Shown: positions 1 through 46,591 of the stretch, piece by piece
Layout: each line of letters starts with the position of its first letter
Position numbering within the stretch: position 1 is the first letter of the stretch
DNA from: a virus
Direction: 5' to 3' (one strand)
Virus record (IMG/VR): IMGVR_UViG_3300020580_000025
Location: 1-46,591 of that record
Length of the DNA stretch: 46,591 nucleotides
Translations under genes and position numbers: made by a program
Notes under the pieces: generated by a model
Seen by the model: the letters and a program-made list of their open reading frames with translations, nothing else
Told to the model about the DNA's origin: nothing
Database searches by the model: none

Positions 1-145
1 ATGGCAACGCGCGGGTGTATGGCGACGCGCAGGTGTCTGGCAACGCGCAGGTGTATGGCAACGCGCGGGTGTATGGCAACGCGCGGGTGTCTGGCGACGC
101 GCAAGTGTCTGGCGACGCGCGGGTGTCTGGCGACGCGCAGGTGTC
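1..145. repeat. Terminal overlap with 46447-46591 (circle closure)
   Basis: These bases match the last 145 bases of the window. The only differences are at positions 1 and 19, so 20-145 and 46466-46591 are identical. Variant repeat units appear in the same order in both copies, which is stronger evidence than simple repeat similarity. The reading frame is also preserved. The likeliest explanation is a circular or circularly permuted genome whose assembly closed inside the array. A collapsed or mis-joined repeat remains possible. Confidence 0.7.
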
Positions 146-398
146 TGGCGACGCGCAGGTGTCTGGCAACGCAAATTTTTTGCTGGTAGGGCCTATTGGT
201 TCACGATGCGCATTTCTCACCATCACAGCGGACGCTAAGATCAAGGTGCGCTTCTCCACTGGCTGTTTCAACGGCGACCTAGAAAAGCTACAAGCTGCAA
301 TCAAAGAAACGCACGGAACTGATTCACTATTTGCTAGGCAATACGCAGCGGCAATCGCACTAGCAGCAGTTTGTATTCAGGAGAAAACCGATGTTTGA
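1..398 (+). CDS. Hexapeptide beta-helix repeat protein, C-terminal part (continues from the right end)
   Basis: This is the 3' part of the gene that starts at 46197. The first ~174 bases encode tandem hexapeptides of the type G-(N/D)-A-(R/Q)-V-(Y/S), the pattern of left-handed beta-helix or acetyltransferase-like hexapeptide proteins. A non-repetitive tail of about 75 residues follows, beginning LLVGPIGSR and containing TGCFNGDLE and an IKETHG motif. Phage proteins with this plan (N-terminal cap, repeat helix, GPIGSR tail) are common; their role is not established. Joining both ends through the terminal overlap gives a protein of about 215 residues. The repeat count is uncertain because the assembly breaks inside the array. 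The stop overlaps the next ATG by 8 bases. No catalytic residues are recognisable, so I call the fold and not a function. Confidence 0.8.
   Translation, partial: GNARVYGDAQVSGNAQVYGNARVYGNARVSGDAQVSGDARVSGDAQVSGDAQVSGNANFLLVGPIGSRCAFLTITADAKIKVRFSTGCFNGDLEKLQAAIKETHGTDSLFARQYAAAIALAAVCIQEKTDV
3..174 (+). repeat. 18-bp tandem repeat array, left part
   Basis: The unit is 18 bp, approximately GTGTMTGGCRACGCGCRG, repeated head to tail with a few alternating bases (tat/tct, aac/gac, cgg/cag/caa). It encodes one hexapeptide rung per unit, and the array ends where the unique tail begins. The near-identical units would allow copy-number change by slippage or recombination without breaking the frame. 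Confidence 0.9.
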
Positions 399-678
399 CA
401 CCCTCATTAGACTTACCGTTGTGTTCGCGGTAGTGTTAGCGCTCATCATTCATCTAGCAGGCCGCGCGATGACTTATTCAGACTTGAACCACAAGCAGCA
501 ACAGCTAGCCAAGCGGCTGCGCACGCAACGCCCTATGTGTATTCCCGGCACGGATCGGATTATCGTTAAACGCGAAGCAGAGATATGGCACGCGCTGGTT
601 GTCTCCAGCGCACGGGAACTGTGCTTGGAGCAAAATCAGGTGACGGCATTTTGCAACGCTTGCGGGATATCGGAATGA
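391..678 (+). CDS. Small single-pass membrane protein
   Basis: The protein has 95 residues. Residues 7-26 form a hydrophobic helix (LTVVFAVVLALIIHLAG), which suggests an N-terminal membrane anchor with a basic soluble tail. The tail contains PMCIPGTDRI and ends with a CNACGI pair of cysteines that could bind metal. The start has a good ribosome site (AGGAGAAAACCG then ATG), and the stop overlaps the next ATG as ATGA. I do not recognise the family. It begins a run of coupled microproteins. Confidence 0.7.
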   Translation: MFDTLIRLTVVFAVVLALIIHLAGRAMTYSDLNHKQQQLAKRLRTQRPMCIPGTDRIIVKREAEIWHALVVSSARELCLEQNQVTAFCNACGISE

Positions 679-839
679 ACGCTATCCGCCGGTTCCTGCA
701 TTGGTTGGGTAAGCCCTATCGCTACCAATGCCGAACGTGCGACTGGGTAGGCAATGTCTGCTCTTGGACGGACTCCAGCGATCCCACTCGTTCACATTAC
801 CCAATCTGTCCGCGCTGCTTCACGAGGTTAAAACGATGA
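675..839 (+). CDS. Zinc-ribbon microprotein (54 aa)
   Basis: The chosen ATG overlaps the stop of the preceding gene (ATGA); the longer open frame upstream lies inside that gene. The protein has two cysteine pairs, CRTC and CPRC, about 25 residues apart. This is the usual spacing of a small zinc ribbon, and a basic N-terminus precedes it. The family is unrecognised. Nucleic-acid or protein binding is possible but not shown. Confidence 0.55.
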   Translation: MNAIRRFLHWLGKPYRYQCRTCDWVGNVCSWTDSSDPTRSHYPICPRCFTRLKR

Positions 840-1012
840 AACGATGCATGCACCGAGAACTATGGATTAGAACCGAACGAGATCGTTGCTCCTGGGTGCG
901 CTGCGGCTCGTGTATGCTGACAGGGCCTAAAAAGCACTCTATAACCCTTGCACTGCTGGCGTGGATCGTATTCATCGCGAATGACCATCCGAAACGCCGC
1001 AAACGTGGATAG
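836..1012 (+). CDS. Lar-like zinc-finger microprotein, degenerate (58 aa)
   Basis: The start is coupled to the previous gene by ATGA overlap. The pattern W-x2-CGSC-x2-TGPKK-x(n)-AW resembles the second half of the small phage zinc-finger family that includes the Lar restriction-alleviation proteins (typically CGxCGxxGP...AxxxWN). Here the first half carries only scattered cysteines, so the match is partial. The hydrophobic stretch ITLALLAWIVFIA could be read as a membrane helix instead. The function is unassigned. Confidence 0.45.
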   Translation: MKRCMHRELWIRTERDRCSWVRCGSCMLTGPKKHSITLALLAWIVFIANDHPKRRKRG

Positions 1013-1205
1013 TTTCATCAAATGCCCGTTTTGCGCCGGTCATGAAGTAGTCAGCGCTGAGGCGGCAGAAATCATCGCTAATCAGATTGACGAATGCGTC
1101 AACCTGCTAGAGGAAATGCCCGTCAAGACGGAATTGCACAATATCCGCAATGCCATCTTGAACCATCAAGAGCGCGCGACCGACGTTGACGAATTGCTAC
1201 GGTAG
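981..1205 (+). CDS. Small CxxC protein with helical C-terminus
   Basis: From the ATG chosen here the protein has 74 residues: a CPFC pair near the N-terminus, then an acidic helical segment (AEAAEIIANQIDECVNLLEE). A TTG 33 bases upstream could extend it by 11 residues. Neither start has a clear ribosome site, so the 5' end is uncertain. It overlaps the previous gene by 32 bases. No family is recognised. Confidence 0.5.
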   Translation: MTIRNAANVDSFIKCPFCAGHEVVSAEAAEIIANQIDECVNLLEEMPVKTELHNIRNAILNHQERATDVDELLR

Positions 1206-1240
1206 CGCTACTGTCACACGTCCCTTCCCCAGGAGCCTCT

Positions 1241-1510
1241 ATGTCAACCCCAAAAAATGCCGTGTACAAATGGCTACGCGTTGCTACCCCCGCACAAGCC
1301 CGCGAATTAGCGAAAGCGGCTCAGACTTCTATCGCCCATCTGCGACATATCGCCGCCGGCCGACGCCAAGTAAGCGCGGACATGGGCCAGCGCTTGGCCA
1401 CTGCCAGCCGCACCTTGAAGCATCGAGCGCTCTATCTCGATCAGCAAGCCCTGTGCCGCGTCTGTCGAGTCTGTCCCCTCGTTGAATCGCGTAAAACGAA
1501 AGCTGCTTAA
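1241..1510 (+). CDS. Cro/XRE-like helix-turn-helix protein
   Basis: The protein has 89 residues and follows a strong ribosome site (CCAGGAGCCTCT before ATG). Residues 17-58 read like a compact Cro or YdaS-type helix-turn-helix: ARELAKAAQTSIAHLRHIA, then AGRRQVSADMGQRLATAS. The last third carries CRVCRVC, a possible metal site or disulfide cluster. It lies directly upstream of the primase gene, so regulation of the replication genes or origin recognition is plausible. That role is inferred from fold and position only. Confidence 0.65.
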   Translation: MSTPKNAVYKWLRVATPAQARELAKAAQTSIAHLRHIAAGRRQVSADMGQRLATASRTLKHRALYLDQQALCRVCRVCPLVESRKTKAA

Positions 1511-1527
1511 AAGACTGCTGCGCGCCT

Positions 1528-3708
1528 GTGGGGATATTCCGCGAATACGTGGAGGCTGGTTGGTCCCTGTGCGGGATCGATCGCGGTAAGAAAGCACCGA
1601 CCTACCCCCGATGGAACGAAACCCCGGTACCGGCGGATACAGCGGACGGCCTTGATGGCGCGGGGCTACTCCATGTTCAAAGCCAGACATGCGCCCTGGA
1701 TATTGACGACTTGTCAAGCGCTCGTTTGTGGCTGGCCGAACGGGGGGTGGACTTAGACGGCCTACTGGCAGCCAAAGATGCGATCCAAATCAGCTCCGGG
1801 CGCGTTGGCCGGGCGAAGCTACTCTACCGACTCAAGACCCCGCTACGCACCTTTAAACCGCCAGGGAGCGGCCTGGAGCTGCGCTGTGCGAACCTGCAAG
1901 GACGATCGGTTCAGGATGTTCTGCCGCCCTCCGTGCATCCAGAGACGAAGAAACCCTATGAATGGGTCTTTGCCGAGCCGCTGTTAGGCGACTGGGCACG
2001 CCTGCCCGCGATCCCCGCGACGTTGAAAGCCGCCTGGCGTGCCTTGATCGATGACAACGAACCGCCAGCTCCCAGAGCACTGAATGGTGATATGGATGTG
2101 GCGCTAGAGAAGCTACACCGCTGGATCAAGGGCCAGGATTCCAATATGGGCTACGACCCCTGGCTCAAAGTCGGTATGAAGCTCCACCACGCCACGGGGG
2201 GCGCCGAGGAAGGGCTAGCACTCTGGGACGGCTGGAGCGCAAAAGCGACGCGCAAGTTTAAAAGCCCCCCGATGTGCCGTGCGCATTGGGTATCGTTCTC
2301 ATCTCCCAAGGGCAAGATCGTCGCGACACTCGATAACGAGCTGCCGGCGGAAGCGGACGAATTTGAAATTGTCACGCCGAGCGCCGATACGACGGATAGC
2401 AAGATGCAAGAGACGGCGCGGCAACAACGGCAAGCCGCGTTTACTGAATTGGAGAAGCGCGTCGTGTACGTACTGGCGTCAGAGAAATATTTCGATACTA
2501 CCCGCCATCGGTTGATCGGCAGTGACTCCGCGTTAGAGCATCAATTTACTGCGCTCATGCCTAGAAAAAACGGCAAGCGCATCAACCCTGTCACGGTACT
2601 CAAACAAAGTACCACGAAGCGATTAGTGGAAGGGCTGGCCTTCCATCCGGGGGAAGGGGCGCTATTTAAGTTAGCAGAGGATACCTATGCTAATCAGTAC
2701 CGCAATCGGCTACCCGCGCCACTGGAGCCTACTAAAGAAGAAAACGACAAAATCGATTGGATCTTCGCGCGGATTGAAGATGGCAGCTACCGGCACTGGA
2801 TCAAGCAGCTTTATGCGCATGTTGTCCAGCAGCCAGGGGTTAAGATCCGCTCGGCGCCGCTGATATGGTCGGATACCCAGCGCAATGGCAAGTCTACGAT
2901 CATCAAAACCATTCCCGCGCTCTTGGTGGGGCGCGAGTACAGCCAGGATGTGGACTATCCGCTACTCACCAGCGATTTCAACGACTACCTGCAAGAGGCA
3001 TGGCATGTCAATCTAGCGGAGTTTCGCGCAGGCACACGCGGCGAGCGGACGATGGTCAATAACAAGCTCAAAGCCTACATCGCGGAAGATACCGTGCCGC
3101 TGCACCCGAAAGGCGGCAAAGGGTATACGATGCCCAATCACTTTTTCGTAACCGCCAGCAGTAACGATGAGGACGCCGCCTCGATTGATAACAACGATGA
3201 ACGATGGGGCATTTACGAATTCAAACAGCTCAAATATACCGACGCGGAGCGTCAGTGGATCATCTACGATTTTCTATTGAAGCCCCGAGCGGCGGCGGTC
3301 CTGCGCTGGTACTTTCTCCACTACTCCATCGACGGGTTCTACCCTGGAGGGAGCGCGCCGATGACGGACGCCAAGCAAGATATGGTGGAAGCGTCCCGGC
3401 CGGCGGATAAGGAACTATTGGAAACAATGTTTGAGGAACAAGCGGAATTCTTTGCGCGTGATATCGTCGTGGTGAGCGAGGTTCAAGCTTACGTTCATAA
3501 GCATTCCGTCGCGCGTCCCTCTGCAACGCGCGTTGGTAAAGTTCTAGCGGCAGCGCCTTTCTTTGGCGTTGCGATGCGATTTAGAATCAGAGAAAAGCTG
3601 TTTCGAGGGGTTATCGTTCGCAATCACGACAGATGGGTAGGGCGTCCCGGCCCTGAATTAATGGCCCATATTACAGGAGGAAATGACGACATTGACATTT
3701 TAACGTAG
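1528..3708 (+). CDS. Primase-polymerase / SF3-type helicase fusion
   Basis: The N-terminal ~150 residues form a bifunctional primase-polymerase domain. The acidic pair is in ALDIDD (about residues 56-61), and the family signature VLPPSVHPETKKPYEW lies at 131-146. Residues ~190-255 match the primase C-terminal 2 linker (WLKVGMKLHHATGG, LWDGWS, W-x-SF). The C-terminal half is a DUF5906/D5-like superfamily 3 helicase: Walker A SDTQRNGKST near residue 450, Walker B-like WHVNLAEF, sensor FFVTASSN and arginine-finger candidate NDERWGIYE. At 726 residues it is full length for such fusions. It should synthesise primers and unwind DNA at the phage fork. The start is GTG with a weak ribosome site, so the exact N-terminus is uncertain. 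Confidence 0.9.
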   Translation: MGIFREYVEAGWSLCGIDRGKKAPTYPRWNETPVPADTADGLDGAGLLHVQSQTCALDIDDLSSARLWLAERGVDLDGLLAAKDAIQISSGRVGRAKLLYRLKTPLRTFKPPGSGLELRCANLQGRSVQDVLPPSVHPETKKPYEWVFAEPLLGDWARLPAIPATLKAAWRALIDDNEPPAPRALNGDMDVALEKLHRWIKGQDSNMGYDPWLKVGMKLHHATGGAEEGLALWDGWSAKATRKFKSPPMCRAHWVSFSSPKGKIVATLDNELPAEADEFEIVTPSADTTDSKMQETARQQRQAAFTELEKRVVYVLASEKYFDTTRHRLIGSDSALEHQFTALMPRKNGKRINPVTVLKQSTTKRLVEGLAFHPGEGALFKLAEDTYANQYRNRLPAPLEPTKEENDKIDWIFARIEDGSYRHWIKQLYAHVVQQPGVKIRSAPLIWSDTQRNGKSTIIKTIPALLVGREYSQDVDYPLLTSDFNDYLQEAWHVNLAEFRAGTRGERTMVNNKLKAYIAEDTVPLHPKGGKGYTMPNHFFVTASSNDEDAASIDNNDERWGIYEFKQLKYTDAERQWIIYDFLLKPRAAAVLRWYFLHYSIDGFYPGGSAPMTDAKQDMVEASRPADKELLETMFEEQAEFFARDIVVVSEVQAYVHKHSVARPSATRVGKVLAAAPFFGVAMRFRIREKLFRGVIVRNHDRWVGRPGPELMAHITGGNDDIDILT

Positions 3709-3748
3709 CAAGTGGTATTTTCTTGTTCCAACCAACGTAGGAGTTCCC

Positions 3749-4144
3749 ATGTCAGAAGCCAGCAGAGCAGCCGCTCTCCAACATGCCGCCGCCGTCCATC
3801 ACGGCAGCGGCGATTCTTTGGCGGTATTGCAAACCGCTGAATTGTTCCATGCCTTCGTCACCGGCGAGCCGGTATCGAATGCCGCGCCGCCAAAAGTTGC
3901 GAAGGCCGCTAAAACAGCAGCACCAAAGACTGCACCCAAGGCTGCGGAGCCGGAAGAAGCGGCCAGCGATGAAGTTACCAAAGAGCAAGTAGGTGAAGCG
4001 ATTGAGGCGATGCTCAATGCTAACTTACGCAACGAAGCGATCAAACTATTCGCGAAGTACAAAGCGAGGAGTTTGTCGGGAGTTGATTCCGCGAACTATG
4101 CGGCACTGTTGCAAGATGCCAATGATGCGCTATTGAGTGCCTAG
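3749..4144 (+). CDS. Conserved phage protein with Ala/Lys/Pro linker
   Basis: The 131-residue protein has a strong ribosome site (TAGGAGTTCCC). It has a helical N-terminal part, a flexible linker of A, K, P and T repeats (residues ~47-75), and a compact helical C-terminal domain beginning TKEQVGEAIEAMLNANLR. Its place between the primase and the DUF2800 nuclease suggests a replication accessory role, for example protein-protein or DNA binding through the C-terminal domain. There is no recognised catalytic motif. Confidence 0.7.
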   Translation: MSEASRAAALQHAAAVHHGSGDSLAVLQTAELFHAFVTGEPVSNAAPPKVAKAAKTAAPKTAPKAAEPEEAASDEVTKEQVGEAIEAMLNANLRNEAIKLFAKYKARSLSGVDSANYAALLQDANDALLSA

Positions 4145-4190
4145 AGTTGTGCTGAAAGGTCGCTGTGCCTTTTGGGAAAGTGGCGACAGC

Positions 4191-4213
4191 CCCCAGGTGC
4201 AAAACACCTGGGG
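4191..4213 (+). other. Perfect RNA hairpin upstream of the DUF2800 gene
   Basis: CCCCAGGTG, loop CAAAA, CACCTGGGG: a perfect 9-bp GC-rich stem ending 20 bases before the next ATG. Neither strand has a T-tract after it, so it is not a canonical intrinsic terminator. It could be a processing or mRNA-stability element, or it could tune access to the ribosome site AAAAAGGAA just downstream. Confidence 0.6.
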
Positions 4214-4233
4214 CGCCATGAAAAAGGAATAAC

Positions 4234-5544
4234 ATGTCAGAACATTCAGTCTTTGCGTTTTCCGCCTCGCCGCGTTGGATACCGTGCCCCGGTTCGATGG
4301 CTTATCCTGAGAATACCGCAGAAGGGGTAGATGGTGGATTCTACGCGGACGAGGGTAGCGCGGCGCATCTACTCGCCAGTTGGGTGCTCAAGGATAAAAA
4401 GAAACGGTGCGAGGATTTCATTGGTCAGAAAATCCCTGTAGGCAAACGAGAATTTGAAGTCACCGACGAATTCGCCAACCACGTACAAACCTACGTCGAT
4501 GATGTGCAGCGACGTGCTATCGGCGGGTTTCTGATGGTTGAGCAACGCGTGACGCTGGCAGGCGTCGAAGGGTTTGACGAATCGAACTACGGCACCAGTG
4601 ACGCTATCATGGCGCTGCCTGGTTACGGAGTGGTGGAAGATTTAAAATTCGGTCAAGGGGAGAAGGTCTATGCGTGGACGCCTGCGCGTGCGGATTCGCC
4701 GTTTGTTATGGACGCGTGGACTGAGGGTGAAGAAGAGCGAACTAGCGTTGAGCCGAACTACCAACTCATGCTATATGCGCTTGCATCGCTTGCGGATCTA
4801 CGGCTTCTAATCGATGACCCAGGTTATATCCTGATCGTCATCAACCAGCCGCGTCTAGGCCATATCTCCGAACTGCGCGTGCCGATTGCCGTCTTAGAGC
4901 GCTTCGCCTTATTTGCAGCCGCAGCGTTGAAGAAAGCGGAATTGGCGATGGGTCTCGGCATTGATATCGCTGAAAGACGCAACATGTTTAACCCTGGTGA
5001 AAAGCAATGCCGCTGGTGTCGCGCCCTTTCCCGATGTCCTGCGGCCGCCAGTCGCGTGCAACAGGAAGTGGCCGCCGACTTTGATACAATCGCTGTGGAG
5101 CCGCCGGTATTGCCTATCAATGCCAAGCAAATTGCGAAAGCCATGCTCGCCGTATCGTTCGTGTCCGACTGGTGCCGAGCGGTTATGACTCGCGCCAATG
5201 AAATGGTTGCCGCTGGGATCGATATCATCGGTCCGGACGCCAAACCCTATAAGTTTGTTGAGGGCAAGCTAGGGGATCGCAAGTGGAGCGACGAGACGGC
5301 GGCAGAAGCTGCATTGGTTGGGGTATTGGCTGATAAGGCATACCAACCTCAAAAAATCTTGACCGCTAGCGGCGCATCGAAGATCCTCGATAAGAAGAAA
5401 ACGGCGGAAACCTGGAAGGACGTGTTTGTGCCACTCATTAAGCGCGCACCGGGTAAGCCGGTGCTGGTATTGGGGAGTGATCCACGTCCAGCGTTTAGCC
5501 CCGCATCGAGCGCGGATGAATTCGACGTGGAGGAAGCAGAATGA
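4234..5544 (+). CDS. DUF2800 Cas4/RecB-like nuclease
   Basis: The protein has 436 residues with the DUF2800 layout: N-terminal SASPRWIPCPGS, then DEGSAAHLLASW. The PD-(D/E)xK core is visible in GTSDAIM and VVEDLKFGQG. A C-terminal cysteine cluster (CRWCRALSRCP) together with the N-terminal Cys resembles the four-cysteine iron-sulfur site of Cas4/AddB nucleases. The family is usually next to DUF2815 and a family A polymerase in phages, as here, so DNA end processing or recombination during replication is likely. The start follows AAAAAGGAATAAC. The stop overlaps the next ATG (ATGA). Confidence 0.85.
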   Translation: MSEHSVFAFSASPRWIPCPGSMAYPENTAEGVDGGFYADEGSAAHLLASWVLKDKKKRCEDFIGQKIPVGKREFEVTDEFANHVQTYVDDVQRRAIGGFLMVEQRVTLAGVEGFDESNYGTSDAIMALPGYGVVEDLKFGQGEKVYAWTPARADSPFVMDAWTEGEEERTSVEPNYQLMLYALASLADLRLLIDDPGYILIVINQPRLGHISELRVPIAVLERFALFAAAALKKAELAMGLGIDIAERRNMFNPGEKQCRWCRALSRCPAAASRVQQEVAADFDTIAVEPPVLPINAKQIAKAMLAVSFVSDWCRAVMTRANEMVAAGIDIIGPDAKPYKFVEGKLGDRKWSDETAAEAALVGVLADKAYQPQKILTASGASKILDKKKTAETWKDVFVPLIKRAPGKPVLVLGSDPRPAFSPASSADEFDVEEAE

Positions 5545-5894
5545 CATTGCATTATTGGTTGGTATTTTTATTGATCCAGCTCATCAACTTACCGCTGATG
5601 GTCATTGGCTGGTTCGTAGTGCCGTTTGATGTACTGGAAGGTAACGATGTCCCCTGGATATGGGAGAACCTAGACGATACACCACAGCCGTCATGGTCTA
5701 AATGGCGAACGATCCGATGGCTTGCCTTTCGCAATCCAGTGGCTAACTTGCGTCACGTCAAAGGGGTTTCAGCCATCGGTAGGCCGCTCTTTTATCGCAC
5801 CTGGACCGAATTTGGCAAACTTTGGTATATCAAATTAGGTTGGATGTCGAATGGCTATCCGGCCTGTAGCGCGGGGGCCGGCCGTGGGTATTGA
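5541..5894 (+). CDS. Phage membrane protein, N-terminal TM segment
   Basis: The 117-residue protein has a strongly hydrophobic N-terminus (HYWLVFLLIQLINLPLMVIGWFVVPF), consistent with one or two inner-membrane helices. A tryptophan-rich soluble part follows, containing WLAFRNPVANLRHVKGV, a motif seen in a widespread small phage membrane family of unknown role. The start is coupled by ATGA to the nuclease gene. Confidence 0.75.
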   Translation: MTLHYWLVFLLIQLINLPLMVIGWFVVPFDVLEGNDVPWIWENLDDTPQPSWSKWRTIRWLAFRNPVANLRHVKGVSAIGRPLFYRTWTEFGKLWYIKLGWMSNGYPACSAGAGRGY

Positions 5895-6072
5895 AGAAAT
5901 TACTTGCACTCTTTGCGATGGCGACGGCCAGGCCCTTACCGTCATCTGTCCACGCTGTCACGGATCAGGAAAAATTGTACCGCGTTCGAAGCGTGTGCTA
6001 CCCTACATCGCCGTTCCTCGAATCTATGCCCGAGGGGCGTTAGTCACAAAACGAAACACGAAAGGAAAGTAG
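5851..6072 (+). CDS. DnaJ-type zinc-ribbon protein
   Basis: Two motifs, CTLCDGDGQ and CPRCHGSGKI, form one DnaJ-like C-x2-C-x-G-x-G zinc module, followed by a short basic tail. The ATG used here gives 73 residues and a 44-base overlap with the upstream gene. A GTG at 5884 (MGIEEITC...) is a credible shorter start. There is no J domain, so it is not a co-chaperone. It more likely binds nucleic acid or protein within the replication cluster. Confidence 0.65.
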   Translation: MAIRPVARGPAVGIEEITCTLCDGDGQALTVICPRCHGSGKIVPRSKRVLPYIAVPRIYARGALVTKRNTKGK

Positions 6073-6074
6073 AA

Positions 6075-6644
6075 ATGCGAATCATGCTCCGTGATGTCCG
6101 TCAATCATTCATGTGCTATTGGAAACCGGAACCGTTTCCCAACAGCACCGACCCCACGCCCTATTTCAGCGGCACCTATCTCCTACCGGCGGATCACCCT
6201 CAGTTGCCAGAGTTGAAAAAGATTTGCTTAGAGCTATGCGTCGAGAAGTGGGGCAAAACCAAAGGCCCGGCGATCTACAAAGCCATTCAGATGACGGGGA
6301 AGATTTTCTTGCGAGATGGCAACGCGAAACCCGATTACGATGGGTTCCCTGGCAACTGGTTTATCTCGGCTCGTTCAAAAGTCATGCCGAGTTATTTTGA
6401 TGGCCAGAAGCAGCCGATCACCGAAGCCCAAGGCGTTCTCTATAGCGGTTGCTATGTCAATGTTAGCCTGGAGATGTTCGCCTATACCAAGGGGAACAAT
6501 GGTCTAGGCGCCCGTCAACGCGGCGTGCAGTTCTTACGCAAGGGTGACGCCTTTGGCGGCGGCGGGCCGCCGGCCGATGAGTCCGAGTTTGATGAAATCG
6601 ACAATCCGGAAGAAGCCGGCGAAGTCGATCCGTTGATGGGTTAA
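6075..6644 (+). CDS. DUF2815 single-stranded DNA-binding protein
   Basis: The 189-residue protein matches DUF2815: conserved YFSGTYLLPADHP, GNWFISARSK and LYSGCYVNVSLEMFAY blocks, and a very acidic tail (DESEFDEIDNPEEAGEVD) like those of other phage ssDNA-binding proteins. It probably coats single-stranded DNA at the replication fork and recruits partners through the acidic tail. The ATG is set by the ribosome site AAAGGAAAG and lies two bases after the previous stop. The DUF2800-DUF2815-polymerase A order is typical of this replication module. Confidence 0.85.
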   Translation: MRIMLRDVRQSFMCYWKPEPFPNSTDPTPYFSGTYLLPADHPQLPELKKICLELCVEKWGKTKGPAIYKAIQMTGKIFLRDGNAKPDYDGFPGNWFISARSKVMPSYFDGQKQPITEAQGVLYSGCYVNVSLEMFAYTKGNNGLGARQRGVQFLRKGDAFGGGGPPADESEFDEIDNPEEAGEVDPLMG

Positions 6645-6655
6645 ACCGAGTCCCG

Positions 6656-6714
6656 CCCGCGCGCCCTTTGATCTGAATTTCGCCTTAACGATCGCTGCGG
6701 ATCAGGCGCGCGGG
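6656..6714 (+). other. Long-range inverted repeat, possible mRNA structure
   Basis: CCCGCGCGCC at 6656-6665 pairs perfectly with GGCGCGCGGG at 6705-6714 across a 39-base loop. It lies in the 93-base gap between the ssDNA-binding gene and the next small gene. No T-tract follows, so it is probably an RNA-stability or attenuation structure and not an intrinsic terminator. Confidence 0.55.
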
Positions 6715-6737
6715 AAATGGGCGGATAGGAGCCTCCC

Positions 6738-6992
6738 TTGTTTTCCCAAAATATTGACGAGAATTGCGAGACGTTAAAAGAGCTATTGCGCGGCTTGCCG
6801 CCATCTGCTCGCGGACGCGCCAAGAAAGCGGCGGCGGCGATCGAGAAGGTATTCGTCGGCCTTCAAAAAGATCATCCCAAAGATGGCGCTGTCGCTTTAG
6901 GTGCAGCATTTGCTATCTACATGATCGGCGCTCGGATCGTAGAGCAAGCGAAAGAAGGCAAGCATGACGGCTTGATTGAGCTAGTGTCGTGA
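6738..6992 (+). CDS. Small helical protein of unknown role
   Basis: The 84-residue protein starts at TTG, chosen because an AGGAG lies six bases upstream (GGATAGGAGCCTCCC). It is helix-rich with a basic middle (SARGRAKKAAAAIEK) and a mildly hydrophobic helix (GAVALGAAFAIYMIGARIV) that could touch the membrane. It sits between the ssDNA-binding protein and DNA polymerase. The family is not recognised. Confidence 0.6.
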   Translation: MFSQNIDENCETLKELLRGLPPSARGRAKKAAAAIEKVFVGLQKDHPKDGAVALGAAFAIYMIGARIVEQAKEGKHDGLIELVS

Positions 6993-7108
6993 AGTCTTAT
7001 CGAATCACCTGTGGCTGTATAACCTTCCTTTTTCGCGCCACGAGCATTGGTGCAGCGGTTAGTTTTGCCCGATTATGGTCGCGCGTAAAGGTTGAGCGTA
7101 CAGGCTAA
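6989..7108 (+). CDS. Coupled microprotein (39 aa)
   Basis: This short frame starts with GTG overlapping the upstream stop (GTGA) and ends TAA overlapping the polymerase ATG (TAATG). It exactly fills the gap between two genes. It encodes MKSYRITCGCITF and ends WSRVKVERTG, basic with a CGC motif. Perfect packing between neighbours is the main evidence for translation. No family is recognised. Confidence 0.5.
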   Translation: MKSYRITCGCITFLFRATSIGAAVSFARLWSRVKVERTG

Positions 7109-9213
7109 TGCGCTTGTGGCTCGATACGGAAACACGCTCCCGCGTACCCATTCGACAGGGGAATGTTAAATACTCAACAGCGGTTGAGATGACAATGATC
7201 CAGTACGCGATAGACGACGGCCCTATCGTCATCATCGACATGTTGAGCCGTGCCGCAGCGGCAAAGCGCAAAACCCAGCTCGCTACGCTCAAAGCCGTTA
7301 TTCTCAAGGCGACCGAAGTGTGGGCGCATCAAGCCGAGTTCGACCGGACGATGGCGGATGCCACCAAGACCCTCGATATCCCTGAAAAGAAATGGCGCTG
7401 CACCGCTGCACTCGCGCGTATGCACGGACTCCCAGGGGGCCTCGATAAGCTCTGTACGATTTTCAATGTGCCAGAACAATTCGCCAAGCTCAAGGGCAAA
7501 GACATTGGCGAAGTGTTCTGGAAACCGAATAATAAGGGCGACTACAATACACCAGAGACGCACCCTCAAGAGTGGGCAGAATTCCTGCGCTACGGCGGCC
7601 GGGACGTAGAAGCCATGCGTTTCGTTTGGCGCAAAATTCCGAAGTGGAATGCGACCCCCCGGATGTGGGCGGTGTGGGCACTCGATTATCGAATGAATCA
7701 TCGCGGCGTCGCGATGGATTTGAAACTTGCTGCCTCTGCCGTAGACGCCACAACGCGCGCCAAACGCACGCTGGCGGCGCGTACGGCTAAGCTCTCTAAG
7801 ATTCAGGCCAATGGGTTAGAGGGGGGTGAGAGCGCCGTAGAATCGACCACCCAGCGCGATCGGCTGCTTGCCTACATGGAAGAGTGCGGCGTGACGCTGC
7901 CGGATCTCACCGCCGATACTGTCGAACGGAGGCTTGAAGATGAATCACTCCCGGAACATATCAAAGAGCTGCTGCGGATTCGCCAGAAAGCTAGCAAAGC
8001 GAGTACGGCAAAATACCAGCGAGTGCTTAACCAGCATGTTGGGGGGCGTCTTTTTAACCTTCTGGTGTTTTGCGGTGCTATGCGTACTGGCCGCTGGGCT
8101 GGTCGCACTTTGCAGCCACAGAATCTACCTCGCCCTCAGCACGAACCGTGGGACATAGCGCACGCGATCAAGAGATTCCACGAAGAGACGATTGAAGACT
8201 ACGCGCCAGAAGAAGTCATGGGCCTAGCGTCGAGCTGTCTCCGGGGGTTAATCGTCGCCGCCCCTGGTAGGCGATTAGTGATAGCCGATCTTGCCAATAT
8301 CGAAGGTCGGTTTATGGCTTGGATTGCAGGCGAAGAGTGGAAGATCGCCGCCTATGCGGCGTATGATCGGAAAGAAGGTCCCGATCTCTACAAGGTGGCG
8401 TATGCAAGACCGTTCGGCATTGACCCTAACGACATCGCGGATGAAGGCGACTGGCGCCGACAAGTGGGCAAAGTCATGGAGCTGGCGCTCCAGTACTACG
8501 GTGGCGTCGGTGCCTTCTGCTCGATGGCAGAAACATATGGCTTGCGTCTCGATGAGCTTGCCGTTACCGCCTGGGCCACGATTCCGCTCGACATTAAGCG
8601 AGAGGCGGCACGACTATGGCTCAAAGCTATCAAGCAGCACCGAACCTACGGGCTGCCCGAGCGCACTTGGATCGTCTGCCAGTCGTTGGTTCTTATGTGG
8701 CGCGCCGCCCATCCCTGTATCGTGGCATTCTGGGAAGCTCTCGATAATGCGATCAAGGATGCGATCCGATCACCTGGAAAGGTGTTTTGTGCCGGGGAGC
8801 GTATCCGCGTTGACCGAATTGGTAATTGGCTGCGAATCAAGCTCCCTAGCGGACGCTATCTCAACTATCCCGCCCCTCGAATTAAAACCGATGGGCATTT
8901 CACCAACCGATCGTTCATTGGCGTAGACCCCTACACCAAGCAATGGGGTCGTATTTTTACCTATTCCGGCAAGGACGCGGAAAATGTCTGCCAGGGGGGC
9001 TGCGCAGATATTCTCATGGACGGATTGTTGGCAGCGGATGAGGAAGGTTACAATCCGGTATTGAGCGTCCACGATGAGGGTGTTACCGAGCCGCCTGACG
9101 AAGAGCGCTATAACGATAAACATTTGAGCCAATTACTGGTTGAATCGTCGTTATGGGCGGATGGATTGCCGATGGCGGCAAAAGGAAAAGTCAGCTACCG
9201 ATATAGCAAATGA
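7108..9213 (+). CDS. Family A DNA polymerase with 3'-5' exonuclease
   Basis: The 701-residue protein opens with the exonuclease domain: Exo I LWLDTET (D6, E8), Exo II HQAEFDRTM and Exo III YGGRDVEAM. Polymerase motif A is IADLANIEGR, the helix around motif B includes GKVMELALQYYGGVGAF, and motif C is VHDEG. These place it with phage Pol I-like replicative polymerases lacking a 5'-3' nuclease domain. It should copy the phage genome with the primase-helicase and DUF2815 protein. The ATG overlaps the preceding microprotein stop (TAATG). The end overlaps the next small gene by ATGA. Confidence 0.93.
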   Translation: MRLWLDTETRSRVPIRQGNVKYSTAVEMTMIQYAIDDGPIVIIDMLSRAAAAKRKTQLATLKAVILKATEVWAHQAEFDRTMADATKTLDIPEKKWRCTAALARMHGLPGGLDKLCTIFNVPEQFAKLKGKDIGEVFWKPNNKGDYNTPETHPQEWAEFLRYGGRDVEAMRFVWRKIPKWNATPRMWAVWALDYRMNHRGVAMDLKLAASAVDATTRAKRTLAARTAKLSKIQANGLEGGESAVESTTQRDRLLAYMEECGVTLPDLTADTVERRLEDESLPEHIKELLRIRQKASKASTAKYQRVLNQHVGGRLFNLLVFCGAMRTGRWAGRTLQPQNLPRPQHEPWDIAHAIKRFHEETIEDYAPEEVMGLASSCLRGLIVAAPGRRLVIADLANIEGRFMAWIAGEEWKIAAYAAYDRKEGPDLYKVAYARPFGIDPNDIADEGDWRRQVGKVMELALQYYGGVGAFCSMAETYGLRLDELAVTAWATIPLDIKREAARLWLKAIKQHRTYGLPERTWIVCQSLVLMWRAAHPCIVAFWEALDNAIKDAIRSPGKVFCAGERIRVDRIGNWLRIKLPSGRYLNYPAPRIKTDGHFTNRSFIGVDPYTKQWGRIFTYSGKDAENVCQGGCADILMDGLLAADEEGYNPVLSVHDEGVTEPPDEERYNDKHLSQLLVESSLWADGLPMAAKGKVSYRYSK

Positions 9214-9320
9214 TACTTTTCATTCGCATTTTGTTAGGAATCGATGCATACTTTTGTTTAGTAGTAGCAATTGGTAAGTTTTTACGCTTACGACGCGAGC
9301 AAGATAATGACGGAACTTGA
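9210..9320 (+). CDS. Membrane microprotein (36 aa)
   Basis: It starts ATGATA with ATGA overlap on the polymerase stop. It encodes a hydrophobic helix (MILFIRILLGIDAYFCLVVA, then IGKFL) followed by RLRRE and a short acidic end. The arrangement is a single membrane span with a basic cytoplasmic boundary. The last 14 bases overlap the next ATG. Evidence is the coupling and the clean topology. Confidence 0.5.
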   Translation: MILFIRILLGIDAYFCLVVAIGKFLRLRREQDNDGT

Positions 9321-9483
9321 AACTTTGCTCTATACTGCGCTTAAAGCGATGCCTTGCCGGTGTCAGATGGTAGGCGGCCCTAAATGGCATTTCAGAGCCA
9401 AAATGGAAGTAGCAAAACAATGCAGTCGATGTGCAGCAATTGCTGCCTATGAATCACAATCGGGAAAATTCGATGAGCATTGA
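9307..9483 (+). CDS. Small cysteine-rich protein (58 aa)
   Basis: The ATG inside the previous microprotein frame is preferred over an upstream TTG. Cysteines occur as CRC (residues 17-19) and CSRC, spaced as a small zinc-binding module: CRCQ, W-H-F-R, then CSRCAAIAAYE. It belongs by context to the cluster of zinc microproteins after the polymerase. The function is unknown. Confidence 0.6.
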   Translation: MTELETLLYTALKAMPCRCQMVGGPKWHFRAKMEVAKQCSRCAAIAAYESQSGKFDEH

Positions 9484-9667
9484 ACGCGCGCCTTGCAGGT
9501 GGATTCGAGAATCGGGACCTGGCAATTACTGGCTGAGCGGATGCGGCCGGGGCTATCCGACCAGGGGCGCAAGTATCGCCGAATGGAGATTTTGTCCTCT
9601 CTGCGGAAATCGAATGGACGATATTAACCCGCATCCCAAAGCGTCACAATCTGCAAAGGAAACATAG
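9473..9667 (+). CDS. Zinc-ribbon protein, CPLCG type (64 aa)
   Basis: The pattern is C-x-W near the N-terminus, YWLSGCG in the middle and FCPLCGNRM near the end. This is the common small phage zinc ribbon with a C...C...CPxCG layout. The start ATG overlaps the end of the previous gene by 11 bases. A DNA- or RNA-binding or host-interaction role is possible but unproven. Confidence 0.6.
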   Translation: MSIERAPCRWIRESGPGNYWLSGCGRGYPTRGASIAEWRFCPLCGNRMDDINPHPKASQSAKET

Positions 9668-9670
9668 CCC

Positions 9671-9970
9671 ATGAAAACAAAGCGGAAATCTCGCAGCACA
9701 CCGCGTAAGGCAGTCCACGGGGATATTTTCCTTGTTCCCGTATATGACTCAAAGCAAGCACACAAGATCTTCGCGGACGCCAAATTGTTGGACCGATATT
9801 ACGACGCTCTGGAGGCGAATCGCGTAAACGATGGCCCATACAGCGACGGTGATACAGCGAGGAATGCTGATCGAGCACGCGGAGAATTCTTCGTTGCGGT
9901 GCTCGCTTGGGCGCGAGACAAGGGCGCCGCATTGCCATGCTCAGCACTGCAAAACGAGGTAGCCAAGTGA
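9671..9970 (+). CDS. Hypothetical protein (99 aa)
   Basis: It has a basic N-terminus (MKTKRKSRSTPRK), then an ordered domain with GDIFLVPVYDSKQAH and RGEFFVAVLAWARDKG. A ribosome-like AAGGAAA lies 11 bases before the ATG. Its stop is overlapped by the GTG of the next gene. The family is not recognised. Confidence 0.6.
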   Translation: MKTKRKSRSTPRKAVHGDIFLVPVYDSKQAHKIFADAKLLDRYYDALEANRVNDGPYSDGDTARNADRARGEFFVAVLAWARDKGAALPCSALQNEVAK

Positions 9971-10383
9971 GACCACACGGCGAAAACATCGAGTACGACA
10001 AGTTGCGGGATCGCTACGATGCTCTTGCCGCCGAGCTGGCCGAGCACCTGGCCGAGCACACCGTATCGGACAACGCCAATGACCTGCTACATGACCGCAT
10101 CCGCGCGCTTGAGGCGCGGGATCGTGAGATTCGTGAGGCTCGGCTGGTTTGGGCCATGACGTGCGACTGCCGCTGTCCTGGGTGTCAAGGATTTGATGAG
10201 GTCGTGAATGGCACATCTCAGGAAACGGGGGCAAAGCCGCCGCAGCCCCAGTTTGGTATTACAGAGCCAGAGAGCACGTTGTGCATCCATTGCGGGAAAT
10301 CTGTCGGGTATCACTATCAAACGGCGATTGGCCAGCTTTTCTGTGAGCCACCATCCGCATCGAAAATCGGAGATGTCAAATGA
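9967..10383 (+). CDS. Coiled-coil plus cysteine-rich protein
   Basis: It starts at GTG overlapping the upstream stop (GTGA), giving 138 residues. Residues ~10-60 form a charged coiled coil (LRDRYDALAAELAEHLAEH, then DRIRALEARDREIREARL). A Cys-rich segment follows (CDCRCPGCQGF and later CIHCGK), probably one zinc site. The coil suggests dimerisation. The function is unknown. Confidence 0.6.
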   Translation: MRPHGENIEYDKLRDRYDALAAELAEHLAEHTVSDNANDLLHDRIRALEARDREIREARLVWAMTCDCRCPGCQGFDEVVNGTSQETGAKPPQPQFGITEPESTLCIHCGKSVGYHYQTAIGQLFCEPPSASKIGDVK

Positions 10384-10574
10384 ACGAACCTAAACCTACA
10401 GTCGTAGAGTGCCAAGTTTGCCATCATTTGTTCGTCAGGGCAGAGATGGCCGATCACCTAACTACTCACGAAACCCATGGGTTGCCACACCTCGATACCT
10501 GCCAATTGAAATATGGCGGCATTCGTTGCACCTGTGGCTTATTTCCCGACACAGAAGGAAAGTCCGATGCCTGA
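10380..10574 (+). CDS. C2H2-like zinc-finger protein (64 aa)
   Basis: The segment CQVCHHLFVRAEMADHLTTH has C-x2-C and H-x3-H spacing like a small C2H2 finger. A second pair, CTCG, lies near the end. The ATG overlaps the previous stop (ATGA). A sequence-specific nucleic-acid binder is plausible. Confidence 0.6.
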   Translation: MNEPKPTVVECQVCHHLFVRAEMADHLTTHETHGLPHLDTCQLKYGGIRCTCGLFPDTEGKSDA

Positions 10575-10752
10575 TTCGTCAAACCCCGGTCCAAATGCTG
10601 CGCCCCTAACGGAGGCCCAGACCGACATTCTGCGGCGGCTATCACGGCCGGCTGGATGCACGGCTTGGCGCGAACCTCTTCATCCCTGGCGCGGGCTAAT
10701 GACCCGAGAAGCATTTATCGCGTCACAAGCCGATGGAGGAGCGGAGCAATGA
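10567..10752 (+). CDS. Hypothetical protein (61 aa)
   Basis: The ATG is chosen for its ribosome site (GAAGGAAAGTCCG). The N-terminus is proline- and asparagine-rich, followed by a helical TEAQTDILRRLSRPAG and WREPLHPWRGL. The gene overlaps both neighbours by a few bases. The family is not recognised. Confidence 0.5.
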   Translation: MPDSSNPGPNAAPLTEAQTDILRRLSRPAGCTAWREPLHPWRGLMTREAFIASQADGGAEQ

Positions 10753-11162
10753 ACACCAGGATCTTCACGAAAAGCGATTACACAAGGTTCGCCATGAGCA
10801 ACGCGCCCGCAAAAGCCAAACCGTTCCGGGAGACTCCATCGGGTAAGTACCGAGGCCGTGGCGGCATCACTTCGTATGTGGTGGACCGTGAAACTGATAG
10901 GCCAGTGGGGACTGCTCACCGATCCCTAGCCGACGCTAGGTGGTGGGCCGCTAAGTACAATCGCGATGAGGGCACGAAGCGTTATTACGGGATCAAATTG
11001 CGGGACTTCGTGAACGAAGGAAAGCATCCGAATCCAACCGTGCAAAAAGCTATTGATTATATGACGGCATGGATTGCTGACGGCCCGGTGATTTCACCAT
11101 CTGACATTCAGGCTGCGATTGCCGACTTACAGGCCAGCGGAGACGAGAAGCATGGACTTTGA
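10749..11162 (+). CDS. Hypothetical basic protein (137 aa)
   Basis: The start is coupled by ATGA. The basic N-terminal half contains ETPSGKYRGRGGITSYVVD, then a domain with AHRSLADARWWAAKYNRDEG and a helical C-terminus (PSDIQAAIADLQASG). The middle could be a small alpha/beta fold. There are no catalytic motifs that I can name. Confidence 0.6.
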   Translation: MNTRIFTKSDYTRFAMSNAPAKAKPFRETPSGKYRGRGGITSYVVDRETDRPVGTAHRSLADARWWAAKYNRDEGTKRYYGIKLRDFVNEGKHPNPTVQKAIDYMTAWIADGPVISPSDIQAAIADLQASGDEKHGL

Positions 11163-11430
11163 TGCGCGCGTGAAGGAACTTGATCAGGACTGGTCAATTC
11201 TATGCGACGAGCAAATCAAGCGCGTGAAGGTACTAGAGGCCGCGCTGCGCGAATTGCTGCGCCTCAAGGATCTGAAAACCGACGCAGAGGCAATCAACAC
11301 AAGCGGCAGTTGGGAGGCCGTACATCGCCAGCGAGATATGCGCGCCGAGTACGAAAAGACAAAACCGCTGGCCTGGGATGCGGCGCGCCGCGCTTTGACA
11401 CAGTCTGATGCCAGCGATAAGCATGGGTAA
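11152..11430 (+). CDS. Coiled-coil hypothetical protein (92 aa)
   Basis: It is almost entirely helical and highly charged (ELDQDWSILCDEQIKRVKVL, then EAALRELLRLKDLKTDAEA), consistent with a dimeric coiled coil. The ATG at this position starts within the last codons of the previous gene. It lies immediately upstream of the VRR-NUC gene. The role is unknown. Confidence 0.6.
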   Translation: MDFDARVKELDQDWSILCDEQIKRVKVLEAALRELLRLKDLKTDAEAINTSGSWEAVHRQRDMRAEYEKTKPLAWDAARRALTQSDASDKHG

Positions 11431-11719
11431 ACCAGAAACTTCCGTTGAAGAACGCCTTACTATTGGTGCCGCACAACGCGGCGGATGGGCCGCTAAAATG
11501 GTTGATAGAGGCAGACGCGGTGCTCCTGATCGTGAGTGTCGTTTCCCTGGGGCCAATACTGTCTATGTTGAAACCAAAGCCATAGGTGGCAAACTTAAGT
11601 CTTGGCAAGCACGCTACCACGAAGAGCTACGAGCGCTCAATTACATAGTAGTGGTGCTTTGGACTATTCCCCAAGTCGATAAATTCTTTTCGGACTACGA
11701 TCGTGGCGTGTATGGTTGA
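11423..11719 (+). CDS. VRR-NUC domain nuclease
   Basis: The 98-residue protein is a stand-alone VRR-NUC domain. Motifs include ERLTIGAAQRGG, the catalytic GRRGAPDRECRFPG with PD, VYVETKAIGGKLKSWQ with E-x-K, and HEELRALNYIVVVLWT. Such phage enzymes act on branched DNA such as Holliday junctions, or as structure-specific nucleases in replication and recombination. It is coupled to the downstream SNF2-like ATPase gene by an 8-base overlap, a pairing common in phages. Start at M after GATAAGC; a longer frame exists upstream. Confidence 0.88.
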   Translation: MGKPETSVEERLTIGAAQRGGWAAKMVDRGRRGAPDRECRFPGANTVYVETKAIGGKLKSWQARYHEELRALNYIVVVLWTIPQVDKFFSDYDRGVYG

Positions 11720-13124
11720 ACCGTTAATTTTGCGCCCCCCACAGCCGCCGATGATCCAATTCATTCGTGACACAAAACGTTGCGGCCTTTGGGCGGGCAT
11801 GGGGATTGGCAAATCGAGTTCCGCGCTATTCGCGATTGAATTGATGGCGTTGCTAGGTGAAATCGATTTAAAAAATCCGGTACTTGTCATCGGCCCTGCG
11901 CGGGTAGCACGCGATACATGGACTGATGAGCAAGCCAAATGGAATCAGTTTGCACATTTGGTGATCGTACCTCTATCCGGCACCCCGGTCGAACGACTTA
12001 AAAAGCTCAAAACTCCAGCGCATATTTACACCATTAGCTACGAATTACTCCCGTGGTTGGTAGACTATTGGCTAGCCAAATGGCCCTATCGAGTGGTGAT
12101 TGCAGATGAACTCGAACGACTCAAAGGTTTTCGGGAGAAAGCACATGGAACCAATCTTCACAGCGCGAAAAGTGGCGCTTCGGGTAAAAGGGCGCACGCG
12201 ATTGGACGAGTGGCGCATAACCTCACGGAACGCTGGATTAACTTGGGAGGAACACCTGCTCCTGCCGGCCTCAAAGACCTATGGGGTAGCACCTGGTTTC
12301 TGGATAGAGGCGAACGGCTTGGACGAACTTTCACAGCTTTTAAGAACCGTTGGTTTAGACTCCGTTGGAGTGGAGTCGGTATTGAACCTTTGCCGTTCGC
12401 AGAAAAAGAAATTCACGCAGCACTAGCGGGTATTTGCCTTACCGTTGATCCAGCCGACTACTACGACCTTAAAAAACCCATCGTCAACCCGATAAAAGTG
12501 CACTTACCGCCGAAGGCGCGCGCACTCTACCAAAAACTAGAGAAGGAAATGTTCGTGAAGCTCGATAGCGGCGCGCATATCGATGCGTTGACGGCAGCAG
12601 GGCTCACCAACAAATGTCTGCAAATGGCGAATGGCGCTATGTACACCGATTATCCCGCCTGGGAAGAGGTTCACCGTGCAAAACTCGAAGCGCTGGAATC
12701 GGTTGTCTCGGAATCTGGCGGCGCACCGCTCTTGGTCCAATACTCTTACAAATCAGACAAGGCCCGCATACTGTCTGCTTTTAAAGGTGCTGTCGATATT
12801 TCTACACCCAAGGGCCTTGCTGCTTTTAAATCTGGCGATGTGGGGATGGGCGTTGCACACCCTGGGTCGATGGGCCACGGCATTGACGGCTTACAGCATG
12901 TAACGAATCAACTAGTTCGTTTTGGCCATACCTGGAAACTCTCAGAGACGATGCAAATGCTGGAGCGTATTGGCCCCATGCGACAGTTCAATGCCGGCTA
13001 TAAACGCGCAGTTTTCGTCCATAACCTGATTGCGGAGAACACGCTCGATGAAGACGTACTCGATGCTCACGAGCATCATCGATCCGTTCAAGATGCGCTC
13101 TTACTCGCTATGAAGCGCCGTTAA
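11712..13124 (+). CDS. SNF2/DEAD-like DNA helicase or translocase
   Basis: The 470-residue protein has the superfamily 2 core. Motif I is LWAGMGIGKSSS (residues 27-37), motif II is IADELERLKG (DELE, 130-139), motif III is near LGGTPAPAGLKDLWG, and a C-terminal lobe ends with QMLERIGPMRQ at the motif VI position. The usual RIHR arginine pair is altered (ERIGPMRQ), so ATP coupling residues should be checked. It pairs with the VRR-NUC nuclease and probably remodels recombination or replication intermediates. GTG at 11703 is an alternative start. Confidence 0.88.
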   Translation: MVEPLILRPPQPPMIQFIRDTKRCGLWAGMGIGKSSSALFAIELMALLGEIDLKNPVLVIGPARVARDTWTDEQAKWNQFAHLVIVPLSGTPVERLKKLKTPAHIYTISYELLPWLVDYWLAKWPYRVVIADELERLKGFREKAHGTNLHSAKSGASGKRAHAIGRVAHNLTERWINLGGTPAPAGLKDLWGSTWFLDRGERLGRTFTAFKNRWFRLRWSGVGIEPLPFAEKEIHAALAGICLTVDPADYYDLKKPIVNPIKVHLPPKARALYQKLEKEMFVKLDSGAHIDALTAAGLTNKCLQMANGAMYTDYPAWEEVHRAKLEALESVVSESGGAPLLVQYSYKSDKARILSAFKGAVDISTPKGLAAFKSGDVGMGVAHPGSMGHGIDGLQHVTNQLVRFGHTWKLSETMQMLERIGPMRQFNAGYKRAVFVHNLIAENTLDEDVLDAHEHHRSVQDALLLAMKRR

Positions 13125-13309
13125 TGAAAGTACCGATTGTTAGTCTCGCGCCTGGCTATGTAGCTAAACCCCCGGTCAGTAAAGGTGGCCGACAGAAAGC
13201 TACCCACTGCAAACGCGGCCATGCACTGGCGCCGGGAAACCTCTATCACGCCCCGAATGGCGAGCGGCAGTGCCTTACTTGCCGCGCACGGTACGCTGCT
13301 CTAAGATAG
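13124..13309 (+). CDS. Zinc-binding CKRGH protein (61 aa)
   Basis: The pattern is HCKRGHALAPGNLY followed by GERQCLTCRAR. This is the small zinc module often fused to HNH endonucleases. The same pattern (CKKGH...CTRC) is present at the N-terminus of the endonuclease VII gene at 32746. The protein may be a free-standing DNA-binding module or the remnant of a homing endonuclease. The start overlaps the helicase stop (TAATG). Confidence 0.65.
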   Translation: MKVPIVSLAPGYVAKPPVSKGGRQKATHCKRGHALAPGNLYHAPNGERQCLTCRARYAALR

Positions 13310-13313
13310 CTCT

Positions 13314-13868
13314 ATGAACTTTGAAGCCCTCTTTCGCCACCATGCCGGCCGCCGTGTCGATAAGTGGTACCACTACTTTGAGATTTATGATCGCCATTTT
13401 AGCCGCTTTCGAGGCGAGCCGATTCGAGTGTTAGAAATCGGAGTAGATCACGGCGGGTCACTCCAGCTTTGGAAACAGTACTTTGGCGCGTATGCGCAAA
13501 TTGTAGGTCTCGATATCGACCCCCGCTGCAAACAGTACGAAGAGAACCAAATCGGAATAAAGATTGGTAACCAAGCGGATGTGGCGCTACTTAAATCCCT
13601 TGGCGGATTTGATATTGTGATCGACGACGGATCGCATCGACTCCAAGATCAGCTCGCTAGCTTCGAAGCGCTATGGCCCTCAACACGCGGCGTATACTTG
13701 ATTGAGGATTGTCATCAAGCGACTCCCCAACCCCCCGACGTGGTATTAGGGTATCACTACCCCTGGGTTGTCGTCGCTGAAAGACCGCAGCGGCTCATCA
13801 AAGGCGCCCCCTCGCGCGAATTGCGGCCGGATGAGATTGAGGCGACGGAGAAATACGGATGCCGATAG
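13314..13868 (+). CDS. Class I SAM-dependent methyltransferase
   Basis: The 184-residue Rossmann methyltransferase has SAM motif I VLEIGVDHGGSL (residues 39-50), acidic loop VGLDIDP (64-70) and FDIVIDDGSHRLQDQ (~104-118). The family resembles O-methyltransferases of natural-product and sugar pathways. The substrate is not visible. Because the phage also has a sugar cassette at 33-37 kb, a glycan substrate is possible, but this gene is in the early block. It is followed by a homing endonuclease gene that overlaps its last 10 bases. Confidence 0.8.
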   Translation: MNFEALFRHHAGRRVDKWYHYFEIYDRHFSRFRGEPIRVLEIGVDHGGSLQLWKQYFGAYAQIVGLDIDPRCKQYEENQIGIKIGNQADVALLKSLGGFDIVIDDGSHRLQDQLASFEALWPSTRGVYLIEDCHQATPQPPDVVLGYHYPWVVVAERPQRLIKGAPSRELRPDEIEATEKYGCR

Positions 13869-14332
13869 CAACAGAGTTAGAAAAAGCATATCTCGCGGGA
13901 ATTATCGACGGGGAAGGTTGTATTGGCGGAGCGGAATTGCAAGACAAACGTGCAGGACGCGGAGCCGGGGTTATGTTTACCGTTTTTATCGGGATGACTG
14001 ATCGCGAAGCGGCAGAATTAGCGTGTTCTTTATACGGGGGGCACATTCGCAAAACACAAGATAAAAGAAGGAAAGCTTTTCGGCGTCCAATGTTCATTTG
14101 GCAAGCATATGGTGAAATAGGGGCTAGATTTTTGCGAGACGTTCTGCCTTATCTGCGCATTAAACATGAGCAAGCTAAAGTATTTATTGAAGCAAGAGCT
14201 ACTTTTACTGGGGGTCCAAAGAAAGGGCATCAAGGATGTAAACGGCCCAGCGCTACGGATATAGCTTTACGGTTTGATTGTCTGCGGCGGTTAAAATCTC
14301 TTAATCAACGGGAGCCCCAATATGCCCGCTAG
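13859..14332 (+). CDS. LAGLIDADG homing endonuclease
   Basis: The 157-residue protein has the single-motif LAGLIDADG signature [12 protein letters not shown] (residues 11-22). The G-E-G form retains the acidic residue that binds metal. [20 protein letters not shown] block follows, then a basic C-terminus. With one motif it should act as a homodimer. Base use looks more AT-rich than the neighbours, as expected of a mobile gene. It sits free-standing at the end of the rightward operon with no intron visible in adjacent genes. Confidence 0.85.
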
Positions 14333-14498
14333 ATCGGAGGCGCAGTTACGAGCGATGTACGCCGCTGCCGCCGGCAAGAGTACATTGGGAATCCCTAAGC
14401 AAGTCGGCAAAGATTTTGTAGCCGCCGGTCCTGTCAGCAGCAAGCTACCGGAGAAGGTTTCACAGAAGAAAGATAAGCCGTTAGGCGATCAATTCTAG
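14322..14498 (+). CDS. Conserved small phage protein (58 aa)
   Basis: It starts after CGGGAGCCCCAAT. It encodes [20 protein letters not shown], then [15 protein letters not shown] and a lysine-rich end. The motif Q-x2[22 protein letters not shown] is one I recognise from many phage small proteins of unknown function. It overlaps the homing-endonuclease stop by 11 bases. It ends in a CTAG that also supplies the stop of the oppositely oriented lysozyme gene. Confidence 0.7.
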
Positions 14499-14926
14499 GC
14501 GTTGAATAACGCTTGCTCCGCTAATCGACGGCGTTTCAAACCGGCATTCTCCACTCCGTTGACGTGATCCCACTTCGGGAACTCGGCTGCTGCCGCCGTA
14601 AAGTTCCTGGCGTTGATCAACCGCGCCATCGTCGAATGCGCCTCATGGCCTACGCCTACGTTGAAGGTAAAGCTCACCAGGGCATCGAATTGATTCTGGC
14701 TGACGTTGGTCGTAATCGATGTATCGACGCCATGTACCGCCGCCTGCGTGTCTTGCAGAAACCATTCTTCGGCCTGCTCTGGGGTGCAGGTCGTACCCTC
14801 CACCACATCCAGTCCGGTATGCCCCCACCCACAAGTCCAGACGCCTTTTTGGTCCTGGTAGGCCGTCAACCGTAGCTCTTCAAACTCTTTGATTAGGCCC
14901 TCGCCAGTTGAGCTTAAGGTGTTCAT
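14495..14926 (-). CDS. Endolysin, GH24 lysozyme
   Basis: The 143-residue protein has the T4/P21-type lysozyme catalytic set: Glu16 in [11 protein letters not shown], Asp25 and Thr31 (E-x8-D-x5-T), then CGWGHTG, followed by [12 protein letters not shown] and a C-terminal [11 protein letters not shown]. It should cleave the glycan backbone of peptidoglycan at lysis. There is no signal or SAR anchor at the N-terminus, so release through a holin is expected. Its start overlaps the upstream small membrane gene (ATGA). Confidence 0.93.
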
Positions 14927-15120
14927 TCCGCTCTCCCCTCTTCAAGTCCGCGCGCATGGCCCTTGGCGTCAGAGGCTTCTGCGGTACTATCGATGAGCTG
15001 CGTGACTAAACTGTTGGTTGCTTTGTGAACTATTTCCACCTTTCGCTCCATTCGGATGACATAGATCAGAGTGGCAATGGAGGTAAGCAACGATGCAATT
15101 CCCTCTAAGGATATCGTCAT
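14923..15120 (-). CDS. Small membrane protein of the lysis cassette
   Basis: The ATG overlapping the upstream stop (ATGA) is used, giving 65 residues; a further upstream ATG would add four. One membrane helix (ISLEGIASLLTSIATLIYVI) is followed by a charged tail with KVEIVHKATNSLVTQLID, probably a coiled coil. Its position before the lysozyme suggests an accessory holin, antiholin or spanin-like role. Which of these is not decidable from sequence. Confidence 0.7.
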   Translation of the reverse strand: MTISLEGIASLLTSIATLIYVIRMERKVEIVHKATNSLVTQLIDSTAEASDAKGHARGLEEGRAE

Positions 15121-15509
15121 ACGTCGGTACACGCAGGAAGCACGTAAGACTGCTTAGTGAGCCGTTGATACTCTTGAATCAGCCATTGCATCCTAGAAAA
15201 ATAAAGCGCTCGCGCTTCTTCGGTAGCCGCATGGCACTGACTGATTCGGTAATCTAAAATCTGCTTGTCCATCACGTATACCCAATGTTGCCGCTGCTCC
15301 GCAACGCTTTCTTGGAGCGCCATGGAACTCGCAAATCCCGCGAACACTTGCGGCACAAAGCCGAACGCCAGAACGGCCATGAGGATCACACCGATAAAAC
15401 TCATAGCCGTAAACGTAGCGATGCGCCAGCGCCAACTATGATTGGCGGCTATGTCAGAATCCGGCGGCGGTACGATCCATTTCAACATAGTTTGAACGAA
15501 CTCCCACAT
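15117..15509 (-). CDS. Membrane protein of the lysis cassette
   Basis: The 130-residue protein has a long hydrophobic segment (FTAMSFIGVILMAVLAFGFV) after a short basic-aromatic N-terminus. A helical C-terminus follows (QESVAEQRQHWVYVMDKQIL and EEARALYFSRMQWLIQEYQR), possibly coiled coil in the periplasm. This plan would suit an inner-membrane spanin component, but no lipoprotein partner is visible, so the role is open. Confidence 0.65.
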   Translation of the reverse strand: MWEFVQTMLKWIVPPPDSDIAANHSWRWRIATFTAMSFIGVILMAVLAFGFVPQVFAGFASSMALQESVAEQRQHWVYVMDKQILDYRISQCHAATEEARALYFSRMQWLIQEYQRLTKQSYVLPACTDV

Positions 15510-15518
15510 GTGGATAGC

Positions 15519-15920
15519 CTACTTCGTTAGCGCCTTGACGATAGGAAGCGCGACCTTTTCAACCGAACGCCCTACCGTGTAGCCGCCAATTCCTATTTGC
15601 AACAACGTCCATGCTTGTGGCGCCAGCGGGGAATGCAGCCAGCCAAACGAATCGCATACGACGAGCGCGAGAAACGTCAGCATCGTGATTGGCCGCCAGG
15701 ACGCAGCAAGCCAATTACTCGATCCGGCCTCCGCTGCGATCACTTTTTGCTGCCCGTCGAGAAGCTGCGCCTCATAGGTTTGCGCGGCGGTGGCTGCCGC
15801 CATCCCAGCATTGAGCTGCGCGAGTTGCAGCTTCACTTTATCTTCGCCGGAAACCGTTACGTGATCGATCACGTCACTGAACGGCTTTAGAATTCCCGAT
15901 ACCATGTCGCTTAGTACCAT
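15519..15920 (-). CDS. Holin, three-TM (GTA-type) family
   Basis: The 133-residue protein matches the three-TM holin family (PF11351-like): helical N-terminus, then GSSNWLAASWRPITMLTFLA, two further hydrophobic stretches and the conserved IGIGGYTVGRSVEKV near the end. It should form membrane holes that release the lysozyme. It begins immediately after the stop of the upstream gene (TAGATG). A second in-frame Met at residue 6 could give a dual start, as in other holins, but ribosome sites are weak for both. Confidence 0.85.
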   Translation of the reverse strand: MVLSDMVSGILKPFSDVIDHVTVSGEDKVKLQLAQLNAGMAAATAAQTYEAQLLDGQQKVIAAEAGSSNWLAASWRPITMLTFLALVVCDSFGWLHSPLAPQAWTLLQIGIGGYTVGRSVEKVALPIVKALTK

Positions 15921-16253
15921 CTAAGCCACCACAACAGCCGTCGGAGCCAACGGGGTAACTTCAATGAGAAAGGATACCGCGCCAGAGAACGAACTCGAAG
16001 CACCCTCCTTGGTCGTTACTGCGAGGGCTAAAGAATGAGAGCCGGTAGCTAGCGCTTTATACGCAGCGAGTGAAGTCAGGTCAAAGGATGCGGTGCTGAA
16101 CGCTACCGGAACACTGACTGCTGGAACGCTATCAAATTGAATCTCGATACCCGCAAGATCGGTCGCGGCGCTCCATGCAACAGTAGCGCCGGTTTGATCC
16201 GTTGCTTGTGTAGGATTGGCCCATGAAACGTTTTTTGGATTGGTGGTAGACAT
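15921..16253 (-). CDS. Ig/fibronectin-like virion protein
   Basis: The 110-residue protein is rich in S, T, A and V with a beta-sandwich pattern (ATVAWSAATDLAGIEIQFD, then GSHSLALAVTTKEGASSSFS), similar to small fibronectin III or Ig-like phage decoration domains. It lies between tail-fibre and lysis genes. It is probably displayed on the virion surface. There are no catalytic motifs. Confidence 0.6.
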   Translation of the reverse strand: MSTTNPKNVSWANPTQATDQTGATVAWSAATDLAGIEIQFDSVPAVSVPVAFSTASFDLTSLAAYKALATGSHSLALAVTTKEGASSSFSGAVSFLIEVTPLAPTAVVVA

Positions 16254-16256
16254 AGT

Positions 16257-16619
16257 TTAGGTACTCGCGATGACGACGAGCCCGTAGAGCACGGGCGCTG
16301 GTTGAAAGTTACGGGTGCTGCCGGGTGGCGTGTTAGGTACGGCTCGAATCACCCGCTCATTGGCGTTCAATCGGCCATTACCCGTGGTCACGGTGCCGGT
16401 CGTCAGATTGGCAAACACGCCGAACGCCACCGAGCAGGTCGTATCGGTGCATAGCTCAACGAACTTGGTAGTCGGCTGAAAGGGGTTCGCGATAACGACC
16501 CCCGATGCCGAGACAGTCACCGATTGTTCGACAGTCGGCGGTACCGGCAGGATCGCAACCGAATCGTTTTGATCGGTGCGCCCCAGGCCGGAGAATTCTG
16601 CAATGCGTAAGGTAGCCAT
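16257..16619 (-). CDS. Small structural protein (120 aa)
   Basis: Beta-rich sequence with TLRIAEFSGLGR at the N-terminus, and VELCTDTTCSVAFG and NANERVIRAVP further on. The ATG overlaps the upstream stop (TAATG). Its position in the late block suggests a virion component. The family name is not known to me. Confidence 0.65.
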   Translation of the reverse strand: MATLRIAEFSGLGRTDQNDSVAILPVPPTVEQSVTVSASGVVIANPFQPTTKFVELCTDTTCSVAFGVFANLTTGTVTTGNGRLNANERVIRAVPNTPPGSTRNFQPAPVLYGLVVIAST

Positions 16620-17011
16620 TATGAGATTCCTATTTCGCCTTCCATGTTGATGACTGCTGCCAACGGCAGGCTAGACAACCCCGTCAGGTAATCCCCTGAA
16701 TCGAATCGTGCTTGCCCATACCACTGAGCGTAAGATTGTGCCGGAATCGAGACGCTGGTGAAGCCCCCGAACTGCGTACCGGCAGCAGTATTGAGCGAAC
16801 TGCCCTTGTAGAGCGTCACGTTGATGGCGGAAGTTGTCAGCGGGTTCCCGATGACTATGTGCTTGAGGATCGCGTAGGGTTGTGTCGCCGCAAGACCTAT
16901 CCCTTGTGGCGTCAGCGTGGTGATCGCGCAATTAAACAAATTGCACGCCGTGGTCATCCCGGCGGTTGCGATGTACGCCGGTTGACTGTTGAAAATTTTA
17001 TTAGAAGCCAT
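16619..17011 (-). CDS. Small structural protein (130 aa)
   Basis: Beta-rich protein with a strong ribosome site (CTGGAGGATTGCA before ATG). The motif PYAILKHIVIGNPLTTSAIN and aromatic IPAQSYAQWYGQARFDSGDY look like a minor tail or decoration protein. The order and composition fit a surface component. The function is not assigned. Confidence 0.65.
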   Translation of the reverse strand: MASNKIFNSQPAYIATAGMTTACNLFNCAITTLTPQGIGLAATQPYAILKHIVIGNPLTTSAINVTLYKGSSLNTAAGTQFGGFTSVSIPAQSYAQWYGQARFDSGDYLTGLSSLPLAAVINMEGEIGIS

Positions 17012-17040
17012 TGCAATCCTCCAGGGGTTGTGAGTCTACG

Positions 17041-18873
17041 CTATGCCATGCGCCGAAACCAGTCGCAAACGATAACTGCCGGATTAGCTACGCTCGCTGC
17101 ACCGGGATCAACAAAAAAGCCTATGTTGTTTGGCGCTGTAGTGAATGCTGTTGTTAACGCTTCGGTCGCGTAATCTACAAAAGTACCGTCGTATCCCGTA
17201 TCCGAAATACGAAAAATAAGGTTACTGCCGTTGCGTTCTGCTTCCCACCAAACGGAACGCGTATTAGGGGAAACAGAAACGCTCCCCATGATAGCTGATG
17301 CTATCTGAGCGTATGTGATAGGGGTGTTTAAATGCGCCCCGTCATAGGTGTTAAAGGTTGTGAAATTTGTCCACCAACCAAACCAAAGGACTTGGGGGTT
17401 GTTTTGTAGGGGGCCGAAAACCGCTAGCTTTCCGGTTCCTGATTCGTATAATCCGATGCCCGCGATGCGTCCTGTATTGACAGTCATCATCATTTTGTAT
17501 CTGTAGCGCCAAGCGGTTCCTGCCGGAAGCGCTTGCCCTATAAACATTGCCTGGAAAGTAGGGCTTCCGGTTAAATCAGATTTAACTACCAGCGCTCCAT
17601 TACTGGTCGATACCGATGCTGCTCCCGTTTGGTTATATATAGTCCATGGCGACGCCCCTACGAATCGCGTTCCGCCGGTATCCAACGAGACTTCTTCAAA
17701 CTCATCGTTGGCAACAAAAGTTGGAACTCCGTTGCTATGCGTGTCGGGTGTTACGTTGAAAGGATTCGACCCCCCAACCCCGGCCCCTGCTACTCCCGGC
17801 GGCCCCATCATTCCTTCCTCCCCGTCATCCCCAAAAAATACAAACGGAGGCACAGGAAATGGAGTAGCAGGGATACCCATAATAGCCATGATTTCCACAG
17901 CCATTTCGCGCAGCGTTATCGTATCGCTAGCGTTGACGGTGCCTCCCCATTGTACGGACACTTGAAGCGTTTGAGATATAGTCGTGTTGACTGTAACCGG
18001 AGCCGCATTGTCCATGTTCACGAACAGCACAACGGTGGACGCTGTTGAAAATTCCGACAGCCCTTGCGCTTCTATCGTGCCGAGAGAACCAATTGTCTGG
18101 ACAGTGAACAATCCCTCGGCGGACCATCCATCGTTAGTAACGTTTGCAACAGTCGTCAACGTACCAGATGCTATCATTACCGTTGAGCCGAAATAGACTC
18201 GCAACGCCAACGAAGGGGCGACGACTCCGGTGCTATAGACGCCAAACAGTCTCAACCTGACAACCATACCTGCGGCAAGAGTACCGGCGGGGATGGCATA
18301 CGACGACGCGAAGAAAGTCTCTGCACTCGTATTAGCGACAGTGTTCCCGCCGGGGACGGAAGTATTCACATAGACAAGGGACGTACCCGTAGGCCCTGGA
18401 GGTCCCGCCGGGCCAGCGGCCCCCGCAACCCCCGCCACGCCGGCAGAGCCCGGCGGCCCTGAGTCGCCATCCACACCATCATCGGCGGCCATAAAGATCG
18501 CGGGGCCGAGCGGACCTTGCGCTCCTGTAGCGCCATTCATACCGGCGACCCCCGGCGGACCTGGGTCGCCGTCACCGCCTCCCCCAGCGTCATCAAACCA
18601 AGGAATCGGCGCGGTTAGTCGGATAGGCACGTTGCCAACCATCACCCCGCCGCCCGATAGTCCTGGGCCCGGCGTCAACGTCGCCTCGTTGCCCGTGCCA
18701 ATGTTGCCGCCGCCAGTATTAGGTGGCGGCGTTGCGGTGGCGATCAGCGCCGCGAGCTGCGCGAGCGTGACGGTGTTCGAGCCCAATTCCGCAATCGTCG
18801 TGCCAACCGCCGTCGTGCCCGGAATGAGCATTTTGCGGATGCCGCCAACGGAGGGGACTTGGGTTTTCTTCAC
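17041..18873 (-). CDS. Collagen-like tail fibre or appendage protein
   Basis: The 610-residue protein has three collagen-type Gly-X-Y runs: near residues 100-125 (DGDPGPPGVAGMNGATGAQG and on), 137-165 (GDSGPPGSAGVAGVAGAAGP and on) and around 350-370 (GDDGEEGMMGPPGVAG). They alternate with beta domains. The C-terminal ~220 residues, starting FEEVSLDTGG, look like a trimeric receptor-binding or lectin-like domain. Collagen stretches imply a trimeric stalk. It is the best candidate for the host-recognition fibre. The start is GTG overlapping the upstream stop (GTGA). Confidence 0.75.
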   Translation of the reverse strand: MKKTQVPSVGGIRKMLIPGTTAVGTTIAELGSNTVTLAQLAALIATATPPPNTGGGNIGTGNEATLTPGPGLSGGGVMVGNVPIRLTAPIPWFDDAGGGGDGDPGPPGVAGMNGATGAQGPLGPAIFMAADDGVDGDSGPPGSAGVAGVAGAAGPAGPPGPTGTSLVYVNTSVPGGNTVANTSAETFFASSYAIPAGTLAAGMVVRLRLFGVYSTGVVAPSLALRVYFGSTVMIASGTLTTVANVTNDGWSAEGLFTVQTIGSLGTIEAQGLSEFSTASTVVLFVNMDNAAPVTVNTTISQTLQVSVQWGGTVNASDTITLREMAVEIMAIMGIPATPFPVPPFVFFGDDGEEGMMGPPGVAGAGVGGSNPFNVTPDTHSNGVPTFVANDEFEEVSLDTGGTRFVGASPWTIYNQTGAASVSTSNGALVVKSDLTGSPTFQAMFIGQALPAGTAWRYRYKMMMTVNTGRIAGIGLYESGTGKLAVFGPLQNNPQVLWFGWWTNFTTFNTYDGAHLNTPITYAQIASAIMGSVSVSPNTRSVWWEAERNGSNLIFRISDTGYDGTFVDYATEALTTAFTTAPNNIGFFVDPGAASVANPAVIVCDWFRRMA

Positions 18874-20984
18874 TGGAACTCGTCCCCCAACGTTCGGCGG
18901 CCGAAAGCACGGGCCACGAGTCCGTTGGCGTGACTCTCCGGTAATCCGCCGCGATCGATGACGGTAAAGGGCTTAGAGCCAATTCCCTTCTGCGCAATCA
19001 CCGAACCCTTGGGCGCCCGGGCGTCCGCCGCCTCAACCCCATGGATCGGCGTCACGTTGCCGTCAGGGTCGATCAGAAACCGAGTGCGACCGGCGGCGTT
19101 CTCCTCCGCCGTTCGGCCAATGGCCTCGGCGCTGGCCGCCGATTCGCCGGAGGCATTATTGGTAAATGCCGGATGCTGCGCGCCGCTGGGGAAGTCGATC
19201 GTCGGCATTGTGCCGCGAGTGCCTTTGGGCGTGCGCTGCATGATGCCTTCTGGCACCCCTTGGCTCATGACGCCTGGGTGATCGGAGTTGTTCTCCCGCA
19301 TGAAGTTGTTGAGCCAGTCCTCCGGGCTCAACTCCAAGCCGCCGGCCTCGTGCGCAGCGTTGCGGGTGAAGGGGATGCCAGCCGGCGCGGGAGCGCCCAT
19401 AGGAGCCACGGAGAGCCCCGGAGCCGGGCTCTGTTCAACGCCATGCGAAAGTACGTCCGCCAAGGGGATTTGCCCAGGCGGTCCTGCGGCGGCTGGCGGC
19501 GGGGCTGTTGGAGGCGATGCCGTCATTCCCGGCGGCGGTTGGGGCGGGCCGTGGTCTATCGGCCCGAACTCGCCGCCAAGGCCCGTTACGGGAGGCGCAA
19601 GCGTCGGCTTAGGCCCCGTCAGCGTGCGCCGCGCCATGGCGCCGAAGAGGGGCTGAACATAGGATAGCGGCTTTTTTAGGTCCACCGACGCCACATCTTT
19701 TGTGAGCCCGGAAGGATTGAACCGCTCGGTATCGGACGGTAGCCGAGTAACTTCCGGGTGATCGCTCGCGAACTGGGCGATTTCTTGCATCGGCCCAGAG
19801 AGCATGCCTGGGTTGTCATTGTGCAGTTTCGCCAGCTTCGTCAGGTTGACGTTGCCGTTCGGGCCGAGCGCATTCTCGATTGTATGATTCTGGGCGAGCG
19901 CAACGCGCGCAGCGTGCAATTGATCGGCCGATACCGGCGCACCTGGCGGTAACGTATCAACCATATGTTGGTGTAGCGCATCGGACATCTTGAGCTGCGC
20001 CTGCCCCAAAGCCAGTTGTTCTGGGTCTTCGGAGCCGACGTTACGAAATCCATTGAAGCGCAGCGCCCTTTGAGCGTTGACGACTTGCGAGCCAGTCAAG
20101 TCTCCCGATAGTAGCCGCGCTTTTTGCGCATCGATCGTTGCCTGAGTATCCGGCGAGTGGACGATCATGTCATCCGAACCAACACCCTGCACCGTTTGCG
20201 CAGCGTTTGGGCTCAACGGTCCTGTTGGGATGCTTGTTTCGGCTCGCTGATATACCGAGTTCGGCGCATCGCGTGCATCTTCCAAGGTTTTCGGCGTAAG
20301 CTTCGTACCAGGAGGTACTCCGGCTTGCGCGCCGAGCACAGGGTCAGCGATTGATTGGTTGTGCGCAGTTACAGCGGGTTTTGCAGAACTACCAGCGACG
20401 TTGCGCGCTATCGGATTGTTCGCGCCGGTTTGCATGCCATACTTCGTGACGGCTGCGGGCGCGTTCTGCGCTGCAAGTTCCGTCGCCTCAGTGGATGCTC
20501 GCGCGCCGGCTGCTACCGGAGCCGCGAGTCCTGCGGTACCGAGGATATCTCCTAGTTCACTCGTGGCGCCATGCGTTTCGCCTGCAGGGATACCAACTGC
20601 CTGTCCGCCTTTTTCTAAAAGCTGTTCGTCGGTCTGCGCTGATTCACCGAGAGGTGCAAGGGCGGCATGCACCGCCGCCCCAATATGCTTTCCCACGGGG
20701 GTCTGCGTATCGTAACCAAAGTTACGATTGACGTACTCATGGGTTGCATCCGCCGCCATTTGCGGATCACCACCAGAGAGCGCTGCGATCAATCGATTAA
20801 CGAGTGCTATCGGTGCGCCGACGATTCCCGTTGCTACCTTCGAGGCGCCGGATAGCGCCGCGTCACCCACACCTTTGACGACATCACCGACACCCGCTTG
20901 CGTAGGAGCGGGTGCTGTTTGGCGAACCGCCCAAGGGTTCTGGATTTGCGCTGGTGCGGTACCTATGACACCCCAATCCGCCAT
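18870..20984 (-). CDS. Large internal virion / ejection protein candidate
   Basis: The ~704-residue protein is rich in A, G, P and Q. The N-terminal part has GDAALSGASKVATGIVGAPI and DATHEYVNRNFGYDTQTPVG, the middle is helical (VVNAQRALRFNGF), then a proline-rich linker (GPPQPPPGMTASPPTAPPPA). A structured C-terminal domain contains RFLIDPDGNVTPIHGVEAA. It resembles the large ejection proteins of podophages in size, composition and position, not in a named domain. The start is ambiguous by one codon: GTG gives GTGA overlap, ATG gives TGATG overlap. Confidence 0.6.
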   Translation of the reverse strand: MADWGVIGTAPAQIQNPWAVRQTAPAPTQAGVGDVVKGVGDAALSGASKVATGIVGAPIALVNRLIAALSGGDPQMAADATHEYVNRNFGYDTQTPVGKHIGAAVHAALAPLGESAQTDEQLLEKGGQAVGIPAGETHGATSELGDILGTAGLAAPVAAGARASTEATELAAQNAPAAVTKYGMQTGANNPIARNVAGSSAKPAVTAHNQSIADPVLGAQAGVPPGTKLTPKTLEDARDAPNSVYQRAETSIPTGPLSPNAAQTVQGVGSDDMIVHSPDTQATIDAQKARLLSGDLTGSQVVNAQRALRFNGFRNVGSEDPEQLALGQAQLKMSDALHQHMVDTLPPGAPVSADQLHAARVALAQNHTIENALGPNGNVNLTKLAKLHNDNPGMLSGPMQEIAQFASDHPEVTRLPSDTERFNPSGLTKDVASVDLKKPLSYVQPLFGAMARRTLTGPKPTLAPPVTGLGGEFGPIDHGPPQPPPGMTASPPTAPPPAAAGPPGQIPLADVLSHGVEQSPAPGLSVAPMGAPAPAGIPFTRNAAHEAGGLELSPEDWLNNFMRENNSDHPGVMSQGVPEGIMQRTPKGTRGTMPTIDFPSGAQHPAFTNNASGESAASAEAIGRTAEENAAGRTRFLIDPDGNVTPIHGVEAADARAPKGSVIAQKGIGSKPFTVIDRGGLPESHANGLVARAFGRRTLGDEFQ

Positions 20985-22408
20985 CACTGCACCTTGACCG
21001 GCTTACCGTTTTGAAGCGTCCACACCTGACCGTTTCCGAAGGTCGTATGAAACCCCTCTTTGAGTTGGGCCAAGGCTTGCGGTGGAAGTGTTGTCGCTGC
21101 ACCTCCTGCGGGCGATGCCGAAGCTGTTGGGCTTGTGGCTGGCGGCTGCACAGCGCCTCCAGAAGCGGGCGCTGCTTCCGGGTTTATTTCAAGATACTGC
21201 GCCACATCGGGCGCCACGTAGCGCCGTGCAAAATCGCTGCGCCCCGTCGCCCCGTGATACTGGAGCGCCATATCCGTCATCTGTCGCCCCAACATATTTT
21301 TAAGCGTATGGACGGCCCCTAGCGTCTGCTCTGGCGAATTCCCTAAGTTAGCCGCCGTGTTGGAAAACTCCTGACGCTCTTCTGCGGTCCCTGTACTGCC
21401 GTTTGAGGATAGAATTTTCGTCAGTTCCGGCCCTATGAATCCGGCAGCCGTTTGAATATCAGTCGGCGCTTCACTACCAAAGGCTTTCTTCCATTGCGCG
21501 CCTAGCTTATTGGCTACCTGCACGTCTCCGTTTTGCAGACCTTGAAACAAGTTCTCCATCAATTGAAGATGGCCCGTCACATTGTTAATCGAGCGTACCT
21601 GATTGCCCAAGGGTCCCGCTGCAAAGCCACTCAGCGCACGTTGGCCGGCGGTAAAGTCTTGACCATTCGCAAGCGCGGTATCAAATCCCGGATTCGTAAT
21701 TGGCTGGCCTTGTGATTCCTGGTTAGCGAGTTGCGCGGCACCTGAAATAATCGCCATGCGCGCAGGGCCGCCACCCATACCCATCGCAGGCATCTTGCCC
21801 GTTTTGTAAAGCATGTATGCACCAAACGCTACCGCATTAGGATCTATCGGCCCCCCGCCTCCCCCGGTGTGGGGGTTGAATCCGCCCGCCGCTGTCTGCG
21901 CGTCGCGCAACGCTGTTTGCGATTGGGTATCCGCCATTGCAGCCGCCCCTTGCGGAGATTGCTGCGGCGTGACGGGCGCGGAGCCTGGGAGCGTCGTGAA
22001 GTTATTTGGCAGATTAACTGGTTCCGCGACTTTACCCTGAATCGCTTGTTGTGCAGCCGTTTGATCCGGTGTACCCAATAGCGAAGGATCGCCCAACGTA
22101 GCAGCGTTATGCGCTTTGAACATGTCCATCGCATTGACCGCACTGCCCGCGTGCATCCGCGCGGCAACCGCCATCAAGTGAGCATCGGCAGGGCGAGCAC
22201 CCGCTCCGTGAAACGCATCCTCAAGCTGGCCGGCGGCCACTTGTTCGTCTTGCGCCCGTTGCGCGTTGAGTAGTGCTTCTTCCGTTTGCGCCGAGCGTAA
22301 ACCATTGGTTGCTTGCGAATTAGCGACAAAGGCTTGAAGCCCTTGACGGTTGACCGGAGCGCCAGCGGCACCCGCGAGCAAATCACCTAACGATTGAGAT
22401 GTGGGCAT
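20984..22408 (-). CDS. Internal virion protein candidate (474 aa)
   Basis: A, Q, N and G-rich and predominantly helical. It starts with MPTSQSLGDLLAGAAGAPVN after AGGATAAGCTGC. It contains AQTEEALLNAQRAQDEQVAA, a proline/threonine hinge and a helical core with LMENLFQGLQNGDVQVANKL. The composition and place in a run of similar genes fit an ejection or internal core protein. There is no peptidase or transglycosylase motif that I can see. Confidence 0.6.
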   Translation of the reverse strand: MPTSQSLGDLLAGAAGAPVNRQGLQAFVANSQATNGLRSAQTEEALLNAQRAQDEQVAAGQLEDAFHGAGARPADAHLMAVAARMHAGSAVNAMDMFKAHNAATLGDPSLLGTPDQTAAQQAIQGKVAEPVNLPNNFTTLPGSAPVTPQQSPQGAAAMADTQSQTALRDAQTAAGGFNPHTGGGGGPIDPNAVAFGAYMLYKTGKMPAMGMGGGPARMAIISGAAQLANQESQGQPITNPGFDTALANGQDFTAGQRALSGFAAGPLGNQVRSINNVTGHLQLMENLFQGLQNGDVQVANKLGAQWKKAFGSEAPTDIQTAAGFIGPELTKILSSNGSTGTAEERQEFSNTAANLGNSPEQTLGAVHTLKNMLGRQMTDMALQYHGATGRSDFARRYVAPDVAQYLEINPEAAPASGGAVQPPATSPTASASPAGGAATTLPPQALAQLKEGFHTTFGNGQVWTLQNGKPVKVQ

Positions 22409-22413
22409 GCAGC

Positions 22414-23136
22414 TTATCCTGAGACGAAATTCACGCCGGTACCGGGCGTCGGCTGATATCCGCCACTATACCGATTGCTCACCAAGTTGGATGTATCCGG
22501 GGAACCCCCGGCGCCCATTGCGTAGGCATTCGCGCCGTTCTTTGCCATTCCCGCAAAGAGGGATACCCATGGATTGGCTTGCCCCGCCGCTTGCGCGCGG
22601 AGTTGATCCACGAAATTCTTGGTGTACGATTGCGCCCCCAAGCCGTTAAGGCTGGTGCCAAGCGTGCCCATTGCCAACCCTTCATTCTGACGCTGGCGTA
22701 CCGCAGAATCGATGGCGCCAATTTCGTTGGCATAGGTGTTGCCAAACTCTTCTGTCTGTTTCTGTGAAGTGCCCAAATCACTTTTATAGCGCGAGCTGGC
22801 GCCCGCCGCCGGGGGAAGCGCTGATACAGGCGCCCCGAAGTTCGTATCGTTGGTATTCGTGGCACCCCCTTGCGTACTACCCGCCGCATTCTTGCGCAAG
22901 GTATTCACAAAAGCGCCCGTCTCTTGGCCTTGAATCTGCGCGGGGGTGTTCTGAGCAATCTGATCCGTCAGTTGCTTAACTTGCGCATTGGCGTTGCCAC
23001 GAATCTGTTGCTGATCGCCAATCGCTTGCACTTCCGCTGTCTGTTGGCGCTTGTTCGCATTTGATTGGTTGATGTACTGCGCGCCCGTACCCAATGCCGC
23101 GATAGCTGCCGGGACCCAGAAAGACTCTGTGCCCAT
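22414..23136 (-). CDS. Internal virion protein candidate (240 aa)
   Basis: The N-terminus has a hydrophobic AAIAALGTGAQYI. A Q/N-rich helix follows (NANKRQQTAEVQAIGDQQQI), then a helical middle with FGNTYANEIGAIDSAVRQRQ and a glycine-rich end. This is typical of DNA-ejection proteins that pass through the tail. The ATG lies three bases after the previous stop. Confidence 0.6.
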   Translation of the reverse strand: MGTESFWVPAAIAALGTGAQYINQSNANKRQQTAEVQAIGDQQQIRGNANAQVKQLTDQIAQNTPAQIQGQETGAFVNTLRKNAAGSTQGGATNTNDTNFGAPVSALPPAAGASSRYKSDLGTSQKQTEEFGNTYANEIGAIDSAVRQRQNEGLAMGTLGTSLNGLGAQSYTKNFVDQLRAQAAGQANPWVSLFAGMAKNGANAYAMGAGGSPDTSNLVSNRYSGGYQPTPGTGVNFVSG

Positions 23137-23138
23137 GA

Positions 23139-23348
23139 TTACGCCTTGGGTCCTGGCGGATACGCACCGCTCGATTTTTGAGGTTTAAACTTCGACTTAT
23201 TGAGTGCAGCCGCTACCCCTAAGTTCTTCGCCGCGCCCGCCGCCCCCGCACGTGCTGCATACGCGGACTGCCCCAAGGCGCGGGCTTCCGGTCCTGAACC
23301 GCCCCCCGTGATTGCAGGGGGTTTACTTTTGAAAAAACTAGACCCCAT
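23139..23348 (-). CDS. Small Ala/Gly-rich virion-associated protein
   Basis: 69 residues, basic (SKFKPQKSS), with a helical A/G segment (ARALGQSAYAARAGAAGAAK). The second ATG of the frame is chosen because the GGAGGA ribosome site is only two bases before the first ATG but eight before this one. It overlaps the upstream gene by 11 bases. It shares the MGSxFF N-terminus with its neighbour at 23338, which hints at duplication. Confidence 0.5.
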   Translation of the reverse strand: MGSSFFKSKPPAITGGGSGPEARALGQSAYAARAGAAGAAKNLGVAAALNKSKFKPQKSSGAYPPGPKA

Positions 23349-23757
23349 AGACATTTCCTCCAGTACCCCGTTGCGTCTGCTGTGCCGCTGCGGAATACGG
23401 ATTTACCTGACCTACCGGCCCCGTTCGGCTCGGACTCGACATCAACGATCCGGGGTTCGACAGGTTACCGGGAGCCGCGCCAGGGTTCGCACTTGATGCC
23501 AGCCCCTGCAACGCGCCTAAGAAACCACCTTGATGCCATGGTTGCGGCTGCCGCCACATGGGGTCTGCTCCAGGGCCGCCCGGTGCATAGCCGGCATTGG
23601 CCCCCGCGAGTGTCGGCGTCACGCCCGTATATGGGCCGTTCGATCCCGGCAGATGGGCGTTCGCCTGCTGTTTGGCGTAGGAGTTATATCCTGGCAAGTG
23701 CAGCGCTTGCGCTACCGGATCGATGCTCGCTATTTTTCCGAAAAAACCGCTACCCAT
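23338..23757 (-). CDS. Gly/Pro-rich virion-associated protein (139 aa)
   Basis: It begins MGSGFFGKIASIDPVAQALH. The ATG is used rather than an upstream TTG because AGGA lies eight bases before it. The rest is rich in G, P, N and Q with little predicted order (NAGYAPGGPGADPMWRQPQP). A flexible internal or linker protein in the ejection group is likely. Confidence 0.5.
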   Translation of the reverse strand: MGSGFFGKIASIDPVAQALHLPGYNSYAKQQANAHLPGSNGPYTGVTPTLAGANAGYAPGGPGADPMWRQPQPWHQGGFLGALQGLASSANPGAAPGNLSNPGSLMSSPSRTGPVGQVNPYSAAAQQTQRGTGGNVYGV

Positions 23758-23759
23758 AT

Positions 23760-24353
23760 TCAAAATCCTGGGGAGCCGTACAGGCTCCCGATGGGTTTCT
23801 GTTGAGCTGCGCGATTCGCCGCCGCCGTCTGTTCCGTCTGGTAAATCTGTCCTGTTCCTTGAAAGAGATTCCCCAAGGCGCTCGGATTCATCGCACTCTG
23901 CGCGGCGCCTAGGGACGCATTCTGCGCCTGTGCAACTTGTGTCGGAATCGCGCCCGTGTAGTTGCCTTGCTGCGCCAAGCTGATCATTTGATTCTTGGCG
24001 TTGATGTCCGACTGCTGGAGCGCGGCTTTGCCTGACTGCGCTTGTTGCGCCGCCTGGAGCAACCCTTGCGTATAATCCTTCTGGAGCTGCGTATTGGAAT
24101 CAACCGCCGCCGAGCCGCCGGTCAAACCGCTACGCGCGGTGGCAAATTTCAAATTGCGTGCATTGATCGCCTCTTGGTTGTTGACTTGTCCCGTGAGGTA
24201 GCCGCTTAAGTTCTGCCCATACTGATCGTACTGCGCCTGGCGGCTGGGGGAGCCAAAGGCATTGTTGATCGCGCTAACCGATTGCTGAATCTGCTGCTGT
24301 TGCTGCTGGTTGGCCTGATTGGCTGCATTTGCTGCGGAATTTCCCGTACCCAT
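23760..24353 (-). CDS. Gln-rich internal virion protein candidate (197 aa)
   Basis: The N-terminus carries NQANQQQQQQIQQSVSAINN, followed by helical Q/A/N-rich sequence (DYTQGLLQAAQQAQSGKAAL). It is a low-complexity alpha-helical protein of the kind ejected with DNA in podophages. The ATG overlaps the upstream stop by one base (TGATG). Confidence 0.6.
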   Translation of the reverse strand: MGTGNSAANAANQANQQQQQQIQQSVSAINNAFGSPSRQAQYDQYGQNLSGYLTGQVNNQEAINARNLKFATARSGLTGGSAAVDSNTQLQKDYTQGLLQAAQQAQSGKAALQQSDINAKNQMISLAQQGNYTGAIPTQVAQAQNASLGAAQSAMNPSALGNLFQGTGQIYQTEQTAAANRAAQQKPIGSLYGSPGF

Positions 24354-24841
24354 CAGTGTTTCACCCGCGAAAAAATAACGGCATCAGAACCGTCTGCACA
24401 ATATCTCCAAAGCGGGGCCTCACGAGTATAACCTAAAATCCGGTACCATTTCTCAATGCAAGATCGGTCGGCTAGCCGCTTCATCGGAGCAATGCACTCT
24501 AGCCGGTGCGCTTGCTCGCTCGTGAACATGGCGTCCATCGCCTTCCGTGCGATCCGTGTCACGGGGAACCAGTGCTTTTCCCACACCGCTGGCGTCGTCA
24601 ACATGAAGTCTCGCCACACCCCTGGCCGCTGCGGAACGAAGCCGCCAATGGCAATCGGTTCGTCATCGGCTTTGATCACCCACTTAGGGCCGGCGGTCGT
24701 AAAGTTGCCCACCGCTGCACCATCGACGGTGTACGGCTCCCCCGTAAAGGACTCCAACTGCTCGCGCTCATCTTGCGGCAAGCTGATGCAGACCTTGATG
24801 AAGTCGAGCAGCAACGGATTGGTGTAAACCTGAATTGTCAT
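24353..24841 (-). CDS. GNAT-like protein, T7 gp13-type internal protein
   Basis: 162 residues from the ATG that overlaps the nozzle-gene stop (ATGA). The open frame extends 20 residues further upstream inside that gene. It contains WVIKADDEPIAIGGFV, LTTPAVWEKHWFPVTRIA, RLECIAPMKRLADRSCIEKW and DGSDAVIFSRV, the beta-alpha layout of acetyltransferase-fold proteins related to T7 gp13 internal protein A. In such phages the protein is structural, and enzymatic activity is unproven. Confidence 0.7.
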   Translation of the reverse strand: MTIQVYTNPLLLDFIKVCISLPQDEREQLESFTGEPYTVDGAAVGNFTTAGPKWVIKADDEPIAIGGFVPQRPGVWRDFMLTTPAVWEKHWFPVTRIARKAMDAMFTSEQAHRLECIAPMKRLADRSCIEKWYRILGYTREAPLWRYCADGSDAVIFSRVKH

Positions 24842-27800
24842 CCGGTCGCCCCCGCGCCGCGAACATCGACGACGTATAGATTTGCTGCTTGCCATGTCCA
24901 TTGCTGGCCCCCAGGGAACGTCAGAATCAGCGAGTAGCTAGGCGCGTTGATGGGGATCGGCAGCGGCATTCCGGGCACGGTATCGGCAATCGCCACTGTG
25001 TAGGGTGCCGTAACATTCGTTGAAGTGGGAAACCCCGCGTTATCGTTGAACGTTGTCTTATCAGCCTGCTCAAACCCAAGCTGAATGATGACATCGCCAT
25101 CGCCCACGATATCGACGCCGCCCAGCATCTTGTTGATGCCCAACTCGCCCATGTCGAGATACGGCCATTGCAGCACACCGTTAAATACGGTGTTGTTGCC
25201 GCCTGAATCATCCACCAGCGTATTGGCGTCGAACTGCCACACTAAGTTGCCGGCGGTGCGCAGATACAAAATTCCAGCGTTCAGCGTCCAATCCGTGATG
25301 GTGTCGGGGAAGAGGTAACGGCTCCAGGATTTTTGCCCCGCGCCGTTTAACGTCAAGACAAAGGCTTGCGAACCAAAGAACAGCCAGTATTGACCGCGAC
25401 CGGGGTAGTAAAGCGAGATCGGCGTGAGCGGCGTACCCGGCGGCCCGGTGAGAATAATCTCTGTCGTGCCACTCTTAGGAAACGGAAAATCAGTGGTCGC
25501 ATTCTGCCAATAGAATTGTGTATAGCCCGCCGAGGTGGATACCTGCGCGTTGACCCCCAACGCCGTGTATGGGTTGCCCGCGATATCCACCCCGCTCATT
25601 GATACCAGTGCAGCTTGAGGAATGTTGCCGGTGAAATACAGATACAGGTCCGTATTGTTGACGACCCCCGCGCCATTATTACCCGCAGCACCTGCTACCG
25701 GAATCACCCCAAAGTTGGCGGGGGTAATGGAACCCCCCGTGGTGATGCTGTTGAACCCTGATGCAGGCAGTCCTGCGATGATATATCCTCCACCGCCGTT
25801 GGGAAGCCCCGCATTTTGAAAATTGCCCAATCCGGTAGGGGTCGTCACGATGCCGCACGTCACTTTAAACGCGGTCGAATTGCTAACACCTTTGAGCTGC
25901 GCGATAACAAGTGGGTCCACGGGCTGTCCGGTATTGCCCACTTGCATGTTGGCGGTAGCGCCCACCGTGCCTAGGTTGCGCACCCCCACTTCGGTCAAAA
26001 ATAACAAGTCATTCGCAACGCTCTGCGCTGCGCGCGGATAGATCGACCCCACGGGCTGCGCGTCGAGCAACGCCATGTTGGCGGGATCGGGGTCAATCTG
26101 CCACATCTGATAGCCACCCGCGTTGAACGCCATCAGATTGGAGCGGTAAAGCGCGAGCATCGCTACCGGGTTGTCTCCGTAGTTATTGAGCCCTGTCGGC
26201 AGGTACCCCGCATTATTGGCGCTATGCCAATCGGTGGGGTCCACCGCCGCCGAGAAATCAACAAGGTCCTTATCCCCCGCAAATACGTGCGAAGCGCCTA
26301 GCGTGACCGCAATGGTGTTGGGGCATTTGGGGTCCGTGATTTGACGGCTGATGCACTGCCACGACATGTGGGTATTGATGACCGTGCCGTTGATATCGGT
26401 AAACGTGCTGGGATCGTTCACCGACAGCCCCACCGTCGTCGGGAACGTCGGTTGGATGGTACCTGACAGCATGAGAGGGATCGCTTCCCACGTAATGATC
26501 GAGGTACCAATTGCTTTCCACGTCACACCGCCATCGATCACGACACTGCCCTGAGTCGTTGGCCACACGGGCTGCGCAGTAGCCGAACTGCCCGCCGCAA
26601 CTTGCACCGCTTCGTATAGGAAGTTGCTCACCGTAGCAGGCTGCTCCAAGTTCCAGACTGCAAGATCCGCGTAGCCGGTGTTTCGTGAATTGGTTCCGCT
26701 GCCTGCGCCAATGGATACCCGGCAATGCGCGGCTTTAGGCGGCGCGTTTCCGGTTACAGAGGCCTGCCGATAGCCGCCCCCCTCTTGATGAGGTCCGACC
26801 GTTGCGCTCAAGAAAGTATCGGTGGCGTCATACCAATTCAGTTGAATCCATGCGTCGAGATCCGCGCCGTTATTATTGGGGTTCAAGTACACGGAAGCGG
26901 TCACCGACTGTCCCGGTACCACAATGCCGAAATTGGTCATCGTCGCGAAATCACCGCCCGGTGACGTATTGCCGGTCGGAAACGATAAACACCAGTTACC
27001 CTGGTACGCTCCGGTGTTTGAAAACGCCCACGGCGTCACCCCAGAGAACGTCCAATTGCCATCATTACCATTCTCGAAGTCGCCGTTTGGAATCGCGTTG
27101 ATAAACGCACCCTGCGTCGCCGTAGGCCGCACCACCGCCCCCGGTGCATAGAGCGTCCCCGGAGCCCAGGTGGTAACGTTCGTCGATGCGATCACCGGGA
27201 GCGAGAGCGCAGAAGTCGGCGCAACTCCTGCATTTGCCACAGTCGATGAATTCCCGTAGCGATCGGTAATGTTCTTACCTAACGGTGCGCTGGCGGAAGT
27301 CGTCGTGGCTTGGGTCGCCCCTGCATTCGTGGAGGACGCATTGAAATCACCAAACTCTTGGATGGTGGCGGCAGAAACGGTAGGCCATACAGGCTCGGTG
27401 CTGCCGGTATGGGCATCGGTGACGACTGTAGCGGGCGCTGCGGGAAGGGCGGTGTTAAAGTTAGCCGTCCAAAGTGCGCTTCGAGTTACGCGAAATTCAT
27501 CTACCATACCCGGCGTTGTGGCCCCGTTGAATCGAGAGTAGGAGCCCACTACGACATTCTTAACGCCCGCAGCACCGTAATTCGAGGGCATCCAGTCGTT
27601 TCGAGTGTTACCCGCAGCAACACCATCTACATATAGCTTCTGAATACCGGCATGGCTGATGAGCGCAACATGGTGCCACGTATTGACCGCGCCAGCGGAG
27701 GTAGTGGATATCGTTGCCCCCGTTCCAAACGCTGCTTGATCCGCTGCGCTGACGGTGAGCGTTCCCCCACTTATGCCGCACGATAGCACCAAATCAGAAG

Positions 27801-29046
27801 TCACCCCTCCGGTTAGCGATCCGCCGTAATCGCAAAAATTCATCGAACCGCCCGTTGTGGTCATCAACACCCAACAATCGATAGTCCATTCGGTTGTTGC
27901 GAATATATCTACCGGACTGCCTGTACTAAAAGGAACCCCCAACGCGTAACTGCCAAAAAGATTCACCCCTGTGGTAGCAAATGCTGCCGATCCAAACTTT
28001 GGATTAGAAGTAGAGAGGGAACCGTTATTGATTATTACCGGATTGGCATTAGGAGATGAATCGAGCGTAGTCGTTTGCCCGTTAGCGCCATCCATGTGCA
28101 ATAACAGAACGGGGGAGATACCCGACTGTGATCCTTGATCGGAGGCTACAGAAACGGCTTCGTAGGCAAATCCTGTGTACTGCGTCGGCTCTATTATGGT
28201 GCCTGCCGAGATGACAGAGTTCGCGGACCACGGGGGGTTCGGCGGAAAGTCGCGTACCGCTTGATACGCCAAGCCGTTGACGGGGGAAGGCAACTCGATG
28301 TTGCCCGTTTTATAAACCGTGTTGCTTGTCCACGTTCCGTTGCTCTGTAACCAGTAGTGAAAAATATTATTGTCCGAGAACTGCGCCACAACGTAAAGAA
28401 AACCCATAAAAGGTTTCGCGAACCAAATCGTCGTCGGGGTGGCGGTCGTCGTCACCGGATTAGTCAATACATTGAGCGTGTAACCCGAAGGCACCGCAAT
28501 GCCGGTGCCGTTGACAATTGGCGGCGTACCCCCCGTGTTCGCCGCGCCAATATCCAGAAAGCTCGTGCTACCCGTCGTGTAATAGACATTTTCCCCCGCT
28601 GCCGCCGTACCTCGATAGATTCTATATGTCAGCGCCCCTGGCACCGCACCCCACACAATCAGATTGGATGACGTGGTTCCGGTCGTCAGCACTGATCGTT
28701 CATTCGATGCTGTCGTCTCCCCCAAAGCATTAAGCGCCGTTACCTCATAATAGTACGTCGCCGTTGTCAGCGTGCCGCCGGTGGAGGTAGTGAGGATGGC
28801 ACTCTGTACCGGCGCTTGTAGCACGGTAGAGACAGCAAATACATTAAACTTCCCGTTGAGCGCTGCAAGCCCCACTGTCGAACTGTTGAGCGTTGCGGAG
28901 CGGATCGTCCCTTCGCGGGGAACGATCGACCCTGCATTTGTTATATAGCCGTTCTGCAAGTCATAGAGCATGTTGGCGGCGGCGCCGCCTTTGACTCTCA
29001 ACCGATTGATGCCGCCTTGGAGGACGGTGATCGGATAGGGCCTCAT
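24838..29046 (-). CDS. Tail nozzle (tubular protein B-like) with LamG insert
   Basis: The 1402-residue protein begins MRPYPITVLQGGINRLRVKG, typical of T7 gp12/P22 gp10-type nozzle proteins. The beta-propeller part resumes late: ASHVFAGDKDLVDFSAAVDP, NLMAFNAGGYQMWQIDPDPA and YPRAAQSVANDLLFLTEVG. Between them lie adhesion-like modules: two fibronectin-like segments (e.g. YYYEVTALNALGET) and a LamG/concanavalin domain at roughly residues 310-545 (LLLHMDGANGQTTTLDSS; NTWHHVALISHAGIQKLYVD). A carbohydrate-binding-like jelly roll follows (DFENGNDGNWTFSG). It probably forms the tail tip and binds cell-surface glycans. Confidence 0.8.
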   Translation of the reverse strand: MRPYPITVLQGGINRLRVKGGAAANMLYDLQNGYITNAGSIVPREGTIRSATLNSSTVGLAALNGKFNVFAVSTVLQAPVQSAILTTSTGGTLTTATYYYEVTALNALGETTASNERSVLTTGTTSSNLIVWGAVPGALTYRIYRGTAAAGENVYYTTGSTSFLDIGAANTGGTPPIVNGTGIAVPSGYTLNVLTNPVTTTATPTTIWFAKPFMGFLYVVAQFSDNNIFHYWLQSNGTWTSNTVYKTGNIELPSPVNGLAYQAVRDFPPNPPWSANSVISAGTIIEPTQYTGFAYEAVSVASDQGSQSGISPVLLLHMDGANGQTTTLDSSPNANPVIINNGSLSTSNPKFGSAAFATTGVNLFGSYALGVPFSTGSPVDIFATTEWTIDCWVLMTTTGGSMNFCDYGGSLTGGVTSDLVLSCGISGGTLTVSAADQAAFGTGATISTTSAGAVNTWHHVALISHAGIQKLYVDGVAAGNTRNDWMPSNYGAAGVKNVVVGSYSRFNGATTPGMVDEFRVTRSALWTANFNTALPAAPATVVTDAHTGSTEPVWPTVSAATIQEFGDFNASSTNAGATQATTTSASAPLGKNITDRYGNSSTVANAGVAPTSALSLPVIASTNVTTWAPGTLYAPGAVVRPTATQGAFINAIPNGDFENGNDGNWTFSGVTPWAFSNTGAYQGNWCLSFPTGNTSPGGDFATMTNFGIVVPGQSVTASVYLNPNNNGADLDAWIQLNWYDATDTFLSATVGPHQEGGGYRQASVTGNAPPKAAHCRVSIGAGSGTNSRNTGYADLAVWNLEQPATVSNFLYEAVQVAAGSSATAQPVWPTTQGSVVIDGGVTWKAIGTSIITWEAIPLMLSGTIQPTFPTTVGLSVNDPSTFTDINGTVINTHMSWQCISRQITDPKCPNTIAVTLGASHVFAGDKDLVDFSAAVDPTDWHSANNAGYLPTGLNNYGDNPVAMLALYRSNLMAFNAGGYQMWQIDPDPANMALLDAQPVGSIYPRAAQSVANDLLFLTEVGVRNLGTVGATANMQVGNTGQPVDPLVIAQLKGVSNSTAFKVTCGIVTTPTGLGNFQNAGLPNGGGGYIIAGLPASGFNSITTGGSITPANFGVIPVAGAAGNNGAGVVNNTDLYLYFTGNIPQAALVSMSGVDIAGNPYTALGVNAQVSTSAGYTQFYWQNATTDFPFPKSGTTEIILTGPPGTPLTPISLYYPGRGQYWLFFGSQAFVLTLNGAGQKSWSRYLFPDTITDWTLNAGILYLRTAGNLVWQFDANTLVDDSGGNNTVFNGVLQWPYLDMGELGINKMLGGVDIVGDGDVIIQLGFEQADKTTFNDNAGFPTSTNVTAPYTVAIADTVPGMPLPIPINAPSYSLILTFPGGQQWTWQAANLYVVDVRGAGATG

Positions 29047-30314
29047 CCGCCGCTACCGGCAGGATCGAATTGAATCAATGTTGGACGCACGGCCGGGGGC
29101 ACCGCAATCGTTCCCGGCAAATAATGCGCCGTTTGATGCGTGCCCGCGATCAGCTCCCCACGATAAGCGTTCGCTTGCGCTTCGATATTGTTGGCGTCCG
29201 GCTGCCCATAGTGGGACTTCGCATTGGCCAACGCATGAAGGAACACTAGCTCGGCATCGAGAGTGGTCGAGTCGGTATCGTTGACGAACGAAGTCAGCCC
29301 AAAGTGGCCCTTAATCCAGAGCCAATAGGTTTGATCTGGCATGGGGTAGAGTTCAATCGCTTGACGGATGTCATAACGCGCCGGCCGCCAGGGTTTCGTA
29401 ATCATCGTGTAGAGCTGTGGTGGGATACCTTGAATCAACGGATACCAGACGTTCCGCGTATCTTGAATGCCCGCCCACTCGACGCTCTTCAACGGGTCCA
29501 TTTGGAAATTGCAGAGTACATCCTCGTCATTGTCCTTGATCGAGTAAAACCGTTGGCCAGGATTCACCTTCCAACGAAACAGCCGCTTCGTATGGAGTTG
29601 AAGATATCGCTTGTACAAGTATTTTTGTCCGCTTGCGAGAAAGTCATTGACTAAGGGTGCCATGCCGGGTGGCGGATTTGCGGCTTGATTACCAAAGCCC
29701 AATCGAATCAGAATGCGCTTGCGCAAATTCGCGAGTGTATCAGTCGGTACTACATTGTCGATACACGCCGCATTGTAATTGATCGGATCGAACGGATTGG
29801 GATTGTCCCAGGACAGCCCCTCATTGATGTTGCGCGTGATCGCAATCGCAATCTGATAGGGTTTAGCCGACGCGCTGGAGATGCCGCCCGTCGAGTAAAT
29901 TTGCAGCTTCAAGACGCTCAACGTCGTGAGCGTGTTCAAGGGGACGATGATCTGCCCGTTCTGAATACCGCCCAATTGCGCGCCCGCGCTCGATAACGTC
30001 GCCGTAGTCCACGCACTGCCGCTGGTGAGGTAGGCCAACTGCGGCGTGCTGCCATCGGTCGCCGCCTGCACCACGCTCCATTGCAGGTTGATGCTGCCCG
30101 TCGAAAGAAACGCCGGGTTGCCGATGAATGTAATCGGCCCGCTGGTGTTGGTCGCAAACGTGTTGGTTAGAAACCAATACCGGCCGTCGCCGTTCAAGGG
30201 GAAATTGACATTGTAGGGGACATTGCTGAATTGATTGGGGGGAACGTTGCCCGCCGTATCCTGCCACGCATTGGGATCGACAATGTCGCCTTGACCGCCG
30301 ATGACTACAGGCAT
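29043..30314 (-). CDS. Tail adaptor (tubular protein A-like), N-terminal fusion
   Basis: 423 residues. From about residue 190 the sequence fits the gp11/gp4-type head-to-tail adaptor (DTLANLRKRILIRLGFG, LVNDFLASGQKYLYKRY, YPMPDQTYWLWIKGHFGL, FLHALANAKSHYGQPDA). The first ~180 residues are an unrelated beta-rich domain (FSNVPYNVNFPLNGDGRYWF, then INLQWSVVQAATDGSTPQLA), larger than the usual adaptor. It should join the portal ring to the nozzle. The start has a very good ribosome site (GGAGGAAGCGGT). A terminator lies just upstream on the same strand. Confidence 0.8.
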   Translation of the reverse strand: MPVVIGGQGDIVDPNAWQDTAGNVPPNQFSNVPYNVNFPLNGDGRYWFLTNTFATNTSGPITFIGNPAFLSTGSINLQWSVVQAATDGSTPQLAYLTSGSAWTTATLSSAGAQLGGIQNGQIIVPLNTLTTLSVLKLQIYSTGGISSASAKPYQIAIAITRNINEGLSWDNPNPFDPINYNAACIDNVVPTDTLANLRKRILIRLGFGNQAANPPPGMAPLVNDFLASGQKYLYKRYLQLHTKRLFRWKVNPGQRFYSIKDNDEDVLCNFQMDPLKSVEWAGIQDTRNVWYPLIQGIPPQLYTMITKPWRPARYDIRQAIELYPMPDQTYWLWIKGHFGLTSFVNDTDSTTLDAELVFLHALANAKSHYGQPDANNIEAQANAYRGELIAGTHQTAHYLPGTIAVPPAVRPTLIQFDPAGSGG

Positions 30315-30327
30315 ACCGCTTCCTCCA

Positions 30328-30361
30328 ACAAAAATGGCCCCTGAGTCACCCCAGGGGCCAT
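30328..30361 (-). terminator. Rho-independent terminator between head and tail genes
   Basis: Read leftward, a perfect 10-bp stem ATGGCCCCTG / CAGGGGCCAT with an 8-base loop is followed by TTTTTG. It lies after the head genes and before the tail adaptor gene. It could attenuate late transcription into the tail genes. The T run is short, so read-through is likely. Confidence 0.7.
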
Positions 30362-30364
30362 AAC

Positions 30365-30383
30365 CCTATCGTCACGCGATAGG
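30365..30383 (-). other. Second hairpin next to the terminator
   Basis: CCTATCG, loop TCACG, CGATAGG: a perfect 7-bp stem immediately upstream of the terminator stem on the leftward transcript. No T-tract follows, so it probably adds to transcript stability or to the terminator structure. Confidence 0.5.
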
Positions 30384-30391
30384 AGCCCCAC

Positions 30392-30772
30392 TCAACTCAA
30401 GAGTGCCTCAGCCGATCGGCGGCGGCCATTTCTGCGAGCAGGAACGGGCTTGACTTCCGCCGCAACCGCGTCATCTTCCGCTTTCGCATCCTCAATCAGC
30501 TTTTGCAAGGAACGAACCCCGGCCCGCGCGTTGCCGTAAACCGAGTTCGCATGCGGTACGCCGCTTTTCGAGTCCGCACCATACACCGTCACCAATCGAT
30601 CGAGTTCTTGGGAAGCCTCCGGATAGTCGCCGGCTACTTCCTCAAAAACCCCCAGGCGTTCAACATTGCCTTCGTCGAATACCCACTCCAACATGGGGAT
30701 TTCCCAGGGCGCGACCGCCCGGTTATGCACCGTGTTGGTGTCCCGTTTCACTTTCACTCGTTCGTATCGCAT
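30392..30772 (-). CDS. Head-region protein, function unknown (126 aa)
   Basis: The ribosome site GCAGGAGTAAGCCCCA precedes the ATG. The protein is charged, with VKVKRDTNTVHNRAVAPWEI, then PMLEWVFDEGNVERLGVFEE and a basic end (PARRNGRRRSAEALL). It sits between the head and tail-adaptor genes in the late operon, a place often taken by head-completion or small conserved proteins. It is the last gene before the terminator. Confidence 0.65.
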   Translation of the reverse strand: MRYERVKVKRDTNTVHNRAVAPWEIPMLEWVFDEGNVERLGVFEEVAGDYPEASQELDRLVTVYGADSKSGVPHANSVYGNARAGVRSLQKLIEDAKAEDDAVAAEVKPVPARRNGRRRSAEALLS

Positions 30773-30793
30773 TGGGGCTTACTCCTGCGAAGG

Positions 30794-31453
30794 TTAGTTT
30801 TGGATCAGAATCAACGTCGAGGTGGACCCGCTGGCGACGATCCAGTCATTAGACAACTGCACCAGCTTCGGAGCGCCGAATGCAATCGTCGCAATAACCG
30901 AGAACGCCGCCGGCCCTAAGACCGTACCGTAGGCCGCCGTGGTCACCGTGGAGGACTTATCCGGGGCGCCCATGAGGGTGATCGCAGCGAAGCTCGCCGT
31001 ACCCAGCAATTGTGCATTGCCACCATTCATCGCCAGCACCGTGGCCCCCGATTCAAACGGAACGACCGGGCCATCCGCTTGCTGCGAGAGCGTGTGCAAA
31101 GTAATGAGGGATGCGGTACCCGCTTGAAGTCCCGTGGTAAAGGCGTTGAGCGGCGTGCCATTGGCGACCGTCGAGACGGAGAACGTCTGTCCGGAGATTG
31201 AGGTCGTGTAGTAAATCTGGTTCGCACTCACCGTCAAACTGGTGAGCGTACCCAGGACCGCGCCGCCGCCTACCGAGAGCGACACCAAGCTATTTTGCGC
31301 TGGGTTGAACCCCGGTACCGTGATGACGCTCGGCGTCGCCGCCGTCATCGTCACATCGGACCAAGGCTCACCGAAGGGAAGCGGCGAGATGTTGAAGGGA
31401 AGATAGATCGGCGCCGTACCAGCCGCCGTACCCGTATTGATGAGAACTTGCAT
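30794..31453 (-). CDS. Head decoration-like protein (219 aa)
   Basis: The start is the ATG preceded by AAAGGAAACGCACAA; the longer open frame upstream overlaps the capsid gene. The sequence is beta-rich and low in charge (LINTGTAAGTAPIYLPFNIS, GQTFSVSTVANGTPLNAFTT, FAAITLMGAPDKSSTVTTAA). It lies directly downstream of the capsid gene. A capsid decoration or cement role is likely by position, but no named family is recognised. Confidence 0.65.
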   Translation of the reverse strand: MQVLINTGTAAGTAPIYLPFNISPLPFGEPWSDVTMTAATPSVITVPGFNPAQNSLVSLSVGGGAVLGTLTSLTVSANQIYYTTSISGQTFSVSTVANGTPLNAFTTGLQAGTASLITLHTLSQQADGPVVPFESGATVLAMNGGNAQLLGTASFAAITLMGAPDKSSTVTTAAYGTVLGPAAFSVIATIAFGAPKLVQLSNDWIVASGSTSTLILIQN

Positions 31454-31473
31454 TTGTGCGTTTCCTTTGAGGG

Positions 31474-32544
31474 TTAGGCGATGGAAAGAACAGCGTGCGC
31501 GTTGCGCTTGCCAGTGGTCAGGGCTGCTTTCGCCGTCAGCGCGAAATAGTGAACGTAGCGATCGTACACGCGCGGGGGCGTGCGATTGATCATCCAATGC
31601 CCCTGAATGGGCCGTAGCTTCAAGAACTTCGTGTTCAGGAAGTAGCAACGCTTCTCCCAAGGGATCGTCGGTGCATAAAGGCCATCAAGCACCGTCATTA
31701 CCGGGTCCCAGAGAATTTCCACATTCTTGAAGTACATGCCGGTGCGGATGCCTTCGCCTACCGAGGCGTCAAGTTTCGTCGGCTTCGCGTCGTCCTTCAT
31801 GTACACCGTACGGTTGATGGTGTTCTTCGCATCGAGGCGGTAGGCGTCCAGGAAGAGTTCCCCAACCAAGATGTAGTTGGGCGCCATGCCGCCGTATCGG
31901 GTGCAATCGCGCCAGCCGATTTCCATCTGCTGGGTCAAGTTGCCGGCGGTCGCCGTCGAGATGCCGGTGATCGCCGTATTCTGCCACCATGTATAAATCG
32001 ATTGGTCGAGGCCGCCCACCACTTGGGAGACGGTCGGCGTGGTGGAGACCAGAAGGTCCAGGCCGGGAATGTTGGTGGCTGACTGCGTGCCATCCAAATG
32101 CAGCATGTAGTCGAAGTTCTCTTGGAAACCCAGCTTCAACGTCTCGCTGTTTTCCTGCAAGAGGTTCGTGAGCTGAACTTTTTCCGCTTCGCTCGGGACG
32201 CTGGACTTATCATCCGTCATCACGATTCCGTTCTGCGTCAGTTCATCTTCGTTGAGCCCAAACCCATCGTGGAAGCTGCCCCACGTATATTTCGCTTGCT
32301 GCAAGGTGCGCTTGCGATTGTAGGTAACCTGTTGATCACCAAAATAGGATTGGAAGTTTGAATCGTTGCTGTAACGCAGTTGCTCAACCACGTACTGCAA
32401 ACCGCCGACATACGGCTTTTTCTCTTCCATCAGCTTTTTGATCAGCGGACGGGCGATGTTGACGTTATCGATCGGATCGTTGCGAAGAAAGTAATTGATC
32501 GCCGCGTTGCCGGCATATGCGAGTTGTTCGGTTGTGAAAGCCAT
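31474..32544 (-). CDS. Major capsid protein
   Basis: 356 residues from the ATG in GGAGCAAATGCTATATG. It contains MAFTTEQLAYAGNAAINYFL, YVVEQLRYSNDSNFQSYFGD, AKYTWGSFHDGFGLNEDELT and a C-terminal RPIQGHWMINRTPPRVYDRY. It has the length and layout of a podophage major capsid protein (probably HK97 fold), and it lies after portal and scaffold and before head-completion and tail genes. A candidate own promoter lies 130 bases upstream, where the endonuclease VII gene interrupts the operon. Confidence 0.85.
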   Translation of the reverse strand: MAFTTEQLAYAGNAAINYFLRNDPIDNVNIARPLIKKLMEEKKPYVGGLQYVVEQLRYSNDSNFQSYFGDQQVTYNRKRTLQQAKYTWGSFHDGFGLNEDELTQNGIVMTDDKSSVPSEAEKVQLTNLLQENSETLKLGFQENFDYMLHLDGTQSATNIPGLDLLVSTTPTVSQVVGGLDQSIYTWWQNTAITGISTATAGNLTQQMEIGWRDCTRYGGMAPNYILVGELFLDAYRLDAKNTINRTVYMKDDAKPTKLDASVGEGIRTGMYFKNVEILWDPVMTVLDGLYAPTIPWEKRCYFLNTKFLKLRPIQGHWMINRTPPRVYDRYVHYFALTAKAALTTGKRNAHAVLSIA

Positions 32545-32674
32545 ATAGCATTTGCTCCAAGTATGACAAAGGTTAGAAACCATGTCTTCTTGGGCCGGCG
32601 AACCCTGTACGCCCGTGTCGAATGACCACGCCAGTTGACGATGCTGGGATTCAGTCAGAAGGCAGACGAAAGCA

Positions 32675-32704
32675 AATGTACGCTAACCTATTGGCTACTG
32701 TCAA
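32675..32704 (-). promoter_or_regulatory. Candidate sigma70 promoter for the capsid gene
   Basis: Read leftward: TTGACA (perfect -35), 18-base spacer, TACATT (-10, four of six). It would restart transcription of the capsid and tail genes downstream of the endonuclease insertion, leaving a ~130-base leader. Confidence 0.4.
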
Positions 32705-32719
32705 AAACAACACTATGGT
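32691..32719 (+). promoter_or_regulatory. Candidate promoter for the endonuclease VII gene
   Basis: TTGGCT, 17-base spacer, TATGGT, about 20 bases of leader before the ATG. Both hexamers match only four of six positions. It overlaps the leftward capsid promoter, so the two would compete for polymerase. Confidence 0.3.
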
Positions 32720-32745
32720 AGTAAAAGGCGTGCTACGCTTCCCCA

Positions 32746-33219
32746 ATGGAGTATCAAGAAGCTAAGCGCCTAGGGCTAAAGAAATACAATACCGGCCGCG
32801 CATGTAAAAAAGGTCATATTGTTGACCGCTATACAAGCACTCGTACCTGCACTCGCTGCCAGTATGAAACTTTAAGCAAATGGGTTGACCTGAATCCAGA
32901 TAAGCACAGAGCTCAAGGACGCAATTGGAAACGTCGTAATCTAGAACGCTATCATACAGAGCCGGAAAGATCCAAGATGAGGGAGCGTTGGCGCGCTAAT
33001 CGCGGATTTCCTACCCCCACACGTCCGACACCTACTAATTGCGAATGTTGTGAACGAAAGCTGGAAGGTGGACGAAAGACTCACCTAGACCATTGTCATG
33101 AGACTGGCGGATTTCGCGGTTGGTTATGCGGTAGCTGTAACCTTGGAATAGGGTCCCTTGGCGATACAATAGAAGGATTACAGCGCGCTATCGAGTACCT
33201 TAGGCGCGCCGAGTCCTAG
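32746..33219 (+). CDS. Endonuclease VII-like (HNH superfamily) mobile endonuclease
   Basis: The 157-residue protein has a zinc module at residues 20-38 (CKKGHIVDRY...CTRC). A recombination endonuclease VII domain follows: cysteines at 99-102 and 128/131 flank THLDHCHETGGFRGWLCGSC. Such genes are usually either junction-resolving enzymes or homing-type free-standing endonucleases. This one is the only rightward gene inside the leftward late operon, between the sugar methyltransferase and the capsid gene, and has no clear ribosome site. That points to a selfish insertion. Its stop shares CTAG with the opposing gene. Confidence 0.85.
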   Translation: MEYQEAKRLGLKKYNTGRACKKGHIVDRYTSTRTCTRCQYETLSKWVDLNPDKHRAQGRNWKRRNLERYHTEPERSKMRERWRANRGFPTPTRPTPTNCECCERKLEGGRKTHLDHCHETGGFRGWLCGSCNLGIGSLGDTIEGLQRAIEYLRRAES

Positions 33220-34418
33220 ATCAAAGTCAGTTCGGGTACCGCGACGACCAACTTGCCGCCCCAATGTTTGACCTGGGGTGCGAGCTTGCGAACAATCTCA
33301 TCCCGCCAGTTCCACGGTAAAATCAGCGTGTACGGCGGTCGCTGCATCAGCAAGACTTCTTCTGAGACCACGGGTATGCGGCTGCCGGGTAGAAACTTTC
33401 CCTGCTTTGCGGAGGTGACATCACCCACCATCCGAATGGAATCCGACGTAGCTCCACAGTAGTTCAAAAAAGTGTTGCCCTTCGCCGCTGCACCATAGGC
33501 ATACACTTGTGCATGGTCATGGAGGAAACGATTGAACTTCTCTTTGACATGCTTCGCGCGAAACGCAAACGCTTTATAGTTGTCGAGTCGCGTTAGCCAC
33601 GACTCTTCCGCGTGCAACGTGAACACCGCCTTGCTAGCGGGACGGGGTTGCTTCGAGACATACAACCGCAAACTACCGCCATGTGTCGGCAATCGTTCCA
33701 CATCATAGACGTGCAGCTTGCACCGATTAAGCAGCGGCTCTAACGCAGTGAGCGACAGATACGAATAGTGCTCGTGATAAATCGTATCGAACTGGTTGCT
33801 GTCCAATAGCTCCACCACATGGGGGAACTCAATCGTTGCAGTACCCGTAGGCTTAAGCAGCCGTGCAATCGCTTTGACCGCCCCTGCCAAATCAGGAATG
33901 TGCGCCAACACATTATTGGCGATGACCAAATCCGCGTAGTTGTCAGCGGTCGTCATCTCCGTCAAGTGTTCGATCATCGTTGGCACGCCGCGTGCAATGG
34001 CAACAGCGGCCACCGTCGAGGACGGGTCAATACCTAGGACATGGCAGCGGCCTTTTAAATTTTCCAACAAACTGCCATCGTTGCTGCCAATCTCAATCAC
34101 GTTCGAGGTCGGCCCTAATTCCAGGCGCTTGTAAATCATGTCGCAGTAGCGGCGCGTATGATCGAGCCATTGTTTGGACCCCGACGAGAAATACACGTAA
34201 TCGTCAAAAATATCCCGCGCCGATACGTCATAGTCGAGCTGCATCAAGAAACAGGTTCCGCATACAACCGCACGCAAGGGGTAGTATTTCTCTGGTGCCT
34301 CTTGCGTTCGTAAGAACGCATTCGACGGAGGCTGCGATCCTAGATCCAGCATCTCGTGCAAATGACCGCTGTAGCACGCGCGACAGAACGTACGCCGGTC
34401 GGTATGCGGTGCCTTCAC
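33216..34418 (-). CDS. Sugar C-methyltransferase (TylC3/NovU-like)
   Basis: The 400-residue protein has the full three-part plan. The N-terminal zinc domain uses C12/C15 and C53/C56 (FCRAC, VVCGTC). The SAM domain has VIEIGSNDGSLL (107-118) and NNVLAHIPDL, with the YHEHYSYLSL active-site block. The C-terminal nucleotide-sugar domain has YAYGAAAKGNTFLNY. The family methylates C-3 or C-5 of deoxy-keto nucleotide sugars. In a phage head operon it suggests a methylated sugar placed on the virion or host surface. The start is coupled to the gene upstream (ATGA). Confidence 0.88.
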   Translation of the reverse strand: MKAPHTDRRTFCRACYSGHLHEMLDLGSQPPSNAFLRTQEAPEKYYPLRAVVCGTCFLMQLDYDVSARDIFDDYVYFSSGSKQWLDHTRRYCDMIYKRLELGPTSNVIEIGSNDGSLLENLKGRCHVLGIDPSSTVAAVAIARGVPTMIEHLTEMTTADNYADLVIANNVLAHIPDLAGAVKAIARLLKPTGTATIEFPHVVELLDSNQFDTIYHEHYSYLSLTALEPLLNRCKLHVYDVERLPTHGGSLRLYVSKQPRPASKAVFTLHAEESWLTRLDNYKAFAFRAKHVKEKFNRFLHDHAQVYAYGAAAKGNTFLNYCGATSDSIRMVGDVTSAKQGKFLPGSRIPVVSEEVLLMQRPPYTLILPWNWRDEIVRKLAPQVKHWGGKLVVAVPELTLI

Positions 34419-34855
34419 TCCCCGCCGCTCCTGGGAGTTGGCGTCTTACCTTTGGGTTTCCCCTTCTCCGCTTCACTGCCGGCATGTTTTGTGAGCGCTT
34501 TGTCGATCGCAGACTTCATACCGTCCTTTTGATCCTCTTCGCTCGCACCTTCGATGCCCTCTTTGCCGATCTCCATCTTGTGAAGATGCAGCGTCATACT
34601 CCGACGCGGACCACCATTAATACCTGGATCTTGGTCCTCGCTCGTCGCGCCGACATGCGCCAAGCCGCTGATCTTGATCTTAGAGCCGACCGGCGGCATC
34701 TTGTCCATACCCAGTTTCGCCAAATGGTGGTGTTCAAGGTACAACCGTGGTGGCGATTGATGTTCCGCGCTACTCGACGGACTGTTAGCTCCCACTAGTG
34801 AGCCTTTAGCTTTGCCCTTCTCAGTGGATATTTTCTTCGGTGTAAAATCAGCCAT
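34415..34855 (-). CDS. Capsid staple-like protein
   Basis: 146 residues from the second ATG (AGGAAATGGTT before it gives correct spacing). The core PPRLYLEHHHLAKLGMDKMP, then PVGSKIKISGLAHVGATSED, matches the conserved (Y/I)L-x-LxKLGx-x2-(M/L)PxVG beta-barrel of proteins called capsid staples in podophages. Termini are low complexity (GKAKGS; EKGKPKGKTPTP). It probably clamps capsid subunits. It lies inside the sugar cassette, an unexpected position for a head protein. Confidence 0.65.
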   Translation of the reverse strand: MADFTPKKISTEKGKAKGSLVGANSPSSSAEHQSPPRLYLEHHHLAKLGMDKMPPVGSKIKISGLAHVGATSEDQDPGINGGPRRSMTLHLHKMEIGKEGIEGASEEDQKDGMKSAIDKALTKHAGSEAEKGKPKGKTPTPRSGGE

Positions 34856-34864
34856 AACCATTTC

Positions 34865-35572
34865 CTATGAGCTGTAAGCGCTCGGTTCCGTCTCCACGTC
34901 GTGCTTATCCCCTAATACTACCGTGCCGTGCCAAGTCTTGCCCAACGGCTTCAAACACAAAAGACCCCCCTCATCGAGGTCTAACGCTACCCGATCGTCC
35001 GTAAGCCATTGGCTGATTTCTCGAATGTTGCTACCTGACGTGACCAGCAGCACGGGCCCTGGCCGTTTTTCATCTAATAACGCCTTGAACCAACCCATAA
35101 AACGCTTACAGAACTGATTCAGCGATTCGCCTTCGTCGGGTATTTCGTTCGGGTGCTCCATGTAGTATTTGACAATCGGCTTGTTTGGGTACTTTTTGCT
35201 ACCTAACATCTTTTTACCCAAATTCCAAGTGCGCGCCTCGTCGGTGACTTCGATATCCACCGGCTCTGCATCCCCCGACTGGATAATCTCGGCTGTCTCC
35301 ATCGTACGCTTCAAAGACGGCGCATAGATGCATGCCAACGGTTTCGGGAGGTCCTTGAGATACTGCTGGGCGGCGATGATCCCCATACGCCCTTCATCTG
35401 TCAGGGGGAAATCGAGCCAACCATCCGATCGCTTGAGCGCGTCTAACGCTGTCCGCCCATGACGCATGATGTAAACCGGCTCCTGACTATTGCCAAGCGC
35501 TTTGCTCATGGCCGCCTTCGCGCCTTTGACGCGATCGGCTTCTACCCCGGAGGCATATCCTGTTCTTGCCAT
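34865..35572 (-). CDS. Histidine-phosphatase superfamily protein
   Basis: 235 residues from MARTGYASG. The phosphoglycerate-mutase-like core begins VYIMRHGRTALDA (nucleophile His38), with WLDFPLTDEGR and YAPSLKRTMETAEI (Arg89). The second catalytic histidine is usually in a V-x-H-G motif. Here the matching segment reads LLVTSGSNIREI, Ser in place of His. The enzyme may therefore be weak, altered or non-catalytic. In sugar cassettes this superfamily removes phosphate from sugar-phosphate intermediates. The N-terminal 30 residues are extra. Confidence 0.8.
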   Translation of the reverse strand: MARTGYASGVEADRVKGAKAAMSKALGNSQEPVYIMRHGRTALDALKRSDGWLDFPLTDEGRMGIIAAQQYLKDLPKPLACIYAPSLKRTMETAEIIQSGDAEPVDIEVTDEARTWNLGKKMLGSKKYPNKPIVKYYMEHPNEIPDEGESLNQFCKRFMGWFKALLDEKRPGPVLLVTSGSNIREISQWLTDDRVALDLDEGGLLCLKPLGKTWHGTVVLGDKHDVETEPSAYSS

Positions 35573-35574
35573 TG

Positions 35575-36432
35575 CTAGTAGCCGGTCATGGTCATGCGCT
35601 TCTTTAACACATCTGCTTCCACAAGTCGATTCTGCGCAGTGAGGATGCGATTGGCTACTTCGTAGCGTGACCACATGAATTGACGAATCATTTCATTGAG
35701 GTTTTTCTTCAATTCTGAATCAGTCAGGTTATTTTGGAAGATATCATGTGCTAGTACCTCAAGACCCGTTCGATAGGCGTCGAAATCCGTCAAGCACTGC
35801 TGATCCCCCAGCTTGACCCGGCCGCCGACCGGATGCGAGGTGATGTTGCGATAGTAAGGGGTTTTGGCAAAATGCACCGGACCCCGCAGCACGGCATTGG
35901 CGAGGTCCACGAAGCACCAGTAGGCGGGGGTGCGCGGCTGCATAATCTCTTCCAACCGCTCGCGCCGGTAGATCGCATGTTCTGGCCAGACATGCTTGTG
36001 CATGACGAAATTCCACAGCAAATCCGCTCGCGTGAACGTCTCATCATCCGCCGGATAGAATGCATCCCACGCCGGTTTCTGCTCGACTTCATCATAGAGC
36101 TGACAGGGCGCAAAATACGCCAATACTTTAGGGTTCGCCTCTAAAAAGTCGATGCCCTTCTGCACTTCGCCCGGTAGCAAGTAGTCATCGTCCGCCAAAA
36201 ACACGCAATAGGGGGTGCTCGACGCCAGCAATGCCGCGCGCATATTGGGAAACGGCCCCAACCGTGGGGACTGACGGATATAGCGCGCGTTGGGGTAGCT
36301 ACCGATCTCGCTCCGTCCGTCATCGGAAATAATGAGTTTCGTATTCGGAAAATCGGCCGCTGTTTTCTCCAGCGTCCACATCAAAAACGGATCGCGTTCG
36401 TAGGTTGGAATACAAATGCTAAGGTTCTGCAT
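35575..36432 (-). CDS. Family 2-type glycosyltransferase
   Basis: The 285-residue protein has the GT-A fold signatures: LSICIPTYERDPF at the N-terminus, TKLIISDDG for the nucleotide site, and YCVFLADDDYLLPGEV with the metal-binding DDD (about residues 80-83). The second half (WCFVDLANAVLRG, KTPYYRNITSHPVGG) should bind the acceptor. It transfers a sugar from a nucleotide donor. Substrates are unknown. It overlaps the next glycosyltransferase gene by 14 bases. Confidence 0.88.
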   Translation of the reverse strand: MQNLSICIPTYERDPFLMWTLEKTAADFPNTKLIISDDGRSEIGSYPNARYIRQSPRLGPFPNMRAALLASSTPYCVFLADDDYLLPGEVQKGIDFLEANPKVLAYFAPCQLYDEVEQKPAWDAFYPADDETFTRADLLWNFVMHKHVWPEHAIYRRERLEEIMQPRTPAYWCFVDLANAVLRGPVHFAKTPYYRNITSHPVGGRVKLGDQQCLTDFDAYRTGLEVLAHDIFQNNLTDSELKKNLNEMIRQFMWSRYEVANRILTAQNRLVEADVLKKRMTMTGY

Positions 36433-37120
36433 GCGCCGCTCCGTTGGTCAGCGCGGCCGGCGGCGGTGCAGGGACTTGGGTTTCCATCTGCGGCGTAATC
36501 TGGGGGTCCAGTGTGCGCCCATCATGCGACAACCGGACGCCGCAGTTGATCCACGGCTGAATCCCTGCGCTCCACACCAAATCCGAGAACGAATAGTCCT
36601 CTGAGAGCAAATTGTCCATTGCGATCCGACCAAAGAAGAAGTGGTGGAAAGTTCCTTTGCCGTAGGACGCCACCATTTTCTTATCAATCAGCGTTTGAAA
36701 CACGCTCCGCTCGATTTTCAAAAACCCGCCAGGGACAAACCGCGCTTTGAGTAGCCCTTGCTTCGGGATATTCTCCAGCGGTACTGTGGCCCCTTCGTTG
36801 TCGCGGCAAAACGGCATCGGTGGTTGGCACTTATCCGTATACAACCCGCTGACAAAGGGTTCTTCCGTATCGATCAGATTTTTCAAATCGTCTCGTGTGA
36901 AGCCCATATCGCTATCGATACAAACCATCGTGTCATATTCCGTACGCCGTAAGAATTCGTTGGCGAGGACATTCCGCGCGACATAGATATCCGACTGGCC
37001 CGCCATCGGTAGCCATCCGCCGTGAAGGCCGTTCGACTGCAACAGTCCGGCGGTGTAGAGCGTGATCGTTTGGTTACCCCGGATCGGTGTTGCAATTAAA
37101 ACTTTATTGTAGTTTCTCAT
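36419..37120 (-). CDS. Phage glycosyltransferase, ANP1/MNN9-like
   Basis: The 233-residue protein has KVLIATPIRGNQTITLYTAG, NVLANEFLRRTEYDTMVCID, then SDMGF (the acidic metal site), VSGLYTDK and FVPGGFLKIERSVF. This is the pattern of a phage glycosyltransferase group related to the ANP1/MNN9 GT-A fold. The C-terminal 25 residues are proline/alanine-rich. The start overlaps the scaffold stop (ATGA), so it is expressed with the head genes. Confidence 0.8.
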   Translation of the reverse strand: MRNYNKVLIATPIRGNQTITLYTAGLLQSNGLHGGWLPMAGQSDIYVARNVLANEFLRRTEYDTMVCIDSDMGFTRDDLKNLIDTEEPFVSGLYTDKCQPPMPFCRDNEGATVPLENIPKQGLLKARFVPGGFLKIERSVFQTLIDKKMVASYGKGTFHHFFFGRIAMDNLLSEDYSFSDLVWSAGIQPWINCGVRLSHDGRTLDPQITPQMETQVPAPPPAALTNGAAHAEP

Positions 37121-38172
37121 TTGCCCATCCCCGCGAGCGCGCCGCTGACGGCTTCCAACATCGAACTGGGCGCCTTCGTCTGCCCCCCGGCGGGCTGCTT
37201 GCCCGCACGAAGTGGTTGGTTCACGGGTACCTTTTTTACCGTAGGCGCCGCGCTGACTTTGATTGCTTTATAGGCTTCCATGAATTTCGCTTTCCATTGT
37301 GAAGGGGGAATCGAGGCCAGTACCGGCTTTAGCGCCGGAACCAAAATCGCCTTCTTCGCCGGATACTGCGGATCGCTACTGAGTAGCGTTTGCTCCAGCG
37401 CGGATAAGTCCGCGCGAGCAGTCGCCAACTCTTGAGCCGCTGCTTGCTGGCGCTGAGTCTCCTGGCTGGCATTGGTTGTCAGCTCCGTACGAAACTGCTG
37501 GCCGTTACGCGTGCGCGCAATCTCTTTGGCGTACTCCGGTGCGAGTTTGCCGGTACGCACCGCTTCCACCAAATCGGCATGCGCCTTCAACGGATCGCCT
37601 ACGGTGCGTTCTTTGCCGAGCAACGTCGCCAATCGTTCCGCAACACTCTCCACCAACTCCAGCGCCTTCGTCTGCTGCGCCGGATCGTTGCTGTTGAACA
37701 ACGCCAGCCAGCTCAACGTCTCGCCGTACTGCTCCGGGGTCGCACCCGTCGCCTGGATGCCGTTGACCATGAAGTCAAAGTTCTGTTTGATCTCGTCCCG
37801 TTCGGCCGTCACCGTTTTCGTGGTATCGATCAGCGTGCGGATACGGTCTTGCGTATCTTTTTTCAGTTCCTTCGGAATCGGATCGTTGAGTGGATCCGCT
37901 TTCTTAGGCTCGACCTTTGCAGGCTTCTCTCCTTCGACCGGCGGCTTTTCTTCACCCTTTTTGATGAACTTGCCGGTGGCCGGATCGCGTTCGGCGCCGC
38001 GTGCTTCGGCTTCCTCGTCAGTCTCTTCGGCTTCCGGGGTGCCCTCTTCGGGTGTTTCGCTTTCTGGGGTGTCACCCTCCGGCGTCTCAACAATTTCCTC
38101 ATCCGGCGGATCGGCCGTAATCGCCTCGCCAAGAGCGGCGTCCACTTCTTCCATCAAGGTACTTTCAGGCAT
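37117..38172 (-). CDS. Scaffold protein
   Basis: The 351-residue protein has a strong ribosome site (AGGAAGCCCCC). The N-terminal 90 residues are highly acidic with P/E/T repeats (ETPEGDTPESETPEEGTPEA), then a basic patch and a long helical body (RIRTLIDTTKTVTAERDEIK; AQELATARADLSALEQTLLS). Acidic N-terminus, coiled-coil core and basic C-terminal region (VKKVPVNQPLRAGKQ), placed right after the portal gene, are typical of phage scaffold proteins. There is no protease motif. Confidence 0.8.
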   Translation of the reverse strand: MPESTLMEEVDAALGEAITADPPDEEIVETPEGDTPESETPEEGTPEAEETDEEAEARGAERDPATGKFIKKGEEKPPVEGEKPAKVEPKKADPLNDPIPKELKKDTQDRIRTLIDTTKTVTAERDEIKQNFDFMVNGIQATGATPEQYGETLSWLALFNSNDPAQQTKALELVESVAERLATLLGKERTVGDPLKAHADLVEAVRTGKLAPEYAKEIARTRNGQQFRTELTTNASQETQRQQAAAQELATARADLSALEQTLLSSDPQYPAKKAILVPALKPVLASIPPSQWKAKFMEAYKAIKVSAAPTVKKVPVNQPLRAGKQPAGGQTKAPSSMLEAVSGALAGMGK

Positions 38173-38197
38173 GGGGGCTTCCTATCGTGTTATTCAA

Positions 38198-40369
38198 TCA
38201 AGAGGGGGCAGACGGGGACGGTAGACCGGCCGGCGGCGCGGCACCGTTAGGGCCAGGCGTGGTTTGGGACGGCGGCATGCTCGCGGCGTCGCGCGAGAGG
38301 ACCGGCGCTACGATTTGCTGTGCAGTCGATGAGTCGATGGCGCCTTTGATACTGACGCTGACTTGCGGCACGATTGGCGGCGGCGGTGCACCGGCTCCTG
38401 GACTGCCGGGCGGCGGTTGACGGGGAATAAACCGTTCCACGTCGCTCTCATCACCCAACCGCAACATGGTTTCTTTCACCAGCTCGATCAACGCATTTGC
38501 CATCGGCGCATCGCCCATTGCGAACGCCCGCGCAATATCCTGGAGTGATTTCTGAATCAACGGAAGAATGGTCCCCCACGCTTGCATATCTGTGGCTTGA
38601 CGCGGTTTGCCGGTGGAACCCGCCTCAATCTGAATCTCTACCAGGGTGAACAAATCCTCGATATCCATATCTGCGGGCCAAAAGGCTTTTGGACCCGCCA
38701 ACCGCTGAACGTCTCGTATCTGCAAGCATTGTAGCGCTTGCTGTGCCGTGTATTCCGCCAGATCAGCGAGCATTCCTTCGAGATTATCCCGGTCAGAAGT
38801 CGTCCGAGCCTGTGTTCCTGACTGCTGAATGTTTGCCTCAGTAGCAGTTTTCGGATTACCTGGACTGTTAATTGCCGCCGAGAGTGCTTCTTGCACACCA
38901 GAGATGCGTTCCATATCGTTGAGGATAAGTGTAGGATCATAAAGCCTCATGTCGATGGCTTGTACAGGTTTCGGCGCAAAGAGATTCGCCAGCGGTATTG
39001 ACGGATCGCTCGGCCGCAGCGCTGTGTACTCTTGGCTTTTAGATTCGGTAAACTTCTTAGCTTCTACCTCGTCGATCATGGTCGCGTTGAAAAGCACACC
39101 AGGTATGGAGCGCTCGCGCGTAAGACGGAAATTGCTTCGTGAGCTGCTGTACTCGTCTTGTAGCTTGTACAGACGCCAGCTTAACGACTGGGCGTGCCTC
39201 TGGCCGTCCACTTCGTAAAACGCGAAATAGAAGTACGGGTAAAACCGGCTTGTGGGATAGGGCGGGGGATAGGGTTCTTTTGCCCATTTCTTGACTCCAT
39301 CAATGATGGTCCGAATTTGTTTGTCGCGTCGATCCCAAATCTCCACACAGCGAACGAACCCTGGGGACTCTTGCGCGCTGGTGTTAGTCGTAAACATCTG
39401 CGCGCTTTCGGCGGTCAACGTCCCTTGCGGCAAGGCGTTATCGATATCGCGGTTCGTCAATTCTTTCGGCGCGCGTTGGTAATAGGTTTTAGCCGTTTTC
39501 AAATCTTCCGCCGTCAGCCGAGGGAAGCGCGACAGCGCATCATCGTCTTTCGAGAGATACAACTCGTTGCCGATCCAATCCGCATCCGTATAGTTCTCGA
39601 TGCAATTGATGTCGGTCGAGACTTGCATGTTCTCCGTCTCGACGTAATCAATCACAAACATCTTGTTGACGGCCAGCTCTATCTTTTCCTCCAACTCTTC
39701 GATCAACGCTTCCTTTTCCGCTTTCTGTACGTCTAGCGTTTCAGGGTCCTGATTCTGGGGGTCCTCTAGTAGCTTTTGCTGCGCAATGATGCGCGCGTGG
39801 GTTTCCTGCGCATCATTGAGTGCTTTCTCTACTTCCGGCTGCGGACGCTTCTCGGACACCATCGTACATTTGAACCAACCCTCGCCATTCGAAAGAACAG
39901 AGCGAACGCCTTTACGCGCGGGTTTTTTGAGGTTGCCTTTCTTCCACAGCGAAGAAATCACAATCTCCAGGGTACGGGCAAAGACTTGAATCTGGTAGGT
40001 GTTCGATTCGTCCACCTGCGGTGCTTTTCGCACAGAAACATCCGGGTTTCGGGCATACAATAACGCCACTAGGATGTCGATGAACGCGCCGATGAGATTG
40101 GTCGTTACCGCCCATGATAGGTCACTCGTTCCGGCGGCATAGCGCCGGTCAATCGCAATTTGCTTACGGAAATTTTCATCGAACTTGCGGGCGTCCTCGT
40201 AGTGCTTCCACAACTTTTCGACGAGTAGCAATTCGGCTTCTTCGTCCTCTTTGCTTTGCGGTTCCTCTTGGTCAACACCCTCATCTTTCCCTTCCGTCGC
40301 CTGGCGGGGATCACTTTGAATGCCGGCAGTGCCGCCCGTCACATTGTTCGAGGCGCCAGAGGTCGCCAT
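38198..40369 (-). CDS. Portal protein
   Basis: The 723-residue protein is of podophage portal size. It has the wing/stem layout: KLWKHYEDARKFDENFRKQI, NLIGAFIDILVALLYARNPD, VRSVLSNGEGWFKCTMV, helical EALIEELEEKIELAVNKM, and CVEIWDRRDKQIRTIIDGVK. The C-terminal region has SPGNPKTATEANIQQSGTQA, then a proline-rich tail (GAGAPPPPIVPQ). It forms the dodecameric DNA gate and terminase dock. The acidic N-terminal extension is probably flexible. Confidence 0.85.
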   Translation of the reverse strand: MATSGASNNVTGGTAGIQSDPRQATEGKDEGVDQEEPQSKEDEEAELLLVEKLWKHYEDARKFDENFRKQIAIDRRYAAGTSDLSWAVTTNLIGAFIDILVALLYARNPDVSVRKAPQVDESNTYQIQVFARTLEIVISSLWKKGNLKKPARKGVRSVLSNGEGWFKCTMVSEKRPQPEVEKALNDAQETHARIIAQQKLLEDPQNQDPETLDVQKAEKEALIEELEEKIELAVNKMFVIDYVETENMQVSTDINCIENYTDADWIGNELYLSKDDDALSRFPRLTAEDLKTAKTYYQRAPKELTNRDIDNALPQGTLTAESAQMFTTNTSAQESPGFVRCVEIWDRRDKQIRTIIDGVKKWAKEPYPPPYPTSRFYPYFYFAFYEVDGQRHAQSLSWRLYKLQDEYSSSRSNFRLTRERSIPGVLFNATMIDEVEAKKFTESKSQEYTALRPSDPSIPLANLFAPKPVQAIDMRLYDPTLILNDMERISGVQEALSAAINSPGNPKTATEANIQQSGTQARTTSDRDNLEGMLADLAEYTAQQALQCLQIRDVQRLAGPKAFWPADMDIEDLFTLVEIQIEAGSTGKPRQATDMQAWGTILPLIQKSLQDIARAFAMGDAPMANALIELVKETMLRLGDESDVERFIPRQPPPGSPGAGAPPPPIVPQVSVSIKGAIDSSTAQQIVAPVLSRDAASMPPSQTTPGPNGAAPPAGLPSPSAPS

Positions 40370-40372
40370 GCG

Positions 40373-40606
40373 CTACTTCCCTGGGGTTAGAACGTGTGGG
40401 GGTTCGCTGGGCGTTGTATTCACCAACAGATCCGGTGCCGGATGCTTCTTCGCCAAGTTCGCCATCTCGGCGCGCGCATCGAGTATCGGCCCTAAGTTAG
40501 TTTCCTTCGGTCGCTTCCGGTGCAGCGCGGGTACCATGTCATCGTTGAGCTTGGCCGGCGTTTTGTCGGTCGAGCGCGGTGCGAAACCCGGTCGGGAATG
40601 GATCAC
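40373..40606 (-). CDS. Small protein upstream of the portal (77 aa)
   Basis: It starts at GTG overlapping the previous stop (GTGA), with CTAGGAGTTTACC as ribosome site. It is basic and proline-rich (FAPRSTDKTPAKLNDDMVPA, LHRKRPKETNLGPILDAR), possibly a terminase- or portal-associated protein. The family is not recognised. Confidence 0.55.
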   Translation of the reverse strand: MIHSRPGFAPRSTDKTPAKLNDDMVPALHRKRPKETNLGPILDARAEMANLAKKHPAPDLLVNTTPSEPPHVLTPGK

Positions 40607-40770
40607 GGTAAACTCCTAGGGAAAAATCCGACTTGGTTCGGCAATACGATCGGCGTGGAATACGTGAAAGGGGCAACCACTACACCTTGCTGAACAAGCA
40701 CCGCGGGCCAGACATTGGTTTCGGTCGAAAGCAACGTCTTGCCAGCAAGGATCGGCGTACTGCTGTTCAC
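40603..40770 (-). CDS. Coupled microprotein B (55 aa)
   Basis: The GTG start overlaps the stop of microprotein A (GTGA). The stop overlaps the GTG of the next gene in the same way. It encodes NSSTPILAGKTLLSTETNVW and PFTYSTPIVLPNQVGFFP, a beta-strand-rich hydrophobic sequence like a small virion peptide. An unbroken coupled chain is the main evidence. Confidence 0.6.
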   Translation of the reverse strand: MNSSTPILAGKTLLSTETNVWPAVLVQQGVVVAPFTYSTPIVLPNQVGFFPRSLP

Positions 40771-40934
40771 GACCGCTTGGGGTTAACCGTACCGGGTTCC
40801 GTCTGCGCATACGGGACGACGGTAGCAACCGCTGCTGCCCGAACGATGGGGGCGTGAAATTGCGGTACCCCAGAAGCTACCACCATGGCCCGTGCCGCCT
40901 CTCTAACACCGGGAGCTGCGTGAACTTGGGCCAT
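40767..40934 (-). CDS. Coupled microprotein A (55 aa)
   Basis: A very strong ribosome site (CTGGAGGATTCTATA before ATG), and a start overlapping the upstream stop (TAATG). It encodes MAQVHAAPGVREAARAMVVA and IVRAAAVATVVPYAQ, helical then beta. The role is unknown. It is in a tight chain between the terminase nuclease and portal genes. Confidence 0.6.
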   Translation of the reverse strand: MAQVHAAPGVREAARAMVVASGVPQFHAPIVRAAAVATVVPYAQTEPGTVNPKRS

Positions 40935-41113
40935 TATAGAATCCTCCAGATGAATGCGAACAGGCCGAGTTTGGCGACGCCGTAGCCAACGAGCGCGGAT
41001 ACCAACTTGGAATAGTGCGCTTTGATAAAAGCAACAATCTTCGACTTTTCAGCGGTCGCTGCCGCTTGAAGCTGAGTAATCGGTAATCCCGATCCGGTGG
41101 TAACTTCTGCCAT
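40934..41113 (-). CDS. Membrane microprotein (59 aa)
   Basis: Ribosome site TAGGAGATAACG before ATG. The N-terminus is polar (MAEVTTGSGLPITQLQAAAT), then basic AEKSKIVAFIKAHYSK, then a hydrophobic helix (LVSALVGYGVAKLGLFAFIW) ending RIL. It is probably one membrane span. It starts eight bases after the terminase nuclease gene. The family is unknown. Confidence 0.65.
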   Translation of the reverse strand: MAEVTTGSGLPITQLQAAATAEKSKIVAFIKAHYSKLVSALVGYGVAKLGLFAFIWRIL

Positions 41114-41122
41114 CGTTATCTC

Positions 41123-41761
41123 CTAAAAATAGCGTACCTTGGGCTTCTCGTTGCGATCATTGTAGGTGAGCCACGCCTCCGTGAACGGCACGAGTATAGG
41201 TCGGGAGGTCACCGAAGGCAAACGGGCGTCCATCATCTTATCCACCATGCGCCCTATCAGGCCGCAGACATCGGCTTTGTCATCCCATCGCCCGCCGGGA
41301 AATTTGACCAACTGCTCGATGCAATTATCCGCCCACGCGCGGCGAATGGGGAAATGCACCGTGCCGGCGGTCGCCCTTGCGTGAAACGCTTGTAGCTTTA
41401 CCGCCTTGTCATCGAGCGAGGGTAGCATCTCGACGGCGACGAACTTTTGAGAGTGCTGCATGGCGCTGCGAATCGCGGGGCCGATCGCTTTGTCAATCAA
41501 CCCCCCTTCATTCGCCCATCGGACGGGTTTCCACAACCCCACCAGTTTGATGAACGCAGCAATTGCTACATCCGTCTCGCACTGTTTACTCCACCAATCG
41601 ATTGCCCACAAATCCCCGATCTTATCGACACCCCAAACGCCATGTTCCGAAAAGTCAGGTTCCTTCTTCCCGTGGCGCGGCTCCATCACGGCGTAATCCG
41701 ACGCTCCATAGATGCGCAAACTTTTTGGCAGGGCATCCAACCCCTCATAGGTGCGAATCAC
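41123..41761 (-). CDS. Terminase large subunit, nuclease part (separate gene)
   Basis: The 212-residue protein is the RNase H-like nuclease of a large terminase. It has YGASDYAVMEPRHGKKEPDF with the first Asp, WGVDKIGDLWAIDWWSKQ, RWANEGGLIDKAIGPAIRSA, and the last acidic motif WDDKADVCGLIGRMVD. It begins with GTG overlapping the ATPase stop (GTGA), so the two domains are translated as separate, coupled chains. Together they total about 561 residues, a usual full-length terminase. It would cut concatemeric DNA at packaging. Confidence 0.85.
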   Translation of the reverse strand: MIRTYEGLDALPKSLRIYGASDYAVMEPRHGKKEPDFSEHGVWGVDKIGDLWAIDWWSKQCETDVAIAAFIKLVGLWKPVRWANEGGLIDKAIGPAIRSAMQHSQKFVAVEMLPSLDDKAVKLQAFHARATAGTVHFPIRRAWADNCIEQLVKFPGGRWDDKADVCGLIGRMVDKMMDARLPSVTSRPILVPFTEAWLTYNDRNEKPKVRYF

Positions 41762-42807
41762 AAATCAACCCTCGTCAAGTCCGGGTCGTACATTTTGAAC
41801 ATGTCGCGGTTAAAGTGGACACCAGTAAAGGGCGCGGGCCTCTGCTGAAAGAGCGCGGCCCAGGTTCGCGCCGCACGCGGATTGTCCCTCCAAACCGACC
41901 AATGCTCACGCGGCCAGAACTCGGGCCATAGAAACTCCCCTGGCTTGCGGCCGAGTACGTCATCCTCGCGCTCGCACTCGGCAGGAATGCAAAGCACATC
42001 CCACACCTGGCCATCACGGCAATGGATGAGGCCGCTTTCTCCTTCGTAGTTCTCCGGCAAGATTGACCCCACCAAATCTTCTTCGTGCCATCGGGTCATA
42101 ATTAAAATCACGCTCATCCACGGTTTGGCGCGCGTCATCGCCGTGTCGATGTACTCCGCGTAAATCTTCTCGCGGATGGTAGGTGAGTCCGCTTGCTCGC
42201 GGTTAGCGACCGGGTCATCCAGAATCAGCAAGTCGCAACGGTTGCCGGTGATTCCCGCGAGCATCCCGGCCGCCATCATGGAGGACCCGTTTGTGAGCGA
42301 CCAGTCATCGATTGCCCGTTGATCCTCCGCTAAGGTCGGTCGGCCTTCCCACAACGCCGAGTAGCGGGGGCTACGTACCACCGAACGCACCTTGCGGCTT
42401 TGCTTGGCGGCGATCCCCGTGGCGTAGCTGCCGATGATCACTTGAGTGTTGGGCTTGCGCCCCATGGCCCAGGAACCCCCCACGACCGGCGCGTAGGTAG
42501 ACTTCGCACATCCAGGGGGGCCTAAAATAATTTGCCGCCCGCGTGGCGTCTCGATACAGGTTTGAATCTTCTGCATCATCAGGACGTGGTGCAACGCCAG
42601 TCGCGTCTCTACCGGCTGGTAGAGAACCGGCTTGTCCTCGAAGCGATTGATCAGCTTGCCCGTTGCAGGATCTTCTTCGTCCGCTACGTCAAGCAGCGGC
42701 ACGCCGGGGATGTCAATCGATTGGCTGTACTCCAGAAGGCTGGCGCGAGCACGCTTGCGACGGAGGTACTCTTGTGCCGCCCATTCCGGCGAGACGGCTT
42801 GGTTCAC
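41758..42807 (-). CDS. Terminase large subunit, ATPase part (separate gene)
   Basis: The 349-residue packaging ATPase has Walker A ILGPPGCAKSTYAPV, adenine/Q-motif context near YQPVETRLALHHVLMM, Walker B CDLLILDDPVANREQ, and coupling motif ILIMTRWHEEDLVG. It ends shortly after AALFQQRPAPFTGVHFN, the usual start of the linker to the nuclease, with DLTRVDL and a stop. The nuclease domain continues in the next gene. It pumps DNA through the portal. The start is coupled to the small terminase gene (ATGA). Confidence 0.9.
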   Translation of the reverse strand: MNQAVSPEWAAQEYLRRKRARASLLEYSQSIDIPGVPLLDVADEEDPATGKLINRFEDKPVLYQPVETRLALHHVLMMQKIQTCIETPRGRQIILGPPGCAKSTYAPVVGGSWAMGRKPNTQVIIGSYATGIAAKQSRKVRSVVRSPRYSALWEGRPTLAEDQRAIDDWSLTNGSSMMAAGMLAGITGNRCDLLILDDPVANREQADSPTIREKIYAEYIDTAMTRAKPWMSVILIMTRWHEEDLVGSILPENYEGESGLIHCRDGQVWDVLCIPAECEREDDVLGRKPGEFLWPEFWPREHWSVWRDNPRAARTWAALFQQRPAPFTGVHFNRDMFKMYDPDLTRVDL

Positions 42808-43178
42808 GCGAGCAGCGGATCGATGTCAGGAAACGAATCCGCTGGCCCATGTACTAATTTGCTACTAACGAGAACAGAATTAGTAGTTCCACGTGGAACC
42901 GTCACCATCGCCTGCCGTCCGCCGATTCTGGGAAGTTGTTTCTGCTCGATGATGGCCACCAACTGCTCATCGGTCATCCCCGCTAGAAGCGCGGCCTGCC
43001 GCCGGCTCGCGGGCACCTGGATAATCGCCTGCGACGGCTTGCCGTAGCCCCGGTCCAATATCGCTTCGGCCGCGCGGATCTTGTCGCGATCCTCCACCGC
43101 CGTCTCCATGGTGTCCGCCAATAGCTCGATGGCCCTAGGGGCATGCTCGCGCGCCAGCTCGTCAATTCCTTTGCTCAT
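42804..43178 (-). CDS. Small terminase-like protein
   Basis: 124 residues from MSKGIDELAREHAPRAIELL; an upstream TTG would add 12. The helical N-terminal part includes TAVEDRDKIRAAEAILDRGY then GKPSQAI, a pattern common to phage small terminases and related DNA-binding helices. LAGMTDEQLVAIIEQKQL follows. Its place before the large terminase supports the call. It would bind the packaging site and regulate the ATPase. The ribosome site is weak. Confidence 0.75.
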   Translation of the reverse strand: MSKGIDELAREHAPRAIELLADTMETAVEDRDKIRAAEAILDRGYGKPSQAIIQVPASRRQAALLAGMTDEQLVAIIEQKQLPRIGGRQAMVTVPRGTTNSVLVSSKLVHGPADSFPDIDPLLA

Positions 43179-43225
43179 ATCGTGAAGATACTGGAAAAAG
43201 GGCTGCCAGGGCAAATTTTAAATAT

Positions 43226-43422
43226 GAGACAAAAGAAGATAAATATTTGCCTTGAGACAAAAGAAGATAGATAGCTGGTGGAGGCGCTTGCAACAAAGCC
43301 CCCGCTCGCCGCCAGAAGCCTACCTCCTGAAAAGGGCCCCTCACCCCCTCTTCCCAATTCTCAAATAATTCAGCCTTGTTACTAACGGGTAACACCGAGA
43401 CATTACGAGACAATAGAAGATT
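43226..43422. repeat. GAGACAAAAGAAGATA direct repeats
   Basis: Exact 16-base copies at 43226-43241 and 43254-43269, 28 bases apart. A 14/16 copy is at 43407-43422. They lie just upstream of the small terminase gene and may be operator or packaging-recognition sites. Confidence 0.75.
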
Positions 43423-43440
43423 GAACGGGCCGCGCCAAGC

Positions 43441-43693
43441 TGTTCCGATTGTTCCTAGATGATGAGTATGAGACGCCAGAAGTAGGAACAGCCATAATTC
43501 CCGGTAAAAAGCCGATATCTGTTCCTACTGTTCTTACTGTTCTTATATATATATAAAAAATAGTTATGATATATATGTAATAATAGGTAGCGACCCCAAT
43601 TAGTGAAACACAGTCGGAACAAGTCGGAACAGCCAATACAATCAATGACTTACGCGTGCCTACTTTGCCAAACTCACTTTTCAAGTCGGAACA
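43441..43693. repeat. Nine 9-bp iteron-like repeats (TGTTCCKAY)
   Basis: Forward copies at 43441, 43450, 43520, 43529 and 43538. The first two abut each other and the last three are in tandem; two of these three carry TGTTCTTA variants. Inverted copies are at 43482 (GTAGGAACA), 43613, 43623 and 43685 (GTCGGAACA). They flank an AT-rich tract. Iterons plus an AT-rich unwinding region are the usual elements of a replication origin; an operator array is the alternative. Confidence 0.75.
43541..43590. other. AT-rich tract, possible DNA unwinding element
   Basis: The stretch is nearly all A and T (alternating TA runs, an A6 run and a second TATATAT) in an otherwise GC-rich genome. It sits between the forward iterons and the inverted iterons. 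It could be the melting site of an origin or hold divergent promoters. Confidence 0.6.
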
Positions 43694-43713
43694 CTAATAA
43701 AATCAATGACTTA
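43621..43713 (+). repeat. 32-bp imperfect direct repeat
   Basis: 43621-43652 and 43683-43713 share AAGTCGGAACA, then a variable middle, then an identical AATCAATGACTTA, 61 bases apart with a one-base length difference. It includes two of the inverted iterons. No gene in this stretch is convincing. Confidence 0.75.
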
Positions 43714-43777
43714 GCTAAGCGCTTGTATCTCGCATTGTCTCATGTTAGGGTTTTCTTCTTTTCCCAGGAGTTTTTCA

Positions 43778-43945
43778 ATGCGTAAACCCGACTACCGCCG
43801 CACCCGCCTGTTACAAGACGGACGCCATGCGCTGGCATTATTGAAGGCCGGCCGATCGATCCCGGAGGTGATGCTAGTCATCCCTGGCAGTCGCGCACGG
43901 CTCTACCGAGCGATGAATACAGCTCGCGATCCGTTACTTTTGTGA
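43778..43945 (+). CDS. Small helix-turn-helix protein (55 aa)
   Basis: The ATG is chosen for the ribosome site CCCAGGAGTTTTTCA. The sequence GRHALALLKAGRSIPEVMLV, then IPGSRARLYRAMNTAR, looks like the helix-turn-helix at the end of serine recombinases (ALxLLKAGxSIxEV...SRxTLYRAL), without a catalytic domain. It is the first rightward gene next to the iteron region, so it is a good candidate for an origin-binding or early regulator. The DNA target is unknown. Confidence 0.65.
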   Translation: MRKPDYRRTRLLQDGRHALALLKAGRSIPEVMLVIPGSRARLYRAMNTARDPLLL

Positions 43946-43950
43946 CGTAC

Positions 43951-44027
43951 GTCTCAATTTGTATCAAAATTAACTTGACAACGATTTCCACTAGAGTAAA
44001 TTGGTGTTGTCTCGAATTGTATCAAAC
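43951..44027 (+). promoter_or_regulatory. Early promoter flanked by two operator-like repeats
   Basis: TTGACA at 43975, 16-base spacer, TAAATT at 43997. Two 19-base sites, GTCTCAATTTGTATCAAAA (43951) and GTCTCGAATTGTATCAAAC (44009), match at 16 positions and lie on either side. TTGTATCAA is a short dyad. The arrangement suggests a repressor that acts on both sides of a rightward early promoter. Confidence 0.6.
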
Positions 44028-44045
44028 AACCAGGAGTAAAGAGCC

Positions 44046-44360
44046 ATGGCGTTTATGCAGATGTTCATTTATCGAAAAGGCACGTTGTATTCAGCCGAGT
44101 GCAGCAAATGCGGCGCTACGCTCTACACGCACGAATGGACGAATGACGACCACAACGAACGCCGCGACGCTATGCAAGCCGGCACGCTGCGCTGCGACGA
44201 ATGCAGCGGCACGGCTAACCCTGAAACATTCTCTCAGATGCCCGGCCGATGGTACGCGGGACGATACAGCGCGCCCGGCTATATGGACTGCACTAGCTGG
44301 AGCTACGGCAAGAATAAACGCGTGTTAGAGCGAGAATTGCGCGATATGTACGGCGAGTAG
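44046..44360 (+). CDS. Conserved early zinc-ribbon protein
   Basis: The 104-residue protein has CSKCGATLYTHEWTNDDHNE and TLRCDECSGTA, one zinc ribbon, then a conserved YAGRYSAPGYMDCTSW segment and a basic/acidic helix ending RELRDMYGE. It is a recognisable phage/plasmid family of unknown function. The leader repeat AGGAGTAAAGAGCC directly precedes the ATG. It is the first product of the putative early promoter after the helix-turn-helix gene, so host take-over functions are possible. Confidence 0.75.
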   Translation: MAFMQMFIYRKGTLYSAECSKCGATLYTHEWTNDDHNERRDAMQAGTLRCDECSGTANPETFSQMPGRWYAGRYSAPGYMDCTSWSYGKNKRVLERELRDMYGE

Positions 44361-44363
44361 ATA

Positions 44364-44430
44364 GCAGCCTGTAGCGACTGCTAACGCGGTCGTTATGGGG
44401 TACGATCTAACCCACTAGGAGTAAAGAGCC
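44364..44430 (+). promoter_or_regulatory. Repeated early leader, copy 1
   Basis: GCAGCCTGTAGCG, variable part, TATGGGGTACGATC, then AGGAGTAAAGAGCC before ATG. The same elements in the same order precede the gene at 45095. TAGCAG/CTGCTA forms a short hairpin here. It may be a promoter (TACGAT as -10) or a conserved 5' leader that sets strong translation. Confidence 0.55.
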
Positions 44431-45030
44431 ATGAGACAGAAAACAATTGACCTATACCAGTTTGATGAGCTTAACGACAAGGCGAAAGAGAAAGCGCGCA
44501 GCTGGTACCGCGAAACATCGGCCGACGATACGTTTTGGAGTGAGCATATCCTTGAGGATGAGGCGCCAGCGCTCTTAAAGCGACTAGGCTACTGCGATCC
44601 TAAGATACAGTATCGCGGTTTTTGGTCACAAGGCGATGGGGCTTGTTTCTCCGGTACCTGGTACTCATCGAATTGCAAGTATGCCGAAGTGATAAAGGAT
44701 TACGCGCACGATAAAGAGGTTGCACGTATTGCCGATGCTTTCGGTACGCTGCTATTTGCGCACCCTGGCATGTCGGCAAGTCTCACGCATCGCGGACACT
44801 ATCCGCATGAGATGAGCATATCGTTTGACGTAGAGTTTGACGCGGAAGACCACGATTCGAGCGACGATGCACAAGCAGAGGAAGAATTTATAGAGCTATC
44901 GCGCGATTTGATGCGTTGGATATACAAGACGCTAGAAGAGGCGTACGAAGGGGCTAATGCGGACGAACAGGTTGACGAGAATATCCGCTGCAATGAGTAC
45001 GAATTCACCATAGACGGCGACCGCGCGTAG
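44431..45030 (+). CDS. Conserved phage protein with GFWSQGDGACF motif
   Basis: The 199-residue protein begins MRQKTIDLYQFDELNDKAKE with KARSWYRE, then IQYRGFWSQGDGACFSGTW. This pair of motifs marks a widespread phage and plasmid family whose function is not established. The second half is very acidic (FDVEFDAEDHDSSDDAQAEE). The acidic, DNA-mimic-like charge is suggestive of an anti-host protein, but that is only inference. A copy of the leader repeat precedes it. Confidence 0.75.
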   Translation: MRQKTIDLYQFDELNDKAKEKARSWYRETSADDTFWSEHILEDEAPALLKRLGYCDPKIQYRGFWSQGDGACFSGTWYSSNCKYAEVIKDYAHDKEVARIADAFGTLLFAHPGMSASLTHRGHYPHEMSISFDVEFDAEDHDSSDDAQAEEEFIELSRDLMRWIYKTLEEAYEGANADEQVDENIRCNEYEFTIDGDRA

Positions 45031-45033
45031 TTC

Positions 45034-45094
45034 GCAGCCTGTAGCGCGTCGCAGCGTGCTATGGGGTACGATCAATAACCAGGAGTAAAGAGCC
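45034..45094 (+). promoter_or_regulatory. Repeated early leader, copy 2
   Basis: GCAGCCTGTAGCG (45034), TATGGGGTACGATC (45060) and AGGAGTAAAGAGCCATGAG (45081-45099) repeat the order found before 44431. The middle is 4 bases shorter. The duplicate leaders suggest coordinated expression of these small early genes. Confidence 0.55.
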
Positions 45095-45565
45095 ATGAGT
45101 GACGAAAACAGTTTGAAAGAAACCGGGCGCTGCGCCGCTGAATCGATTGTCGAGATGGTAGCCGCGCTCGAATGCGACTACAACCGGTATACGGAATTGC
45201 GCGATAGCGACATGGATGATTTAAGCCAGGAAGAGAAAGACGAATTGCAAGAGCTTGCAGATTCAGCGGGCGAATGCAACAGCCGCGAAGAGGCGGAACA
45301 GCGCATACAAGAGGACGCGCTATCAGTCGAAGTCCGCAGCGAATGGCACGCACCAGGCGACGCGAATGGCGTACAGGATGCAGAGTTTATGATCCTGCTA
45401 TCGACTGGCGGCCCTGCATCACGCATTCGTGGCGAGTTATCAAACGGCGAACCGGATCGGGCATGGCTCGAAGTTCAAGACTGGGGTACGCCTTGGACGC
45501 GTTACTTTGACATTGAACAGGACACACTCCTGGCGTATGCCCGCTGCTTTTACTTTGGCGAGTAG
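45095..45565 (+). CDS. Conserved acidic early protein
   Basis: The 156-residue protein has a strongly acidic N-terminal helical half (DSDMDDLSQEEKDELQELAD). An ordered C-terminal half contains ALSVEVRSEWHAPG, FMILLSTGGPASRIRGEL, and LEVQDWGTPWTRYF, then YARCFYFGE. The LSTGGPAxRIxGEL...QDWGTPWT block is conserved in a phage/plasmid family without known function. It is under the second leader copy. The acidic charge could mimic DNA, but this is not shown. Confidence 0.75.
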   Translation: MSDENSLKETGRCAAESIVEMVAALECDYNRYTELRDSDMDDLSQEEKDELQELADSAGECNSREEAEQRIQEDALSVEVRSEWHAPGDANGVQDAEFMILLSTGGPASRIRGELSNGEPDRAWLEVQDWGTPWTRYFDIEQDTLLAYARCFYFGE

Positions 45566-45574
45566 GAGAATCCC

Positions 45575-45781
45575 TTGACTAGAAAACATTTCTTGATGAT
45601 ATCAGCCGCTATCAAAGCGGCACGTGCTAAGATTATCGATTGCGAGCCGGTAGAATCTCAAACCGACTTGCTCGATGGTACCAGCTATGCAGCCGACTAT
45701 GTAGCCGATGCCCTAGCAGCCGATAACCCGCACGGGTTCGACCGCGCACGCTTCCTACGGGATTGCGGAGTACAGTCATGA
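45575..45781 (+). CDS. Small conserved phage protein, MTRKHF type (68 aa)
   Basis: TTG start with TAGGAG six bases upstream. It encodes MTRKHFLMISAAIKAARAKI and YAADYVADALAADNPHGFDR with RFLRDCG, a helical small protein family common in phages of proteobacteria. The function is unknown. The stop is overlapped by the next ATG. Confidence 0.65.
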   Translation: MTRKHFLMISAAIKAARAKIIDCEPVESQTDLLDGTSYAADYVADALAADNPHGFDRARFLRDCGVQS

Positions 45782-46023
45782 AAATAAAACCCGAACATTA
45801 CGCATACATGCGCGATGCAATGGCGCGCGTGCTGAAGGACAATCAAGGTATATCCGCAGCGAGTTATGCCGCTCAGGGGCTCACGGATAGGAGGTTCCGC
45901 TGGGATTTATTTTGGGCGGCGAAACTCAGCCAGTGGGTGTCCGACAACGTGTATAAATACGCGAATGATGCTCATTTGGATACCGCGCTACGGGCAATCG
46001 TTAAAGAGCTGGGGGTCTCATGA
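45778..46023 (+). CDS. Small conserved early protein (81 aa)
   Basis: Start coupled by ATGA. It contains MKIKPEHYAYMRDAMARVLK, RRFRWDLFWAAKL and HLDTALRAIVKELG, a helical family often found beside the MTRKHF protein in phage early regions. The function is unknown. Confidence 0.7.
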   Translation: MKIKPEHYAYMRDAMARVLKDNQGISAASYAAQGLTDRRFRWDLFWAAKLSQWVSDNVYKYANDAHLDTALRAIVKELGVS

Positions 46024-46148
46024 GCATCCGCTACCATAAAGGCTACTGGACGATATTTAGCAAGGGTAAGCCCGTACTGGCATGCGAGAGTTTCAAATCC
46101 GCATGGAGCGCGGTATACGCCCTGTACGCAGAATTTGACTTGTCCTGA
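46020..46148 (+). CDS. Coupled microprotein (42 aa)
   Basis: ATG overlaps the previous stop (ATGA). It encodes MSIRYHKGYWTIFSKGKPVL and ACESFKSAWSAVYALYAEFD with LS at the end. The pattern of a short beta hairpin plus helix is plausible for a tiny folded protein. Evidence is the coupling and composition. Confidence 0.55.
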   Translation: MSIRYHKGYWTIFSKGKPVLACESFKSAWSAVYALYAEFDLS

Positions 46149-46196
46149 TTACCGCTTGTAGCATCTGCTTCTTTTTCTCAAACAGTAGGAGCCCCA

Positions 46197-46591
46197 ATGA
46201 AATATGAATTTACTGGTGAAACAAAAATAGTGTTTGGTGTTACTTTAAAACGCATCCGCGCGTTAGTGTCGTTTGGCACAGTAGTTAAAGGCGATATCGG
46301 CGGATGGCTTGAAAAAGAAGAAAACCTTGCGCGGGTGTATGGCAACGCGTGGGTGTCTGGCGACGCGCGGGTGTCTGGCAACGCGCGGGTGTATGGCAAC
46401 GCGCGGGTGTATGGCAACGCGTGGGTGTCTGGCGACGCGCGGGTGTCTGGCAACGCGCGGGTGTCTGGCGACGCGCAGGTGTCTGGCAACGCGCAGGTGT
46501 ATGGCAACGCGCGGGTGTATGGCAACGCGCGGGTGTCTGGCGACGCGCAAGTGTCTGGCGACGCGCGGGTGTCTGGCGACGCGCAGGTGTC
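46197..46591 (+). CDS. Hexapeptide beta-helix repeat protein, N-terminal part
   Basis: It begins MKYEFTGETKIVFGVTLKRI, then the cap with GDIGGWLEKEENL, typical for the N-terminus of the phage hexapeptide-repeat family. From residue ~45 the chain is G-(N/D)-A-(R/Q/W)-V-(Y/S) repeats to the window edge, where the frame continues at position 1. The ribosome site is AGTAGGAGCCCCA. Each 18-bp unit adds one hexapeptide of a left-handed beta-helix. Reconstructed length is about 215 residues. It is the last gene of the early rightward group before the membrane and zinc microproteins at 391-1205. Confidence 0.8.
   Translation, partial: MKYEFTGETKIVFGVTLKRIRALVSFGTVVKGDIGGWLEKEENLARVYGNAWVSGDARVSGNARVYGNARVYGNAWVSGDARVSGNARVSGDAQVSGNAQVYGNARVYGNARVSGDAQVSGDARVSGDAQV
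46327..46591 (+). repeat. 18-bp tandem repeat array, right part
   Basis: About 14-15 head-to-tail copies of the 18-bp unit that encodes G(N/D)A(R/Q/W)V(Y/S). Variant codons (gcgtgg for Trp rungs) appear only here, showing that units are not all identical. The last 126 bases are identical to 20-145. Confidence 0.9.

Follow-up and report, generated by a model that had tools for sequence, protein, structure and literature searches.

Predicted virion-glycosylating enzymes and putative capsid cargo encoded between the scaffold and capsid genes of an uncultured phage

The question raised by IMG/VR virus record IMGVR_UViG_3300020580_000025 is what genes for sugar-type enzymes do between the scaffold and capsid genes of a phage. 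For the stretch of DNA analyzed (46,591 nt in length, the window), an earlier note had proposed that two glycosyltransferases, a histidine-phosphatase-like protein and a sugar C-methyltransferase form a sugar-modification cassette. The features considered were as follows:

38131-38151, minus strand: scaffold N-terminal core EEVDAAL (relatives' alignment, core-motif count)
37117-38172, minus strand: scaffold, 351 aa, carrying near either end a core like that of the tag (assigned from its position and from aligned relatives)
37135-37155, minus strand: scaffold C-terminal core EAVSGAL (relatives' alignment, core-motif count)
36419-37120, minus strand: GT-A-fold glycosyltransferase, 233 aa, phrog_1574 (motifs, fold model)
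35575-36432, minus strand: GT2-family glycosyltransferase, 285 aa (PF00535)
34865-35572, minus strand: histidine-phosphatase-like protein, likely degenerate, with an N-terminal tag, 235 aa (PF00300)
35489-35527, minus strand: tag helix of the phosphatase-like protein, KGAKAAMSKALGN (tag-matrix score 23.3)
34415-34861, minus strand: small head-operon protein, 148 aa, phrog_825-like (5e-5), beta hairpin and tag helix
34487-34525, minus strand: tag helix of the 34415-34861 protein, DGMKSAIDKALTK (family alignment, tag matrix)
33216-34418, minus strand: three-domain sugar C-methyltransferase, 400 aa (PF08421, PF13489, PF08484)
32746-33219, plus strand: endonuclease-VII-type HNH gene, a mobile neighbour (PF02945, 2e-18)
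31474-32583, minus strand: major capsid protein (NF033394, 3.5e-83)
30794-31459, minus strand: Ser/Thr-rich protein encoded after the capsid gene, candidate acceptor (S+T content)
13314-13868, plus strand: MycE/TylE-like sugar O-methyltransferase, an unlinked partner (PDB 3ssm and 8ia9 matches)

The four genes of the proposed cassette are real: all lie on the minus strand, are tightly packed and are kept in relatives. The arrangement is far beyond chance: dozens of contigs have homologues in this slot. The GT-A gene overlaps the scaffold gene by 4 nt and the GT2 gene by 14 nt, and the C-methyltransferase gene overlaps that of the 34415-34861 protein by 4 nt; the phosphatase-like gene most likely starts at the ATG at 35572, 2 bases past the GT2 stop, rather than at the GTG at 35674. 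The flanking head genes also include a portal gene (phrog_12082 match). Two genes absent from the earlier note, the head-type 34415-34861 gene between the phosphatase-like and C-methyltransferase genes and the plus-strand endonuclease-VII-type gene separating the latter from the capsid gene, mean that the stretch does not consist purely of sugar genes. Endonuclease-VII-type genes recur at several slot sites in relatives. Recent import of the cassette was rejected, its GC content being equal to that of the surroundings. Rfam and tRNA searches returned no matches, no near-DNA match was found in phage records, and a promoter/terminator scan gave no signal clearly over chance.

No Pfam match was found for the 36419-37120 protein. 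Its AlphaFold model (pLDDT 82) has a GT-A fold with a DxD metal site, and D69/D71 (DxD), SED 173-175 and HDG 199-201 were invariant in 23 homologues. The best Foldseek match was A197 of STIV (2c0n, 2.8e-6), followed by LH3, COLGALT1, GalNAc-Ts and Mnn9. The 35575-36432 protein belongs to GT2 by its PF00535 match (2.7e-12, over the cut-off) and conserved D and DDD; D81-D82-D83 and more than 100 residues were nearly invariant in 29 homologues, and a TIGR04440 match (3.7e-14) fell under the cut-off. As in phage virion-glycosylation systems, these glycosyltransferases are phage-encoded with intact catalytic motifs. Membrane segments were not found in either of them, nor was the tag helix in a tag-matrix scan.

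Judging by domains and motifs, 33216-34418 encodes a complete three-domain sugar C-methyltransferase of predicted activity: the best matches were D-mycarose 3-C-methyltransferase (4rv9, 5e-65) and TcaB9 (2e-58), with the YHEH motif aligned, and the three domains and active-site motif of TylC3/TcaB9-type NDP-sugar C-methyltransferases were present. The protein lacks membrane segments; its cellular relatives are very widespread. The earlier note's view of these three enzymes as genuine and sugar-type is borne out by their intact motifs. The O-methyltransferase encoded by 13314-13868 matched PDB 3ssm (7e-17) and demethylmacrocin O-methyltransferase 8ia9 (1.6e-15). Genes of this type were present in 9/10 genomes with GT2 and 0/6 without it, counts that ignore shared ancestry; the exception is genome G008, bearing GT2 without the O-methyltransferase.

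Slot content was compared among 57 distinct related contigs, two duplicates having been removed. The two glycosyltransferase genes form the conserved core of the slot (GT-A in 35/57, GT2 in 27/57), and unrelated sugar-type genes occupy the same place in distant relatives. The C-methyltransferase, found in three contigs only, is a rare add-on of single origin; its independent double acquisition was not supported: the copies of the window and of contig L006 were sisters (SH-aLRT 99, in a quick tree with long branches). These two copies lie on opposite sides of the 34415-34861 gene. In the nearest named relatives, Mae-Yong1326-1 and RHph_N65 (the latter read across the record start), the scaffold gene adjoins the capsid gene without cargo. 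GT2 was not found in annotated phages; phosphatase matches in 'Listeria phage' records were set aside as likely host contigs.

The conserved place in the late head operon, the lack of membrane segments and the unlinked O-methyltransferase tracking the glycosyltransferases speak for a virion component as the target of glycosylation. Phage glycosyltransferases are well known to bring about serotype conversion, and bacterial surface glycans are the source of known C-methylated deoxysugars. Both facts, together with the widespread cellular relatives of the C-methyltransferase, would suit enzymes that alter a glycan on the host surface and not the virion, with superinfection exclusion or serotype conversion as the outcome. 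We regard this as unlikely: neither glycosyltransferase has membrane segments, no flippase-like gene adjoins them, the membrane-anchored GtrB and GtrA flippase of serotype-converting gtr cassettes were not found in the slot, and their position, flanked by the scaffold and capsid genes, is conserved and falls in the late head operon of a lytic-type-looking genome. Glycosylation of phage DNA bases is also known, as in T4. A further case is Shewanella phage Thanatos (PMC12838424). Modification of the phage DNA by the present glycosyltransferases is very improbable, since no base-hypermodification gene was found among the genes scanned (some small ORFs were outside the scan), the GT-A fold is closest to protein glycosyltransferases, and the genes lie in the late head operon.

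Most likely, the phage decorates its own virion with a methylated glycan. The soluble late GT-A and GT2 enzymes would move sugars from host nucleotide-sugars onto a co-produced virion protein; the sugar would be methylated by the unlinked O-methyltransferase, joined in this lineage by the C-methyltransferase, whose substrate would be a host NDP-4-keto-6-deoxysugar. The nucleotide-sugar supply has to be host-derived. The place of the acceptor among the virion proteins is inferred, as are its identity and that of the sugar. The S+T content of the 30794-31459 protein was 0.236 in loci with GT2 and 0.199 in those without, a comparison that ignores relatedness; the capsid protein was unchanged. A collagen-like tail fibre, considered because of the COLGALT/LH3 fold match, was rejected as acceptor: its Gly-X-Y repeats were alike in genomes with and without the glycosyltransferases. 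The earlier proposal that the virion carries a C-methylated sugar stands in its virion-glycosylation part, while C-methylation does not extend beyond this phage and one related lineage; the suggested role in antigenicity found no support, nothing in this uncultured phage suggesting an immune system.

The phosphatase-like protein (PF00300, 5.4e-23) keeps the RHG nucleophile motif, and its second catalytic His is replaced by Ser in 6/6 aligned homologues, at variance with an active branch 1 enzyme. It is probably degenerate and no sugar enzyme; its best reading is capsid cargo, which would be present in the particle. The earlier note had made it part of a single nucleotide-sugar pathway with the three other gene products. 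Its location between sugar genes and its co-occurrence with the GT-A gene in 7/7 loci agree with such a pathway, the latter weakly because GT-A is already present in 35/57 contigs. The Ser substitution in all homologues, the non-sugar gene between it and the C-methyltransferase gene, and a capsid-type tag that the sugar enzymes lack make the four-gene pathway quite improbable.

This tag is a 13-residue helix with the consensus xGxKxAMDxALxx, found in the phosphatase-like protein, at the end of the 34415-34861 protein and on unrelated slot proteins, mostly C-terminally and sometimes N-terminally. A matrix trained solely on tags of the 34415-34861 family gave 23.3 for the phosphatase-like protein versus 16.2 for the best of 14,214 shuffled ORFs, and 19-24 for unrelated slot proteins. 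Phosphatase-like homologues of L011 and L003 scored under the shuffle maximum, and the tag was absent from the phrog_825-like protein of phage zth2-2. In the structure model of the 34415-34861 protein, residues 108-126 form a helix; its fold search gave nothing significant. Of 57 distinct scaffolds, 51 had a tag-related core within their first 28 residues and 47 within their last 24, by a pattern composed after the scaffolds had been inspected; the tag matrix recovered scaffold ends only moderately.

Chance similarity, or a common kind of low-complexity helix with no part in targeting, would fit three observations: the tag is short and rich in alanine, comparable strings at the N-termini of a few capsid proteins reach 17-18, and the scaffold core pattern also occurs, fixed, at an internal portal site. 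That reading is rather doubtful: among 4,738 ORFs nothing outside head genes scored above 15, shuffles stayed at or below 16.2, unrelated slot proteins reached 19-24, the tag is the most conserved part of the 34415-34861 family (5/8 nearly invariant columns of a 40-member alignment), two homologue pairs carry it at opposite ends, and tags within one genome use different codons. The tag, confined to head genes, resembles a capsid-targeting label, and the helix may bind the capsid protein. The 34415-34861 protein and the degenerate phosphatase-like protein would then be brought to the procapsid by this scaffold-end-like helix.

We tentatively suggest that in a clade of uncultured phages a movable scaffold-like helix on either end of diverse proteins loads them into the head, the same slot holding separate virion-glycosylating enzymes. 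The tag bearers in that case would be the degenerate phosphatase, a Cys-rich protein and small Lys-rich proteins. The broader view of the slot as a cargo site for two independent kinds of genes, encoding virion-glycosylating enzymes and tag-bearing capsid accessory proteins, has in our estimate slightly better than even chances. Head-operon sugar enzymes with their own sugar methyltransferases lend themselves to a co-expression test of the acceptor; the tag, should it prove functional, would provide a rule for recognizing what uncultured phages carry as capsid cargo, and a compact signal with which proteins could be packed into phage shells.

To our knowledge, documented cases of virion glycosylation by phages are few. 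Precedents exist for such glycosylation and for capsid-targeting sequences; their combination as found here and a movable label resembling the scaffold appear to be new. According to the passages of PMC11256854 and PMC12691614 citing Freeman et al. 2023, mycobacteriophages Che8 and Rita likewise encode glycosyltransferases with virion proteins as their presumed targets, and in the former source those of the Che8 relative Maravista lie near the genome 3' end; here the genes are within the head operon, accompanied by macrolide-sugar-type C- and O-methyltransferases, in an unrelated phage with a predicted glycan. TylC3-type/TcaB9 sugar 3-C-methyltransferases match the 33216-34418 protein over the full length, sharing three domains and the YHEH motif; the phage enzyme is encoded without the remaining deoxysugar genes, and its C-3 methylation is predicted. 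MycE/TylE macrolide-sugar O-methyltransferases share the IDDGSH and IED motifs with the 13314-13868 protein, which has the C-terminal catalytic domain only (184 aa). STIV A197, the closest solved fold to the 36419-37120 protein, is also a minimal GT-A domain with a putative acceptor; STIV, whose major capsid protein is glycosylated according to the relevant passage of PMC10551542, is an archaeal virus, and identity is about 14%. The T4 capsid targeting sequence is likewise a short terminal element on otherwise unrelated proteins whose genes lie among those for the head (PMC3012670, PMC5694885); the present tag, whose targeting is putative, differs in standing at either end, not as an N-terminal propeptide, and in its scaffold-like core. 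The 80alpha scaffold and SaPI1 CpmB have a terminal coat-binding helix in common (PMC5644958), and here a core resembling that of the scaffold ends, which the tag matrix recovered only moderately, may recur in a second protein, with putative binding; there a phage-satellite pair sets capsid size, whereas here several proteins of one phage carry a different sequence.

The window, 46,591 bases long, is a viral contig from IMG/VR. A late operon occupies its right half on the − strand, with genes for terminase, portal, scaffold, a cassette, capsid, and further virion proteins:

41123–42807, − strand: terminase, two ORFs
37117–38172, − strand: scaffold
36419–37120, − strand: GT-A-fold glycosyltransferase
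35575–36432, − strand: GT2 glycosyltransferase
34865–35572, − strand: phosphatase-like protein
34415–34861, − strand: small phrog_825-like head-operon protein
33216–34418, − strand: C-methyltransferase
31474–32583, − strand: capsid

The sugar-type cassette that the earlier note had placed between the scaffold and capsid genes was indeed present. DNA-level comparison with annotated phages revealed no near relative of the window; the relatives named by the capsid protein (24–27% identity) were Rhizobium phage RHph_N65, Microcystis phage Mae-Yong1326-1, and Myxococcus phages Mx8/Mx9. When viral contigs were scanned with the capsid protein, 62 related loci emerged, with 64–100% identity across the matched part. 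Fifty-nine loci, including the window, spanned scaffold to capsid; two of them (L126 and L127) are second views of the L014 and L053 contigs, so counts are based on 57 distinct contigs, some of which are still closely similar (e.g., L003/L005 and L006/L007).

The ORFs at both contig ends (1–398 and 46178–46591) were common to the same three relatives, and 15–398 matched phrog_7964 in its last part only; the two are probably parts of a single gene interrupted where the contig begins and ends, which would make the genome near-complete and permuted. The large terminase was split at the linker into ATPase and nuclease ORFs in 33 near loci, the halves overlapping by 4 nt in many of these and being separated by as much as 356 nt in the rest. 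Nine distant loci, like the named relatives, encoded it as a single ORF. A literature search on split terminases returned no match. Nearly all of the examined relatives encoded a tail-fibre-like protein with collagen Gly-X-Y repeats (17041–18873 in the window). The window also encodes a virion protein of 1402 aa (24838–29046) that carries a laminin-G-type lectin domain.

The product of 36419–37120 had no match in Pfam and belonged to phrog_1574 (unknown function); D69/D71, S173-E174-D175, and H199-D200-G201 were invariant among 23 homologues. The top structural match of its AlphaFold model (pLDDT 82) was STIV A197, followed by LH3, COLGALT1, GalNAc-transferases, Mnn9, and mimivirus R699. The protein is accordingly a GT-A glycosyltransferase, and enzymes that modify proteins feature prominently among the structures closest to it. 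The GT2 enzyme was strongly conserved and contained DDD. The C-methyltransferase aligned over its full length with D-mycarose 3-C-methyltransferase and TcaB9, retaining YHEH.

The scaffold–capsid slot encoded GT-A in 35 of the 57 contigs, GT2 in 27, the 34415–34861 family in at least 33, endonuclease-VII-type proteins in 12, phosphatase-like proteins in 7, and the C-methyltransferase in 3. Four loci without the GT-A/GT2 pair (L046, L047, L050, L031) held other sugar-type genes there, namely a phrog_1962 glycosyltransferase and MptE-like/sialyltransferase-like proteins; L062 held a second GT2. Other variable slots of the late operon yielded one sugar dehydratase and one GT2 among 35 representative ORFs; as the two counts were made by different methods, the concentration of sugar-type genes in the scaffold–capsid slot is no more than a tendency. 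No cargo genes were found between scaffold and capsid in the named relatives. The distant relative L047, with an MptE-like gene in this slot, also encoded a sugar 4,6-dehydratase-type protein between terminase and portal (L047:3464-4252; PF02719, 5e-64). Endonuclease-VII-type HNH genes (32746–33219 and related loci) occurred at several sites of the slot and beside terminase, on either strand, and by their distribution appear to behave like mobile genes.

An unlinked sugar O-methyltransferase gene (13314–13868), missed by the earlier note, followed the glycosyltransferases in gene content across near-complete genomes. Among records reaching that genome part, it was present in 9/10 with GT2 and 0/6 without (one-sided Fisher p=0.0009, inflated by shared ancestry); one related genome, G008, had GT2 and lacked the homologue. 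Its best solved relatives, 3ssm (MycE, listed only as "methyltransferase") and demethylmacrocin O-methyltransferase, act on macrolide sugars, and IDDGSH and IED were retained.

The phosphatase-like protein retained RHG; the second catalytic histidine was replaced by serine (VTSG in the window vs. VTHG in the solved phosphatase 1ebb), and this serine was conserved in 6/6 aligned homologues, with identity down to 47%. Given this replacement, we do not class the protein as a working phosphatase. The earlier proposal of virion decoration pointed the right way for the glycosyltransferases and methyltransferase and was probably wrong for this protein.

The earlier note also overlooked a 13-residue tag (consensus xGxKxAMDxALxx) near the end of the 34415–34861 family, which is predicted to be helical and accounts for five of the family's eight almost invariant columns. 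A matrix built from 10 of these tags was scanned against 4,738 other ORFs; the remaining family members ranked first and unrelated proteins next. Among the latter were the phosphatase-like protein of the window (23.3), its L016 homologue (22.4), Cys-rich proteins of L035 (22.2) and L015 (21.0), 67–87-residue proteins of L008, L013, L014, and L059 (18.8–24.3), the N-terminus of the L051 portal (20.6), and the L043 phosphatase-like protein at its C-terminal end (18.7). Three capsid N-termini scored 16.9–17.9. The highest score among 14,214 shuffled ORFs was 16.2, and no scanned ORF outside the head genes exceeded 15. The tag lay at opposite ends in two homologue pairs, and copies within one genome differed in codons.

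One such pair comprised the homologous Cys-rich proteins L015:3862-4485 and L035:9189-9851, which had no family match. Short proteins of 67–88 residues (L008:8743, L013:9594, L014:9082, L016:9163, L018:8351, L027:9044, L059:4234) formed a family with a conserved N-terminal strand (VMVPEGHTVQVHPPG), the tag, and a Lys-rich tail, occupying the place of the 34415–34861 family where the latter was missing.

A tag-related core, its pattern defined after inspecting the scaffolds, was found near the two scaffold ends in 51/57 and 47/57 scaffolds, and also at one internal portal site; the tag matrix by itself recovered scaffold ends only moderately. A link between tag and scaffold is likely but unproven. 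The glycosyltransferases and C-methyltransferase did not match the core.

Late in infection, the operon would co-produce coat, scaffold, sugar enzymes, and tagged proteins, the coat protein gathering the tagged proteins in the same way as scaffold. The sugar enzymes had no membrane segment and would modify a virion protein inside the cytoplasm. The Ser/Thr-rich protein encoded behind the capsid gene (30794–31459) is a candidate acceptor because its S+T content, unlike that of the capsid protein, was higher in loci with GT2, shared ancestry not being corrected for. The virion is the best reading of the target; action of the sugar enzymes on the host surface, or on DNA, is less likely.

Internal proteins of T-even phages have only a targeting sequence in common (PMC3012670, PMC5694885), and CpmB shares with the 80alpha scaffold the terminal helix by which each binds coat (PMC5644958). 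STIV combines the A197 glycosyltransferase with a glycosylated capsid (PMC10551542), and capsid glycans are reported for Che8 and Rita (Freeman et al. 2023, cited in PMC11256854 and PMC12691614). These systems are precedents for separate parts of the proposed mechanism.
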